Made by a program: the position numbers and the translations under genes. DNA of 64,000 bases from a virus. Shown piece after piece: positions 1-64,000 of the stretch (positions within the stretch are counted from its first letter, which is position 1; every line of letters begins with the position of its first letter). The notes under the pieces were generated by a model. That model searched no databases and was not told where the DNA came from. It saw only the letters and a program-made list of their open reading frames with translations. The stretch is taken from positions 124,001 to 188,000 of the IMG/VR virus record IMGVR_UViG_3300023184_000025; one strand, given 5' to 3'.

Positions 1-7715: not shown

Positions 7716-7748
7716 TGATCAGGCTCCTGTTTTGTTAACTTATGCTAT

Positions 7749-7777
7749 ATTATAGCAAACTGTGAATTACCGGTCAA
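7749..7777 (-). promoter_or_regulatory. Proximal sigma-70 promoter of the AAA+ gene (TTGACC-N17-TATAAT)
   Basis: Minus strand: TTGACC at 7772-7777, a 17-nt spacer and TATAAT at 7749-7754. The leader to ATG 7715 is about 27 nt and contains AGGAG. Confidence 0.85.
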
Positions 7778-7840
7778 CTATTAGTTGATCTTGTTGCAAA
7801 CAATACAAAACTTGTATTCCTTGCTACTTATTATTCTATA

Positions 7841-7869
7841 ATTATAGCAAAAACCTATTTAATGGTCAA
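7841..7869 (-). promoter_or_regulatory. Distal sigma-70 promoter of the AAA+ gene (TTGACC-N17-TATAAT)
   Basis: Minus strand: TTGACC at 7864-7869, a 17-nt spacer ending TTTTTGC, and TATAAT at 7841-7846. It is 92 bp upstream of the proximal promoter; both share GC immediately before TATAAT. The 266-bp gap 7716-7982 holds these promoters and the terminator below and no gene that I can see. Confidence 0.8.
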
Positions 7870-7930
7870 CCAGGATTTTTTGCCTATTTTTTAAGCAGTT
7901 TTTGGATGTTGTTTTTGTGCAACAAAAGAA

Positions 7931-7953
7931 AAACCCTACTACTAGTAGGGTTT
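7931..7953 (-). terminator. Terminator after the late structural gene
   Basis: AAACCCTAC and GTAGGGTTT form a 9-bp stem with a 5-nt loop; the minus strand continues into TTCTTTTGTT. It isolates the late gene 7983-8555 from the AAA+ promoters. Confidence 0.7.
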
Positions 7954-7982
7954 GATAAGAAAACTGCTTAATTTTTAAGCGT

Positions 7983-8555
7983 TTATTCAACAGGTAGTGC
8001 CCTGTTAACTTTCTGTGTGCAAGTCAATGTGCTTTCGTTAGTAATTAAATATTGCCATCTACCAACTTGTGCAGGGTCGGTTGGATTTTTATCAGGAACC
8101 GTTACTCCGTTAATCTGAACGTTTTCTCTTCCATCGCCACCAGTAACAAAATTATCCACAGTCACAAAATTATCCACAGATGCCATTACAAAGGTTCTTC
8201 CTGGATCGTCAGCACTAAAAATTGGTCCAGCAGGAATAGAGTCAGGATTGTTTTTGTCTGGCAAACGACTTGGATCTACTGTGTATACGTCGCCACCGTA
8301 ATTAGCGGTAATTTTGCCCCAGAATAAATCACCACCGGTCACAGTTAAAGTCAACGGAATTTCACCATATACAGAAGTGTCTGCTTCAAATGTAAACAGT
8401 TCCGATAGGCCGTCGTTGTTAGTCCCAGGAGTTGCCCCGGCTGATGCAGATACTGCGCCTGTAAATACTGCTTGATTGTTAAAATTTAACCTTACTATTA
8501 CAGGTCCAACTGTAGTGAATGCGTTACCATAAAATTTAAATGTGCGTGTAGCCAT
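7983..8555 (-). CDS. Late structural-type protein
   Basis: 190 residues starting MATRTFKFYGNAF. It is beta-rich and poor in charge, with an N-terminal 'VIVRLNFNNQAVFTGAV' sheet and glycine-asparagine turns, as in jelly-roll or Ig-like virion and decoration proteins. It is transcribed alone from TATAAATA at 8577-8584, with AGGAG before the ATG and a terminator behind. A 6-residue tandem repeat (VDNFVT twice, about residue 128) comes from an 18-bp duplication that also creates two DnaA-box sequences. A virion role is inferred from late expression and composition. Confidence 0.7.
   Translation of the reverse strand: MATRTFKFYGNAFTTVGPVIVRLNFNNQAVFTGAVSASAGATPGTNNDGLSELFTFEADTSVYGEIPLTLTVTGGDLFWGKITANYGGDVYTVDPSRLPDKNNPDSIPAGPIFSADDPGRTFVMASVDNFVTVDNFVTGGDGRENVQINGVTVPDKNPTDPAQVGRWQYLITNESTLTCTQKVNRALPVE
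8143..8178. repeat. 18-bp tandem repeat carrying two perfect DnaA-box sequences
   Basis: Two direct copies of an 18-nt unit (8143-8160, 8161-8178; one mismatch) each end in TTATCCACA, the strongest DnaA box consensus. The boxes are at 8152-8160 and 8170-8178. They lie in coding sequence about 280 bp from the AT-rich early promoter region. DnaA binding is untested. Confidence 0.5.
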
Positions 8556-8575
8556 TGTGTTATCTCCTATTGCAG

Positions 8576-9295
8576 TTATTTATACCGGATCCAAAACTTC
8601 TGCACAACCGGATCGGTAATTTCGTGAGGTTTGGGATTTCCGTGAAAAATAGCAATACGTGTTGTGGGATCTAATAATGTGCCTGCACCAGGACGACGAT
8701 ATTTTCTTGTTTTAAAGTCAAGACCTCCGTCCAGTAATTGCCAACGCCAGCTTTTGATTAAATTACTGTCAAAGAACCGTATATCCTTTGGGTTTAATGT
8801 TGCTGACAAATAGTCCTGATCACCTGGATATTTTCTTATTAAGTCTGCCAGATTTTGCTTTAAAAAGTCATCCCAGATATAGCTAAATTTAACTGTGTCC
8901 CAAAGCATTAAACTTGAGTTAATTCCTGCCCAATCTCGCCACAGGTATTTAAAATCTTTAATTGTCCAAAAATACTTGCTACTATCGCTCCATAAACAGT
9001 CTATGTTTTCAAATATAACCGTGTCAAGATCTAAGTACAACATTCTGCCCTGAAAATGTTCTGGGTTAAAAAGTTGTAACTTGTACCACCAACTTTGTCT
9101 AGGTCCAGAAACTCCTGGCCAATCTATTAATTCGTGTTTGATAAAAGGTGGCGGTACACCACGAAAAGCTTCTGTGTAAACATGAAATCGCACGTCCATG
9201 CTGACGTTTCTACAAATCATATGATATAAAGTATCAACATAGGACCAGTTATATTTGTCTCCATGTATCAAACATGCGCAGTCAATTGTGGTCAT
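8576..9295 (-). CDS. Glycosyltransferase, GT-A fold (GT8-like)
   Basis: 239 residues. 'RMLYLDLDTVIFENID' (about residues 90-105) carries the DxD metal-binding motif, with 'GINSSLMLWD' and 'YPGDQDYLSATL' downstream and a C-terminal 'IAIFHGNPKPHEI' as in GT8-type enzymes, where the histidine helps bind manganese. Such enzymes transfer a sugar from a UDP- or GDP-sugar to a surface glycan. It is the last of four minus-strand genes (11312 to 8576) and overlaps the GT17 gene by 4 bp. Confidence 0.8.
   Translation of the reverse strand: MTTIDCACLIHGDKYNWSYVDTLYHMICRNVSMDVRFHVYTEAFRGVPPPFIKHELIDWPGVSGPRQSWWYKLQLFNPEHFQGRMLYLDLDTVIFENIDCLWSDSSKYFWTIKDFKYLWRDWAGINSSLMLWDTVKFSYIWDDFLKQNLADLIRKYPGDQDYLSATLNPKDIRFFDSNLIKSWRWQLLDGGLDFKTRKYRRPGAGTLLDPTTRIAIFHGNPKPHEITDPVVQKFWIRYK
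8577..8584 (-). promoter_or_regulatory. T4 late promoter TATAAATA
   Basis: A perfect TATAAATA lies 21 nt before ATG 8555 with AGGAG in the leader. It overlaps the stop codon of the upstream glycosyltransferase. Confidence 0.85.
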
Positions 9296-10083
9296 AAAGG
9301 TGGGTTATGCCAAAAGTGTGGATATTGTTGTAATACCTGTTGTACCAGTGCAGGATACACAGTTGAGACAACATGGGTAGTACACTTATGATTGATAGCT
9401 GATATTGTGTCTAACTGTTTAAAAGCATGCAATACTTGCTCAGGATCTCTGTGTTGACTTTCTATACAACTAACCACTTTATTTTTTATTAGATCATCAC
9501 TGCCCATCCAGGTCCAGTGCCAGCCAACTGATTCATCTAGACCAACACAATGACTACGGTTTTTTCTTTTAACTACTGCTAGATTGCCTTTGTACAAGTC
9601 ATGCGGTGTTTCAAACATACCACGCCTGGCAACCACACTACCTTTCCATCCACGATCTGCACGTTGGTCAACTCGGTACATATACATATCAAATCCACAA
9701 CTTACTGGCCTATTATGTTGATCCATTTGATTAACAATTTTACTCCACTTGGTTGGATCAATGACCTCGTCGAGATCTCCGTGAATAACAATATCATCTG
9801 AATTGCAACTGCCAAGTGCAGTTTTAAATCCCTGTCTCATTGCCGTTTCGCAAATCAGGTTAGTCTGATCAGCAGTTAGTGGTAATCGAATTACTTGTAT
9901 TCTGTCTGAGTATTTGTCATTGTACTTTTTTAAATTGTCAGTCAAGTAATAGGGCTTTTCAATACCACTAAATGTTCTACTTGCTTCTAAAACTATCCAG
10001 CGATCTACATAGTGGTCGGTAATTGCTAGATGTATGTCTAGCATGTCAAATTCGTTGTTAAACAATAAGGTGTCAATGACCAT
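9292..10083 (-). CDS. Glycosyltransferase family 17 protein
   Basis: 263 residues. The start 'IDTLLFNNEFDMLDIHLAI' and 'VDRWIVLEASRTFSGIEKPYY', followed by 'DDIVIHGDLDEVIDPTKW', are the hallmarks of GT17 (beta-1,4-N-acetylglucosaminyltransferase family). The DLDE is the metal site. 'VGWHWTW' and 'ESQHRDPE' are further GT17-type segments. Linked by an ATGA overlap to the GT8-like enzyme, it probably acts on the same glycan. Confidence 0.85.
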   Translation of the reverse strand: MVIDTLLFNNEFDMLDIHLAITDHYVDRWIVLEASRTFSGIEKPYYLTDNLKKYNDKYSDRIQVIRLPLTADQTNLICETAMRQGFKTALGSCNSDDIVIHGDLDEVIDPTKWSKIVNQMDQHNRPVSCGFDMYMYRVDQRADRGWKGSVVARRGMFETPHDLYKGNLAVVKRKNRSHCVGLDESVGWHWTWMGSDDLIKNKVVSCIESQHRDPEQVLHAFKQLDTISAINHKCTTHVVSTVYPALVQQVLQQYPHFWHNPPL

Positions 10084-10084
10084 T

Positions 10085-10723
10085 TTAAAACTTATAAATT
10101 ATTTGATATTCATCGTACACAGGATGTTTACCTTTTGATTCAAGATATTCAACAATTCTACGACCTTTGCCAGTTCTTAGATTTGTGTTTTTGAATCTGC
10201 TGTTGTCATCTATTGCCACAATGCATCCTGATTTTAAGTAAGATTCGATTACTTTAAATTCGTTTAAATGGTGCTCGGCGCTGTCCTTATCATTTTCCCA
10301 CTTGACGTCCCACGAATCTAAGTAAAACAAATCAACCATGGATAAATCAGACTGTTCGCTCAACCAAGTTACGCTGTCACTGCATGTGACTTTGAAATTT
10401 TTTGACAGTATTGCTGTTGATGCTGAGGCACAGGCACCCGGGTCAATATCCACTGACCTCACGGACCCGTTGTGCATATCTACAAATTCAGTGAATAATT
10501 TTGCACTCTGACCGTCTTTCCAGTTGCCCGGATTTCGTAGAGTGCCAGTTTCAATTATGTGGTACTGATCTTGACTACGATTTACTAGTTCAGCAAACAT
10601 AATGTTGAATCCGTGTGCTCGTTGATATAGTCCATCAACTAACCCTCGCTTTATTGCGCTAACACGTGGATTTAATAAATTGTAATAATTTTTTCGGTAA
10701 AACTCTAACCAGTCTTGTTTCAT
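10085..10723 (-). CDS. Class I SAM-dependent methyltransferase
   Basis: 212 residues. 'YHIIETGTLRNPGNW' (about 54-68) is motif I in a variant form, 'SVRSVDIDPGACASA' supplies the acidic ribose-binding strand, and 'MVDLFYLDSWDV' and 'SGCIVAIDDNSRF' follow, as in Methyltransf_24-type enzymes of phage and bacterial glycan clusters. It lies between GT17 and another methyltransferase. A carbohydrate substrate is inferred from context only. Confidence 0.75.
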   Translation of the reverse strand: MKQDWLEFYRKNYYNLLNPRVSAIKRGLVDGLYQRAHGFNIMFAELVNRSQDQYHIIETGTLRNPGNWKDGQSAKLFTEFVDMHNGSVRSVDIDPGACASASTAILSKNFKVTCSDSVTWLSEQSDLSMVDLFYLDSWDVKWENDKDSAEHHLNEFKVIESYLKSGCIVAIDDNSRFKNTNLRTGKGRRIVEYLESKGKHPVYDEYQIIYKF

Positions 10724-10730
10724 TCTTTAT

Positions 10731-11312
10731 TTAAAGTAAATTGTTATCAGCTGTTGGTTTTGTAACCAACCAACAACGGCCTGATCTGTGTACTTTTATA
10801 TTCATTGGTCCAAAAAAATCCCAAACGGCCTGTTGAACTCCTGGGTAACCTTTTGTGTAGTCATCACCGGCAAACATAGAACCTGGGCGCATTTTTGGCC
10901 ACCAGGCAGTGAGATCTTTTGTTACTGCTTCATAGCTGTGGCCAGCATCCACGTAACAAAAGTCTACAGATTGATCTTGAAATTGGTTGGCTGCGTTCCA
11001 ACTCATCATGGTCAACATAGTGATTGAATCTATCACTGGTTCGATATTTTTACGGAAAATATTTTCCATGTTCTGCACTACACCTTGATCGTATGCTATA
11101 TCAGACTCACCTTTCCAACTGTCTACACAATAAAATTCACCTAACTTGTCTTGATTGATTAACTCAACCACGCAATATGCCGCACTACGCCCTGTCCAAG
11201 ATCCTAGCTCAACCCAGGTGCCGTTTTTAGGGAATTGTTCTAACACAAGGTCAAGCATGACTGTGTTTCTAACGCTCATAAATCCGTCTATGCCTTGATA
11301 AAAGTGGTCCAT
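10731..11312 (-). CDS. Class I SAM-dependent methyltransferase (Methyltransf_24 type)
   Basis: 193 residues from ATG 11312; an open extension to 11387 would overlap the divergent gene's start and is rejected. Motif I is 'TWVELGSWTGRSAAYC' (about 33-48), followed by 'GEFYCVDSWKGES', 'SVDFCYVDAGHSYEAV' and 'GSMFAGDDY'. The last two acidic/histidine segments match the metal-assisted Methyltransf_24 group. It is divergent from the cytidylyltransferase-cupin gene, with only 37 bp between the start codons. Confidence 0.8.
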   Translation of the reverse strand: MDHFYQGIDGFMSVRNTVMLDLVLEQFPKNGTWVELGSWTGRSAAYCVVELINQDKLGEFYCVDSWKGESDIAYDQGVVQNMENIFRKNIEPVIDSITMLTMMSWNAANQFQDQSVDFCYVDAGHSYEAVTKDLTAWWPKMRPGSMFAGDDYTKGYPGVQQAVWDFFGPMNIKVHRSGRCWLVTKPTADNNLL

Positions 11313-11336
11313 ATTATATTTACCATAATATACGTA

Positions 11337-11344
11337 GATAAATA
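11337..11344 (+). promoter_or_regulatory. Late promoter box GATAAATA placed 5 nt before ATG 11350
   Basis: GATAAATA fits the NATAAATA late consensus. With the usual start 5-6 nt after the box, transcription begins at the A of the ATG. No ribosome site lies between. Confidence 0.55.
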
Positions 11345-11349
11345 TTTCT

Positions 11350-12105
11350 ATGAAAATCGTACTTGTTACAGGTGGGTTTGATCCCATACACTCCGGGCAC
11401 CTTGCTTACTTTCAGTCGGCAAAACAATTAGGTGACAAACTAATTGTCGGACTTAACTCAGACGCATGGCTTACTCGTAAAAAAGGTAGGCCTTTTATGC
11501 CCATGAGTGAACGTTTTGCACTAATTGGTGCGTTAAGCATTGTAGACGAAGTTGTGGTTTACAACGATGATGATAACTCCAGTTGCAATGCAATTCAGTT
11601 GATCAAACAACGCTACCCCGGTGAACAAATTGTGTTTGCCAATGGTGGCGATCGCACCCGAGACAACATTCCCGAAATGATATTTGACGATGTTGAATTT
11701 GCGTTTGGGGTAGGCGGTGAAAACAAAATGAACTCTAGTTCATGGATCCTTGAGGATTGGAAGAAACCCCGGACCACCCGCGCCTGGGGATACTATCGTG
11801 TGTTACACGAAGTGGGTGCAAACACCAAACTCAAAGAGCTAACTGTTACGCCCAAGACATGTTTGAGCATGCAACGTCATGACCAACGTGCGGAGTTTTG
11901 GTTTGTTGCCGAAGGTGAAGCCGCTGTTTATACACTAGACTCTGGTAGTGATCACGATTTAGTTGGCACATATGGTCTGCATGAATATGTGTTTATTGAC
12001 AAAGGACAATGGCACATGCTATGCAACGAAACAAATCAGCCATTAAAATTAATTGAAATTCAGTACGGTGAGAACTGCATTGAAGAGGATATTGAAAGAA
12101 AATGA
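11350..12105 (+). CDS. Cytidylyltransferase-cupin fusion (sugar nucleotide enzyme)
   Basis: 251 residues in two parts. Residues 1-135 are a nucleotidyltransferase of the RfaE/TagD type: 'VTGGFDPIHSGHLAYF' carries the HxGH motif, with 'GLNSDAWLTRKKG' and 'FANGGDRT' following. Residues 140-245 are a cupin like the C-terminal domain of type II phosphomannose isomerase/ManC: 'TTRAWGYYRVLHEV', 'LTVTPKTCLSMQRHDQRAEFWF', and 'YVFIDKGQWHML' with the metal-binding histidines and glutamate. Together these suggest activation and isomerisation or epimerisation of a sugar phosphate. It opens a five-gene plus-strand glycan operon. The start is fixed by the conserved N-terminus. Confidence 0.85.
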   Translation: MKIVLVTGGFDPIHSGHLAYFQSAKQLGDKLIVGLNSDAWLTRKKGRPFMPMSERFALIGALSIVDEVVVYNDDDNSSCNAIQLIKQRYPGEQIVFANGGDRTRDNIPEMIFDDVEFAFGVGGENKMNSSSWILEDWKKPRTTRAWGYYRVLHEVGANTKLKELTVTPKTCLSMQRHDQRAEFWFVAEGEAAVYTLDSGSDHDLVGTYGLHEYVFIDKGQWHMLCNETNQPLKLIEIQYGENCIEEDIERK

Positions 12106-12779
12106 TTCCAATTTTTATAGGGTATGACCCTAGAGAAGCAATTGCATTTCATACCTGTTCTAATAGTATTATTAGACATGCAACACAACCAGTGCAGATT
12201 ATTCCATTGGCATTAAACCTATTTAAAGACTACAAAGAAACACACACAGATGGCAGCAATCAATTTATCTATAGTAGATTTCTTGTGCCGCACTTGATGC
12301 AATTCAATGGATGGGCTATTTTTATAGACGGTGATATGGTTGTGCGTGACGACATTACTAAATTGTGGGAATTACAAAACCCCTATAAGGATGTATTGGT
12401 AGTCAAGCATGATTATAAAACAAAAATGTCTGAGAAATACCTTGGTTCAAAGAATGAAGACTATCCTAGAAAAAATTGGAGTAGTGTTATTTTATGGAAC
12501 TGTAATAGCTTTCCTAATCGTAAACTAACACCAGAATTTATACAAAAAGCCACAGGAGCCGAACTGCATCGATTTACCTGGATTGATGATAAACGCCTTG
12601 GTGAACTGCCACCTGAATGGAATTGGTTGCCCGATGAATACGGGCCAAACCCCGCGGCCAAGCTCTTGCACTATACCTTGGGCACTCCATGCTTCCACGA
12701 GTTTGCTGACACACCACAAGGCAACGAGTGGCACAGAGAACGCATACTCACTGAGTATTGTTTACAAAGGACACTATAA
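12102..12779 (+). CDS. Glycosyltransferase, GT-A fold
   Basis: 225 residues. The start 'IPIFIGYDPREAIAFHTCSNSII', the DxD motif in 'WAIFIDGDMVVRDDITKLW' (about 71-89), 'NWSSVILWNCNS' and a C-terminal 'AKLLHYTLGTPCF' define a GT8-related family frequent in aquatic phage and bacterial glycan clusters. It overlaps the cupin fusion by 4 bp (ATGA) and the next gene by TAATG, so the operon is translationally coupled. Confidence 0.85.
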   Translation: MIPIFIGYDPREAIAFHTCSNSIIRHATQPVQIIPLALNLFKDYKETHTDGSNQFIYSRFLVPHLMQFNGWAIFIDGDMVVRDDITKLWELQNPYKDVLVVKHDYKTKMSEKYLGSKNEDYPRKNWSSVILWNCNSFPNRKLTPEFIQKATGAELHRFTWIDDKRLGELPPEWNWLPDEYGPNPAAKLLHYTLGTPCFHEFADTPQGNEWHRERILTEYCLQRTL

Positions 12780-13588
12780 TGGGTAAGTGGTTATTTCTTA
12801 GCAAGAATGGCAAGGATGAATATATCAATATGTTTGCCGCGGGTTGTGGTGGGGAGATAACCAACTCCGACGACTTTGATTATTATTATGATGTATTAGT
12901 TGATGATAGACCCGTAGTACTGCGTGGAATTTTAAAACATAAAATTATGCGCAGTTGCTGGGAAGATAATAAAACATTCTATTACATGGACAGTGGCTAC
13001 TTTGGTAATCAACCCGGGCACCAGAATCCCCAAGGATGGAAGCTTTGGCACAGAATTGTAAAGAATGATCTTCAACACAACGAAATAGTTCCTAGGCCCG
13101 GTGATAGATGGAAAAAACTTCGAATTGACCTGGGTCCAAGAAGACATGGAAAAACAATAATTGTTGCGGCCCCCGATGAAAAACCTTGCAAGTTTTATGG
13201 AATTGATTTAGAAACCTGGCTCATTGAAACTGTGGAAACTTTAAAAAAATACACAGACCGGCCAATTATTATCAGACAACGTGAGCCAAAAAGAATAGAC
13301 CGTGTACAATTGAATCCATTATCTGCTATTTTGTCAAGAGATGTACATGCATTAGTAACATTTAACAGCGTTGCAGCCACAGAAGCAGTCATGCAGGGAA
13401 TTCCAGCATTTGTGTTGGCTCCATCAAATGCGGCAACGCCGGTTGGCAACACAGATCTGAGTAAGATCGAAACACCTTACTACCCCGATACAGATAAACT
13501 TCATGCCTGGGCTCATCATCTTGCATACGGACAGTTTCATGTGGATGAGTTACGAAATGGTACTGCATATAGGATTTTAACAACATGA
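12779..13588 (+). CDS. GT-B-like capsule glycosyltransferase-type protein (paralogue A)
   Basis: 269 residues from ATG 12779, which overlaps the upstream stop codon (TAATG). Residues about 137-150 'KTIIVAAPDEKPC', 'TLKKYTDRPIIIRQREPKR', 'SRDVHALVTFNSVAATEAVMQGIPAFVLA' and 'DLSKIETPYYPD' give the layout of KpsC/KpsS-like or Kdo-transferase-like GT-B proteins, with a donor-binding 'A..EA...GIP' helix. Two paralogues lie at 13585-14547 and 17448-18275. The N-terminal half is divergent. Confidence 0.65.
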   Translation: MGKWLFLSKNGKDEYINMFAAGCGGEITNSDDFDYYYDVLVDDRPVVLRGILKHKIMRSCWEDNKTFYYMDSGYFGNQPGHQNPQGWKLWHRIVKNDLQHNEIVPRPGDRWKKLRIDLGPRRHGKTIIVAAPDEKPCKFYGIDLETWLIETVETLKKYTDRPIIIRQREPKRIDRVQLNPLSAILSRDVHALVTFNSVAATEAVMQGIPAFVLAPSNAATPVGNTDLSKIETPYYPDTDKLHAWAHHLAYGQFHVDELRNGTAYRILTT

Positions 13589-14547
13589 AGGTTATAAGTT
13601 ATCTCTCAACCTTGCCTAAGAAACAAGAGCCTACACCTGAGTCTTTGCAAAAACAAAATAATAAGGCAAATACACTAAGATATTTTATCGACGGAGTAAT
13701 TAACGCTGGCGATGAAGGACAGGTGATTGAAACTATGCAATACGAACCAGCTGATGTTGCAATGATACTAGGCTGGGTTCACGAAAACGGTAAAACTGGT
13801 GCGCACCTGGCGTTCAGACAAGAAATCATCGATCGTCAAAAAGCCATTGGTGGTAGGACTGTTATTGCAGATAGCAATTTGTTTTTGTATAAAAATACTA
13901 CCAATCCTGGATACTGGTTGCGTTATAGCTACGATGGAGTTTTTCCAACCACTGGCGAATATTGCGATCATGAACCTGATCCAGTTAGATGGGAGATTAT
14001 AAAACAAGCCATTGGTGTTGAACTAAGTCCCTGGCGAAAAAATGGAGACCATATTTTGCTTTGCCTTCAACGAGATGGTGGTTGGAGTATGGCAGGGTGG
14101 AATGTGGTTGATTGGGCACTAAATGTCATAACAACATTAAGAAAGTTTACACAAAGAAGTATTCGTATAAGAGCCCACCCTGGCGATAAACGAGCAAAAA
14201 AATACTGCGATCGTCTACTAAAACTTTGTAGAGGAAGAGCATTGCTTAATGTTCATTTCAGCACCAATGAAAGATTAGAAGATGACCTTGGTCGATGTTG
14301 GGCCATGGTTAATCATAATAGTAGTCCTGCAGTTGCATCTGCATTACAGGGCATTCCGGTATTTGTTACTGATCCGGACCGAAGTCAGTGCAAAGAAATT
14401 GCCAATATCAATCTGGCAAATATAGAAAATCCTATTATATACGACCGAGAGTCGTGGATAAAACGCATAAGTCAATTCCACTGGAGCCATTCAGAACTTA
14501 AATCTGGGCATTGCTGGAGACACATGAAACGATGGGCTAACAAATGA
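13585..14547 (+). CDS. GT-B-like capsule glycosyltransferase-type protein (paralogue B)
   Basis: 320 residues, ATGA overlap with paralogue A. It shares the paralogue core: 'GDHILLCLQRDGGWSMAGW', 'TLRKFTQRSIRIRAHPGDKR', 'WAMVNHNSSPAVASALQGIPVFVTD', 'NLANIENPI' and 'ISQFHWSHSELKSGHCW'. The RxHP segment and the 'S.A...GIP' donor helix match capsule polysaccharide transferases. The family is inferred from motif layout. It probably acts on the same glycan as its operon partners. Confidence 0.7.
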   Translation: MKVISYLSTLPKKQEPTPESLQKQNNKANTLRYFIDGVINAGDEGQVIETMQYEPADVAMILGWVHENGKTGAHLAFRQEIIDRQKAIGGRTVIADSNLFLYKNTTNPGYWLRYSYDGVFPTTGEYCDHEPDPVRWEIIKQAIGVELSPWRKNGDHILLCLQRDGGWSMAGWNVVDWALNVITTLRKFTQRSIRIRAHPGDKRAKKYCDRLLKLCRGRALLNVHFSTNERLEDDLGRCWAMVNHNSSPAVASALQGIPVFVTDPDRSQCKEIANINLANIENPIIYDRESWIKRISQFHWSHSELKSGHCWRHMKRWANK

Positions 14548-15272
14548 TAGAAATTATTACTAGTTTTGATCAACGATATTATGATTTAATTGGTAAAGAC
14601 TGTGTTAATTCCTGGTTGAAACATTGGAATCCGTATTATAAACTCACTTGTTATGTTGAGGACTTTTCATTTTCTAATAATTACAGAATTAAACAAATAC
14701 AGTTCGATCAATTAGATCAGGACTATTACGCATTACAAAAAGAAGACTTTCATAGAAGCGTTAAAAGATTTTCAAAGAAGGCATATAGTTTTATCCATGC
14801 TATGAATAATACTGACCAACAGTGGATATTATGGATTGACGCAGATGTGATTACGGAAAGTACCATGCCGTGGGATTTTTGGAATAAAATTCTTAATCCG
14901 TCGCATTTATCTTTGTATTTGGGAGTATCATATACCGAAGATAAACAAGGTAATACAGGCAGTTGGCTAGTGCCCGAAACTGGAGTTTTTGCTGTTAATA
15001 CGCATCATCCAAAATTTAAATTATTTAAATCAGAATACACTCGTAGGTATAAGAAAAGAGACCATAAAGATCTCAGACGATTCTATGACAATGATGTATT
15101 TGGGGCGGCAATCAAATTGTCCAAGGCCGACTGCACTGATCTATGTGCTGACTTTGCTAAACCTTATAAAACACCCATGAGACATACTGTTCTCGGTCCA
15201 TATCTGACTCATCACAAAGCTAAACACAGTAAAGAACACTACAGTCAAACTGAGTTTGACGACGACCAATAA
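14544..15272 (+). CDS. Putative glycosyltransferase (GT-A, DAD motif)
   Basis: 242 residues. 'IEIITSFDQRYYDLIGKDCVNSWLKHW' is followed by 'QQWILWIDADVITES' (about 91-106, the metal site) and 'GSWLVPETGVFAVNTHHP'. The convergent gene 15245-16072 has the same plan ('VLTTFHAAGYEKYASRM', 'VLFWMDADMVCHTP', 'ECGLYAMNLK'), so the two are paralogues placed tail to tail, with a 28-bp overlap of their 3' ends. It is the last gene of the plus-strand glycan operon, joined by ATGA. Confidence 0.7.
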   Translation: MIEIITSFDQRYYDLIGKDCVNSWLKHWNPYYKLTCYVEDFSFSNNYRIKQIQFDQLDQDYYALQKEDFHRSVKRFSKKAYSFIHAMNNTDQQWILWIDADVITESTMPWDFWNKILNPSHLSLYLGVSYTEDKQGNTGSWLVPETGVFAVNTHHPKFKLFKSEYTRRYKKRDHKDLRRFYDNDVFGAAIKLSKADCTDLCADFAKPYKTPMRHTVLGPYLTHHKAKHSKEHYSQTEFDDDQ

Positions 15273-16072
15273 GATTCACTTCTAGGACGTACCAAATCTT
15301 TAAGATTACTGCGTCCCGAGTCTTTACGTTTGCCTTTAAGATGGTCAAGATATGCGCCCCAGGGTGTATTAATCAATGGGTGCCCTTCGCCTTTGATCAA
15401 TCCCTTAGACCAATTTAGTTGTTTCCATTCTGGATACTTTACCTGTACTTCTTTGCGTGTTTCATCAAACACCCAGCAGTCGTTGTATTCTGCCATTGAC
15501 ATAACTCGGTCCGAGTCGTATGCCAACTGGAATTCTTTAAGCCATTCTTGTGTGGTTGAATTTTTTAAATTCATTGCATACAATCCACATTCTGTAAATT
15601 TCTTTTCACGACCTAAAAACGCCAGGCCGACATCTGCTGTAACTTGTTTGTTGATAAAATCTATTGTGATAGGAGTATGACATACCATGTCAGCATCCAT
15701 CCAAAACAATACATCAGCATTGGTATTTTTTGCGGCATGACACACTGAATAAATTTTATGGCTAAAACGAATTGCATCCCATCTAAATCCCAGGCCAGGG
15801 GCCTTGCCTTTGTGATCTACAGGACCTGTGGCAACTAAACCGTTGGCTCGTGGATCGTTACACCAACGCTGTTTAAATGCTACAATTTCTGGACTTGCGG
15901 CATGCAGGTCTCTCACATATAAGTTGGGTGCAGATTGTGTAATAGTGCAATCTTCTGTGTAAACATATAGGTCAACTTCTTGAGGCCAGTTTTGTAAAAA
16001 TGTATCAATCATGCGGCTGGCATATTTTTCATAACCGGCAGCATGAAATGTTGTTAGTACTGCGTATTTCAT
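15245..16072 (-). CDS. Putative glycosyltransferase (GT-A), paralogue of the convergent gene
   Basis: 275 residues. The start 'YAVLTTFHAAGYEKYASRMIDTFLQNWP' is followed by a helical 'GFRWDAIRFSHKIYSVCHAA', the DAD metal site 'DVLFWMDADMVCHTPI' (about 123-138) and 'FTECGLYAMNLKN'. The C-terminus ends in a serine-rich tail that overlaps the convergent gene. It overlaps the upstream methyltransferase by 4 bp. A role in surface glycan assembly is inferred. Confidence 0.7.
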   Translation of the reverse strand: MKYAVLTTFHAAGYEKYASRMIDTFLQNWPQEVDLYVYTEDCTITQSAPNLYVRDLHAASPEIVAFKQRWCNDPRANGLVATGPVDHKGKAPGLGFRWDAIRFSHKIYSVCHAAKNTNADVLFWMDADMVCHTPITIDFINKQVTADVGLAFLGREKKFTECGLYAMNLKNSTTQEWLKEFQLAYDSDRVMSMAEYNDCWVFDETRKEVQVKYPEWKQLNWSKGLIKGEGHPLINTPWGAYLDHLKGKRKDSGRSNLKDLVRPRSESYWSSSNSV

Positions 16073-16797
16073 ATTGTTTTGTATATTTTGTTTTCTTTAT
16101 TGTTCCAATACTGATGGTCAGTAATTTGTTGTTTTATAATAGAGGTATCTATCTCATCAAGTGTTTGCTTTCTAGGAACATCTAAATCTAGATTGACCTG
16201 GTCTGGATGGAACCAAAATGCATTTACTGCCCTTGTGTCAAATGTAAAAAACTCATAACCATATTGTGACCACAAATCTTTGTACTTTGACAGTGAACAG
16301 CCATAATGAAACTTTCTATTGTATGTAACTTTTTTTATTGGATTTTCAACATAAGGAAAACTAGCCCAGTCGTTACCAAAGTTCTTGTTAATCTCGCAAC
16401 ACACGGTGGCTGGACGAAATCCCGATTGCAATAGGGCTGACGCTACTTCATAATCAAAACTGTCAATATCTAAACTAAAAAAGTCTGGTTGCTGGTACTG
16501 CTCGGGGATATACTGAGTTACGTTGTCTGGAGAAATCATTTTCTGTATTTTAATCAACTGATCAGGCCACCTTTCGGTCACTGATGAATTCCAGTCCCAG
16601 CCGTCTATGCCAACGCCGCAATACCCTTGATGTAGCAAGTCCAAAGTCATATTTTGTGTTCCATCGCCAAAACCAATCTCTACAAAAGTTTTTTTTGGGT
16701 CAGATATTCCAGCTAACATGTATTCAATAATCCCAGTCTCGGCATGTTGACTAAAACCTTGTCGTTCATACGGTAAATGTATCATAATGGAGTCCAT
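16069..16797 (-). CDS. SAM-dependent methyltransferase (FkbM-related)
   Basis: 242 residues. 'KTFVEIGFGDGTQNMTLDLL' (about 35-54) is a clear motif I (E-x-G-x-G-x-G), with 'GVGIDGWDWN', 'PDFFSLDIDSFDYEVASALL' and 'RPATVCCEINKNFG'. The 'SLDIDSFDYEV' segment is like the 'IDVEG.E..VL' of FkbM enzymes. It overlaps the clear FkbM gene upstream by 16 bp, so the pair is coupled; the substrate is probably a sugar hydroxyl. Confidence 0.8.
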   Translation of the reverse strand: MDSIMIHLPYERQGFSQHAETGIIEYMLAGISDPKKTFVEIGFGDGTQNMTLDLLHQGYCGVGIDGWDWNSSVTERWPDQLIKIQKMISPDNVTQYIPEQYQQPDFFSLDIDSFDYEVASALLQSGFRPATVCCEINKNFGNDWASFPYVENPIKKVTYNRKFHYGCSLSKYKDLWSQYGYEFFTFDTRAVNAFWFHPDQVNLDLDVPRKQTLDEIDTSIIKQQITDHQYWNNKENKIYKTI

Positions 16798-17429
16798 ATT
16801 GTATTGCTCTTACTTTTAACTGGTGCGGCTTCATACGGGCCGCATAAATCATTGAGCCATTGCCTGTGTTGATCTTGCTGGCCGTTGTCCTCAATTAACA
16901 ACCAAGGTCTGTTGCGGCGTATAGTGTCACGACTTCCTTCAAGTACTGCATTTTCAAAACCCTCAACATCAATCTTGATCCAGTCCACAGATTGAAAATT
17001 GAATCGATCCAGCGTGGTCAACTCTCCAGTGTGTTGTTCAAACTCTGGGTTGGGCACAAACTCTGCCACTTGTTTGGTATGCCCACACTTGAGAGTTTGT
17101 AATTCAAATATTGCTGTTTGATCTCTATCGCCAAGACCCAAGTTATGCAATTCTACATTGTTATAATTTTCTAGATTTTTTTGCAGGACTTCAAAATTTT
17201 TAAGCACTGGTTCAAAACATACCACATGTTCAAACTGTTCAGCACTTGGTCTGGCAAATATACCAATGTTAGCACCAATATCAATCATTGTACGTTTTTG
17301 TGGAATATTATTATACACATAGTACCGGTAACGTTGTTGGTAATGTACATCTACAACATTTTGTAAACGCTCGCTGAAGAAACCATCAAGTGGTTCAGGA
17401 GAATACCAGAGTGAGTTAATTTTATACAT
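16782..17429 (-). CDS. FkbM family methyltransferase
   Basis: 215 residues. 'RTMIDIGANIGIFARPSAEQF' (about 46-66), 'VVCFEPVLKNFEVLQKNL' and 'VDWIKIDVEGFENAVLEGS' are the three diagnostic FkbM segments (SAM loop, ribose-binding acid, IDVEG). 'RNRPWLLIEDN' follows. FkbM proteins O-methylate sugars or polyketides. It is the first gene of a three-gene minus-strand unit (17429 to 15245). Its start codon is only 18 bp from the start of the divergent gene at 17448. Confidence 0.9.
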   Translation of the reverse strand: MYKINSLWYSPEPLDGFFSERLQNVVDVHYQQRYRYYVYNNIPQKRTMIDIGANIGIFARPSAEQFEHVVCFEPVLKNFEVLQKNLENYNNVELHNLGLGDRDQTAIFELQTLKCGHTKQVAEFVPNPEFEQHTGELTTLDRFNFQSVDWIKIDVEGFENAVLEGSRDTIRRNRPWLLIEDNGQQDQHRQWLNDLCGPYEAAPVKSKSNTIWTPL

Positions 17430-17447
17430 ATATAACTATTTAACAAA

Positions 17448-18275
17448 ATGAAATTTAGTCTATTTAATAACTTTGGTGCGTTAAACTCTGCACCGGTATT
17501 TGCGGCCATAGAACAAGGTCTTAAATCTCTTGGCCATCAGGTAGTTCACAACGAATATGACGCAGATGCCGCTGTAATATGGTCGATGTTATGGACCGGT
17601 CGTATGCAAAGTAATCGAGAAGTTTGGAAAACATATCAAAACAAACCTATAATTGTTGCCGAAGTTGGAATGTTAGATCGAGGAAACACATGGAAAATTG
17701 GACTAAATGGTACCGGAGTATCTTGTTATAATTTCACTGATCTGATAGCATCAAGGGCAATAGATCTTGGATTAACATTGGCACCCTGGAGAACTGCTGG
17801 CGATCACATTGTGATTGCGCTACAACGTCAGGATAGTCAACAATGGTCTGGGCTACCGGATACACAAGCATGGGTTAATGATGTGTGCAATCGTTTAAAA
17901 AAATACACAGATCGCCCAATTGTTATTAGATCTCACCCAAGACAAAAAATAATACCAACAGCTATTTCCCCAAATAAGATTGCCAATTCGTACGATTGTT
18001 TTGATTTTAATCAATCATTAGAAAACGCATGGGCAGTTGTTAACTGGAGCAGTGGTCCTGGACCACAATCAATTATAAATGGTGTACCTGCATTTGTTGG
18101 CACAGATAGTCTGGCATCATTGGTTTCAACATTTAATCTAGCAGAAATAGAAAATCCGGCAATGCCGGATCGTAGTAGTTGGTTGAATATAATAGCACAT
18201 TCTGAATGGACACTAGACGAAATTGCGAGTGGTCATCCTATTCAAAGATTACTGCCTAGGTTGGTATCTCTGTAG
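17448..18275 (+). CDS. GT-B-like capsule glycosyltransferase-type protein (paralogue C)
   Basis: 275 residues. It shares with the two genes at 12779-14547 the segments 'LTLAPWRTAGDHIVIALQRQDSQQW', 'RLKKYTDRPIVIRSHPRQK', 'AWAVVNWSSGPGPQSIINGVPAFVG', 'NLAEIENPAMPDRSSW' and 'HSEWTLDEIASGHP'. It stands alone on the plus strand between two minus-strand units and overlaps the 3' end of gmd by 27 bp, which suggests a copy moved from the paralogue pair. The N-terminus 'FGALNSAPVFAAIEQGLKSLGH' resembles a GT-B acceptor domain. Confidence 0.65.
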   Translation: MKFSLFNNFGALNSAPVFAAIEQGLKSLGHQVVHNEYDADAAVIWSMLWTGRMQSNREVWKTYQNKPIIVAEVGMLDRGNTWKIGLNGTGVSCYNFTDLIASRAIDLGLTLAPWRTAGDHIVIALQRQDSQQWSGLPDTQAWVNDVCNRLKKYTDRPIVIRSHPRQKIIPTAISPNKIANSYDCFDFNQSLENAWAVVNWSSGPGPQSIINGVPAFVGTDSLASLVSTFNLAEIENPAMPDRSSWLNIIAHSEWTLDEIASGHPIQRLLPRLVSL

Positions 18276-19226
18276 ATCTGCATTAACCATATCTTCAATC
18301 ATTTGTTTAAATGTTGTTTTTGGTTTCCAGTCCAATAGACTTCGAGCCCTGGTGCTGTCCCCGCATAGACTATATAATTCAGCAGGTCTTTTAAATCGTG
18401 GATCAGTTAGTACTTTGGATTCCCAGTTGGGAATATTAACATAATTAAACGCAACATCTAAAAGTTCTCGAATAGTATGTTGTTCGCCAGTGGCAATAAC
18501 ATAATCTTTGGCTTCATCTTGCTGTAACATTAGCCACATTGCTTCAACAAAGTCCCCGGCAAATCCCCAATCTCGGCGGCTGTCGATATTACCCAATGTA
18601 ATTGTTTCCTGCAATCCTAATTTAATACGTGCAACAGCATCTGTAACTTTGCGTGTAACAAATTCTTTTCCACGCAATGGACTTTCGTGATTGAATAACA
18701 CTCCTGAGCAAGCATAGAGACTATAACTTTCTCGAAAGTTCACAGTCATCCAGTGACTATACAGTTTACTAACCCCATACGGACTACGAGGAGTAAATGG
18801 GGTAGTTTCATTTTGTGTAGGTGTTGTGGCATTGCCAAACATTTCGCTGGTGCTTGCTTGATAAAAACGACTATTGGGACTATGTGTTTTAATTGCATTA
18901 AGAATATTAAGTGGACCCAATGAGTTGACTTCTGTAGTTAACTTATTCAAGTCCCAGCTAATTCCAACAAAGCTCTGAGCCGCAAGGTTATATATCTCTA
19001 CTGGTTTTAAACTTCTAAGTAGATGATTTATTGAATTTTCATCAGTGATATCACCTGTTACTAGTTCAATATCATTTTCAATTCCAAGCCATTTGATATT
19101 GTCAAGGTTTGGATTGCTATATCTTTTAACTAGTCCGTATACTTGATAATCTTTTTCAAGCAATAACTTTGCTAGGTACGGGCCATCTTGACCAGTCATT
19201 CCAGTGACAAAAGCAGTTTTTTTCAT
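18249..19226 (-). CDS. gmd: GDP-mannose 4,6-dehydratase
   Basis: 325 residues, the normal size of the family. A short-chain dehydrogenase fold with 'FVTGMTGQDGPYLAKLLLE' (NAD(P) loop, residues 6-24), 'YGLVKRYSN', 'YNLAAQSFVGISW', catalytic 'QASTSEMFGN' and 'SPYGVSKLYSHW' (YxxxK), and 'GNIDSRRDWGFAGDFVEAMW', which is specific for Gmd/RmlB-type dehydratases. It converts GDP-D-mannose to GDP-4-keto-6-deoxymannose, the precursor of GDP-fucose, GDP-rhamnose or GDP-perosamine. GAGG lies before the ATG. A reductase or aminotransferase partner is not in the window, so the host may complete the pathway. Confidence 0.93.
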   Translation of the reverse strand: MKKTAFVTGMTGQDGPYLAKLLLEKDYQVYGLVKRYSNPNLDNIKWLGIENDIELVTGDITDENSINHLLRSLKPVEIYNLAAQSFVGISWDLNKLTTEVNSLGPLNILNAIKTHSPNSRFYQASTSEMFGNATTPTQNETTPFTPRSPYGVSKLYSHWMTVNFRESYSLYACSGVLFNHESPLRGKEFVTRKVTDAVARIKLGLQETITLGNIDSRRDWGFAGDFVEAMWLMLQQDEAKDYVIATGEQHTIRELLDVAFNYVNIPNWESKVLTDPRFKRPAELYSLCGDSTRARSLLDWKPKTTFKQMIEDMVNADLQRYQPRQ

Positions 19227-19235
19227 TGTTTCCTC

Positions 19236-20000
19236 TTATTCTTTACCTAACCAGGTTAACGATTTATCAATCCAAGGTAGTGTTAGATCTCGTTGTTTTA
19301 CATGTCCATATTTGTTTATACTATCAACAGCAGTCACTGGCAATAACTTTGCCTCGGCTAATTCATACCAGGTAGTAGTTTTTGGATTTTTTGGAGATTG
19401 ATCGCTGTTATAAACAACCGCATGTAACCAAGGACTATCTGGCTGTTTTAAAAAATAGCCATCTCTGCAATCAAATCCTGAAACTGCCAGGGTATGTATT
19501 AAACTGACCATTGTCCAATTATAGTATTGGAAATCTAATTGATCAAACGCCTGTGCATTAAATTCCATATTGGTAGTCTGTGGTAACACTATGGCTAATG
19601 TGGCATTTGGGTGCATGGCCTTTTTCCAGTTGGCCAGTGTTTGAAACGGATTTATAACATACTGAAATGAGTCATGTGACCAAACTACATCAAACAATGT
19701 TTTGTGTATTGCAATTGGATCTTCAAAGTCTTGCCGTTGATATTGTGTATTGTGATATTTTTTAGTCATTGGGAACTGTTCAAATTGATCAATTCCGTAA
19801 CATTTAATATTTAAAGGGTCGGCACGTTCATCTCTGGTGGTTCTGGTAGCCCACCATTCAATGTCTAATCCACGTCCGCAACCCATGTCAACTACTGTGG
19901 CAATACTTTCCATAAAGTCATCATACGCATAAAACTGATTTAATGTTTGCAAACTATGTTGATGACTCTCTTCAGGGGAAATAAAATAAGTTTTGTTCAT
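19236..20000 (-). CDS. SAM-dependent methyltransferase
   Basis: 254 residues. 'IATVVDMGCGRGLDIEWWA' (about 33-51) is a canonical motif I, followed by 'IKCYGIDQFEQFPM', 'FDVVWSHDSFQYVINPFQTLANWKKAMHPNATLAIVLP' and a C-terminal extension with 'KQPDSPWLHAVVYNSD'. It is a Methyltransf_11-like enzyme. It overlaps the uvsY-like gene by 4 bp and may be co-transcribed with the recombination genes from the promoter at 21801-21829. The substrate is unknown. Confidence 0.85.
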   Translation of the reverse strand: MNKTYFISPEESHQHSLQTLNQFYAYDDFMESIATVVDMGCGRGLDIEWWATRTTRDERADPLNIKCYGIDQFEQFPMTKKYHNTQYQRQDFEDPIAIHKTLFDVVWSHDSFQYVINPFQTLANWKKAMHPNATLAIVLPQTTNMEFNAQAFDQLDFQYYNWTMVSLIHTLAVSGFDCRDGYFLKQPDSPWLHAVVYNSDQSPKNPKTTTWYELAEAKLLPVTAVDSINKYGHVKQRDLTLPWIDKSLTWLGKE

Positions 20001-20449
20001 ACTTGAATGTCTTCCATGCCGGACGTTCGTAATCTAACAATATGACCCATTTGCCATTGTTTAGTATCAAGTCCTTTCATAATACCCAGCCATTTATTAC
20101 GCAATAGAGCCACTTCGTTGATAATAGTTTCAAAATCAATAACCTCATCCTCGCCATCGACGTATTTTTCAGCATCTCGTGATGTTAATGCACGGGCATA
20201 TCCTTCTAGGTATTTTTGGAAATGGCGGCGGCGGATTTTGCGTAATTGTATATTGAGAAGATTGAGTACTGCTTCTATTTCTTGAAGCTGATTAAAACGA
20301 TGTTCAGTAATACCCGGCAATTCTTTGATATTTTTTTCAACTAGTCCGCCTATTGCACATTCTCGCTTGGCTAACCCTAGCTCTCGTTCATAATGTGCAA
20401 TAAAATCCGGAATGGCCGAAAGGCTTGCTACTACCTTGCTATAGTACAT
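19997..20449 (-). CDS. uvsY: UvsY-like recombination mediator
   Basis: 150 residues, close to T4 UvsY (137). It is highly helical with basic segments: 'NIQLRKIRRRHFQKYLEGYARAL' (about 70-92), 'EVALLRNKWLGIMKGLDTKQWQM' and a short C-terminal tail. Two genes downstream of uvsX in the same operon, it fits the mediator that loads UvsX on gp32-coated single-stranded DNA. Identity rests on position, size and the K/R-rich pattern plus C-terminal 'W-x(n)-R-x-W' type helix, not on a catalytic motif. Confidence 0.65.
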   Translation of the reverse strand: MYYSKVVASLSAIPDFIAHYERELGLAKRECAIGGLVEKNIKELPGITEHRFNQLQEIEAVLNLLNIQLRKIRRRHFQKYLEGYARALTSRDAEKYVDGEDEVIDFETIINEVALLRNKWLGIMKGLDTKQWQMGHIVRLRTSGMEDIQV

Positions 20450-20451
20450 AG

Positions 20452-20709
20452 TTAATAATCTTCACCGTCCCAGTCCTCTTCTTCTTCATACTCTTCGTCT
20501 TCATCCTGTTCTTCAGAATCGTCTTGAATATAGTTGACTAGTGCTTTTTTAATATCGCTGTCTGATTTAAATGTTGTCCGGATGTCTTCTGGAGAATAAT
20601 CGTGATCGATTAGCATACTGATAAAACTATCCGCCGCTTCACTGCGATCAATTGTACCAATATAACGTTTTAATTCGCTCCAAATTTCTGCTACTAAATC
20701 TAAATGCAT
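20452..20709 (-). CDS. Small acidic-tailed protein between uvsX and uvsY
   Basis: 85 residues: a helical N-terminal domain ('IWSELKRYIGTIDRSEAADSFISMLIDHDY') and a C-terminal tail (about residues 66-85) made almost entirely of D and E. Such tails resemble the acidic C-terminus through which gp32 contacts partners, or a DNA mimic. It lies 5 bp downstream of uvsX and 2 bp before uvsY, so it probably takes part in, or regulates, presynaptic filament assembly. That function is inferred. Confidence 0.65.
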   Translation of the reverse strand: MHLDLVAEIWSELKRYIGTIDRSEAADSFISMLIDHDYSPEDIRTTFKSDSDIKKALVNYIQDDSEEQDEDEEYEEEEDWDGEDY

Positions 20710-20714
20710 TTGTA

Positions 20715-21773
20715 TTATTCTCCCTGATCAGATTCTTCAGTACTTACCGTTTCTGTTTGATTGACAAAGTCTTTCATCACAATATCCAGGCAATCGTCGT
20801 CGTTGCGTTCCCAACCCTTACGGAACTTTTTAATAATTTCTCCAGCACTGGTAGTGAATACTAGGCTGTTGCCTTCTTTCTTGAGTAGGCCTTTCTTCTC
20901 AATCAAATCAGTGAGACCCGAATACGGACTCATTCCAGATTCGTAAGGAATTTTAACCTGCACACCTTCGAAAGGTTTAGCATAGCGTGTTTTCATTACC
21001 TTGCATGCGGCACGAATACCCATGACGTCGGTAATTTTGTTGCCATCTTCATCTTCTTTAAGTTTGAGTTTCTTCATTGCAACAACAATTGAGCTTGCAT
21101 AAACAAAACCTTGTCCACCGCTGATCTTGTCATCTGGATCAAACATGTCTTGACTGGCATATGTGTGATTGGTACATACCAAGCCTACATTGTAACTTCC
21201 AAACATGTTGACACAATTACGAACAAGTGATGTAAGTGCTTTGGGTTTACGTCCCATGTCACCTTTCATATCGCCAGCATCAAACTGATTTACATCAGTT
21301 GGTGTAAGCAACATGCCCAATGAATCAATGACAAATAACACTTTGGGACGTTCGCCATCTGGTAATGATTTGTAATCACTCATGAATGTGGAAATAGTTT
21401 TTGCCACATCATCAATCATGGCCATTGCTAGTTTGAGTAGTTTGCTTTCGCTAGTGTCAACACCAAGATCATGCAACCATTTTTCATCTAGTGCATTTTC
21501 AGAGTCAATCAGCACTACAAAGATACCTTGTTCTTGTGCGTTCTTGATAATGTTGCCGGAACAGATGTAGCTTTTGCCAGCGCCAGACTCTCCGGCAAAC
21601 ACCGTAACCTTGCCCAATGGCACACCTCGGTTAAAGTCTCCGCTGATCAAATAGTTCAGTGCATAGTTGCCTGTGCTGATCCAATCTGTGGGATCGTTAA
21701 AGCCAATGCTTAGGCCTTCGATGCTTTTTGTAATTTCCTTACGGAACTTGCTTACGTCAAACGGTTTTCCCAT
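20715..21773 (-). CDS. uvsX: UvsX RecA-like recombinase
   Basis: 352 residues (T4 UvsX 391). Walker A 'FAGESGAGKSYICSG' (about 59-73), 'IFVVLIDSENALDEKWLHDLGV' motif, Walker B 'PKVLFVIDSLGML' (about 143-155), 'GLVCTNHTYA' and the L2 region 'DKISGGQGFVYASSIVV'. It forms filaments on single-stranded DNA for strand exchange with UvsY and gp32. A perfect sigma-70 promoter (21801-21829) drives it as an early gene. The C-terminus is acidic and short. Confidence 0.95.
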   Translation of the reverse strand: MGKPFDVSKFRKEITKSIEGLSIGFNDPTDWISTGNYALNYLISGDFNRGVPLGKVTVFAGESGAGKSYICSGNIIKNAQEQGIFVVLIDSENALDEKWLHDLGVDTSESKLLKLAMAMIDDVAKTISTFMSDYKSLPDGERPKVLFVIDSLGMLLTPTDVNQFDAGDMKGDMGRKPKALTSLVRNCVNMFGSYNVGLVCTNHTYASQDMFDPDDKISGGQGFVYASSIVVAMKKLKLKEDEDGNKITDVMGIRAACKVMKTRYAKPFEGVQVKIPYESGMSPYSGLTDLIEKKGLLKKEGNSLVFTTSAGEIIKKFRKGWERNDDDCLDIVMKDFVNQTETVSTEESDQGE

Positions 21774-21800
21774 AAATGTTTTCCTAAAAATGTAAAGTTA

Positions 21801-21829
21801 ATTATACTAAAAATTAAGTCAAATGTCAA
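21801..21829 (-). promoter_or_regulatory. Perfect sigma-70 promoter TTGACA-N17-TATAAT for uvsX
   Basis: TTGACA (21824-21829), a 17-nt spacer and TATAAT (21801-21806) on the minus strand give full consensus. The -35 lies in the last codons of the upstream gene. A TTTAGGAAA ribosome site precedes ATG 21773. Confidence 0.9.
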
Positions 21830-22649
21830 TGTGTAATTGTATGTATTTTTGCCAAAACGCAGAAACTATGTCAGAGTTAAAATCATCGTAGCCCATTTTT
21901 AAATACAATTCTTTCATTGCATTAACATAGTTTTCTTTGACAAAAATATTATTATCAATGTCAAATGATAAAATTTTATTTGTATGCAGTGGATAATATT
22001 CTGTTATTTCTTCTCGAATGTTATCGGGCAAATTTGAAAATTTTTTTATATCAAATCCTGAATATTCAAAATCTTTCCAACTTGGCCAATTTTCAGTGGC
22101 AAGAATCAAATATTTTTCTTTTGATTCATTGTATCCATACCCTAACGTACGATCTCCGGTGGTTTGTTTTAATGCTGATCCAATACTCCAAAATTTTTCA
22201 AAATTTACTAAATTGATAATTCTAGCATTTGGCCAGGCTGTTAATACTTTTGTTCTAGGGTTCAGCTGATAAGGATGGAATGTCAAAAATAAATCAAGTC
22301 CGCTGTTCAATTGTTCCCATATAAAATCACCAGTGATTGACCGTTGCCCTCTAATAATCCAATCTTCTATATCTTGTCTACAAAATAAATCACTATTTTT
22401 CCATTCGTAACCATCCTGGGGATAGCTAGGCACCCACTTTGTCATTTCACTCTTGTTTGGAGGCAATGTTGTGAGTACTGCATTTAATCTGTACTCGTAG
22501 TCATTGGGATATTTTAATAAATGTTTATTAAATTTAGGATTCTTAACCAGCGTGTGTCGGCTCAGCGTTAAAGAATTGCAAATAAAATTCCCGCCGGTGA
22601 ATGCAGGATATCTTAAAATTACAAAATTATGTGGTTCAAAGTCAGTCAT
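21819..22649 (-). CDS. Sulfotransferase-like protein
   Basis: 276 residues. 'FVILRYPAFTGGNFICNSLTLSRH' (about 9-32) is a strand-loop-helix like the PAPS-binding loop of sulfotransferases; 'RIINLVNFEKFW' and the C-terminal 'ILSFDIDNNIFVKENYVNAMKELYLKMGYDDF' match the late sulfotransferase layout (D-x(n)-l-F-x-n). It is joined by ATGA to the fucosyltransferase-like gene upstream. The role in decorating a surface glycan is inferred. Confidence 0.6.
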   Translation of the reverse strand: MTDFEPHNFVILRYPAFTGGNFICNSLTLSRHTLVKNPKFNKHLLKYPNDYEYRLNAVLTTLPPNKSEMTKWVPSYPQDGYEWKNSDLFCRQDIEDWIIRGQRSITGDFIWEQLNSGLDLFLTFHPYQLNPRTKVLTAWPNARIINLVNFEKFWSIGSALKQTTGDRTLGYGYNESKEKYLILATENWPSWKDFEYSGFDIKKFSNLPDNIREEITEYYPLHTNKILSFDIDNNIFVKENYVNAMKELYLKMGYDDFNSDIVSAFWQKYIQLHIDI

Positions 22650-23596
22650 TGAGATACTTTTAAATAATTTTTACTAAAGTAATGATTGTAATTATACTCA
22701 ATGGTATCTTGCTCTAATAGATATAAATCTTGCCAATCATCTGTTGATAGTAAACTAAATTTTGATATCATTGATACTAATTCTAGTAATCTAATAACTG
22801 GATTTTGAATTGTGTCGAATCGATAATCAAACAATTTAGTGTATTTTTTGAATCCATAGTATTTTTCCACATAGTCATGCCAACCGGGTTGTGCATATGC
22901 TAGGAACAATCCTCTGGTTACTACGCTGTATAAAAATTTTTCTGTTACAAATGGATAATAACTTGTGGCCAACGTTTCGCTTACTATGTGTAAAAAACTC
23001 TGTGTTAACTTATTTTCAAGATTATATATGTTGTCTGCATGTGCAAATCTAACATGTCCAAAGCTGTGTATAGTTTCTTGAAAATTATTACTGTTTACAA
23101 AAAATTTACCACTAACACGAGCTTGACCAGGAGTTAGATAATCTAATAGATGTCCATCGACATTATTAGATGTAAATTGAAAATTCTTACTGCAATATTC
23201 AGGAACAAAAAATTTAAACTTATCTAGTATTGAAACTAGTAGTGTTCTACCAACTTGCAACGATCCATTAAAACTACAAACAAAATTTTTATAATCCAGT
23301 TCTGGATGCATATTGTAATTATAAAAATGACCAGTGTTGATTCTTTCCTGCTCTTGTATCAAAAATGTAATTTTAAGATTTGGATATTTTGCTGTTATGT
23401 TGTTGGTGAAAATCTGATGAACTGTGATGTCAAAAATCTTATTCCGTTGAATAGCAAAATCATTTAATCTTTTTAGGATTTTATTTTGCAAATCAATATC
23501 AAATCCGCCTATGTGGTCGTTGAATAGAAATTTATCAGGTACCCAACTTGGGTCTTCTAATATCTTATCATAAACAACAGGGGGCAATGATATCAT
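22646..23596 (-). CDS. Fucosyltransferase-like (GT10-type) glycosyltransferase
   Basis: 316 residues. The C-terminal half contains 'SFLHIVSETLATSYYPFVTEKFLYSVVTRGLFLAYAQPGW' (about 199-238), the acceptor-independent 'F.ivsE.......fvTEK' core typical of alpha-1,3-fucosyltransferase-like enzymes, followed by 'VEKYYGFKKYTKLFDYRFD'. The N-terminal half ('DITVHQIFTNNITAKYPNLKI') would form the acceptor domain. It needs a GDP-deoxyhexose-type donor, and gmd is present nearby. ATGA overlaps join it to both neighbours. Confidence 0.65.
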   Translation of the reverse strand: MISLPPVVYDKILEDPSWVPDKFLFNDHIGGFDIDLQNKILKRLNDFAIQRNKIFDITVHQIFTNNITAKYPNLKITFLIQEQERINTGHFYNYNMHPELDYKNFVCSFNGSLQVGRTLLVSILDKFKFFVPEYCSKNFQFTSNNVDGHLLDYLTPGQARVSGKFFVNSNNFQETIHSFGHVRFAHADNIYNLENKLTQSFLHIVSETLATSYYPFVTEKFLYSVVTRGLFLAYAQPGWHDYVEKYYGFKKYTKLFDYRFDTIQNPVIRLLELVSMISKFSLLSTDDWQDLYLLEQDTIEYNYNHYFSKNYLKVSQ

Positions 23597-24318
23597 ATAT
23601 TTTTGTATTCATCAAAGGTACTTACATAATGTTCAACATTATTTTTTAACAACATAGCCGATTTATATGGAGGATAGTACATTGCTTTGATAAATTGTTT
23701 AATTTGATTGTCAGACCAGCCATCCTGTATAATTCCGTTGAATGGTTTTTCTTTGTTAAAATAACGTCCAAGTTTTTTTGGAGGCGTTCCCAAATCTCCT
23801 GTTAACACATGTTTGATTGATTCAATTGCATGGTTTAGTATTTTAAAATTTAAACTAAATGCTGTGTCTTGTTCGTCAATTAAAAACTTCTGTTGAAGTA
23901 TAATATTGCCAGCATCAAATTGACTGTTAACATAGTGCCAGGTATAGCCGGTAAATTTTTCATTGTTGATTAATGCCCAACTTGACATCCATCGTCCTCG
24001 ATATTCTTCAAGCAACCCTGTATGTAAATTTATAATACCGTTTGGAAATTTTTTAATATTATCTTCAGATATTAAAAAAGGAATACCACTGATATTTAAC
24101 ATCAACTCTGCAGATTGTGTAACATACTTATTAAAGTCGTTGTTATTGGAAATTGATGTGTGCTGTATTAACAATTGGTCACAAAATTTTGTTAACAGCA
24201 ACTGATTAGGAGGATGATAGACCTGAATTTCTCCAGGTCTATACCCAAGCTCAAATAATTTACTAACTAAGGGGATACACGATGTATCAGTACAACCAAT
24301 TGATAGATTGCCCCTCAT
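23593..24318 (-). CDS. Sugar N-formyltransferase-like protein
   Basis: 241 residues. 'GIINLHTGLLEEYRGRWMSSWALIN' (about 95-119) and 'SQFDAGNIILQQKFLID' (about 132-148) contain the N, H and D catalytic triad of the formyl-tetrahydrofolate-dependent formyltransferase fold (as in methionyl-tRNA and dTDP/GDP-amino-sugar formyltransferases). It lacks the C-terminal tRNA-binding domain of Fmt, which points to an amino-sugar substrate. It is first in a three-gene glycan unit (24318 to 21819). Confidence 0.8.
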   Translation of the reverse strand: MRGNLSIGCTDTSCIPLVSKLFELGYRPGEIQVYHPPNQLLLTKFCDQLLIQHTSISNNNDFNKYVTQSAELMLNISGIPFLISEDNIKKFPNGIINLHTGLLEEYRGRWMSSWALINNEKFTGYTWHYVNSQFDAGNIILQQKFLIDEQDTAFSLNFKILNHAIESIKHVLTGDLGTPPKKLGRYFNKEKPFNGIIQDGWSDNQIKQFIKAMYYPPYKSAMLLKNNVEHYVSTFDEYKNI

Positions 24319-24330
24319 GGTAAGAATTTA

Positions 24331-25320
24331 TTACTTTTGTTGACGTGAGCGAATCATTGCCAAAATGTCTTGTGCATTTTGTCCGCTGGGTTTGGCAGAT
24401 TGCACAGGAGCAGTTGGTGCTGGTGTGTCGTCAGACTCGAAAGGACTATTGTTGCTTACAACTGGCTTAGACACAGGCTTGTTGGTTGGAGCAGGTGTAT
24501 CCTCATCAACTTCTGTAGAACTACCTGCAGGTGCTTGTACGCCTGCTGGACGGAAGTATTGACCCCAACGTTCAAGGTCGTATGGCTTGCCATCTACTGA
24601 TGCTTCAAACATTTCCTTCATTACTTTGAGTTCAACTTCACCGGGCTTCTTGGGTAAGAAGCTGGCAAGATCAAACAATCCGTGTGTTTCGAGAGAAGTT
24701 TGTTCTGCTTCTGTAAGTGCAGATTCTTTACGTGCCCACTTAGACGTACTGTAGTCAGCGTAACCGCCTTTGCTGGTTTTACTAATACGGAAGTCCAGTC
24801 CACGCATTAAATCTGTTGGGATTTCTTCCAGTTCTGGATCCATCAATGCACCTTTAATAATATTAAAGATTTGAGGACCAATGATAAATCTACGGATAGG
24901 ATTTTCTGGTGTCTTGTCGTCACCAATTGGGTTCTCACGAACAAAGCCTTGGAAAATGTAACTGCGTTTTTTCCAGTACTTACGACCCATGTCTTCAAGA
25001 CTCTTGTCCTTGAACCATGTGCGTACTTCTGCTAAGATTGGGCAAGCGTCGCCCCACATCTCAACACAGGGTACTTGTACCATAACCTGTTTAGAATCCA
25101 TTTCTCCTTTGATGCCATTGAATGGCAGTCGAATCATGGCTCGTTCGGCCCAGAAGAATGTGTTTTTAGAGTTTGCGTCTGGTAAGAATCGAATAGTAGC
25201 ATTTGCTCCTTCGTCCATGTTCCAGTGTGGGTAGATTGCGTTGTCGCCGCCTGATGATTGACCGCCTTTGTTTGACTCTGCGGCTGAGAGACGTGCGCGG
25301 ATTTCTGATAATGATGCCAT
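24331..25320 (-). CDS. 32: Single-stranded DNA-binding protein gp32
   Basis: 329 residues (T4 gp32 301). The N-terminal basic arm 'SEIRARLSAAESNKGG' (LAST-like) is followed by the OB-fold core with 'ATIRFLPDANSKNTFFWAERAMIRLPF', 'VPCVEMWGDACPILAEVRTWF' (zinc-region cysteines C85/C93-type spacing), 'KYWKKRSYIFQGFV' and 'RFIIGPQIFNII', and a flexible acidic-proline tail. It coats single-stranded DNA and recruits replication and recombination proteins. Its leader contains a strong hairpin at 25380-25413. Confidence 0.93.
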   Translation of the reverse strand: MASLSEIRARLSAAESNKGGQSSGGDNAIYPHWNMDEGANATIRFLPDANSKNTFFWAERAMIRLPFNGIKGEMDSKQVMVQVPCVEMWGDACPILAEVRTWFKDKSLEDMGRKYWKKRSYIFQGFVRENPIGDDKTPENPIRRFIIGPQIFNIIKGALMDPELEEIPTDLMRGLDFRISKTSKGGYADYSTSKWARKESALTEAEQTSLETHGLFDLASFLPKKPGEVELKVMKEMFEASVDGKPYDLERWGQYFRPAGVQAPAGSSTEVDEDTPAPTNKPVSKPVVSNNSPFESDDTPAPTAPVQSAKPSGQNAQDILAMIRSRQQK

Positions 25321-25379
25321 TTTAAGTTGCCTTTCTAAGTGTTATAAAATGTTTTCTAAGTTGCCTGTGATGCTAATAA

Positions 25380-25413
25380 AAAAGCGTGTCACTGTTGTAG
25401 TGTACACGCTTTT
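25380..25413 (-). terminator. Strong intrinsic terminator or attenuator upstream of gene 32
   Basis: Arms AAAAGCGTGT and ACACGCTTTT (10 bp) plus an inner CACT/AGTG pair and a 5-nt loop, followed on the minus strand by a T run. It ends the 820-residue-protein gene; because a CATAAATA box lies just upstream, it could also sit in a gene 32 leader. Confidence 0.8.
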
Positions 25414-25430
25414 AGTGTCAGCGTCAATGA

Positions 25431-25438
25431 TATTTATG
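25431..25438 (-). promoter_or_regulatory. Late-promoter-like box CATAAATA upstream of gene 32
   Basis: CATAAATA on the minus strand, 111 bp before ATG 25320 and before the hairpin at 25380-25413. No sigma-70 promoter is evident in this gap, so it is the best candidate start for gene 32. Confidence 0.45.
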
Positions 25439-25461
25439 ACGCATTTGCTCTAATAACTATT

Positions 25462-27924
25462 TTATGATTTCATCATGCCAGACAGCTGACGCAATCGGCT
25501 TAGAACATCTTGTTCCACATCATCAAACTTTTGTAGTTTACCAGAGTGTCCGTATTGGCCTTGCAGTGATGTTGATTCTTCAAATGTTTTCTTAAATCCT
25601 TGAACAAAGTCACTTGGATTTGGTGTACCGGCGCCAACCATTTTACCAAGAGCGCCCATATTGGTGTCATCGGCACCTTCGCTCATTACTTGATCAATAA
25701 GTTTTTTGCCACCGTATAGTACAGCCAATAACAAACCCAATGGTATTGCATACTTGGCAGCGGCAATTGCCAGCTCACCAATAGTTTTACTATCAATTGC
25801 GTTGCCAACAATACTGGTTAATGCTCCTGCGGCATCCTTTGCATCTGTGTAAACTTTGTTCATTCCTTGTGGGATTGACTTAGCAATTTCATCTGCTATG
25901 GAATATACACCAGCACCAAGACCAACCTTGCCTGCATTTTGAGCTGTTGATTGTGCGGCTGATTTACCAACTTCTACAGCACCTTTACCAATTCCTGTGG
26001 CTGCCTTTCCGGCCACTTCGGCGCCAGCTTTGCCTGTTTTGGTTGCCATGCGTCCCAATGCAGGTCCAACACGAGATAATATTGGCAATAACATTCTTGC
26101 TCCAGCAGCCAATGCAGGAATAATAGGAGCAATCTCATTAAGCTGTGCTTCGGATAGTTTATTTTCTTTGCTTAGTTCTCTACCGGCCATTTGTCCAGCA
26201 GTTCCGCCAGCGGCCCCACCAATCACACCGCCAATTGCGGCACCAACTGGTCCACCTGCTAATGCACCCAATGCTGATCCAGCAACTGTTCCGCCAACAC
26301 CACCGGCTGTTCCGCCAGCAAGTTCGCCTTTCCAACCTTCGTTCAATCCTGACAACTGGCGCATACGTTCAACGCTTTCACTGCTCATGTTGCTGGACTT
26401 GGTCATCATTACGCCATCGGTGTCAAGGTCCTCGCCAAGATCTGATTCATGCAAACTGTCGTAGGCCAACTCATGTACAAGGTCGCCGTGCTCGTCGTTT
26501 AGTTGGTCCAATTCTTGATCACTTAGATCTGTTCCGTCAGTAAATGAAGCACGGCCAATATATGCATCACTGAAGTCTGGATAGTCTCTAGAATCAACGT
26601 TTTCAATTTCTAAGCTACGCATGTCAACTTCTTTACCATTGAGCATGATACCTTGTCTGGCACCTTCTGTCATGCCTTGCTCACCAGAGTCAGGCCCTAC
26701 AGTAGAATTAATATCGATACCAAGCTCACCTAGACGATTGATAACTTCAGGATCTTCCCAGCAGTCAGCATTGGGATCGCGGTCAGCTAGGTCATTCAAC
26801 CGATCAAACAAGATGTCATCGCCCACTAGGTCATACAATTGTTCTGTTGCATTGGTTGCATCAGCACCCACAATCAATGGCTTACTCATTAATTCTTTAA
26901 GTTTTGCGTCTGATTCAGGCGTGTCAGGTAATGCCCAGGTGCCCTCCATGACATGGTCGGCCCATGATTCAAATTGATCTACTTCTTTCATTTTATCTTC
27001 CTTATTGGCTAATTTTGCCAGAATTGGTAACGCTTCTTCTATGCGCTGGTCTATTGATTGTTCAACAAACAGGTCACGTATGGATTCTACTGCATGATCT
27101 TTTTCGCTAATTTCAGCAGGGTCAAACGTGTCACGTGTTTCCAAATATCCACGACGGCTGATCATGTGTTTGGCTTTGTTCTTGAGTTCAGTATAATGTC
27201 TTACTGCCGACTCGACCATACCAATGGCATCATTGTTTAGGTTTTTGTGTCGTGCGGCACGAATAAATCTACCTAAAGTGTTTAGTTCTACTACCATCTC
27301 GTTGATGTGCTGTCCAAGTGCATCGTAAGGATGGCCGCCTTCGGAACAATGTCTAGCCATGACCTTGCCACACATGAGATTTTTGTGTGGTAACTTATAT
27401 CGACTGCCGTCTGCTGTTTCCACAAACAAACTTTCAATGGCCCGGAATCGTGCTTCGCCTTCTGCAATGTCACGATTGTGCTTGATCATTAATCGTGCTT
27501 CCATGGGCTGGTCACTGTAGCTTATGTTCTTTTTACCATAGTAGCCTTCAAACAAACCTTCTTTGATGGCTGCCATACCTTGCATGGTGTACTTTAATCT
27601 ACTTAGATTGTTCAACTCAAAACTTAATAAATTTCTAGTTGCAAAATTTTTAAGCTGTTCTAGGAACTTGTACCAATCTGATTTATCATCACCTTCCATG
27701 GTACGGCCAACATTGTCCCCAAAGAACACCTGTAGTGTATTGTTAGGGCCTAGCAAAACAACCACAGTTCCGTAGTTTTTATTTTCTGTTTTCCAATCAA
27801 AGCTAAAGATCTCTGTTTGATTAGGGTCAGAAACAGGCTTGCCTGAATTATCCAGTAATTCAGGATCAAGGTCGCGTGTGACTAGTAAGTCGTTGAGTTC
27901 GGTTGCTGGCGTGTTCTGATTCAT
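25462..27924 (-). CDS. Large virion protein with glycine-zipper segment
   Basis: 820 residues. Residues 1-500 are mixed alpha/beta and charged, with no recognised enzyme motif. At about 515-530 'VERMRQLSGLNEGWKGELAGG' matches the phage prohead-protease site form L-x-E|G, and the next 45 residues are a glycine zipper ('VGGTVAGSALGALAGGPVG') that could insert in a membrane. A second hydrophobic stretch follows near 715-740 ('YAIPLGLLLAVLYGGKKL'). The C-terminus repeats the motif 'RLRQLSGMMK'. It lies between gene 32 and large terminase, in the late block. An internal head protein or membrane-active ejection protein is a reasonable guess. Confidence 0.65.
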   Translation of the reverse strand: MNQNTPATELNDLLVTRDLDPELLDNSGKPVSDPNQTEIFSFDWKTENKNYGTVVVLLGPNNTLQVFFGDNVGRTMEGDDKSDWYKFLEQLKNFATRNLLSFELNNLSRLKYTMQGMAAIKEGLFEGYYGKKNISYSDQPMEARLMIKHNRDIAEGEARFRAIESLFVETADGSRYKLPHKNLMCGKVMARHCSEGGHPYDALGQHINEMVVELNTLGRFIRAARHKNLNNDAIGMVESAVRHYTELKNKAKHMISRRGYLETRDTFDPAEISEKDHAVESIRDLFVEQSIDQRIEEALPILAKLANKEDKMKEVDQFESWADHVMEGTWALPDTPESDAKLKELMSKPLIVGADATNATEQLYDLVGDDILFDRLNDLADRDPNADCWEDPEVINRLGELGIDINSTVGPDSGEQGMTEGARQGIMLNGKEVDMRSLEIENVDSRDYPDFSDAYIGRASFTDGTDLSDQELDQLNDEHGDLVHELAYDSLHESDLGEDLDTDGVMMTKSSNMSSESVERMRQLSGLNEGWKGELAGGTAGGVGGTVAGSALGALAGGPVGAAIGGVIGGAAGGTAGQMAGRELSKENKLSEAQLNEIAPIIPALAAGARMLLPILSRVGPALGRMATKTGKAGAEVAGKAATGIGKGAVEVGKSAAQSTAQNAGKVGLGAGVYSIADEIAKSIPQGMNKVYTDAKDAAGALTSIVGNAIDSKTIGELAIAAAKYAIPLGLLLAVLYGGKKLIDQVMSEGADDTNMGALGKMVGAGTPNPSDFVQGFKKTFEESTSLQGQYGHSGKLQKFDDVEQDVLSRLRQLSGMMKS

Positions 27925-27930
27925 ATCTTA

Positions 27931-27938
27931 TATTTATT
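27931..27938 (-). promoter_or_regulatory. Late promoter box AATAAATA 6 nt before ATG 27924
   Basis: AATAAATA fits NATAAATA and lies 6 nt from the start codon, so a transcript from it would be leaderless or nearly so. It overlaps the last codons of the large terminase gene. Confidence 0.45.
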
Positions 27939-29505
27939 ACATCATTGTCATAACAAACGGCAGTGGTTCAATTACCACATCCTGGTGATCGCGCATTTGT
28001 TCGTCAAGATTCTGGTGATAACTCTGCAATAACTGCATCATTCTAACTACCAGTAAAGTTGACATTACCAGATCGTCTGTTTCTCCCATTTTTGCCGCAT
28101 AGCTTGCGCCTGACGCAACAAAGTTTTTAAGTTCACTGATCAGGCTTTTGCTGTTGATTTTCATACGCTTTGACTCAACCAGGTGTTTTAACTTGGCGCA
28201 AGCAGATAGCTTTGACTTGTTGGTTGTGTTAAATCCTTTACGGAATCTACGACTAACACTAACTCCGGGTTCGCTGAGGAAATAGCCTTGTATGTTTTCT
28301 TCTCCGTATTCAGCAATAGAAATTAGTGCGGCTTCCCCAATGGTGTTATTTTCCACTGAAAAATAGATACTTTTTGGGTCACGCACAGTTTCATTGATGT
28401 GTCGTATAATGTCGGCTAGTATTCTAACTTGGCCAGGAATGTCAGTTTTATTATGTCTCCATTCTCCAACTTGTAGTGTGGAGTTTGCATCAAATATCTG
28501 AATTGCTGCCGGGTCGCCGCCGGTGCCCAGACTAGGGTCAAGTGCAACAACATAAATTTTTTCAGGATCTATTCGACAATACCATCGTACTTCACCAGTT
28601 TTATAAGCTGGGTCTACACCTTCTAGATCAATCAATGTTGTTGGAGCAATCAGCGTTTCATCATTGATGATGAATTCGCAATCCATTTCACGTCGGAAAC
28701 GATCAGTGCCCAGGGCCGCACGTTGTTGTGTTGCCCAAGATTCATCACGGTCCGGATGCTCATTCCAAAAGCTACGATAGGCTTTGAAGCCATTGACACC
28801 AATTTCAGTAGGATTACCAAATTCATCTTCACAACGATTGGCGCCTTTCCATAACAGAGCAAACTGGTCTTCGTCACTGTTGGGAGTTGATGTAATAATT
28901 GCTTTACCACCAGTGGCTAGTGTGGGACTGATAGAAGTCCAAAATTCTGTGGCAATTGTAGGTCGGACAAATGCAAACTCGTCTGCGTACAGTAATGATA
29001 TACTCATACCACGACCGGTGTTTTCTGTGGTTGTTGCTGACACAATACGCGAGCCGTTGTCAAATTCTAAACTACCTTTGTTGTAACTTGTGACGCCAGC
29101 ACGAATATGATCAGGTACCGATTCATAGGCGTATCGTACCCGTTGCATGATCTCTTGTGCTCCTGTGTATTTGTGTGCGGCAACTAGTATAGTACTGTCA
29201 GGAATAAACATAGCATACCAAAGTAGATATCCGGCAGCTGATGTTGACTTACCTGTTTGTCGAGGCATCATTGAAATTGAATATCTATAATTATGGTAGG
29301 TATGAATTAGTCTACGTTGATATTCAAACGGATGATACAACATTCGACCACGAGTTGGGTGCTGTATATAGAAAAAATGGTCCATAAAATAAAGTGGACC
29401 ACTAGCAGGATCGGCACAGGCAATAAACTCATCAAGCTGTTGCTCGGTATAGTTAATACGTAAATGGGGTGGCTTAATTAAAACGCCTTCTAAAGACTTA
29501 CTCAT
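27937..29505 (-). CDS. 17: Terminase large subunit gp17
   Basis: 522 residues. ATPase domain: Walker A-type 'ISMMPRQTGKSTSAAGYLLW' (about 76-95), Walker B 'ISLLYADEFAFV' and coupling motif 'AIITSTPNSDED'. Nuclease domain: 'IYVVALDPSLGTGGDPAAIQ' (first acid), 'YFSVENNTIGEAAL' and 'KMGETDDLVMSTLLV' (last acids), as in RNase H-like terminase nucleases. It translocates DNA into the prohead and cuts at headful. It is slightly shorter than T4 gp17 (610). Confidence 0.95.
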   Translation of the reverse strand: MSKSLEGVLIKPPHLRINYTEQQLDEFIACADPASGPLYFMDHFFYIQHPTRGRMLYHPFEYQRRLIHTYHNYRYSISMMPRQTGKSTSAAGYLLWYAMFIPDSTILVAAHKYTGAQEIMQRVRYAYESVPDHIRAGVTSYNKGSLEFDNGSRIVSATTTENTGRGMSISLLYADEFAFVRPTIATEFWTSISPTLATGGKAIITSTPNSDEDQFALLWKGANRCEDEFGNPTEIGVNGFKAYRSFWNEHPDRDESWATQQRAALGTDRFRREMDCEFIINDETLIAPTTLIDLEGVDPAYKTGEVRWYCRIDPEKIYVVALDPSLGTGGDPAAIQIFDANSTLQVGEWRHNKTDIPGQVRILADIIRHINETVRDPKSIYFSVENNTIGEAALISIAEYGEENIQGYFLSEPGVSVSRRFRKGFNTTNKSKLSACAKLKHLVESKRMKINSKSLISELKNFVASGASYAAKMGETDDLVMSTLLVVRMMQLLQSYHQNLDEQMRDHQDVVIEPLPFVMTMM

Positions 29506-29547
29506 ATCAATATATATGGTAAAACGGCAGTTAAGCCAGAGTTTTAA

Positions 29548-30360
29548 TTAATCAGCTTTGCCACACTTGGCACGTTTAGCGTTGGTCAATGTGCCAAAAT
29601 CTACAGCCCATTCGGTGTCAGGTGTAATTTCTTTTGCATTAGCAGGAAATTTAAACTGTACACCTGCTTGACTTTGAATAGTAGAAATCATTGCACGGAA
29701 TTGAGTTAGATCGTTACCCAGGTTAACATAAGGTTTTGTATGTGGGAATGCCCAGCCAGCTATTTCATGAGTGACATTGTTGATTACAATTTTATAGTAA
29801 GCATGTGGCACAATAACACCGTTACCAATTGTTTCATCGCCGGCGCCATATAACGCACCCACATAGATTGTGTATGCTTGATTGCGTTGTACTACCCATC
29901 CACGTACTGATGTTTCTAACAGTTTCCAAATTCCACGATTAAGTGACCCGTGTTGTGGATACATGTTGGTCATTAGGAATGATTCGTACTCAACTTGCTC
30001 GCTCCAGGATAAATCACCGTCGGGCGCGGCATGGCCTTTGTCGTAGCCTGTGCCAGCATAGTCATCTGGCTTGGCACCATTTGGTACTGAACGATCAGCA
30101 ACAAATGCATTTGTTCTTGGCCAGCATCCTAATGCATTAGGTGGTGTTAGGGTATAGGCAACATAAACAGGAATCTTGACTGGTGCATCATACGCAACGA
30201 AGTACGCTTCGCGACATATAGGTTGTGCTGGTCGCTTTGTTTTTGCAAAGCCGTATGGGCTGTGTATTTGACATGCTTGTGGGGGTAATGGAGCACGTTG
30301 TTCCCATGCTTGAGCTAGACTTGATGCCGCTAGCAATACGGCAAATAACAGTTTTTTCAT
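29548..30360 (-). CDS. DNA/RNA non-specific endonuclease (NUC1 type) with signal peptide
   Basis: 270 residues. Residues 1-18 'MKKLLFAVLLAASSLAQA' form a signal peptide with an AQA|W cleavage site. The body carries the beta-beta-alpha-metal site 'YDKGHAAPDGDLSW' (about 105-118, equivalent to the DRGH motif of Serratia nuclease) and 'FLMTNMYPQHGSLNRGIW', whose asparagines bind magnesium. Cysteines at 32, 50, 79 and near the C-terminus suggest disulphides. It would act in the periplasm, outside the cell, or after export. It lies between packaged-protein-like genes and large terminase, an unusual place for a secreted nuclease; bacterial origin is likely. Confidence 0.85.
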   Translation of the reverse strand: MKKLLFAVLLAASSLAQAWEQRAPLPPQACQIHSPYGFAKTKRPAQPICREAYFVAYDAPVKIPVYVAYTLTPPNALGCWPRTNAFVADRSVPNGAKPDDYAGTGYDKGHAAPDGDLSWSEQVEYESFLMTNMYPQHGSLNRGIWKLLETSVRGWVVQRNQAYTIYVGALYGAGDETIGNGVIVPHAYYKIVINNVTHEIAGWAFPHTKPYVNLGNDLTQFRAMISTIQSQAGVQFKFPANAKEITPDTEWAVDFGTLTNAKRAKCGKAD

Positions 30361-30370
30361 CTGGTATTTA

Positions 30371-30395
30371 GTTACCCAGATTTAGCGTGGGTAAC
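30371..30395 (-). repeat. Inverted repeat GTTACCC...GGGTAAC over the stop of the preceding gene
   Basis: 7-bp arms enclose 11 nt including the stop codon at 30382-30384. The nuclease ATG at 30360 follows 10 nt later, next to an ACTAAATA box (4 nt before the ATG). The stem may limit read-through or translation of the nuclease. Confidence 0.4.
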
Positions 30396-30771
30396 CTTTG
30401 AATGCGTTAATTGGACTTTTGTTATCAATAAATGGAGGTTCTTTGCTAGGACCAGTTGACACCATCTTTTTGCCGCCAGGAGTGTTGGTCATTTTAAGAG
30501 CAGAGTCAATTATCTGCGCAACGCTATTGTTCATTCCGACTACAATGCCGTGCTCACCAAATGTTGTTTCATCATGCCACTCGGGCATGTTAGGATTAAC
30601 CTCATCCTTAACAGCGTCACTTCTTGCACGAGCAATTGCTACACCAAATCTATAATTTTTATACGGGTCTGCGGCACTGAGGCCGGGAATCACATAGGTG
30701 TAGCGCATAGGGTCAGCTTGCTCAGCCGGCAACTGGGCGGATTGTTCAGTGATAAACTCGCGGGCTCTCAT
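30382..30771 (-). CDS. Putative head-packaged internal protein with capsid-targeting N-terminus (paralogue 1)
   Basis: 129 residues. The N-terminus MRAREFITE|Q matches the T4 capsid-targeting sequence (MKTYQEFIAE|A of internal proteins IPI-IPIII), including the glutamate before the expected gp21-protease cut. The C-terminus 'KSPINAFKGYPR' is shared with the upstream paralogue ('VSPVTGFKGYPR'). ATG overlaps the upstream stop (ATGA). The middle has no known motif. Packaging and injection into the host are inferred from the N-terminal signal. Confidence 0.6.
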   Translation of the reverse strand: MRAREFITEQSAQLPAEQADPMRYTYVIPGLSAADPYKNYRFGVAIARARSDAVKDEVNPNMPEWHDETTFGEHGIVVGMNNSVAQIIDSALKMTNTPGGKKMVSTGPSKEPPFIDNKSPINAFKGYPR

Positions 30772-31142
30772 CTTGGGTAGCCTTTGAATCCAGTAACAGG
30801 ACTGACTTTGTGTGTGTCGTTGGGTTCTTTACTAGAATGATCACGAATTAACTCATGTGCATCGGTTCCTGAAACTGTGTTAAATGCCTGTCTCATCATA
30901 TTATGTTCTGTTTCGGTATACGGATATGCCATATTATTCTTTCCAGCAAAACTTTCATCTTCCATGTCCAATGCTTTAGTACTTTTACCATCGGCCATAG
31001 CAGTTGCCTTCATTACCTGATTCAAGTGATATATTCTATCTGTACCATCATCCTTGAATTTATATGCGCCGCGAGAAACAGAGGCATGATCTTTATGCAT
31101 CTTGCCTTTTTTAGATTCAACAATAAATTCGTGTGCTCTCAT
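30768..31142 (-). CDS. Putative head-packaged internal protein with capsid-targeting N-terminus (paralogue 2)
   Basis: 124 residues from ATG 31142, which overlaps the upstream stop as TAATG; an open extension of four codons is less likely because it would displace the N-terminal motif. MRAHEFIVE|S fits the capsid-targeting pattern. The mature part is very charged ('KKGKMHKDHAS', 'DRIYHLNQVMKATAMADGKS') with a shared C-terminal 'FKGYPR'. It is a tandem duplicate of the gene downstream, with a diverged centre. Confidence 0.6.
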   Translation of the reverse strand: MRAHEFIVESKKGKMHKDHASVSRGAYKFKDDGTDRIYHLNQVMKATAMADGKSTKALDMEDESFAGKNNMAYPYTETEHNMMRQAFNTVSGTDAHELIRDHSSKEPNDTHKVSPVTGFKGYPR

Positions 31143-31420
31143 TATGGTTGCCAAACGCCAACTTGCCCTGAGCTTGCAGTACCAACTTCTTGTATAGTAG
31201 CGTTAGATCCAGTGATTGTGAGTTGATTGCCAACTCCTACCCAAACAGTCACACGATTGTTTGCGGGAATCACAACAGGATTTGAATATAAATTACCAGT
31301 AGACGGACCGTATACTAAATTTACATTGTAGGTAACAGTATTTGTACCTGTGGATATTCTGGCTTTATCTGTGTACCATGTCTGGCTACTAGCAGATGTA
31401 TAAACGTTGGCTTGACTCAT
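31142..31420 (-). CDS. Small beta-rich virion-type protein
   Basis: 92 residues, rich in T, S, V and N ('NTVTYNVNLVYGPSTGNLY', 'NNRVTVWVGVGNQLTITG'), with the alternating pattern of a beta-sandwich. This resembles small capsid decoration or fibre-attachment proteins. AAGGAAAA precedes the ATG. It is inserted in the cassette of capsid-targeted proteins but lacks the N-terminal signal. Function unknown. Confidence 0.6.
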   Translation of the reverse strand: MSQANVYTSASSQTWYTDKARISTGTNTVTYNVNLVYGPSTGNLYSNPVVIPANNRVTVWVGVGNQLTITGSNATIQEVGTASSGQVGVWQP

Positions 31421-31436
31421 GTTCTTATTTTCCTTT

Positions 31437-32498
31437 TTACCATGCTCGGCAAGACCAATAGCGAGCCGATGTCTTTGGACCAGGGTTCTCGCAATGATGT
31501 CTTGCTCTAAAACTCTTACGACGTGCAGGATTTGATTTCTTGATCTTCATTGTCTTTTGGCCAGCACGTTTTGCACTTGTTCCGCCATGTCCAAAGTTTA
31601 CTTTTTTAATGTTGCCAGTGCTGGGATCTTTAACATAGACTTTAAACTTTTTGACATCACCACGCATGGGTTTGCTCAGCGGCACATTACGTCCGTGATA
31701 CTCAGCTTCGGACATTTCAACTTCATCAGACTCGTCTTGATTACTTTCAATATAGTCAGCGGCTGTGTCAACATAGTCAGCGGCTTTGGTAATTTTTGAT
31801 TGCACCCACTCTGGCATGTTTTCGTTGTCGTCCAGCATGCCTGTTAAACGTCGGGCGGCACGAACAATAGTTTCAAGATCATCCTTGGCCATGTCACCTT
31901 CTTGGTCATATTCTCCGCTGTCTACAACATCAATGTTAGATTCTTTTACTTGATCTGAAGAATTGTCTAGTGTACGAATAACATCTCGTACCCAACCACT
32001 AACATCGCTGGATCCAATTTCTTCTACATCCCCTACCCACTCGGCAACATCTTTTACCGCATCCATTACTGCCTGCGGACCATGACGGCTCAGTAATCCT
32101 GGGTGTTGCATTAAAATACGATGTAGGATTGCACGTTCGGCTGGGGCTGGTTCATCGTCTAAACTTTCGTGTACACCTGGCATTGGGTTAGTAACATCTG
32201 TTTCCAATTCTTTTGCCGTTAACACACCAGCTGATTGATCTTCGCCAATGCTGTATCCCATGCCAGAACTGTTTCCTACTGCACCATAACGACGAATTTC
32301 TTCAGAAGTAAATCCGTGAGATTCTAATAGTTCAATTGCACGAGCATCGGCATGAAGGATAATATCGTTTCCAACCACGTCAACAATGTGTGTTTCTACC
32401 AGGCATTGTTCTCCGTAGTCAAAGGCAAATGTATCGCCAACAGCAGGAGTGGCGGACCACTCTTCGGCTTCAGTTAGATAATCTTTTAATGTTTTCAT
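31437..32498 (-). CDS. Putative internal/core head protein with capsid-targeting N-terminus
   Basis: 353 residues. MKTLKDYLTE|A is the closest match in this window to the T4 capsid-targeting sequence. The middle has 'NENMPEWVQSKITKAADYVDTAADYIES' (about 220-247), a segment I know from many T4-like marine virion proteins. The C-terminal 70 residues are very basic ('RAGQKTMKIKKSNPARRKSFRARHH...') and end in a cysteine-tryptophan motif 'PKTSARYWSCRAW', suggesting nucleic-acid binding. It is coupled to the 728-residue gene (4-bp overlap). Confidence 0.65.
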   Translation of the reverse strand: MKTLKDYLTEAEEWSATPAVGDTFAFDYGEQCLVETHIVDVVGNDIILHADARAIELLESHGFTSEEIRRYGAVGNSSGMGYSIGEDQSAGVLTAKELETDVTNPMPGVHESLDDEPAPAERAILHRILMQHPGLLSRHGPQAVMDAVKDVAEWVGDVEEIGSSDVSGWVRDVIRTLDNSSDQVKESNIDVVDSGEYDQEGDMAKDDLETIVRAARRLTGMLDDNENMPEWVQSKITKAADYVDTAADYIESNQDESDEVEMSEAEYHGRNVPLSKPMRGDVKKFKVYVKDPSTGNIKKVNFGHGGTSAKRAGQKTMKIKKSNPARRKSFRARHHCENPGPKTSARYWSCRAW

Positions 32499-34681
32499 TT
32501 TCTAGAATAACGTTGATATAATTCCCACAGCCGGGCTTCCTGGCTTTCAGCCATTGGTCCAACTGATCCACGAGCTGGATCACGATTAAGAACCGGAGTA
32601 GTGGTTTGTCCTGTTGTCTTTGGTCCGTTTAAACCACCGCTGAGTGTTTTAGTCATTGTGTCAATGCCAGCATACTCTGTGTTGTCTGCGCTGTTAGCCA
32701 ACTCTTCGTCCACTTGTTCGCAACCACATTCTCTAGAACCGCAGGATGGGCAAACTTCCGAGTAACCTTCACTGCTACCGCCCATACCGGCCAACTTTAG
32801 AATCTGTGCTAGTTTTCCTGCATCTTCATCTGTGGCAGACACGTTAAGACTATTATGTCCTTCTGAATCAACAGTGGCATTGATATTCATGCTTTCGTTT
32901 AACACTTCAGTCATTCTAGCGTTGAAACTTTCAGCTAGTTTTGCTTCGTATACACCTTTACCGTACTGCATTCCGCTTTTGCTTGGAGTGCTGTCAGACG
33001 TTTCTTCAACTTCTTTTTTCTTGGCTTTCTTTTCAGGCAAGCCTTTGTGCTTGGTGGCAGCAAAGTCTTCAGCATCTTTCTTTTTCATAGTTTTGGCCAC
33101 TTTGCCAACTTCTTTGCTGGCTGGCTTCCCGCCTTTTTGTGCGGCATGAACCATGCCCATGAACTTTTGTTGCTTCTTGCTTGTTGCTTTTTCGTCAAGT
33201 TCTTTTTCATTGACCTGCGCATTACCTGGCTGATTGTTTTTAATCATGGTCATTGCGGCCCATAGTGAGCTTTCAAGACGACTAGCAAAGCCTGGTGGCA
33301 TTTGTCCTCCGCCCTGAGCTTTTTTGGCAATTGCACGTAGTTCAGCAAGTTCATTATAAATTTCTTGAGCCTGTCCTGAGTCAGAGCCTTCTTTGGTCAT
33401 TAACTTTGAAGTACCGCTTGGTCCTTTGGCACCAATACTCTTGCCTGTGCCTTTTGGACGACCTTTGCCGCGCTTGTCTCCTGCGGCTGGTGTATCATCT
33501 GTGCCCACGCTGTGGCCAGTATTGGGATCAACACGGCGTGTTACTTTTCGACCAGTTGCTGTGTGTTCAATATCATGCAATGCACCACGCTCGATAGAAC
33601 CAACTTTGGGTTTCTCTGGACGTGGCTTCTTCCATGATGTAAATGGATTGTTGTCATCTTCGTCAACTTCTCCTGGTGCACCTTTGATACCAGCGGCTTT
33701 GAGTGCGGCTGCTCTGTCTGGGTAGCCTTTAGTTCCGGGCTTGATGTCTTTGGATGCTTTTCCAATTGCGGCTTTTACCTTTGGCGAGGCATTGCTGGCA
33801 TTAACATGCTTCATTGTTGTTTTGGCCTGGTGACTTTTTGCACCCATTTTACCAATGGCACTTTTCATTGCTTCAGCAGCAACATCGCCCAACATTTCAT
33901 CAACTTCTTGTTTTGCGCCAGCAATTTTGTCAGCAAAAGTAATTTTGTCTTTGGGTTCGGCTAGTGCGGCAAATGATTTTTGCTTGGCAGTCATTGGAGA
34001 ACTACCTTCACCAAATTGCACATTGTCCCCTGCTGAGAATTGTGTGTTGGCCAAACGCTTTGGTAATCGACCTTTAGCAATGATAAAATCTAATTCCTGG
34101 TCTGTTGGGCCTGCTTGTTCTAGATCGTGAGCCAGGTCCTGCATTGCATCGTTGTCCCATATATCGTCGCCATACAATGCGGCAATTGAATCTAGTACTT
34201 TGTCAAAGTTAACTGCGCCTACAGCTTCACCAACGGGCTTTTTGCCTGTCTGTGGCAAGCCTGCTTTGCGTTGTAGGTCACGAATCATGTCTTCGTCGCT
34301 GCCATGGCCCAATGTGTCGAGGGCCTTCTGACCAACTTTCTTAACACCACTGCCAATTTTTTTAACTACATCGCCCATGTCTTCATCAAATGCATCGCCT
34401 ACTTTATCTCCGGCAATTGCGCCACCTACTGCTCCGAGTGGTCCCAGAGCCAGTGCACCTAGTCCAGCACCGATACCAGTTCCAATTATGCCTTCATCAA
34501 CTTCTTTAGCTTTACCGCCTTTGGCATCTTTGCCCAGTCGTCCAGCAATGACATCGCCACGTGTGACCTTGTCATAGGGCTTGGCATTGTTGGCCAAGTT
34601 GCCGTCGCCTTTGCCTTCTTTTAGTGTTTGTTTATCAGCCAGGTCACTCAGCTTTTTGTTTAAGTCGTAAAAAAATGTCAT
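32495..34681 (-). CDS. Large virion protein with glycine zipper, AT-hook-like and zinc-ribbon-like segments
   Basis: 728 residues. 'VDE|GIIGTGIGAGLGALALG' (about 61-80) puts a possible prohead-protease site directly before a glycine-zipper hydrophobic segment (63-92). 'KRGKGRPKGTGKS' (about 405-420) resembles an AT hook. Near 640 'EVCPSCGSRECGCEQ' is a CxxC...CxC zinc-ribbon-like knot. Further L/I-x-E sites are frequent. It ends 'RLWELYQRYSRK'. Lysine- and alanine-rich linkers suggest a scaffold-like or DNA-associated internal protein. The organisation parallels the 820-residue protein at 25462-27924. Confidence 0.65.
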   Translation of the reverse strand: MTFFYDLNKKLSDLADKQTLKEGKGDGNLANNAKPYDKVTRGDVIAGRLGKDAKGGKAKEVDEGIIGTGIGAGLGALALGPLGAVGGAIAGDKVGDAFDEDMGDVVKKIGSGVKKVGQKALDTLGHGSDEDMIRDLQRKAGLPQTGKKPVGEAVGAVNFDKVLDSIAALYGDDIWDNDAMQDLAHDLEQAGPTDQELDFIIAKGRLPKRLANTQFSAGDNVQFGEGSSPMTAKQKSFAALAEPKDKITFADKIAGAKQEVDEMLGDVAAEAMKSAIGKMGAKSHQAKTTMKHVNASNASPKVKAAIGKASKDIKPGTKGYPDRAAALKAAGIKGAPGEVDEDDNNPFTSWKKPRPEKPKVGSIERGALHDIEHTATGRKVTRRVDPNTGHSVGTDDTPAAGDKRGKGRPKGTGKSIGAKGPSGTSKLMTKEGSDSGQAQEIYNELAELRAIAKKAQGGGQMPPGFASRLESSLWAAMTMIKNNQPGNAQVNEKELDEKATSKKQQKFMGMVHAAQKGGKPASKEVGKVAKTMKKKDAEDFAATKHKGLPEKKAKKKEVEETSDSTPSKSGMQYGKGVYEAKLAESFNARMTEVLNESMNINATVDSEGHNSLNVSATDEDAGKLAQILKLAGMGGSSEGYSEVCPSCGSRECGCEQVDEELANSADNTEYAGIDTMTKTLSGGLNGPKTTGQTTTPVLNRDPARGSVGPMAESQEARLWELYQRYSRK

Positions 34682-34691
34682 GTTGTTTTCC

Positions 34692-35291
34692 TTATTTCAT
34701 AAAGCCGGTTGCAGGCTTGGGTGGTCTTTTAATTGTTGTCAATGGGCTTTTGACTCCCATTGGCAGTTGATTTGTTGTCTGTGCAGGTGCAGTTTTGCCA
34801 CCAGCCACAGTCCATTTAGCATCAGCGGCAGAATTTTTAACAACTTCGTGCTCACTGGGTTCAGCGGCATAGTCAGCTTTTAATTTCTTTTGTTCAGCAT
34901 CTGTGGGTGGCAAATCTGTGGTTAGCAGATCCTTTTGATTTTCAATGCCCAATAACTCTTTGTCCATGCCTTCGGCCCAGTCACGTTGATCCATCACAAT
35001 GCTGTTTGCATCAAGACCCAGCAGTTCAGCAATCTGAACCACCTGTGGTGGTGTAGCCGGATATTTAAAACTAACATCAATGATGTTTACAGACTGATTA
35101 GCATGGTCTGGGAACCCAACTGGTTTAGATAAAATTGGGGTTTTCTTTGGCTCAGAGATTTTGATTGGGTCGAATTTTTTTAACTTTTCGTTAAAAGCTT
35201 TCATAAAACCACCTGGCAAATCACCAATGATTTTAATACGGTAATCAAAGGTTTGAGCACTTTCAATCAAGTATTGTGCAAATGTTTTCAT
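34692..35291 (-). CDS. Putative internal head protein with capsid-targeting N-terminus
   Basis: 199 residues. MKTFAQYLIE|S fits the capsid-targeting pattern. It is followed by 'TFDYRIKIIGDLPGGFMKAFNEKLKKFDPIKI' and 'NIIDVSFKYPATPPQVVQIAELL', an alpha/beta domain recurrent in T4-like marine virion proteins, and then a disordered proline/lysine tail. A GATAAATA lies at 35310-35317, in the end of the small terminase gene. Its role is unknown, but its placement just after small terminase fits a head assembly function. Confidence 0.65.
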   Translation of the reverse strand: MKTFAQYLIESAQTFDYRIKIIGDLPGGFMKAFNEKLKKFDPIKISEPKKTPILSKPVGFPDHANQSVNIIDVSFKYPATPPQVVQIAELLGLDANSIVMDQRDWAEGMDKELLGIENQKDLLTTDLPPTDAEQKKLKADYAAEPSEHEVVKNSAADAKWTVAGGKTAPAQTTNQLPMGVKSPLTTIKRPPKPATGFMK

Positions 35292-35312
35292 ATTTAGGAT
35301 CCTATATTATAT

Positions 35313-35798
35313 TTATCGATCAGACGTCTTTGTGTTGGTTCGATCAACTAGTCTACTGAGTAATTCATTACGGTCAATAACAGCACCTTGACCAGTTGGC
35401 ATGTTGTTATTGTTAACATCATCTTTATCTAGTTTTGCTTTCTTTAACTGTAGATCAATCATCTTTAGCTTTTTATTCATCTTGGCAGTTTTTGCTGTGA
35501 TAGCATGGCCTAGCATCTGGCTGGCAACACTGAAAATTTCGCTAGCAAAACGGCTGTCTACTTGCATGCCCAGGTCCATAAGATTGTCAAATTCTTTAGT
35601 GGCCTTGGCAGCCAGTTCGTCCATTTCCTGATCACTGGCTTCTAGCCCTCGAACCGCAGGTAATGCTGCCTCAATCTTATCTAAGGCATCTAGGGTTTCT
35701 GGTAGTACTGGGAAAGTGGGCTGTGACTCAGGTGTCACAACAGTATCTTCAGAGTCTGAAGATGGAAGATCAAATAAAGATTCAAGTTTACGAGTCAT
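35313..35798 (-). CDS. 16: Terminase small subunit (gp16-like)
   Basis: 161 residues (T4 gp16 164). A disordered acidic N-terminus precedes two long helices ('ALDKIEAALPAV...ASDQEMDELAAKATKEFDNLMDLGMQ' and 'ASEIFSVASQMLGHAITAKTAKMNKKLKMIDLQLKKAKLD'), the coiled-coil arrangement of gp16 ring proteins, followed by a short C-terminal arm. It recognises DNA and stimulates the large terminase. Its gene follows the gp4-like gene. The ATG lies in an inverted repeat at 35797-35814. Confidence 0.7.
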   Translation of the reverse strand: MTRKLESLFDLPSSDSEDTVVTPESQPTFPVLPETLDALDKIEAALPAVRGLEASDQEMDELAAKATKEFDNLMDLGMQVDSRFASEIFSVASQMLGHAITAKTAKMNKKLKMIDLQLKKAKLDKDDVNNNNMPTGQGAVIDRNELLSRLVDRTNTKTSDR

Positions 35799-35814
35799 GC
35801 GGTATTTACCGCAT
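35797..35814 (-). repeat. Perfect 8-bp palindromic hairpin at the terminase small-subunit start
   Basis: ATGCGGTA and TACCGCAT are exact complements around 2 nt. The 3' arm on the minus strand ends in the start codon of the small terminase, and the loop side carries GGTAAATA. It may control initiation or mark the transcript start. Confidence 0.45.
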
Positions 35815-36245
35815 TATTTGTTGCCGTTCTGGAATATGTCGTCTTCGGTAATTACTCTAAAAACCAGGCCCTGGCGCTGACACCATTTTTGAGCACTATC
35901 CCATTTGGCATAATTTACAGCAACCACAGCACGATCACGTTCACTCATTTTGCCTTCTATTACACTTTGCTTTTTGGGTTTGATTTCAATTACTTCAGCA
36001 AAGGTTTTGTTATTTTTTGTTCTGTATGTGACTAAAAAGTCTGGGATGTAATTAGAAATTTTACCGGTTAGTGGATGACGATAAGGAATAACAATAGACT
36101 CGCTGGCCCATTGAAGTATATTGTCGTTGCTGTCGCAAAATCGCATAAATGCTAATTCCCAGCCACTGCGATAACGAGGGCTACTATTGCCTACATACTT
36201 TTGTGTGTTTTCTACTTTATAAACACCTTGTGCAAACTTGCTCAT
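35814..36245 (-). CDS. 4: Head completion protein gp4 (gp50/4)
   Basis: 143 residues (T4 gp4 150). 'NSSPRYRSGWELAFMRFCDSN' and 'YIPDFLVTYRTKNNKTFAEVIEIKPKKQ' form the PD-(D/E)xK-like core (D in IPDF, E/K in EIKPK) of the T4 gp4 head completion family, which finishes the packaged head before tail joining. It overlaps its upstream gene by 4 bp. Confidence 0.9.
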   Translation of the reverse strand: MSKFAQGVYKVENTQKYVGNSSPRYRSGWELAFMRFCDSNDNILQWASESIVIPYRHPLTGKISNYIPDFLVTYRTKNNKTFAEVIEIKPKKQSVIEGKMSERDRAVVAVNYAKWDSAQKWCQRQGLVFRVITEDDIFQNGNK

Positions 36246-36604
36246 ATCAATACATTACGGGCGGCATAGTAATTAGGAACAACCGATGAGTTAATTCCCA
36301 GTAGCGTTGCTGGACTACGCATGCCATTTAGGTAGTAGGCCAGTGTGCTGTTCAGTTGTAGTTGATCTTGGTCACTGATTGCAGCCAAGATTGTCATTAC
36401 TGATGTTTGTGTTTTGCTAGCAATTCTAAACAACGTAGTTGTAAAGTTTTGAGCTGCTACTTTGTCTTTCATTGCCTGAAAGAAAAAACTATAAACACTA
36501 TCGTATTCGTTGGTATCTACTTCTTCAGAGTAGTTGTAAAAAGTGTCAAAAATCCGTACAGTTAGATCAATCTTGGGATTGATTTCATTGATAGAACGTG
36601 CCAT
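36242..36604 (-). CDS. Conserved T4-like virion-block protein of unknown function
   Basis: 120 residues, helical: 'INPKIDLTVRIFDTFYNYSEEV', 'YDSVYSFFFQAMKDKVAAQNFTTTLFRIASKT' and 'QLNSTLAYYLNGMRSPATLLG'. I know this pattern from T4-like marine phages near the tail tube and gp4 genes but cannot name a function. A structural or assembly-chaperone role is suggested by its place between the tube-like protein and gp4. Confidence 0.6.
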   Translation of the reverse strand: MARSINEINPKIDLTVRIFDTFYNYSEEVDTNEYDSVYSFFFQAMKDKVAAQNFTTTLFRIASKTQTSVMTILAAISDQDQLQLNSTLAYYLNGMRSPATLLGINSSVVPNYYAARNVLI

Positions 36605-36606
36605 TT

Positions 36607-37746
36607 TTAGTTCCTAGGTGGGGTTGGAAATAGTGGTGCTTGTAAACGTTGCTGGATGCTGGTCTGGCCGCCAGGCTGTGCTCTTACGGCGGCAGGAATA
36701 GTTGTACGTAGTACATCTTTGAGTCCAGCATTGGCTTCTTCTTTGATAATACTCTGAAGATTCTTTCCTTTAAACGTACCATAAGCTGTGCCTGCTTTTT
36801 GTACTGCACCGATAATACCTGCAACAGATCCACTTTGTAGGTCTTCATAGATACCAATACCGGCATCCAATAATCCGCCTTGTCCAATAATGCTGGAAGT
36901 GCCGCCAGGGCGGCTTAGTGGGCTTGGTTCCTGATCATAGTAATTTGGATCAGCGAATCCTTGAACATTTGTGTCAGGTCTAACTGCACCAATTGCGCCA
37001 CTATAGTATTTCACGGTTTCATAATTGATAGTCATTGAGTTTTGCATAACACCATCCCCTTGACTGTAATCATATGTATCATGAGACCAATCTGAGATCA
37101 TTGGGTTGATCAACACATACTCAACAAACTTGTGTTGATTGAATCCGTAAATTGAAATGTCTCTAAAGAACGCTGGCTTTCCGCCTGCGGCATTGGTACC
37201 ATCAGCATAGGCCTCTCCAATATAACCCCAGTCGTTGATAAATCTATCATTGGCATAGATGTCTCTGGTGTTATACCCAAAGCCGGCTGTTCTGTTTGCA
37301 TTTGCGCCCATAGAGCCGTTTGTGGATGTTTGTCCTCGGTAAGGTTGACTAGGATCTTTGTAGTAATAGCTGTAATAGTTATACCACATTGTACGAATTA
37401 AATCACCGCCATCATCATGAAAATCAACCTGACAAGGTTGATAGTTAATTTTTTTCTGAACCAACCGTTTTCTGTTGTACTGATTTAAAGTTTCTACTTC
37501 GATATTAAACTGCGGTAGTTGAATATTTTTTACTAACAGTCCAACTGTTGATTGCGACCCTGCTTGAAAGACCTGTCTCAGAGCAGGTATTTCAGTGGTG
37601 TTTATGTTAAAATAAACGTGGAAAAGAAACTTGAATCTGGGCAGGTTTTCGTAACCATTGGTACGAAATGTTTTACTCGCATGTGTATAATCTTTGAGAT
37701 AATCGTTCCCAAAGAATGTTTTAAGAAAGTCCTGCCCAAATGCCAT
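36607..37746 (-). CDS. Tail-tube-fold protein (baseplate tube initiator/cap type)
   Basis: 379 residues. 'LPRFKFLFHVYFNINTTEI' and 'VKNIQLPQFNIEVETLNQYNRKRLVQKKINYQPCQVDFHDD' (about 68-108) are the tail-tube fold, and 'DYSQGDGVMQNSMTINYETVKYYSGAIG' (about 230-257) is its second half. A long C-terminal extension rich in glycine follows. In T4 this fold is used by gp19, gp48 and gp54. Size and position directly after gp19 suit a gp48/gp54-type baseplate component, but I cannot choose between them. Confidence 0.65.
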   Translation of the reverse strand: MAFGQDFLKTFFGNDYLKDYTHASKTFRTNGYENLPRFKFLFHVYFNINTTEIPALRQVFQAGSQSTVGLLVKNIQLPQFNIEVETLNQYNRKRLVQKKINYQPCQVDFHDDGGDLIRTMWYNYYSYYYKDPSQPYRGQTSTNGSMGANANRTAGFGYNTRDIYANDRFINDWGYIGEAYADGTNAAGGKPAFFRDISIYGFNQHKFVEYVLINPMISDWSHDTYDYSQGDGVMQNSMTINYETVKYYSGAIGAVRPDTNVQGFADPNYYDQEPSPLSRPGGTSSIIGQGGLLDAGIGIYEDLQSGSVAGIIGAVQKAGTAYGTFKGKNLQSIIKEEANAGLKDVLRTTIPAAVRAQPGGQTSIQQRLQAPLFPTPPRN

Positions 37747-37753
37747 GTGCTAA

Positions 37754-38371
37754 TTAACCGCTGACTACGTTGTTTACAGTACGTGCAACAGTGGCACCAA
37801 CACCAGAACCAAGTGGAGTCTGGAGAGCGTTGTCGAAACGAATCTGCATTGTAATAGTTACAGCTTCACTTGATGAATAGTTCAAGTCATTGTAGTTAAC
37901 GTTGGACAAGTAGCAACCATACAATTCCCAAGTTTCAAGAACCACTGGAGTATATGCGCCATTACCGCCGTCTAGAATTTCACACTTGGTAGTGAACTTG
38001 TAGTCAATACCTGAAGCGGCACTGGCCTGCTCATAGAAGTCCAATTGCTTTTGTAGTTGTTCACCAACTAAACGAGCAACTTGACCGCTGGCGTCATCAC
38101 GTAGGTTAACAGTGACCTGCTCCCAACTGTGTTTACCAGCAACATATAACTTGCTGTTATAGATGTCAATTGGAATTTCTTCAAATGTTACCGACGGGCG
38201 AGTAAAGTCAATCACTTGCTTGGTCAATTCAGTACGCGGTGTCATGATACCGAAGTTTTCGAATATCGCACGAAAGCGATATTTAAGTTTTGGCATTAAC
38301 AAACCTTGGTTGGGATTACTTTGATCACTTGCCAAAGGAACTGTCATTCTGCTAATAGATGCTACGGCCAT
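37754..38371 (-). CDS. 19: Tail tube protein gp19
   Basis: 205 residues. 'LLMPKLKYRFRAIFENFG', 'VIDFTRPSVTFEEIPIDIYNSKLYVAGKHSWEQVTVNLRDDASG' and 'CEILDGG...VLETWELYGCYLSNVNYNDLNYSSSEAVTITMQIRFDNA' are characteristic of T4-like gp19. It polymerises inside the sheath. It follows the sheath gene, behind its own CATAAATA and AGGAG site after a terminator, so it can be expressed more strongly than the sheath. Confidence 0.92.
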   Translation of the reverse strand: MAVASISRMTVPLASDQSNPNQGLLMPKLKYRFRAIFENFGIMTPRTELTKQVIDFTRPSVTFEEIPIDIYNSKLYVAGKHSWEQVTVNLRDDASGQVARLVGEQLQKQLDFYEQASAASGIDYKFTTKCEILDGGNGAYTPVVLETWELYGCYLSNVNYNDLNYSSSEAVTITMQIRFDNALQTPLGSGVGATVARTVNNVVSG

Positions 38372-38393
38372 ATTAAAATCTCCTATATGTAAT

Positions 38394-38401
38394 TATTTAT
38401 G
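38394..38401 (-). promoter_or_regulatory. Late promoter CATAAATA for the tail tube gene
   Basis: It lies 22 nt before ATG 38371 with AGGAG in between, and directly after the sheath terminator. Confidence 0.75.
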
Positions 38402-38414
38402 GCAAGTGATGACT

Positions 38415-38443
38415 AAAAAAATGGGGCATAAGCCCCATTTTTC
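38415..38443 (-). terminator. Terminator after the tail sheath gene
   Basis: ATGGGGC/GCCCCAT with a 4-nt loop, flanked by A and T runs on both sides. It is bidirectional in form. It separates sheath from tube transcription. Confidence 0.85.
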
Positions 38444-38471
38444 TGCATTGTAATGCCATATAACCAGCCTA

Positions 38472-41400
38472 TTAGGCAGCGGCTGCGCCACCACCAGAAA
38501 TAGTGCCAGTGTTCTGAATACGAACCGGAATGTAGATAAATTCAACTGCCTTGACAGGCTCAATTGCAATATCAACATACAATTCATTACGATCAATACG
38601 AGCTGGTGTGTTGTTACTTTCGTCACACACAACCAAGTAATCGTAGATGCCTCGTTTTGCCACAAGGTCAATCATTAACCCGTCAATGGCATTGCTGATC
38701 TCATTACGAGTGATCTGATCGTTTGGTTCGAACACAAACTGCTTACCAATCTCCATTAAACGTCCACGGATGAATGCAACTAAACGAGCCACGTTAATAC
38801 GATCCATAGCACTAGTCATTGCACTCTCGGTCTTGTTACCATAGTTTGTGATGCCCACACCTGGAATGAATGTAATTGGGTTGATCTTGTGTTCATACAA
38901 GATATCTCTTACACTTTGACCTGTTGCAATAGTTACAAATTCACCAGTTAAACTGTTGATGTAACCAATACGTTCAGCATTGTCAACAATACCACGACGT
39001 ACACCAGCTGGTGCTAACCAGGGAAATGCCACTTCGTCACTGCGAACAATTGTACGTAACATCATGTGACTCGATGGTTGAACAACCTGTCCACCGCTCA
39101 AGTCAGTGGTTTGACATTGTGGGTAGAACACACCAAGGTATGGATCGCTGGTAGTAATACCATCTTCGCCACCAATGCCCAAACCGCCTTGGTTTGTGGC
39201 CCAGTCAACCAAGCTATTGCCGCTAGGGCCAAGGCGTAATGGTGTGTCACCAATGACAAACGCAGTATTATTGCGCTCATTGTTTAGAGCCACCATGTTG
39301 ATCATTAACTCTGGATACTGTGGGCAAGCAATCAGGTTAAATTGTTGTTGCTCTTCACGTAGCGTATCCTGTGTATCAATTGCTGATTTCAATGCGGCAA
39401 CAATGATTTCACGCTGTGCTTTACGTCCCATGTATGGACTGCCGTCACTCTTGTTACCACTAACAGTTACCCAGGCATTAGTTTCAAGCAATGCCCAATA
39501 ATCGCTGTCAGTAGGCACGTTACCTGTGCTGTTGGCAACGCATACATAAATTACACCGTTGTACAGAGTTTTATTTCCTACTAGGTAGGCAGTCTGAGAC
39601 GAGTATGGATCAACGCTGAAGTCTTGTGCATTGAAATAATCAACGCTGAACTGTTTAACGTTATATCCACTACGACGAGTATTAAATAACAACATACCTG
39701 CTGGATATAAGTCAGCTTCGGGCGCATCTAAGTCTAGATAGTTGCTGGTTAGCAAACTTATAATTGTTGGATATGCATCAGACACTGGATCAGTTGTGCC
39801 ATTTGGTGCCCAACGTGCATCAGCAAACAATACACCGTTTTGGCTAGTTTGGTCTGTGTTGTTGATAGCAACCCAGGTATCAGCGCCGTCAATTTCTTCA
39901 TAGCGATAAATCAATGGGTAATTTTCTAAGTCAGCTGTGTCAATCCACAAATCTCCATACACAAGAGAAGTACCGTCTGTTTGTGTAGTTGGCTGTGATG
40001 CGCTGATAATAGGTCCATTTGGATCAGTTACTGTTAGGTCATAGCCGCGGACATCATTGTCAACTGTTCTATAACCAGCCCAGCCGTTTCCGTCTTGAAT
40101 CATAATGTCAACTTGTGTAGCCGATGAGTAATACCAGTTGCGACCGTTTGCAGGATCTTGGCTTGGAGCATTTGCACTGGCAGTATAATCTAATGCCACC
40201 CAGCTTGAAAGAACTAATGCACTGGTAATGTCATCTGCGTTTGAGTAACGAACGCCAGTTACGGTTGTATTAATGCCAGCATCTCCCACTGGATCGTTAG
40301 TTGTGCTGAGTAATTCAATTACGCCGCCACGACTATGAACCATAGAAATTGATCCGTCGGAGTTTATATTTGCAGAAACATACGGAACATTTGCACTTGA
40401 AACTGCGGCAACAAATGCTGCCGATGTAGTTCCACTAATAGTTACTTCAACCGGAGTACTCATTGTGCTACTATTTGGTGCACTGGCAGAAATAGTAAAT
40501 TGACTACTAGTAGTAAATGTTGGAGTAGTTGTATCGCCGGTGATGGTTGTAGCACCTGTGGACATTCTCTCAAAAATTTCCAGAGTAAATGTATTGTTGT
40601 TGTTTGGTAGCTCAGGTGCTACGTTATATTGCACATAAAGTGAGCCGGCAGTGATATTTTTGCCGCCGCCCGATGGGTCAAGTCCTTTGTTAGCGGCTGC
40701 ATCATCTTGGTAGATTGGAGCAGTTTTTGTAACAAAGCTAGCCAATACAGTACTGTACTCTTTAACAATAATACTTGCACCTGCATTTACAGCAGTTACC
40801 ATATTCCAAACTGATCCAGTTGGACGTGGTTGAGTATCTGTACTTCTCCAGCGAGGAACTGTGTAGTTAGGACTTTGTTGTAATACTGGGGCGTAATAAA
40901 TGCCATCTTGTATGCCCAACTCAGACAGCATAACGTCTGAGCTGTCAGGGTCAATGTTGATAATGCCGCCGTCTGCTGAAGAGCCATCGCTTTCTGCATC
41001 CGAATTGGCGGCTAAAATAAGTCGACTACTGCTGTTGGCAGATGCAACAACACCAGGAATTGCGGCAGCGTTAATGTCAGTTACCAAGTTTGCCAGTGTG
41101 GCATTTGGTGACGATCTTGTTGAAACTGCAACTCCGTTAATAATAATTGTCTGCGTTGCAGTCATTTGGAATGTAACAGAGTTAGTGCCCTGTATTGTTG
41201 GCCACTGCTGTTGCCAATCCATACTACCAACCAGGTACCATGCATTGTCAGTTGACTTATAGTAAACTGGGTTTTTGTTGTTTGTTGCAACTACGGCGTA
41301 GTCACCAATTGATCCAATACTTGCTTTAGGCACACCTGAAGTTAAGTCTGCTGTGTCTGTGATTACCATTGGAGTTTGTGAACTAAACGCACCAGTGGTT

Positions 41401-41852
41401 GCATTCCATTGTAGGATACCCCAAATGCTTGAAGTTGTATCCAACCAGTATGTGCCATTGGCTGGCGCACCAGTTGGGCGAACCAAGCTGGCAGTTAATT
41501 CAGACAAGTCAACGTCAGCACGTTGAACATAAGCACGATTACTGATACCCAACACCGAGTGCGCGGCAAGTAAGCCATACTCGTTGAGCTCGTAGCCGTT
41601 GATCGGTGTGCCGGCTGTGGTTTTGTAGAAGAACGGATTGCCAAACGTTGCGGCAAGATCTCGCTGGCTGGTGATTAAATACACTTTGCCTGCGTTAACT
41701 TTTAATGTTCCAGCGGCAACACCAGTTCCTGTTCCGGAAACTTTATTCTGCGCAGTGGCAAGAAGGATATACGGTACCGAATTTGTCGCGGAAGGTATAT
41801 AATTAGACTCGTCAATAACTGTGACTTGTACGCCTGGGGATACTAGTGCCAT
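38472..41852 (-). CDS. 18: Tail sheath protein gp18 (enlarged)
   Basis: 1,126 residues, much longer than T4 gp18 (659). The N-terminal 'VSPGVQVTVIDESNYIPSA' and C-terminal 'AFPWLAPAGVRRGIVDNAERIGY', 'GITNYGNKTESAMTSAMDRINVARLVAFIRGRLMEIG' and 'ITRNEISNAIDGLMIDLVAKRGIYDYLVVCDE' are the conserved contractile sheath core. The extra 400-500 residues (roughly 200-700) are beta-rich insertions with Ser/Thr/Asn-rich strands that should form surface domains on the sheath. It ends in an alanine tail 'GGGAAAA'. Confidence 0.95.
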   Translation of the reverse strand: MALVSPGVQVTVIDESNYIPSATNSVPYILLATAQNKVSGTGTGVAAGTLKVNAGKVYLITSQRDLAATFGNPFFYKTTAGTPINGYELNEYGLLAAHSVLGISNRAYVQRADVDLSELTASLVRPTGAPANGTYWLDTTSSIWGILQWNATTGAFSSQTPMVITDTADLTSGVPKASIGSIGDYAVVATNNKNPVYYKSTDNAWYLVGSMDWQQQWPTIQGTNSVTFQMTATQTIIINGVAVSTRSSPNATLANLVTDINAAAIPGVVASANSSSRLILAANSDAESDGSSADGGIINIDPDSSDVMLSELGIQDGIYYAPVLQQSPNYTVPRWRSTDTQPRPTGSVWNMVTAVNAGASIIVKEYSTVLASFVTKTAPIYQDDAAANKGLDPSGGGKNITAGSLYVQYNVAPELPNNNNTFTLEIFERMSTGATTITGDTTTPTFTTSSQFTISASAPNSSTMSTPVEVTISGTTSAAFVAAVSSANVPYVSANINSDGSISMVHSRGGVIELLSTTNDPVGDAGINTTVTGVRYSNADDITSALVLSSWVALDYTASANAPSQDPANGRNWYYSSATQVDIMIQDGNGWAGYRTVDNDVRGYDLTVTDPNGPIISASQPTTQTDGTSLVYGDLWIDTADLENYPLIYRYEEIDGADTWVAINNTDQTSQNGVLFADARWAPNGTTDPVSDAYPTIISLLTSNYLDLDAPEADLYPAGMLLFNTRRSGYNVKQFSVDYFNAQDFSVDPYSSQTAYLVGNKTLYNGVIYVCVANSTGNVPTDSDYWALLETNAWVTVSGNKSDGSPYMGRKAQREIIVAALKSAIDTQDTLREEQQQFNLIACPQYPELMINMVALNNERNNTAFVIGDTPLRLGPSGNSLVDWATNQGGLGIGGEDGITTSDPYLGVFYPQCQTTDLSGGQVVQPSSHMMLRTIVRSDEVAFPWLAPAGVRRGIVDNAERIGYINSLTGEFVTIATGQSVRDILYEHKINPITFIPGVGITNYGNKTESAMTSAMDRINVARLVAFIRGRLMEIGKQFVFEPNDQITRNEISNAIDGLMIDLVAKRGIYDYLVVCDESNNTPARIDRNELYVDIAIEPVKAVEFIYIPVRIQNTGTISGGGAAAA

Positions 41853-41880
41853 AATTTCATCCTTTTAAAATGGTTATCAA

Positions 41881-41888
41881 TATTTAGC
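41881..41888 (-). promoter_or_regulatory. Late-promoter-like box GCTAAATA for the sheath gene
   Basis: It lies 28 nt before ATG 41852 in the 99-bp gap between divergent genes; AAGG lies in the leader. It is the only box found here. ACTAAATA at 56152-56159 is a similar variant before a fibre gene. Confidence 0.5.
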
Positions 41889-41938
41889 AATTGTGGCAAA
41901 ACTCAGCCGGTAACCGGTGCCTTAATTAAGGTTCGCCA

Positions 41939-41946
41939 TATAAATA
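41939..41946 (+). promoter_or_regulatory. T4 late promoter TATAAATA, 5 nt before ATG 41952
   Basis: A perfect TATAAATA on the plus strand. In T4 the box covers -13 to -6, which puts +1 exactly on the A of this ATG. No ribosome site can fit, so a leaderless mRNA is expected. Confidence 0.75.
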
Positions 41947-41951
41947 CCTGT

Positions 41952-42296
41952 ATGAGACCATTATGTGAAGTATGTAAAAAGAACTTTTCTGCTGTGAACG
42001 GTTACCACAATAACAAGATTTATTATCGTAAACGATGTAATGCTTGTATACGCAAAAAGAAAAAACTTAAATCGCAGACCCCAAGATGGCAGTTAAATGG
42101 TTACAAGAAAAAAGCCGCATGTGATCGTTGCGGCTTTAAAGCTAGACATCCAAGTCAGTTGCTAGTGTATCACGTTGATGGTAATTTAAACAGCACCGAG
42201 CTAAGAAATTTAAAAACTATTTGTCTTAATTGCATTGCCGAAATTAACCGGCTCGATCTTCCGTGGAAACCAGGAGACCTGCCACCAGATCATTGA
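41952..42296 (+). CDS. HNH-like / double zinc-knuckle protein
   Basis: 114 residues. Two cysteine pairs at the N-terminus (C5/C8 and C30/C33: 'CEVCKKNF', 'CNACIRKKKK') are followed by 'CDRCGFKARHPSQLLVYHVDGNLNSTELRNLKTICLNCI' (about 57-95), which has the C-x2-C...H-x-D-G-N...N...L-x-x-x-C-x-x-C layout of HNH endonucleases. It is conserved beside the sheath gene in T4-like marine phages. It may nick DNA or only bind nucleic acid. The 3' end overlaps the convergent dNMP kinase by 53 bp. Leaderless late expression is predicted. Confidence 0.7.
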   Translation: MRPLCEVCKKNFSAVNGYHNNKIYYRKRCNACIRKKKKLKSQTPRWQLNGYKKKAACDRCGFKARHPSQLLVYHVDGNLNSTELRNLKTICLNCIAEINRLDLPWKPGDLPPDH

Positions 42297-42891
42297 TCTG
42301 CTTATACAAATGGTCCATAGTTCCATTATTATCAACCACAGCATCAAAGTCTGTACCAACCCAGGCTGTTTCACTAGCATGTACACCTAGGTGCTTGAGC
42401 TTCTCTTTGGCAAATGCGTCACCATTGTTTGCTTTTCCGGCCATGATATGCCAGCTGGGTAACTCACCTCGTTGTACCCAGATTACTTTGCCGTTGACTT
42501 CTTTGATAGCTTTAATTTCATTTGCAAAACGACAATCACTTATAACAATACTGTCTTTGCTGTTGCGTAAACGTGCTTCTAGACTGGCAATCCAGATATC
42601 GTCATGAAATCCTTTGCGGCATACTTCAGTACCCCACAGTTGTAGCATCAAACGCGGAGTTAGTTCAGGCATGTTTAGGCGGGAGGCCCACCATGGATCA
42701 ACTTGTTCACGCCATTCTCGTGCTTCTCGAGTTCGACCTTCCAGCATGGTTCGATCCCACCCAAACACATGTGCCACAGCATCTTTAAGAGAATTTGCAA
42801 AGCTTTCTCGTCTGAATTCATGTATATTAACAAGGTAATCTGCAATGGTGTCTTTGCCACTGCCAATAAACCCACAAATGCCAATAATCAT
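42244..42891 (-). CDS. 1: Deoxynucleoside monophosphate kinase (T4 gp1-like)
   Basis: 215 residues from ATG 42891 (AAGGA upstream); an open extension to 42936 is rejected because it lacks a ribosome site and the P-loop starts right after this ATG. 'IIGICGFIGSGKDTIADYL' is the P-loop (residues 2-20), 'RRESFANSLKDAVAHVFGWDRTML' the NMP region, 'LMLQLWGTEVCR' and 'DSIVISDCRFANEIKAIKE' the Walker B and lid parts of T4 gp1. It phosphorylates dNMPs for phage DNA synthesis. Confidence 0.9.
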   Translation of the reverse strand: MIIGICGFIGSGKDTIADYLVNIHEFRRESFANSLKDAVAHVFGWDRTMLEGRTREAREWREQVDPWWASRLNMPELTPRLMLQLWGTEVCRKGFHDDIWIASLEARLRNSKDSIVISDCRFANEIKAIKEVNGKVIWVQRGELPSWHIMAGKANNGDAFAKEKLKHLGVHASETAWVGTDFDAVVDNNGTMDHLYKQINDLVAGLLVSTEDRAG

Positions 42892-42904
42892 TAAAAAATC
42901 CTTG

Positions 42905-43603
42905 TTAAAATTTAGGTAATTGGATAGAAATCTCATCTGCCCAGGAGTTCATTCCGTCATGTGTCAAATGCATGTTATCGGCGGCAATCAGATTGTTTTT
43001 AATTCCATATTCAAAAGGAGTAATATCAATGTATTTGTCCCAATTTAAGAAATCCAGATATCCACCAGATTTAGGTATAGCGGATCCCAATGCTGGTGCC
43101 CAATCAAAATCGTTGCTAAAGATATTGTATACAAAACTAAACCTATAGTCAATGCCCTGTGATTCTAAAAATGAGTGGCAAGCTACAATTTTTTGTGTTG
43201 ATTGTTCTACTAGAAACTTTTCATTGTTACTTGAATATTGTAATTTAAAAAACTTTTCGACGTCTGGATGATAAGACGGGGTAATTTTACCTTTATACTT
43301 AAAAAAATTCCCGCCGGAAAAGACTGCAATCCCATCGTTAGTTGGACCGTGTAAATCTTCTTTAAATACCAGATCTTTAGTTTCCTTCGGAAAGTATGCT
43401 TCTCTTCGACGAACTCCTGTCCATAAAATAAAAACAAAATCTGGCTTGCCATTTAATCGAATCTCATCAAATATACTAAAACTTATAAAGTCGTTGCCCG
43501 CGGCACCACGTGCTTTATTTGTGACTGAGCATCCTTGAAATAGATGTTCTGGCCAGGATTGCCTGACTGTGTAACTACAGCCCGATACTAAAACTTTTTT
43601 CAT
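42905..43603 (-). CDS. SGNH/GDSL-like hydrolase
   Basis: 232 residues from ATG 43603; the longer open frame to 43825 overlaps the exonuclease gene and is rejected. 'KKVLVSGCSYTVRQSWPEHLF' (block I, GCSYT), 'ARGAAGNDF' (block II/III glycine and asparagine) and 'NMHLTHDGMNSWADEI' (block V histidine) fit SGNH esterases, which remove acyl groups from sugars or lipids. The middle is helical. A second SGNH protein lies at 44173-44832. The exact D-x-x-H pair is not as clean as in that protein. Confidence 0.65.
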   Translation of the reverse strand: MKKVLVSGCSYTVRQSWPEHLFQGCSVTNKARGAAGNDFISFSIFDEIRLNGKPDFVFILWTGVRRREAYFPKETKDLVFKEDLHGPTNDGIAVFSGGNFFKYKGKITPSYHPDVEKFFKLQYSSNNEKFLVEQSTQKIVACHSFLESQGIDYRFSFVYNIFSNDFDWAPALGSAIPKSGGYLDFLNWDKYIDITPFEYGIKNNLIAADNMHLTHDGMNSWADEISIQLPKF

Positions 43604-43634
43604 ACTAATAGTTATTGTTGTAATATGCTGGGCA

Positions 43635-44156
43635 TCAGGCCAGTTCCTTAATGTTAAGGGTTTCCAAACTGTCGTGTAACAAGTCAATCTGTCGACGACA
43701 ATCTTCAAGGGCATGATGACTGGCTGGATATTTATTGAGTCCAGGGCATAACCCATAGACTGTTCTAGCATCTCGAACAACATAAAATTTCCAGGGCAAT
43801 GGAATGTTATAACTTTTGTAGGCATGCTCTAGGATATTCATGTCAAATGTAGGGCCGTTGGCCCATAATCGCTTACTGTGCCAAACAAGCTTGCCTAGTT
43901 CTTCCAGTGATTGTTTTAGTGGTATTCGCCCGTCTTCGGCAAATGCTTCTTCTCTGGCCGCAGTTGGTTGAGTTGCCCACCAATCTATAGTACCTTGTTC
44001 AATATTGCGACCTTCCTGGCTTTCAATATCAATTCTGGCATAGTACTGCTGATTGTAATATCCGCGAGTAAACGGATCAAACGCCTGGGCGGCAATGGTT
44101 AGAATGCAAGCTTCTGGGCCTGTGCCCACAGTCTCAATATCAATCATGAGATCCAT
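43635..44156 (-). CDS. dexA: DEDD-family 3'-5' exonuclease (DexA/RNase T-like)
   Basis: 173 residues. 'DLMIDIETVG' (residues 2-11; D6 and E8 are the first two acids), 'LWANGPTFDMNILEHAYKS' (second aspartate) and 'HHALEDCRRQIDLL' (H and third aspartate) give a complete DEDDh active site, as in T4 DexA (227 residues) and related exoribonucleases. It could degrade single-stranded DNA or RNA. The symbol is by analogy. Confidence 0.75.
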   Translation of the reverse strand: MDLMIDIETVGTGPEACILTIAAQAFDPFTRGYYNQQYYARIDIESQEGRNIEQGTIDWWATQPTAAREEAFAEDGRIPLKQSLEELGKLVWHSKRLWANGPTFDMNILEHAYKSYNIPLPWKFYVVRDARTVYGLCPGLNKYPASHHALEDCRRQIDLLHDSLETLNIKELA

Positions 44157-44172
44157 TTAATCACCTATTTAA

Positions 44173-44832
44173 TTAAGTTATCATTTGTAAAATTTTATCC
44201 GTTAATAATCTGTGGCTGTGCCTGTTAGGATGTGCCCCGTCTGGATAAAAGTATTCAGGGTAATTTTTGTATTCTTTAAATTTAGTTTCTCCATTAAGAA
44301 GAATTTGTAAGTACTGTTCTTTTTGTTTAACATTACCAATCACCGGCAAGCTAATCAACTGTTTCCATCCCGGACTGACTGAATGCTTACTCTCCTTAAA
44401 TTCTGGAACTAACAACTTAGAAAAGCTAGGAATAACATAATTAAGATTTGATGTATTGCACTCTTCAAGTGACGAATACCCCCCAATTAGAATCACTTTA
44501 AGTCGAAATGATTGTTGTATTTCAAATAATTGTGCAAGAGATTCATTACTTAATTTCTCTATTAAATCAAACGGCATTTTGCTATTCAATTCTTGTTTGG
44601 TTGCATCTCTTAAGGGGTCGGTGAAAAAGAATACTAAAAAATCGTAACTATCTGTAGCTGACTTTATAAAATGTTGAATTCTGGTTATAGCCGTTTGGTT
44701 ACTGGCTCCACCTAGTCCCACGTTTATCACCACATGATTTAATTCTTCAAGGTATTGCTGGACGCCAGAATGTATAGGGTATGGATCCCATTCACCTTGG
44801 CTCCAGCTGTCGCCCCCGATTAAAAATTTCAT
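44173..44832 (-). CDS. SGNH hydrolase
   Basis: 219 residues. 'FLIGGDSWSQGEWDP' (GDS block I, S at 9), 'VINVGLGGASNQTAITRIQHF' (glycine and asparagine blocks), 'FFFTDPLRD' and 'YPDGAHPNRHSHRLL' (block V D-x-x-H) make a full SGNH set. It is probably an esterase or deacetylase on a glycan. It is part of the unit 46725 to 42905 with a radical SAM enzyme. The start ATG 44832 follows the upstream stop by 2 nt. Confidence 0.85.
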   Translation of the reverse strand: MKFLIGGDSWSQGEWDPYPIHSGVQQYLEELNHVVINVGLGGASNQTAITRIQHFIKSATDSYDFLVFFFTDPLRDATKQELNSKMPFDLIEKLSNESLAQLFEIQQSFRLKVILIGGYSSLEECNTSNLNYVIPSFSKLLVPEFKESKHSVSPGWKQLISLPVIGNVKQKEQYLQILLNGETKFKEYKNYPEYFYPDGAHPNRHSHRLLTDKILQMIT

Positions 44833-44834
44833 GT

Positions 44835-45278
44835 TTACCTATTTAGAATTGAATAGTATTGAAGGAAAACGTTTGGCTCTGACAGATCTAACAATATTTC
44901 ACCATTAAAACCAATGTAGCTTGTGGTCCATGTTTGTCCATCTGTTGTATTGATAGTTAATCCTTGATGGATAAATTTTTCATTTAGATTAAACCCATCA
45001 AGATTAACTCCGAGTATTTTAACATATAAATCTTGTGTAATTTTTCCATCCTGATCAAAAATCACATCAGTATTGTGGTCTTTGCCACTGAAACGTAACT
45101 TTACCACTGCTGGTAGATCTAAATAAATTTTTGGTTTAGACAGATACTGCCCGTCAACTAATTCTGGCTGGACCTGGGTTACGTTATCACCCGAAGACAA
45201 TACAACAGTCATGAGTTTATCATTGACACAACCAAATTCAAACTCAATTTCAATATAGCAATGGTTAAGTTTTTTCAT
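44835..45278 (-). CDS. Beta-rich protein of unknown function next to radical SAM and SGNH enzymes
   Basis: 147 residues: alternating strands ('HCYIEIEFEFGCVNDKLMTVVLSS', 'KPKIYLDLPAVVKLRFSGKDHNTDVIFDQDGKI', 'TSYIGFNGEILLDL') suggest a carbohydrate-binding-like beta-sandwich. It overlaps the radical SAM gene by 14 bp, so they are translationally coupled, and it may be its substrate-binding or accessory protein. This is inference. Confidence 0.6.
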   Translation of the reverse strand: MKKLNHCYIEIEFEFGCVNDKLMTVVLSSGDNVTQVQPELVDGQYLSKPKIYLDLPAVVKLRFSGKDHNTDVIFDQDGKITQDLYVKILGVNLDGFNLNEKFIHQGLTINTTDGQTWTTSYIGFNGEILLDLSEPNVFLQYYSILNR

Positions 45279-46725
45279 TCATCAACGTTTCAAGGACAAA
45301 ATGGTTATCCATACTCTGGTGCACGGTGTATCCTAGTGATTTACTAAATTCGGCTAGCTCATTTACCCATTCGGCTCTTAAGGCAGGAGTACTATTAATT
45401 TCTTCGTTGACCCAAGATTGAGGACTTGGGCCAATCATCTTTATACCCAACTCATCTTTATGCCGATCTAGGTATGTGTTAGTAAAAACAGCAAGGCTAC
45501 CACCCCAGTTAACTGAAATCACATCCTTGAATCTAGTATTATCAATCAACCATTGTTTTGCATAATCAATGTCTTTTCTTACTTCTGTGATCCAACCAAC
45601 CAGTGCTAAAAGGTTAATCTTAATTCCGTATTTTTGTGCTTGCTCTAGATGGAATTCAATTGAACTATTTGAGAATTTTTTACCAATATGATATCTAATA
45701 TGTTCATTTAAATTCTCAAGACCAACAATTAAAATTTCAGCGCCGCTACTGGCTACCAGTTCCCAGTCAGTTTCTGAGCTGGCTGTTTTCTCTCTAAAAA
45801 TATAATAACCCGACCAGCTAAAAGAATTATCTGGGTTGTTACGATTGTACTCGCTGAGTAGCGTAATAAAACGATTAAATTCTTTAAGATTTCCGTTGGT
45901 TAACGCATCTTGAAATTTAAAAGTACGAATATTATATTTTTTATTTTGCTCTATCATCTCGTTGAAAATGTTGTCTGCTGTTCTCCAGGTGAAGTTTTTC
46001 CAATTTTCAATGTAATCACAAAACTTACATTTCCTAACACATCCTCTACTACCCATTATGCCAAGAATCTTTTTCCCGTAAACAGAAAAATTGTAGTCAG
46101 AATAATCAGGCGTGGGCAACAGAGACAATTCTTCTCTGTTTAACTCTTTCCAGTCAGAAGTATTGATACCTGGATATTCATTATTTCCTGTAAGAAGTTC
46201 ATACAAAGAGTGCTCGCCGTCGCCACGAATAATGTAATCAACCAATCCAATATTAACCAACTCTTCAGCCAATGGAAGTGGGCCCATAAAACCGTGTTCA
46301 GAACATCCTGGACCGCCCACAATGATCTTGATGTTAGGATTGATTTTTTTTATAAAATACACAATCCATCTAAGACTATTCTGACACAAATAACTAAAAA
46401 CGCTAATGCCCACATACTTTGGATTATATGACACTATCTGTTCTGCAATGCTGATAAACAAGTCCGATAACCAATCTTTAACCTCTTTGTCCACATGCCC
46501 ATTAAAGAAAAAAGATATGATTTCATTTTTGTTTGGGTGTTCGTTAACAAGTTTAACTATGTCTCCATTTAAGTCCACTGCTAGACATGATAGTCCGGCT
46601 TTTTCTATTACTGGTTTTAATGAGGCTGGGGCCATTAATGCAAAATTAGTTTCCGTCCAGGGAATAGAAATAGCAACCATATCTTTGGTTTCGTTGTTTA
46701 TATTATTAAGGCTTGTAAAATTCAT
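45265..46725 (-). CDS. B12-binding-domain radical SAM enzyme
   Basis: 486 residues from ATG 46725; an open extension begins with TTG 46782 and crosses an inverted repeat. The N-terminal ~190 residues are Rossmann-like as in cobalamin-binding domains ('DMVAISIPWTETNFALMAPASLKPVIEKAG', 'YVGISVFSY', 'IKIIVGGPGCSEHGF'). The SAM domain has the cluster motif 'GSRGCVRKCKFCDYIENW' (C-x3-C-x2-C, about 230), 'RTFKFQDALTNGNL' and 'EILIVGLENLNEHIRYHIGKKF'. Such enzymes methylate or rearrange small molecules, sugars or peptides. The DxHxxG cobalamin motif is not clear, so true B12 dependence is open. Confidence 0.8.
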   Translation of the reverse strand: MNFTSLNNINNETKDMVAISIPWTETNFALMAPASLKPVIEKAGLSCLAVDLNGDIVKLVNEHPNKNEIISFFFNGHVDKEVKDWLSDLFISIAEQIVSYNPKYVGISVFSYLCQNSLRWIVYFIKKINPNIKIIVGGPGCSEHGFMGPLPLAEELVNIGLVDYIIRGDGEHSLYELLTGNNEYPGINTSDWKELNREELSLLPTPDYSDYNFSVYGKKILGIMGSRGCVRKCKFCDYIENWKNFTWRTADNIFNEMIEQNKKYNIRTFKFQDALTNGNLKEFNRFITLLSEYNRNNPDNSFSWSGYYIFREKTASSETDWELVASSGAEILIVGLENLNEHIRYHIGKKFSNSSIEFHLEQAQKYGIKINLLALVGWITEVRKDIDYAKQWLIDNTRFKDVISVNWGGSLAVFTNTYLDRHKDELGIKMIGPSPQSWVNEEINSTPALRAEWVNELAEFSKSLGYTVHQSMDNHFVLETLMNEKT

Positions 46726-46750
46726 TTTTAGTTGTCTACGGGCAATTCCA

Positions 46751-46773
46751 ACAAGTGTAACAGATACACTTGT
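46751..46773. repeat. Inverted repeat ACAAGTGTA...TACACTTGT between gp13-like and radical SAM genes
   Basis: 9-bp arms with a 5-nt loop. There is no T run, so it is either a weak terminator for the gp13-like gene or a processing stem before the radical SAM mRNA. Confidence 0.45.
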
Positions 46774-46808
46774 ACCTGTCAACTGTTATATTTTCAAATT
46801 GATATCTA

Positions 46809-47573
46809 TTAACCAATGACCAATGTCAGCGGCTGTGATCCATCTACATAGAGTTTTAGATCTTCTATGCATCTATCCATCTGAGTTTGTGCTTCGCTCT
46901 TCATTGCTGATCCATTTAGGGTGCCACCACCTTGAGGTCCAGCAATGGTGCCAAACTTTTCACGTGCTTCACCAATGATCATTTTAGAAGCGGCAACCAT
47001 GTAATCACGTATCCATTGACTAATTTGAAAGTCGCTTAACAAAGTAATTTCAGGTTTGAGATTGTAGGTCCATAACAACACTACTTCGCCAGTGCCTTTT
47101 GGGTCACGTATTAGCTGTAGTTTTTTTGTAACAGGATTCCAGGTAAAGTTGATATAGCCACCAAACATACGTGCGGCCAGTTCCACATACTGTTGATAAA
47201 AGTCGTAGGTTGCAAGTCCGCCTTGCTGTTGATTAAAGTTTAATAGATAAGTGTTTAATGTTGCGGCGCCAAACGGGTCAAAACTTGTGCCACCGCCTCC
47301 GGTGCTGAGGCCAATTGTGCGTCTGAAAATTTGTCTGACTTGTGTAACTTCTTGTGGCAACGTGTATTCATTTACATCGTTAAGTAATTCCATAAAGCTG
47401 TAGCTTTCTTCATAGGCATTTTGCGCACGTTGGCGATAAGTGCCTATAGTTTTCTGATAAGCGGCTTCGAAGTGTGCTGGGTCTAGCTCAATGTCAATTA
47501 TTTGACTGGCTAGTTGTAACTGCACATATTCTATCAGTTGTTTCTTCAGCGGGTCTAGTGTTTGATCTGCCAT
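46809..47573 (-). CDS. 13: Neck protein (gp13-like)
   Basis: 254 residues (T4 gp13 309). 'DIELDPAHFEAAYQKTIGTYRQRAQ', 'EYTLPQEVTQVRQIFRR', 'YVELAARMFGGYINFTWNPVTKKLQLIRDPKGTGEVVLLWTY', and 'YMVAASKMIIGEAREKFGTIAGPQGGGTLNGSAMKSEAQ' match neck proteins of T4-like marine phages. It would join the head to the tail with gp14. Unlike T4 its gene is on the opposite strand from the gp14- and gp15-like genes. Confidence 0.65.
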   Translation of the reverse strand: MADQTLDPLKKQLIEYVQLQLASQIIDIELDPAHFEAAYQKTIGTYRQRAQNAYEESYSFMELLNDVNEYTLPQEVTQVRQIFRRTIGLSTGGGGTSFDPFGAATLNTYLLNFNQQQGGLATYDFYQQYVELAARMFGGYINFTWNPVTKKLQLIRDPKGTGEVVLLWTYNLKPEITLLSDFQISQWIRDYMVAASKMIIGEAREKFGTIAGPQGGGTLNGSAMKSEAQTQMDRCIEDLKLYVDGSQPLTLVIG

Positions 47574-47591
47574 GTAGGGCTCCTTGCCCTA

Positions 47592-47599
47592 TATTTAGC
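47592..47599 (-). promoter_or_regulatory. Possible late-promoter variant GCTAAATA upstream of the gp13-like gene
   Basis: It lies 18 nt before ATG 47573 with AAGGAG in the leader. The TAA is also the stop codon of the upstream gene, so the match may be partly forced. Confidence 0.35.
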
Positions 47600-48740
47600 G
47601 CACCTTCAACAGTATCAAGTTCTCATTGCCACGTCCGTTAAACTTGGTATCTGTTGCCTTGATGTCCTTGAATACCTTACGAGCCTGTGGTGCTCCTACT
47701 GACAGCAACGCTTTGATCTGTTCAGCAGGCTTACGTAGGGTTTTTTGCACACTGGTAGCGGCGTCAAACCCAATGATAGAACTGCTTTTTACAGTAAGAG
47801 AGCCAATGTGACTGTCTGCTGTGACATGGATCAACTTGCGTTTTTTGGTGTCGTACAACCAGGCTTCTGTGGCACCCACCAGGCCCGTGACAGGCACTGA
47901 CTTGAGTTTGAGTTCTGCAAACTCTTTGAGATACTTGAATTTGGCTGTGAGTTTGGCAGGATCAATGGGTTTTGACTTGCGTGGCTTGCGCTCGACCTTT
48001 TTAATTTGCACATAGGCACCACAGTCGTTGATCACTGTCTCGCAGAACTTGATCATATTACGAATGTCAATTTTGCTATAGCAACTGTACGCTTCAACCA
48101 ATTGTGAGTCTTTGCCTTTGGCAACTTCCTCAAATTCTTCTAGTCGTTTTTTCCAAATGTCAGAAATGGTACTGATCATTTGTGGCGCTACATTCATGCC
48201 GCGTATTGTGGCAATAGGTTTGACATTGGCTGACATTTTGGCACCCTCGGTAACAAAGTCATCAAACAGGCCTTCGATTTCGCCAGCACACTCGGATACC
48301 TTTTCACGCAATCGGTCCTGAATGGTTATTTTGGCCGCCGATGCATCCTCAGCCACTACTTCTTCTTTCATTTCTTCTTTGATCTCTAGTAATTCTTTAA
48401 TGAGATTATCTAATTTAATTTGTTCATGTTCGTTTAACTCAAGCCCCATGTCACTCATGCGGCACAACCAGCCTGTGGTCAGACGAATTTGACTGTCGCT
48501 GAGACTGCGAATCTGTTTGGCATCTCGGGTACGCTCATGACGATCCAAATAGGATGCAATCATGTCCTTGGCATCTTTTTTGCCGTAAAAGTAATTGTAC
48601 CATCCAAATGCCTTGCTCAATGCACTGATGCGATAGTCAGATGGTTGGTGTGCCCAAATGGGTTCCATGCCCATGGCATTGGTATCTGCACTACGTGGGT
48701 TCAGTGGCTTGGGTGGTTTAATTTTAGTTTGGGTAATCAT
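47595..48740 (-). CDS. Conserved phage protein of unknown function (early module)
   Basis: 381 residues. A helical, charged middle ('ELNEHEQIKLDNLIKELLEIKEEMKEE', 'EVAKGKDSQLVEAYSCYSKIDIRNMIKFCETVI') is followed by a basic linker 'KKVERKPRKSKPIDPAKLTAKF' and a C-terminal domain with 'ATEAWLYDTKKRKLIHVTADSHIG'. I know this protein from many T4-like marine phages, but no function is assigned. It follows the 95-residue gene and is driven by the sigma-70 promoters at 49064-49092 and 49216-49244, so it is early and perhaps a DNA or replication factor. Confidence 0.7.
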   Translation of the reverse strand: MITQTKIKPPKPLNPRSADTNAMGMEPIWAHQPSDYRISALSKAFGWYNYFYGKKDAKDMIASYLDRHERTRDAKQIRSLSDSQIRLTTGWLCRMSDMGLELNEHEQIKLDNLIKELLEIKEEMKEEVVAEDASAAKITIQDRLREKVSECAGEIEGLFDDFVTEGAKMSANVKPIATIRGMNVAPQMISTISDIWKKRLEEFEEVAKGKDSQLVEAYSCYSKIDIRNMIKFCETVINDCGAYVQIKKVERKPRKSKPIDPAKLTAKFKYLKEFAELKLKSVPVTGLVGATEAWLYDTKKRKLIHVTADSHIGSLTVKSSSIIGFDAATSVQKTLRKPAEQIKALLSVGAPQARKVFKDIKATDTKFNGRGNENLILLKVR

Positions 48741-48748
48741 GTTAGTCC

Positions 48749-49036
48749 TTACTTAGTTCTGGGCAAGTGTTTTACAGCATCAAAAAGTTTAGCGGCACGG
48801 GTAACGTCAAAATTCTTGTGCTTGTACATCCAGGCTTTTTTGCGTTCTGCTGTTTCCAGGGCCTCTGCCAGTTTCCATTTAGTGTTAAAGTCCACTGTCA
48901 TTATTATACGGCTCATGTCCACAATGTCAAGAGCGTACTCTACCCATTTTTCTGTGGCTTTTATTTTGTCGTAAGACTGTATAAATCCCTTGCCTTTTGG
49001 GCCTGTGTACTTTGTTAAAAAGTTTGTGGCTTGCAT
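48749..49036 (-). CDS. Small early protein of unknown function
   Basis: 95 residues from ATG 49036 (AGGAG 5 nt upstream), starting MQATNFLTKYTGPKGKGF; an open extension to 49057 is not preferred. It is helical and basic with 'ATEKWVEYALDIVDMSRIIMTVDFNTKWKLAEALETAERKKAW'. It is the first full gene behind the promoter at 49064-49092 and 8 bp upstream of the 381-residue gene. Confidence 0.7.
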   Translation of the reverse strand: MQATNFLTKYTGPKGKGFIQSYDKIKATEKWVEYALDIVDMSRIIMTVDFNTKWKLAEALETAERKKAWMYKHKNFDVTRAAKLFDAVKHLPRTK

Positions 49037-49063
49037 ATACACTCCTTTGTTGTACAAGTGTAT

Positions 49064-49092
49064 ATTATAGCAGACTCAGATTATGTAGTCAA
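49064..49092 (-). promoter_or_regulatory. Sigma-70 promoter TTGACT-N17-TATAAT (proximal)
   Basis: TTGACT (49087-49092), a 17-nt spacer and TATAAT (49064-49069) on the minus strand. The -35 lies in the last codons of a 35-residue ORF. It has an AGGAG leader to ATG 49036. Confidence 0.88.
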
Positions 49093-49188
49093 CGGCGTTG
49101 TTGTTTTGGGAGGTGTGGGCCGTTTGGGTGCGGTGTCACAGGATTCGATTCCTTTAAAATGCCATTTTCTGCAATGTGTACATTCCAT
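49081..49188 (-). CDS. Tiny zinc-ribbon-like peptide (35 residues)
   Basis: ATG 49188 is preceded by AAAGG. The peptide has C3/C6 (CTHC), H10 and C17, giving a possible C-x2-C-x3-H-x6-C zinc site, then a proline- and threonine-rich tail ('PKRPTPPKTTTPL'). It lies just downstream of the perfect promoter at 49216-49244, and nothing else would be translated from the first 130 nt of that transcript. It is too short for a confident call. Confidence 0.5.
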   Translation of the reverse strand: MECTHCRKWHFKGIESCDTAPKRPTPPKTTTPLTT

Positions 49189-49215
49189 TTGTTTAAACCT
49201 TTTAGTTGAGTTGTA

Positions 49216-49244
49216 ATTATAACATTATATTGATTAACTGTCAA
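49216..49244 (-). promoter_or_regulatory. Perfect sigma-70 promoter TTGACA-N17-TATAAT (distal)
   Basis: TTGACA (49239-49244), a 17-nt spacer and TATAAT (49216-49221) on the minus strand. It is 152 bp upstream of the proximal promoter, repeating the two-promoter arrangement of the AAA+ gene. Confidence 0.9.
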
Positions 49245-49299
49245 CTGCTAGTTGTTGTTTTTAGAACACACTAGCTTTAAACTAAACTACAATGCCACC

Positions 49300-49307
49300 C
49301 ATAAATA
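49300..49307 (+). promoter_or_regulatory. Late promoter CATAAATA, 7 nt before ATG 49315
   Basis: It fits NATAAATA. Initiation would fall at or one to two nt before the start codon of the gp14-like gene, so the mRNA is leaderless or nearly so. Confidence 0.6.
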
Positions 49308-49314
49308 GTACACT

Positions 49315-50631
49315 ATGCCACGTTTAAGCCTTTATCGCCCTAATAAAACCAGTGACTACCGGTTCTTGGACCGCACTATTGCGGAAATGTACACCGTTGG
49401 TGGACTTGATATATTCATACACAAATACCTTGGGCCCAAGGTCTTAGATGGGTCAGACAGCAATCCTGACGTTACTCAACCAAAATACGATTCAACCAAT
49501 CCGTTGTTTATTCAGGATTTGTTATTGTTAGAAAACAGAGATCGTGCATATGATCCAGACATTTACCGATTACGTGGCGTTTACCGAACACAGGACATTG
49601 ATTTTGATTTAACACAGTTTGGTCTATTCCTTAACAATGACACTTTGTTTCTTACATTCCACTACAACGATATGCTCGATACCATTGGAAGAAAGCTCAT
49701 GAGTGGTGATGTGTTGGAAGTGCCAAATTTAAAAGACTACAATCCATTAAACGATGCAATTCCACGTGCATTGCCCAAATATTATGTGATTCAGGATTCA
49801 GCTTTTGCCAGTGAGGGTTTTAGTCAAACTTGGTTACCACACTTGTGGCGTGTCAAAGCCACACCTATGGTCAATGCACAAGAATATCAAGAAATTGTCA
49901 ACAAGCCTTTTGTTACAGAAAACATCTGGGATCCAGGAAATTTTTATCCAGCTGGTACCATTGTCAACAACGGCAACACATATTATCGGGCCGCGCAGAA
50001 CGTTCTCGTGGGTACTGAAATTACAGATACTGCATACTGGACAGAGGTTGATCCGCCAACTACCAGCGATGTAATGAGCACAAGACCAAAAGATCTTGCA
50101 ATCAATGATGCTATTCTTGCACAGGCTGAGATTGAAGTACCGCTCAGTGGTTACGATACTGTTAAGTTTTATATCTATCCAACTAATCCTGATGGAACAC
50201 CCGGTGATCCTAGTGGACCAACTGCTGACGAAACACTTAATACTGCCGACGGCCTTGAACCAAACTTGTCGGATGCGTCACAGACGCCCATAGGAGATGG
50301 CTACACAATGGGCTATCTCACCGGAGATGGTATTGCACCAAACGGTTTACCAGTGACTCCCGGAGTATCGTTTCCTACAAATCCAGCCGAAGGCGACTAT
50401 GCACTACGGTTAGATTATTTTCCAAATAGACTGTTTAGATTCAACGGCAACGTTTGGCTCAGGATTGAGGACAAGGTCAGAACTGATTTGACAAATGGTC
50501 CTCTCAATAAAACTTTACGTTCAAGCTTTGTAAATAATACCAACGAAGTAGAAACCAACGACAGAGGCGCAATTCCAAGCAGACAAAGCCTCAGTGAGAT
50601 TCTTAAACCCAGAGCAGATAACGGCGGATAA
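49315..50631 (+). CDS. 14: Neck protein (gp14-like), enlarged
   Basis: 438 residues (T4 gp14 256). The N-terminus 'MPRLSLYRPNKTSDYRFLDRTIAEMYTVGGLDIFIHKYLGP' and 'IQDLLLLENRDRAYDPDIYRLRGVYR', 'FDLTQFGLFLNNDTLFLTFHYNDMLDTIGRKLMSGDVLEVPNLKDY' follow the gp14 plan (membrane of head-neck joint). A Ser/Pro/Gly-rich insert (about 200-350) with 'TYYRAAQNVLVG' carbohydrate-binding-like repeats enlarges it. It is followed 3 nt later by the gp15-like gene. Confidence 0.7.
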   Translation: MPRLSLYRPNKTSDYRFLDRTIAEMYTVGGLDIFIHKYLGPKVLDGSDSNPDVTQPKYDSTNPLFIQDLLLLENRDRAYDPDIYRLRGVYRTQDIDFDLTQFGLFLNNDTLFLTFHYNDMLDTIGRKLMSGDVLEVPNLKDYNPLNDAIPRALPKYYVIQDSAFASEGFSQTWLPHLWRVKATPMVNAQEYQEIVNKPFVTENIWDPGNFYPAGTIVNNGNTYYRAAQNVLVGTEITDTAYWTEVDPPTTSDVMSTRPKDLAINDAILAQAEIEVPLSGYDTVKFYIYPTNPDGTPGDPSGPTADETLNTADGLEPNLSDASQTPIGDGYTMGYLTGDGIAPNGLPVTPGVSFPTNPAEGDYALRLDYFPNRLFRFNGNVWLRIEDKVRTDLTNGPLNKTLRSSFVNNTNEVETNDRGAIPSRQSLSEILKPRADNGG

Positions 50632-50634
50632 CAC

Positions 50635-52017
50635 ATGCAACAGTTTTTTTATGATGAACAGATACGAAGATTTTTGTTACAATTTACAAGAATTTTTTCT
50701 AACTTTGCAATTGAATATGGTAGAGACGAAAGCGCAAACGCAACATTGATACGTGTGCCAGTTCGCTATGGTGATGCCACACGACAAGCACAGACTATCT
50801 TGCAGGAGAACTCTGCTAACAGTTTGCCTTCTACTCCATTAATGACATTTTACATAACTGGTATGGACTACGATCGACCAAGGATGCAAGATCCTTATCA
50901 TGTTAATAAAATGCAGGTTCGACAACGATATTACGATACCAGTACTGATTCCTACGAAACCACACAAGGCAATGCATTTACCATTGAACGATTGATGCCT
51001 GTTCCTTATAAAATGACTATTGGATTAGATATATGGACTTCAAACACCAATCAAAAAATGCAGTTGTTTGAGCAAATAGCAACATTGTTTAATCCTGCTC
51101 TTGAACTTCAGGGAACCGATAACTTCATTGATTGGACCAGTTTAAGCGTAGTCGAGTTAGAGTCTGTCACTTGGACTAGTCGGACTATTCCGCAGAATAC
51201 AGAAAATCCCATAGACATTATGAACATGAGATTTGGTATTCCAATTTGGATCAGTAGTCCTGCTAAAGTTAAAAAGCTTGGTGTTGTTGATAAAATCATT
51301 TATTCTGTGTTTAACAGTTTAGGTGATGCCAGCGACGCTATCACCAACAATGACTTATTACTAGGAACTAGACAACAGATTACACCATATGGTTACCAAA
51401 CTTTGTTAATTGGTAATAAAATACAGATTCTTAAAGAAAGAACAACAGTAGATCAATCAAATTCAAACACAAACTTGCCGGATAGTCCTCCTAGTAACGA
51501 ACTATGGCCAGCAGTGGTTGGAATGTATGGTGTACTGAGACCAGGCATTAGTCAGATTCGACTTGAGGATCAATGGGACGGAACAGGAAATGTTATTGGT
51601 ACTGTGTCTTACGATCCTACAGATGAGCGATTTATGTTGTTTGATGTAGACATAGATACCATTCCTCAGAATACGCTGGCCCCAATTGATTCTGTTATCG
51701 ACCCCTTGATCAGTGGTCCAGGTGTGGGTCTTCCATCAGCTGTGGATGGCACAAGATATTTGTTATTAAATGCTGTGGGGGCTATTGGAAATATTAAGCC
51801 TGCTGAAGCCTGGGGTCCGTTGGTGGCCAACGCTAATGATATTGTTCAGTACATTGATGGCATCTGGGACGTAGTGTTCAGAGCTGTTGACAGCACTGAA
51901 AACTTGCAATTTTGTACAAACCTAACCACAGGGTTACAATATCGATGGACTGGCAGTGAATGGGTTAAAAGTTATGAAGGTATATATTCTGGAGGCACCT
52001 GGAGCCTTGTGCTATGA
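50635..52017 (+). CDS. 15: Tail sheath stabiliser/terminator (gp15-like), enlarged
   Basis: 460 residues (T4 gp15 272). 'QQFFYDEQIRRFLLQFTRIFSNFAIEYG' and 'IRVPVRYGDATRQAQTILQ...PLMTFYITGMDYDRPRMQDP', 'MPVPYKMTIGLDIWTSNTNQKMQLFEQIATLFNPALELQ' match the gp15 core, which caps the tail tube and sheath. The C-terminal 200 residues, with 'ERFMLFDVDIDTIPQNTL' and 'LQYRWTGSEWVKSYEG', are an addition absent from T4. It joins the Nudix gene by ATGA. Confidence 0.75.
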   Translation: MQQFFYDEQIRRFLLQFTRIFSNFAIEYGRDESANATLIRVPVRYGDATRQAQTILQENSANSLPSTPLMTFYITGMDYDRPRMQDPYHVNKMQVRQRYYDTSTDSYETTQGNAFTIERLMPVPYKMTIGLDIWTSNTNQKMQLFEQIATLFNPALELQGTDNFIDWTSLSVVELESVTWTSRTIPQNTENPIDIMNMRFGIPIWISSPAKVKKLGVVDKIIYSVFNSLGDASDAITNNDLLLGTRQQITPYGYQTLLIGNKIQILKERTTVDQSNSNTNLPDSPPSNELWPAVVGMYGVLRPGISQIRLEDQWDGTGNVIGTVSYDPTDERFMLFDVDIDTIPQNTLAPIDSVIDPLISGPGVGLPSAVDGTRYLLLNAVGAIGNIKPAEAWGPLVANANDIVQYIDGIWDVVFRAVDSTENLQFCTNLTTGLQYRWTGSEWVKSYEGIYSGGTWSLVL

Positions 52018-52445
52018 TCAATGCTGTTGGTGTTTGGTTTTATAGTTTAGACACCCAAAGGTATTTGTATCTGTTAAGGAACGATCCTAAACATCCAAAT
52101 ACCTGGGGATTGCCTGGCGGCAAAACAGAACCTAAAGAAACTCTACTAGATACAATACACAGAGAATGTGCCGAGGAACTTGGTTTTTTTCCGTTTCATG
52201 TTAAATTAATTCCTTTAGAACAATTTACCAGTGCCGATGGATTATTTTGCTATCATACATTTTTCTGCTGTGTTGCTGGAGAGTTTAAACCAACTCTCAA
52301 TTATGAACACATAGGATATGCCTGGATAGACACGGGTACGTGGCCTAAGCCTATGCACCCTGGATTATGGTCAACGGTTAATTTTGAAGCAGTACAAAAT
52401 AAAATTGATACATTAAAAAAAACCGTTACACGTCACAGTAACTAA
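52014..52445 (+). CDS. Nudix hydrolase
   Basis: 143 residues. 'LPGGKTEPKETLLDTIHRECAEELGF' (about 35-60) is a full Nudix box (G-x5-E-x7-R-E-x2-E-E-x-G). Nudix proteins hydrolyse nucleoside diphosphates linked to another group (sugar nucleotides, dNTP analogues, NAD, capped RNA). Its place in a late operon behind gp15 is odd for a metabolic enzyme. The 3' end overlaps the convergent gene by 20 bp. Confidence 0.9.
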   Translation: MINAVGVWFYSLDTQRYLYLLRNDPKHPNTWGLPGGKTEPKETLLDTIHRECAEELGFFPFHVKLIPLEQFTSADGLFCYHTFFCCVAGEFKPTLNYEHIGYAWIDTGTWPKPMHPGLWSTVNFEAVQNKIDTLKKTVTRHSN

Positions 52446-53100
52446 CAAATTTTCTAAAATCGTAACAACTTACATTTCGATTGTTCTTCCACATGTCTGG
52501 CATATTTGTTTCTGTGCCAACTAATATGAACTGAGTTGTTTTATAAGCCGTAAACACTGAGTTAACATGTTCTTTCCAGGCAATTCTACCAGCTTGATTA
52601 TCAGTGTCATTGTTATATCCAAGTAAGAATACCTCGTTGTGGCCATCAAATGCCGCAATATAAACTGCCGCTGCCAATTCATCAAGCCGCCCAATGTGTG
52701 GCACTAGATAAAGTTTACCAGGGTACTTAGAAACATTTCTTGCTGTTGTATAAACAATATTCTGGTCAGAATATCCAGTTGCATCAATTTCTTGTAGATG
52801 ACTATCTTCTGAAGTGACATAAAAATCAAACTTCATTGACTTCCACAAGTCTCCTGATCCGTATGTCTGTAATTTTTTCTTTCCAAGTAATCCACCTTTG
52901 TGTTTTTCTAATTTTTTAAAATTAAATTGGTCCTGATCAAGTGCGCTGCCAATGACTGCGGCTCGACCTGAAATATGTTGGTTTTCAATTGGATTGGGTA
53001 ACCATTCTTTTGTTTGGTTTTTTTGATTTCCTGACCAGACTAAATTTGTAACTACAAATTCCCCAGTGTAATCTGCACGGTATCTATTAATAATGTTCAC
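52426..53100 (-). CDS. DUF115-like Rossmann protein
   Basis: 224 residues. 'ISGRAAVIGSALDQDQF' and 'FDFYVTSEDSHL', 'GKLYLVPHIGRLDELAAAVYIAAFDGHNEVFLLGYNND' (about 122-160) follow the 'vviGnG.S' and 'G..Ai.lAa.lG...vyLiG.D' pattern of DUF115/sialyltransferase-like proteins of glycan and flagellin-modification loci. It overlaps the first fibre gene by 4 bp, so it may modify a fibre or the host surface. Tentative. Confidence 0.5.
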   Translation of the reverse strand: MNIINRYRADYTGEFVVTNLVWSGNQKNQTKEWLPNPIENQHISGRAAVIGSALDQDQFNFKKLEKHKGGLLGKKKLQTYGSGDLWKSMKFDFYVTSEDSHLQEIDATGYSDQNIVYTTARNVSKYPGKLYLVPHIGRLDELAAAVYIAAFDGHNEVFLLGYNNDTDNQAGRIAWKEHVNSVFTAYKTTQFILVGTETNMPDMWKNNRNVSCYDFRKFVSYCDV

Positions 53101-54689
53101 AAACGTCCTCCTATAACTTCAATTACCCCTGGTTCCGAACTTGAATAGTTTTCCAATGCTTTACCAATGATGCACCCTGGTTGATACTCAGCCAGATTTA
53201 ATTTTTTGGCAACTCCTGGAATATCGCTAGAAACTAGTCGATCTCCTTTTTTGATGTCGCCAACAACACGACAAGGAACTCGTCCTAGCAAAGCAACCAA
53301 AACTGCATTAGCATTATTTTCTCCGGCATTCATTATAAATGCAGGATTTGTGGAAATAATGCCGGCAACGGCTGGACTGCTAGAAACAGTGGTAATTGTT
53401 ACTTCAGCTTTGCCACCAAATTCAACAACTGTACCTGGTGGATAAATTTTATCAGCTACATATTTTTCTGCAACGTCAGCATACTGTGCAGATGTGGCCT
53501 TGGCAAATACTGTGTTGTAATATACACTTGAGCTACCAACATTACCGACGCCGTTGGCGTTGCTATTCACAATATTGCCACCAGTTATTGTGCCAGTTCC
53601 TACTGTTAATCCAGCAAAGGTTGGAGTACTGCCAGTTGTTAATCCTGAAATGTCTGCTTGTGCCAGCGTCACTGCACCGGTGCGACTGGCAACCGACGTT
53701 ACTTTGGCATCAGTGTACGTGGTACTGATACTAGATGCAGTCCAAGTTCCGCTAGTCAACGTACCAACACCAGTAATGTTGGTCTGTGACGCAGTGGTCA
53801 ATGTTCCCACAATGCTTGTGCCGCTTAGATTACCTGAAGTGATATTGCCTGTTACTGCCAATGATCCCAGTGTACCAACACCAGTAATGTTGGTCTGTGA
53901 CGCAGTGGTCAATGTTCCCACAATGCTTGTGCCGCTTAGATTACCTGAAGTGATATTGCCTGTTACTGCCAATGACGTCAATGTGCCCACTGATGTGATA
54001 TTTGTTTGTGCGGCTGTCTGTAAAGTACCTGTTAAGTTCGTTGCAACAACAGCAGTAGCACCAATATTGCCTACATTGGCATTGCCGCTAGCATTGAGTG
54101 TTCCAGTGATATTTGCACCAGTTGTTGATACAACAACCACGTTGCTGGTATTAGCAATGCCAACTGTGACATTGCCACCCGAGCTTACAACTCTGACATT
54201 ACTTGTACCACTTTGAATACTGGTTGCATCAATGCCAGTCAGTTGACTACCATTGCCCAAGATGTAACTGCCTGTGATGTTACCTGTTACACCAAGGGTA
54301 CCGGCAATGTTGGCACCTGTGGATGCTACAACAACTACGTTGCTGGTGCCTGCCACGCCTACAGTGACGTTGCCGCCTGAGCTGACCACTCTAACATTAC
54401 TTGTACCACTCTGGATGCTGGTTGCATCAATGCCTGTTAGCTGACTACCGTTGCCTAAAATATAGTTTCCCGACACGTTGCCAGTTACACTTAAACTTGT
54501 TCCGGTATATGTTTTGTTGGCTATAGTTTGAACACAATTTTGTCCAACTAAAGCAAACCCACCAAGGGTAGCACCATCAGCAATGCGCAACACATGAAGA
54601 TCTGTATCAACGGAAATTTCCCCGTTGGCTCCAAGAAAGTTATTATTTTGTACGGTTGTTCCTCGTCTAAATTGGACTACTGTTGGCAT
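53097..54689 (-). CDS. Tail fibre protein with GNITSGNL-type repeats
   Basis: 530 residues. The start 'MPTVVQFRRGTTVQNNNFLGANGEISVDTDLHVLRIADGA' is a known N-terminus of marine phage fibres. The middle is a series of 'VTGNITSGNLSGTSIVG' repeats forming a long beta-helical stalk, and the C-terminal 150 residues ('YADVAEKYVADKIYPPGTVVEFGGKAEVTI...') are a domain shared with the 1,676-residue fibre. A 37-residue unit is tandemly duplicated (see repeat). Late promoter at 54712-54719, AAGGAT before the ATG. Confidence 0.85.
   Translation of the reverse strand: MPTVVQFRRGTTVQNNNFLGANGEISVDTDLHVLRIADGATLGGFALVGQNCVQTIANKTYTGTSLSVTGNVSGNYILGNGSQLTGIDATSIQSGTSNVRVVSSGGNVTVGVAGTSNVVVVASTGANIAGTLGVTGNITGSYILGNGSQLTGIDATSIQSGTSNVRVVSSGGNVTVGIANTSNVVVVSTTGANITGTLNASGNANVGNIGATAVVATNLTGTLQTAAQTNITSVGTLTSLAVTGNITSGNLSGTSIVGTLTTASQTNITGVGTLGSLAVTGNITSGNLSGTSIVGTLTTASQTNITGVGTLTSGTWTASSISTTYTDAKVTSVASRTGAVTLAQADISGLTTGSTPTFAGLTVGTGTITGGNIVNSNANGVGNVGSSSVYYNTVFAKATSAQYADVAEKYVADKIYPPGTVVEFGGKAEVTITTVSSSPAVAGIISTNPAFIMNAGENNANAVLVALLGRVPCRVVGDIKKGDRLVSSDIPGVAKKLNLAEYQPGCIIGKALENYSSSEPGVIEVIGGRL
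53761..53982 (-). repeat. Tandem 111-bp repeat in a tail fibre gene (two copies)
   Basis: Copies 53761-53871 and 53872-53982 are identical over the first 104 nt and code for a 37-residue fibre unit. Such near-identity suggests recent duplication and allows slippage or recombination to change fibre length. Confidence 0.85.
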
Positions 54690-54711
54690 GAATTATCCTT
54701 ATATACTGTTA

Positions 54712-54719
54712 TATTTATG
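54712..54719 (-). promoter_or_regulatory. Late promoter CATAAATA
   Basis: It lies 22 nt before ATG 54689 with AAGGAT in the leader. Confidence 0.7.
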
Positions 54720-54724
54720 CGCTA

Positions 54725-56131
54725 TTATGCGCCAACGTAGGCTTCGCCTGTGGCTAAATCGTTGTAGCTCATTGGTCCTTCGGCGCCACAATCAAATGTT
54801 GACGCTATAGATACGCCAAACGCATCAGTTGTGGCTATATCACTCACACTACCGTAATCACCAAACGGGAGGTCAGTGGCTGTTCCATAAGCCAGAGTAT
54901 TCCAACCCACGCCATCGTAAGTTTCAAATGCGCCAGCAGTGGTATTGTAACGTATAGCGCCAGTAACTGCACTACGCTGTTGAGTTGTTCCAACAGGAAC
55001 TGCAAAACTACCTGTGTTATCAATAACAACATCGCCGTTTGCATTTTCAGTAATAATACTATTTCCAAGGTAAATGGTATTGCCAGCTAGATATAAATTA
55101 CTCCAACGATTAGTTGCATTTCCTAAACTATAGGTAACGTCAGTTACAGGGATAAGATTAGAGTTTACATATCTTGAAGAAAAAGATCCATTGGCATATA
55201 GATTACCAAAATTTGCATTGCCTTGTACGCTCAGGCCTCCAGTGACATCAACTAGGCCTGCGCTGGTAATATTGCCTCCGGTAACATTGCCAGTGGCAAT
55301 CACACGGCCGCTGGTGACTACATTGCCACTGTTGATATTTCCTGATGCTGTAATTGCTGTAACATTAGCATTGGTAGCACCAATGTTACCCACATTGGCA
55401 TTGCCAGTCACACTTAATACACCAGTGGTTACTAGATTGCCGCCGGTGACATTACCTGTGGTTGCTAATAGCCCAGGAACATATAGTCCCGACGAAGCAA
55501 ATATTGCAACATTGCTAGTTCCAGCCACACCAACTGTGACATTGCCATCAGAGCTTACAACATTGACATTACTTGTACCGTTGCTGATGGAATTTAAACT
55601 GATGCCAGTGACTCCAATAGAAACTGACCTTGCCGCGGCATTTCCTATAATAGAAATGTTATTACCAGCAGTCAGAGTCAGTGTATCACCAACTGTGTTT
55701 GCCAGCACCGCGGTACTGTTGGCATAGATATTGCCAAATGCAAACGCTGAATTTTGTTCAAATGTAAGTGCAGTGGTTCCAACAACAATGGGATTATTGG
55801 TAGTAAGCTTCCATTGAGTGTCTTTGTAAACAGTACCTTCGGTCACCATTACAATAGTACCAGCTTCTAGTTCTCCAGTCACATCACTGTCTGTGGCTCT
55901 GATCCAAGTACCTGATGATCCACTGCCCACAGTTTGTACTATATACAATCCATTTTGACTACCAGTTGTTTGTCCAGCAACAAGAATCCTATTATTTGTT
56001 GACAAAGAAACACCGTCAACTAAGGCAGGGGCGCCGCCACTTAATGTGACATTTGAAGTCGTGATTACACGCACCGCTTGCTTGTAATCAATGTTTGAAA
56101 TTTGTTGTGCCGATATCCGTGTTAAACCCAT
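54725..56131 (-). CDS. Tail fibre / structural protein
   Basis: 468 residues. The N-terminus 'VRVITTSNVTLSGGAPALVDGVSLSTNNRILVAGQTTGSQNGLYIVQTVG' is a domain of phage fibres and is shared in outline with the 1,676-residue fibre ('AGTRILVKDQADATQNGIYQYT'). 'GNVTGGNLVTTGVLSVTGNANVGN' stalk repeats follow, then a distinct C-terminal 'GWNTLAYGTATDLPFGDYGSVSD'. It lies behind its own terminator-promoter pair (56152-56190). Confidence 0.8.
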   Translation of the reverse strand: MGLTRISAQQISNIDYKQAVRVITTSNVTLSGGAPALVDGVSLSTNNRILVAGQTTGSQNGLYIVQTVGSGSSGTWIRATDSDVTGELEAGTIVMVTEGTVYKDTQWKLTTNNPIVVGTTALTFEQNSAFAFGNIYANSTAVLANTVGDTLTLTAGNNISIIGNAAARSVSIGVTGISLNSISNGTSNVNVVSSDGNVTVGVAGTSNVAIFASSGLYVPGLLATTGNVTGGNLVTTGVLSVTGNANVGNIGATNANVTAITASGNINSGNVVTSGRVIATGNVTGGNITSAGLVDVTGGLSVQGNANFGNLYANGSFSSRYVNSNLIPVTDVTYSLGNATNRWSNLYLAGNTIYLGNSIITENANGDVVIDNTGSFAVPVGTTQQRSAVTGAIRYNTTAGAFETYDGVGWNTLAYGTATDLPFGDYGSVSDIATTDAFGVSIASTFDCGAEGPMSYNDLATGEAYVGA

Positions 56132-56151
56132 GTGCCCACCATTTGATCAGA

Positions 56152-56159
56152 TATTTAGT
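56152..56159 (-). promoter_or_regulatory. Late-promoter variant ACTAAATA
   Basis: It sits between a strong terminator and ATG 56131 (20 nt leader), where a promoter is needed. It supports CTAAATA as a functional variant in this phage. Confidence 0.55.
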
Positions 56160-56163
56160 CAAA

Positions 56164-56190
56164 AAAATAGGGCCGTTACGGCCCTATTTT
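56164..56190 (-). terminator. Terminator after the 1,676-residue fibre gene
   Basis: A perfect 12-bp stem (AAAATAGGGCCG/CGGCCCTATTTT) with a 3-nt loop and a T run on the minus strand. Confidence 0.92.
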
Positions 56191-56203
56191 GTCCTTTAGT
56201 TGA

Positions 56204-64000: not shown

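Follow-up and report, generated by a model that had tools for sequence, protein, structure and literature searches.

A gene cassette of an uncultivated T4-type jumbo phage (genome ~345 kb) very probably encodes precursors of internal head proteins, which would carry capsid-targeting propeptides of 9–10 residues, be packaged and leave the head with the DNA. Two tag types would be used interchangeably, the T4 type MKxFxxYLxE and the shorter MRAxEF[I/L/V]xE (MRA tag). Across uncultivated T4-type jumbo phages, the latter is likely to represent a second propeptide class for capsid targeting, not described before and exchangeable with the T4 class, and scanning for it would then read out virion-packaged, injected effectors from sequence: ADP-ribosyltransferases, acetyltransferases, T7-kinase-like proteins, peptidoglycan hydrolases and many unknown proteins. 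In the proposed mechanism, the propeptide would bind the scaffold core in the assembling prohead, an S77 protease would cut after the last Glu of the tag ([F/Y]-[I/L/V]-x-E|), and the proteins so released would remain in the head beside the DNA and exit with it at infection. Three cassette proteins (a199, A and B) are conserved and would serve as core internal proteins, probably abundant ones, and the same tags elsewhere in the genome and in related phages would deliver a changing set of enzymes.

Gene order around the terminase genes

The window analysed was a 64,000-nucleotide stretch (positions 124,001–188,000) of IMG/VR record IMGVR_UViG_3300023184_000025 (345,154 b); coordinates are those of the window unless given as record positions, and all genes listed here with window coordinates lie on the minus strand. 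The tagged genes are flanked by a terminase large subunit gene (TerL; 27937–29505; PF03237/PF17289) and a terminase small subunit-like gene (TerS; 35313–35798; matched by the PHROG terminase small subunit at E 2.6e-4, with its syntenic counterpart in fEgEco12 annotated TerS), which bears out the placement between two terminase genes in an earlier sequence-only reading. Following TerS are a199 (34692–35291; 199 aa; T4-type tag MKTFAQYLIE|S; phrog_14802; homologous to a protein of the virion structure in PA5oct and 121Q-like jumbo phages), zip (32495–34681; a 728-aa glycine-zipper protein at the position of PA5oct virion protein EST35_0203), c (31437–32498; 353 aa; T4-type tag MKTLKDYLTE|A; a Cys/Trp domain, phrog_7595, at the C-terminus), d (31142–31420; a conserved neighbour of 92 aa), A (30768–31142; 124 aa; MRAHEFIVE|S) and B (30382–30771; 129 aa; MRAREFITE|Q). 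The longest ORF for A begins with TTG at 31154; the conserved start is the ATG at 31142. Between B and TerL lies nuc (29548–30360), a DNA/RNA non-specific endonuclease (Endonuclease_NS, PF01223; E 4.2e-37, 128 bits against a cut-off of 23) with a signal-peptide-like N-terminus; that this secreted nuclease is untagged had been overlooked in the sequence-only reading. The order TerS-a199-zip-c-d-A-B-cargo-TerL recurs in IMG/VR relatives.

Beyond TerL lies an untagged 820-aa glycine-zipper protein (25462–27924). For both zipper proteins, L/V-x-E|G sites had been proposed next to membrane-type segments. The sites are present, at numbers weakly above chance in shuffles: 5 against 1.35 expected in the 820-aa protein (p = 0.013) and 2 against 0.83 in zip (p = 0.20). 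An E-G preceding the zipper recurs in some homologues.

Tag occurrence and conservation

The four N-termini originally noticed, MRAREFITE (30771), MRAHEFIVE (31142), MKTLKDYLTE (32498) and MKTFAQYLIE (35291; codons 35262–35291, located by DNA-pattern match and supported by residue conservation in homologues), were all found on the minus strand. The motif DNA pattern matched the window exactly four times, at these gene starts; 100 dinucleotide shuffles of the window gave a mean of 0.52 matches (largest 3). No tag was found on nuc, d or zip inside the interval. The genome-wide census combined pattern searches with 80 kb of stretches beyond the window. The minus strand of the record carried all 10 matches found in it (reversed pattern, 1), and ORFs of 124 aa or more begin at six of these: the four window genes and two at the start of the record (MRAQEFITE... 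at record position 706 and MRAQDFIVE... at 1375). The four tagged starts and the genome excess are not due to chance.

Among IMG/VR relatives, the tag was present in 60 of 61 homologues of a199, 66 of 73 of A, 64 of 65 of B and 29 of 38 of c, and in none of 464 homologues from eleven neighbouring families (TerS 0/59, zip 0/64, d 0/49, TerL 0/52, nuc 0/15 and six other families likewise 0). The tag is thus specific to particular families within a conserved gene order. Each invariant R, A, E, F and E of the MRA tag is written with several synonymous codons, and because the tag codons vary freely, selection acts at the protein level.

In T4 IPIII, residues 4 and 7 were mapped for targeting and residues 8 and 10 for processing (PMC9026906), and the capsid-targeting sequences of IPI, IPII and IPIII are cut by gp21 (PMC9026906, PMC3012670). 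The MKT-type tags share with this signal the N-terminal position and length of ~10 residues. As in T4, positions 4 and 7 are aromatic or hydrophobic (a199 has F4/Y7, conserved to 90% or more, and c has L4/Y7), position 8 is hydrophobic and position 10 is Glu (both window proteins have L8/E10, as do at least 90% of homologues). In 47 homologues of a199, K2, F4, Y7, L8 and E10 were at least 90% conserved, which includes all T4 IPIII targeting and processing positions, and residues 3, 5, 6 and 9 varied. The a199 homologue of Atu_ph07 begins MKTLQDYLTE|S; its annotated start is placed too far downstream. For the cores of all four tagged proteins, no Pfam or PHROG internal-protein match indicated homology to T4 IPI, IPII or IPIII.

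The MRA tag differs from the T4 signal. It has 9 residues, one fewer; its third residue is Ala and its fourth varies, and it has neither the residue-4 targeting determinant nor the 10-residue length. R2-A3 and E5-F6 are invariant, and the hydrophobic-x-Glu cleavage site is retained (F6, [I/L/V]7, E9). In the alignments of A and B, positions 4 and 8 vary and 1–3, 5, 6 and 9, including the Glu, do not. The MRA type is a distinct variant and was classed as one that would function like a capsid-targeting sequence. Its difference from the T4 signal, and its wide occurrence as a separate tag, had been missed in the sequence-only reading. No description of an MRA-type signal was found in the literature searched.

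Prohead protease and virion counterparts

The sequence-only reading presupposed a prohead protease elsewhere in the genome, and a gp21-type S77 protease, as in T4, was found at record positions 195719–196147 (PF03420, E 6.5e-25). All 23 related records that were tested have one too. Directly before its Gp23 domain, the phage's major capsid protein carries a like sequence, NTRKYLKE|NASAG.

In PA5oct, EST35_0202, 0203, 0205 and 0206 have the same order around TerL; EST35_0202 is the orthologue of a199, and EST35_0206 (virion, ESI-MS/MS) is homologous to the 820-aa protein. The syntenic PA5oct counterparts of a199, zip and the gene after TerL are annotated in that record as virion proteins detected by ESI-MS/MS. 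EST35_0202 differs from a199 in having no tag Glu (MKSFRDYYDA); the same holds for the Phosso homologue (MKNFYEYLSS), and that of 121Q-like fEgEco12 has Asp in its place (MNRLQQILTD). Because of these forms, cleavage is not essential for the presence of a199 relatives in virions, and the a199 N-terminus may be partly structural. Of the earlier proposal, the capsid-targeting N-termini, a prohead protease in the same genome and head-packaged proteins are supported, and injection of the payload would go with them; the countermeasure role that it gave to the two small paralogues fared otherwise, as set out below.

The small paralogues A and B

The homology of A and B runs from end to end, and a great many jumbo phages retain the two genes side by side. 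The shared C-terminal FKGYPR was considered as a separate signal and rejected because the homology covers the whole length of the proteins; only two of its three genome matches, the A and B ends, lie on the coding strand. AlphaFold2 models from 49–51 sequences reached pLDDT 71–77 and pTM 0.38–0.47. Foldseek searches with these models returned a single uncharacterised phage protein from BFVD and no PDB match, profile searches of the PDB gave weak matches only, and tblastn found no homologue of A or B in cultured phages. T-even internal proteins are highly variable (PMC3012670); A and B, in contrast, are conserved, and their sequence identity is close to the level of the structural genes around them (TerS and tail completion).

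There is about an even chance that A, B and a199 are structural components of the core or scaffold, comparable to T4 gp67/gp68 or IPIII, which are kept in or processed out of the head rather than injected as effectors. Their near-universal conservation as a syntenic set, an identity near the TerS and tail-completion level, the full-length homology of A and B and the virion structural annotation given to relatives of a199 all fit such a role. However, identity of B is only loosely coupled to that of TerS (r = 0.14), which suggests exchange or paralogue turnover, and the same tags occur on enzymes with plausible host-cell targets. A core or scaffold role would apply to the conserved members only and does not conflict with the targeting mechanism.

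The sequence-only reading had offered A and B as possible host-defence countermeasures, which was not supported for full-length homologues kept as a widely conserved pair at structural-gene-like identity. That they are dedicated inhibitors, as T4 IPI is against GmrSD, is unlikely: they are small, tagged and paralogous, and another tagged protein, from a viral contig, matches the anti-defence family Acb1 (PF23474), but their conservation and spread are too great for an arms-race inhibitor and they have no similarity to known anti-defence families or solved structures among those searched. A and B are conserved and are probably core internal head proteins.

The MRA tag and its cargo

The MRA tag was found in at least 119 stretches of viral contigs (scrambled pattern, 8) and 55 times in 19 jumbo records (reversed pattern, 0). 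Bacterial and archaeal genomes totalling 257 Gb gave 50 matches to the pattern, mostly mid-gene or in tiny ORFs. Among the matches listed, the tag heads about 30 groups of cores without mutual similarity detectable by BLAST, by which the groups were built and which remote homology may escape. The cores include GNAT acetyltransferases, an ADP-ribosyltransferase (PF03496, L252), a T7-kinase-like protein and peptidoglycan hydrolases. The same core was found under either an MRA or an MKTF tag in GNAT proteins (37% identity), DUF6321 proteins (68%) and the L209/L415 family (73%); the best reading is that the MRA and T4-type tags are both capsid-targeting propeptides.

Since some carriers are peptidoglycan hydrolases, possibly tail proteins, and AlphaFold2 modelled residues 3–9 of A as a short helix, the tags might instead be amphipathic N-terminal helices that recruit proteins to another phage structure (tail or replication site) or act on protein stability. 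This is improbable, given that the conserved positions coincide with those used for targeting and cleavage in T4, that every genome tested has a prohead protease, that the PA5oct relatives are annotated as virion proteins and that the cassette sits between the terminase genes. Duplication or recombination of a single ancestral gene start, with no selected signal, would suit the paralogy of A and B but is very improbable for a tag that is borne by so many dissimilar cores, varies freely in its codons at invariant positions, changes its residues at 4 and 8 but not at 1–3, 5, 6 and 9, and exchanges with the other type on one core.

Comparison with known systems

Injected protein sets are known for very few phages because virion proteomics is normally needed. 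With a specific, strictly placed tag common to unrelated proteins, such sets would become identifiable by sequence search, and a tag search puts forward candidate host-takeover enzymes, delivered from the head, in jumbo phages not yet brought into culture.

T4 Alt is a head-packaged ADP-ribosyltransferase, and T4 IPI is an inhibitor of GmrSD. The MRA-tagged ADP-ribosyltransferase described here resembles Alt in enzyme class and would likewise be injected. As in T4, one tag heads unrelated cores, although far more cargo families use the tags of these jumbo phages than in the T4 set. In the Dar system of phage P1, a short N-terminal signal of DarB suffices to package a reporter, and anti-restriction proteins travel in the head (PMC9024508); the short N-terminal packaging signal is alike by description, and the phage and proteins differ. 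Polyvalent proteins (Iyer et al. 2017, cited in PMC7824862) are likewise phage proteins that enter the host by injection and contain ART, GNAT and kinase domains; they are large, multidomain and recognised by domain content, whereas here a tag of 9–10 residues stands on mostly small, separate proteins. The tag suggests that the packaging trick of T4 is a delivery system in general use, with two or more signal dialects.

Tagged N-termini in the genome

The four tagged proteins noted between the terminase genes in the sequence-only reading were confirmed at their positions: A (MRAHEFIVE, 124 aa), B (MRAREFITE, 129 aa), c (MKTLKDYLTE, 353 aa) and a199 (MKTFAQYLIE, 199 aa). The pattern M-[K/R]-x(3-4)-[F/Y]-[hydrophobic]-x-E was matched 4 times in the window (0.52 in shuffles) and 10 times in the whole genome, always on the coding strand (reversed pattern, 1). 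Real genes begin at 6 of the 10 genome matches, and 2 of these lie outside the window: MRAQEFITE heads a GNAT-type acetyltransferase (PF00583 over cut-off; incomplete at the record end) and MRAQDFIVE a 222-aa protein. The tags are real, well above chance and more widespread than first read.

Phage identity and flanking genes

The record (345,154 b; window, 124001-188000) encodes a TerL with 53% identity to Pseudomonas phage PA5oct and 41-51% to Phosso, CBB, GAP32 and relatives, and its source was therefore assigned to the T4-type jumbo myoviruses. The prohead protease sought elsewhere in the genome was found outside the window, in a head operon at record 193.2-199.2 kb: portal (PF07230), acidic protein, S77 protease (PF03420), scaffold-like protein and Gp23 capsid protein (PF07068). 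An in-frame TAA breaks the major capsid protein frame (...TTEGTF*APTNTKFVG...) at record 193560-193562 (5560-5562 of L162, this record outside the window), and the frame resumes in phase past it. Since TAA is the commonest stop in the window (39/62 long ORFs), recoding is less likely than an assembly error or a real disruption.

Downstream of TerL and the 820-aa gene, a protein at 24331-25320 is kept in PA5oct (54%) and Phosso (47%), and a RecA-like recombinase at 20715-21773 is 66% identical to that of Phosso, so synteny reaches past the cassette. Judged by sequence alone, a run of ORFs at 8576-19226 resembles nucleotide-sugar, glycosyltransferase-like and cytidylyltransferase-like genes. In this phage (29548-30360), as often in relatives (e.g., L066, 6384-6821), the slot next to TerL is occupied by a nuclease whose N-terminus resembles a signal peptide: Endonuclease_NS at 18 loci, or an SNase-like protein whose BLAST cluster covers 43. 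Encoded next to the terminase, a secreted nuclease of this kind might act in superinfection exclusion or in the degradation of host DNA.

Conservation of the cassette

IMG/VR relatives were found for A (22), B (138) and a199 (44), with the recurrent gene order TerS-a199-zip-(c)-(d)-A-B-variable genes-TerL, where zip is an untagged 728-aa glycine-zipper protein and d an untagged 92-aa ORF. Tags were present in 60/61 homologues of a199, 66/73 of A, 64/65 of B and 29/38 of c, and in 0/464 homologues of TerS, zip, d, TerL, the nuclease at 29548-30360, the 820-aa and 329-aa proteins and four tail/neck-region families. Each gene family in the block is either tagged or untagged. Several synonymous codons are used for each invariant tag residue, indicating that the signal resides in the protein.

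Two tag types

In the a199 tag, positions 1, 2, 4, 7, 8, 10 and 11 are conserved and 3, 5, 6 and 9 free. In the genetically mapped signal of T4 IPIII, targeting depends on residues 4 and 7 and processing on residues 8 and 10; Asp at 10 permits targeting and blocks cleavage (PMC9026906). That same change occurs in the 121Q-like phage fEgEco12 (MNRLQQILTD). Glu is retained in Atu_ph07 (MKTLQDYLTE) and Vibrio 2.275 (MKDLNTILTE) and lost in PA5oct and Phosso. The annotated start of Atu_ph07 gene AUZ94910 (MF403008.1, 85148 to 85061; L165 9804-9891) lies 29 codons too late; from the upstream in-frame ATG it reads MKTLQDYLTESKKCYTYHVKF, tag included. MKTFxxYLxE had at least 120 matches in viral sequences, and a199 homologues formed the largest group among the matches listed (52/125).

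A and B carry the 9-residue tag MRAxEF[ILV]xE, with M1, R2, A3, E5, F6 and E9 invariant and positions 4 and 8 free. Substitutions alone do not turn the T4 signal into this tag, which is one residue shorter and lacks the position-4 determinant. The MRA tag was matched in at least 119 IMG/VR stretches (8 with E and F swapped); the 50 matches in 257 Gb of cellular genomes were mostly mid-gene or in tiny ORFs. Nineteen jumbo records held 55 matches and 0 of the reversed pattern, and all 19 encode an S77 protease. An in-frame stop usually lies within a few codons upstream of tagged starts, as expected of true gene starts. No description of an MRA-type signal was found in the literature searched, which covered few subscription journals.

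Cargo behind the tags

The 148 MRA-tagged ORFs, among matches listed, fell by BLAST into about 30 groups without detectable similarity. Domains over cut-off were ADP-ribosyltransferase exoenzyme (L252, with three consecutive tagged genes), GNAT (L258, L267), GH19 (L274, L177), LysM with M23 (L279), LysM with phage lysozyme (L243), DUF6267 and DUF6934; L201 cargo matched the PHROG of the T7-type protein kinase, an inhibitor of host transcription (E 8e-10). MKTF cargo among matches listed included glycine-zipper proteins, DnaJ, a Zeta-toxin-like P-loop protein, phage lysozyme and one anti-CBASS Acb1 (PF23474, E 3e-23), the last on a viral contig that may not be T4-type; an untagged Acb1 relative begins right past its tag region. 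In the L177 lysin (2992-3609), a Tat-like signal directly follows the MRA tag (MRAVEFIAEIDRRGFLGALGAGAMAAAG; TAT_signal E 0.0096, below cut-off), and a protein at L218 3861-4493 starts likewise. The L177 lysin could be packaged in the head and exported after injection.

The same cores recur under both tags: GNAT (L360/L258, 37% over 116 aa), DUF6321 (L443/L246, 68% over 87), the L415/L209 core (73% over 74) and, with weak similarity, DUF6267. This sharing is the best evidence that both tags would do one job. In the L415 (6604 on)/L209/L211 family, hydrophobic-x-E stands right before the conserved core (SIQE|DLRKWF, FITE|DLRKWF, QLEE|DLRKWF), even with an N-terminal tag further upstream, which suggests a second protease site.

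Virion evidence and comparison with T4

The PA5oct annotation records ESI-MS/MS detection for EST35_0202 (a199 homologue), 0203 (zip position), 0205 and 0206 (820-aa protein homologue), but not for its TerL or for 0201, which occupies the TerS position. E. coli jumbo phages have a199 relatives that are labelled structural in their annotation. Homology between A and B spans their full length (hhalign E 1e-29); both are near neutral, with predicted mature lengths of about 115-120 aa and conservation like that of neighbouring structural genes. They were therefore read as core internal proteins rather than as arms-race inhibitors or the possible host-defence countermeasures of the earlier reading; the variable tagged enzymes are the better candidates for host-directed functions.

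Following T4, the tags most likely attach to the scaffold core and are probably cut off after their Glu by the S77 protease, and the mature proteins would stay with the DNA and leave the head with it at ejection; we infer every step beyond the presence of the tag from T4. Packaging of diverse proteins by a single targeting sequence is a stated principle in T-even phages (PMC3012670), and P1 DarB carries another known N-terminal packaging signal (PMC9024508). No tagged cassette protein belongs to the T4 internal-protein families. The cassette would work like the T4 capsid targeting sequence (CTS) system: the MKT proteins match the T4 CTS in sequence, whereas the MRA proteins differ at residue 4 and in length and represent a variant.
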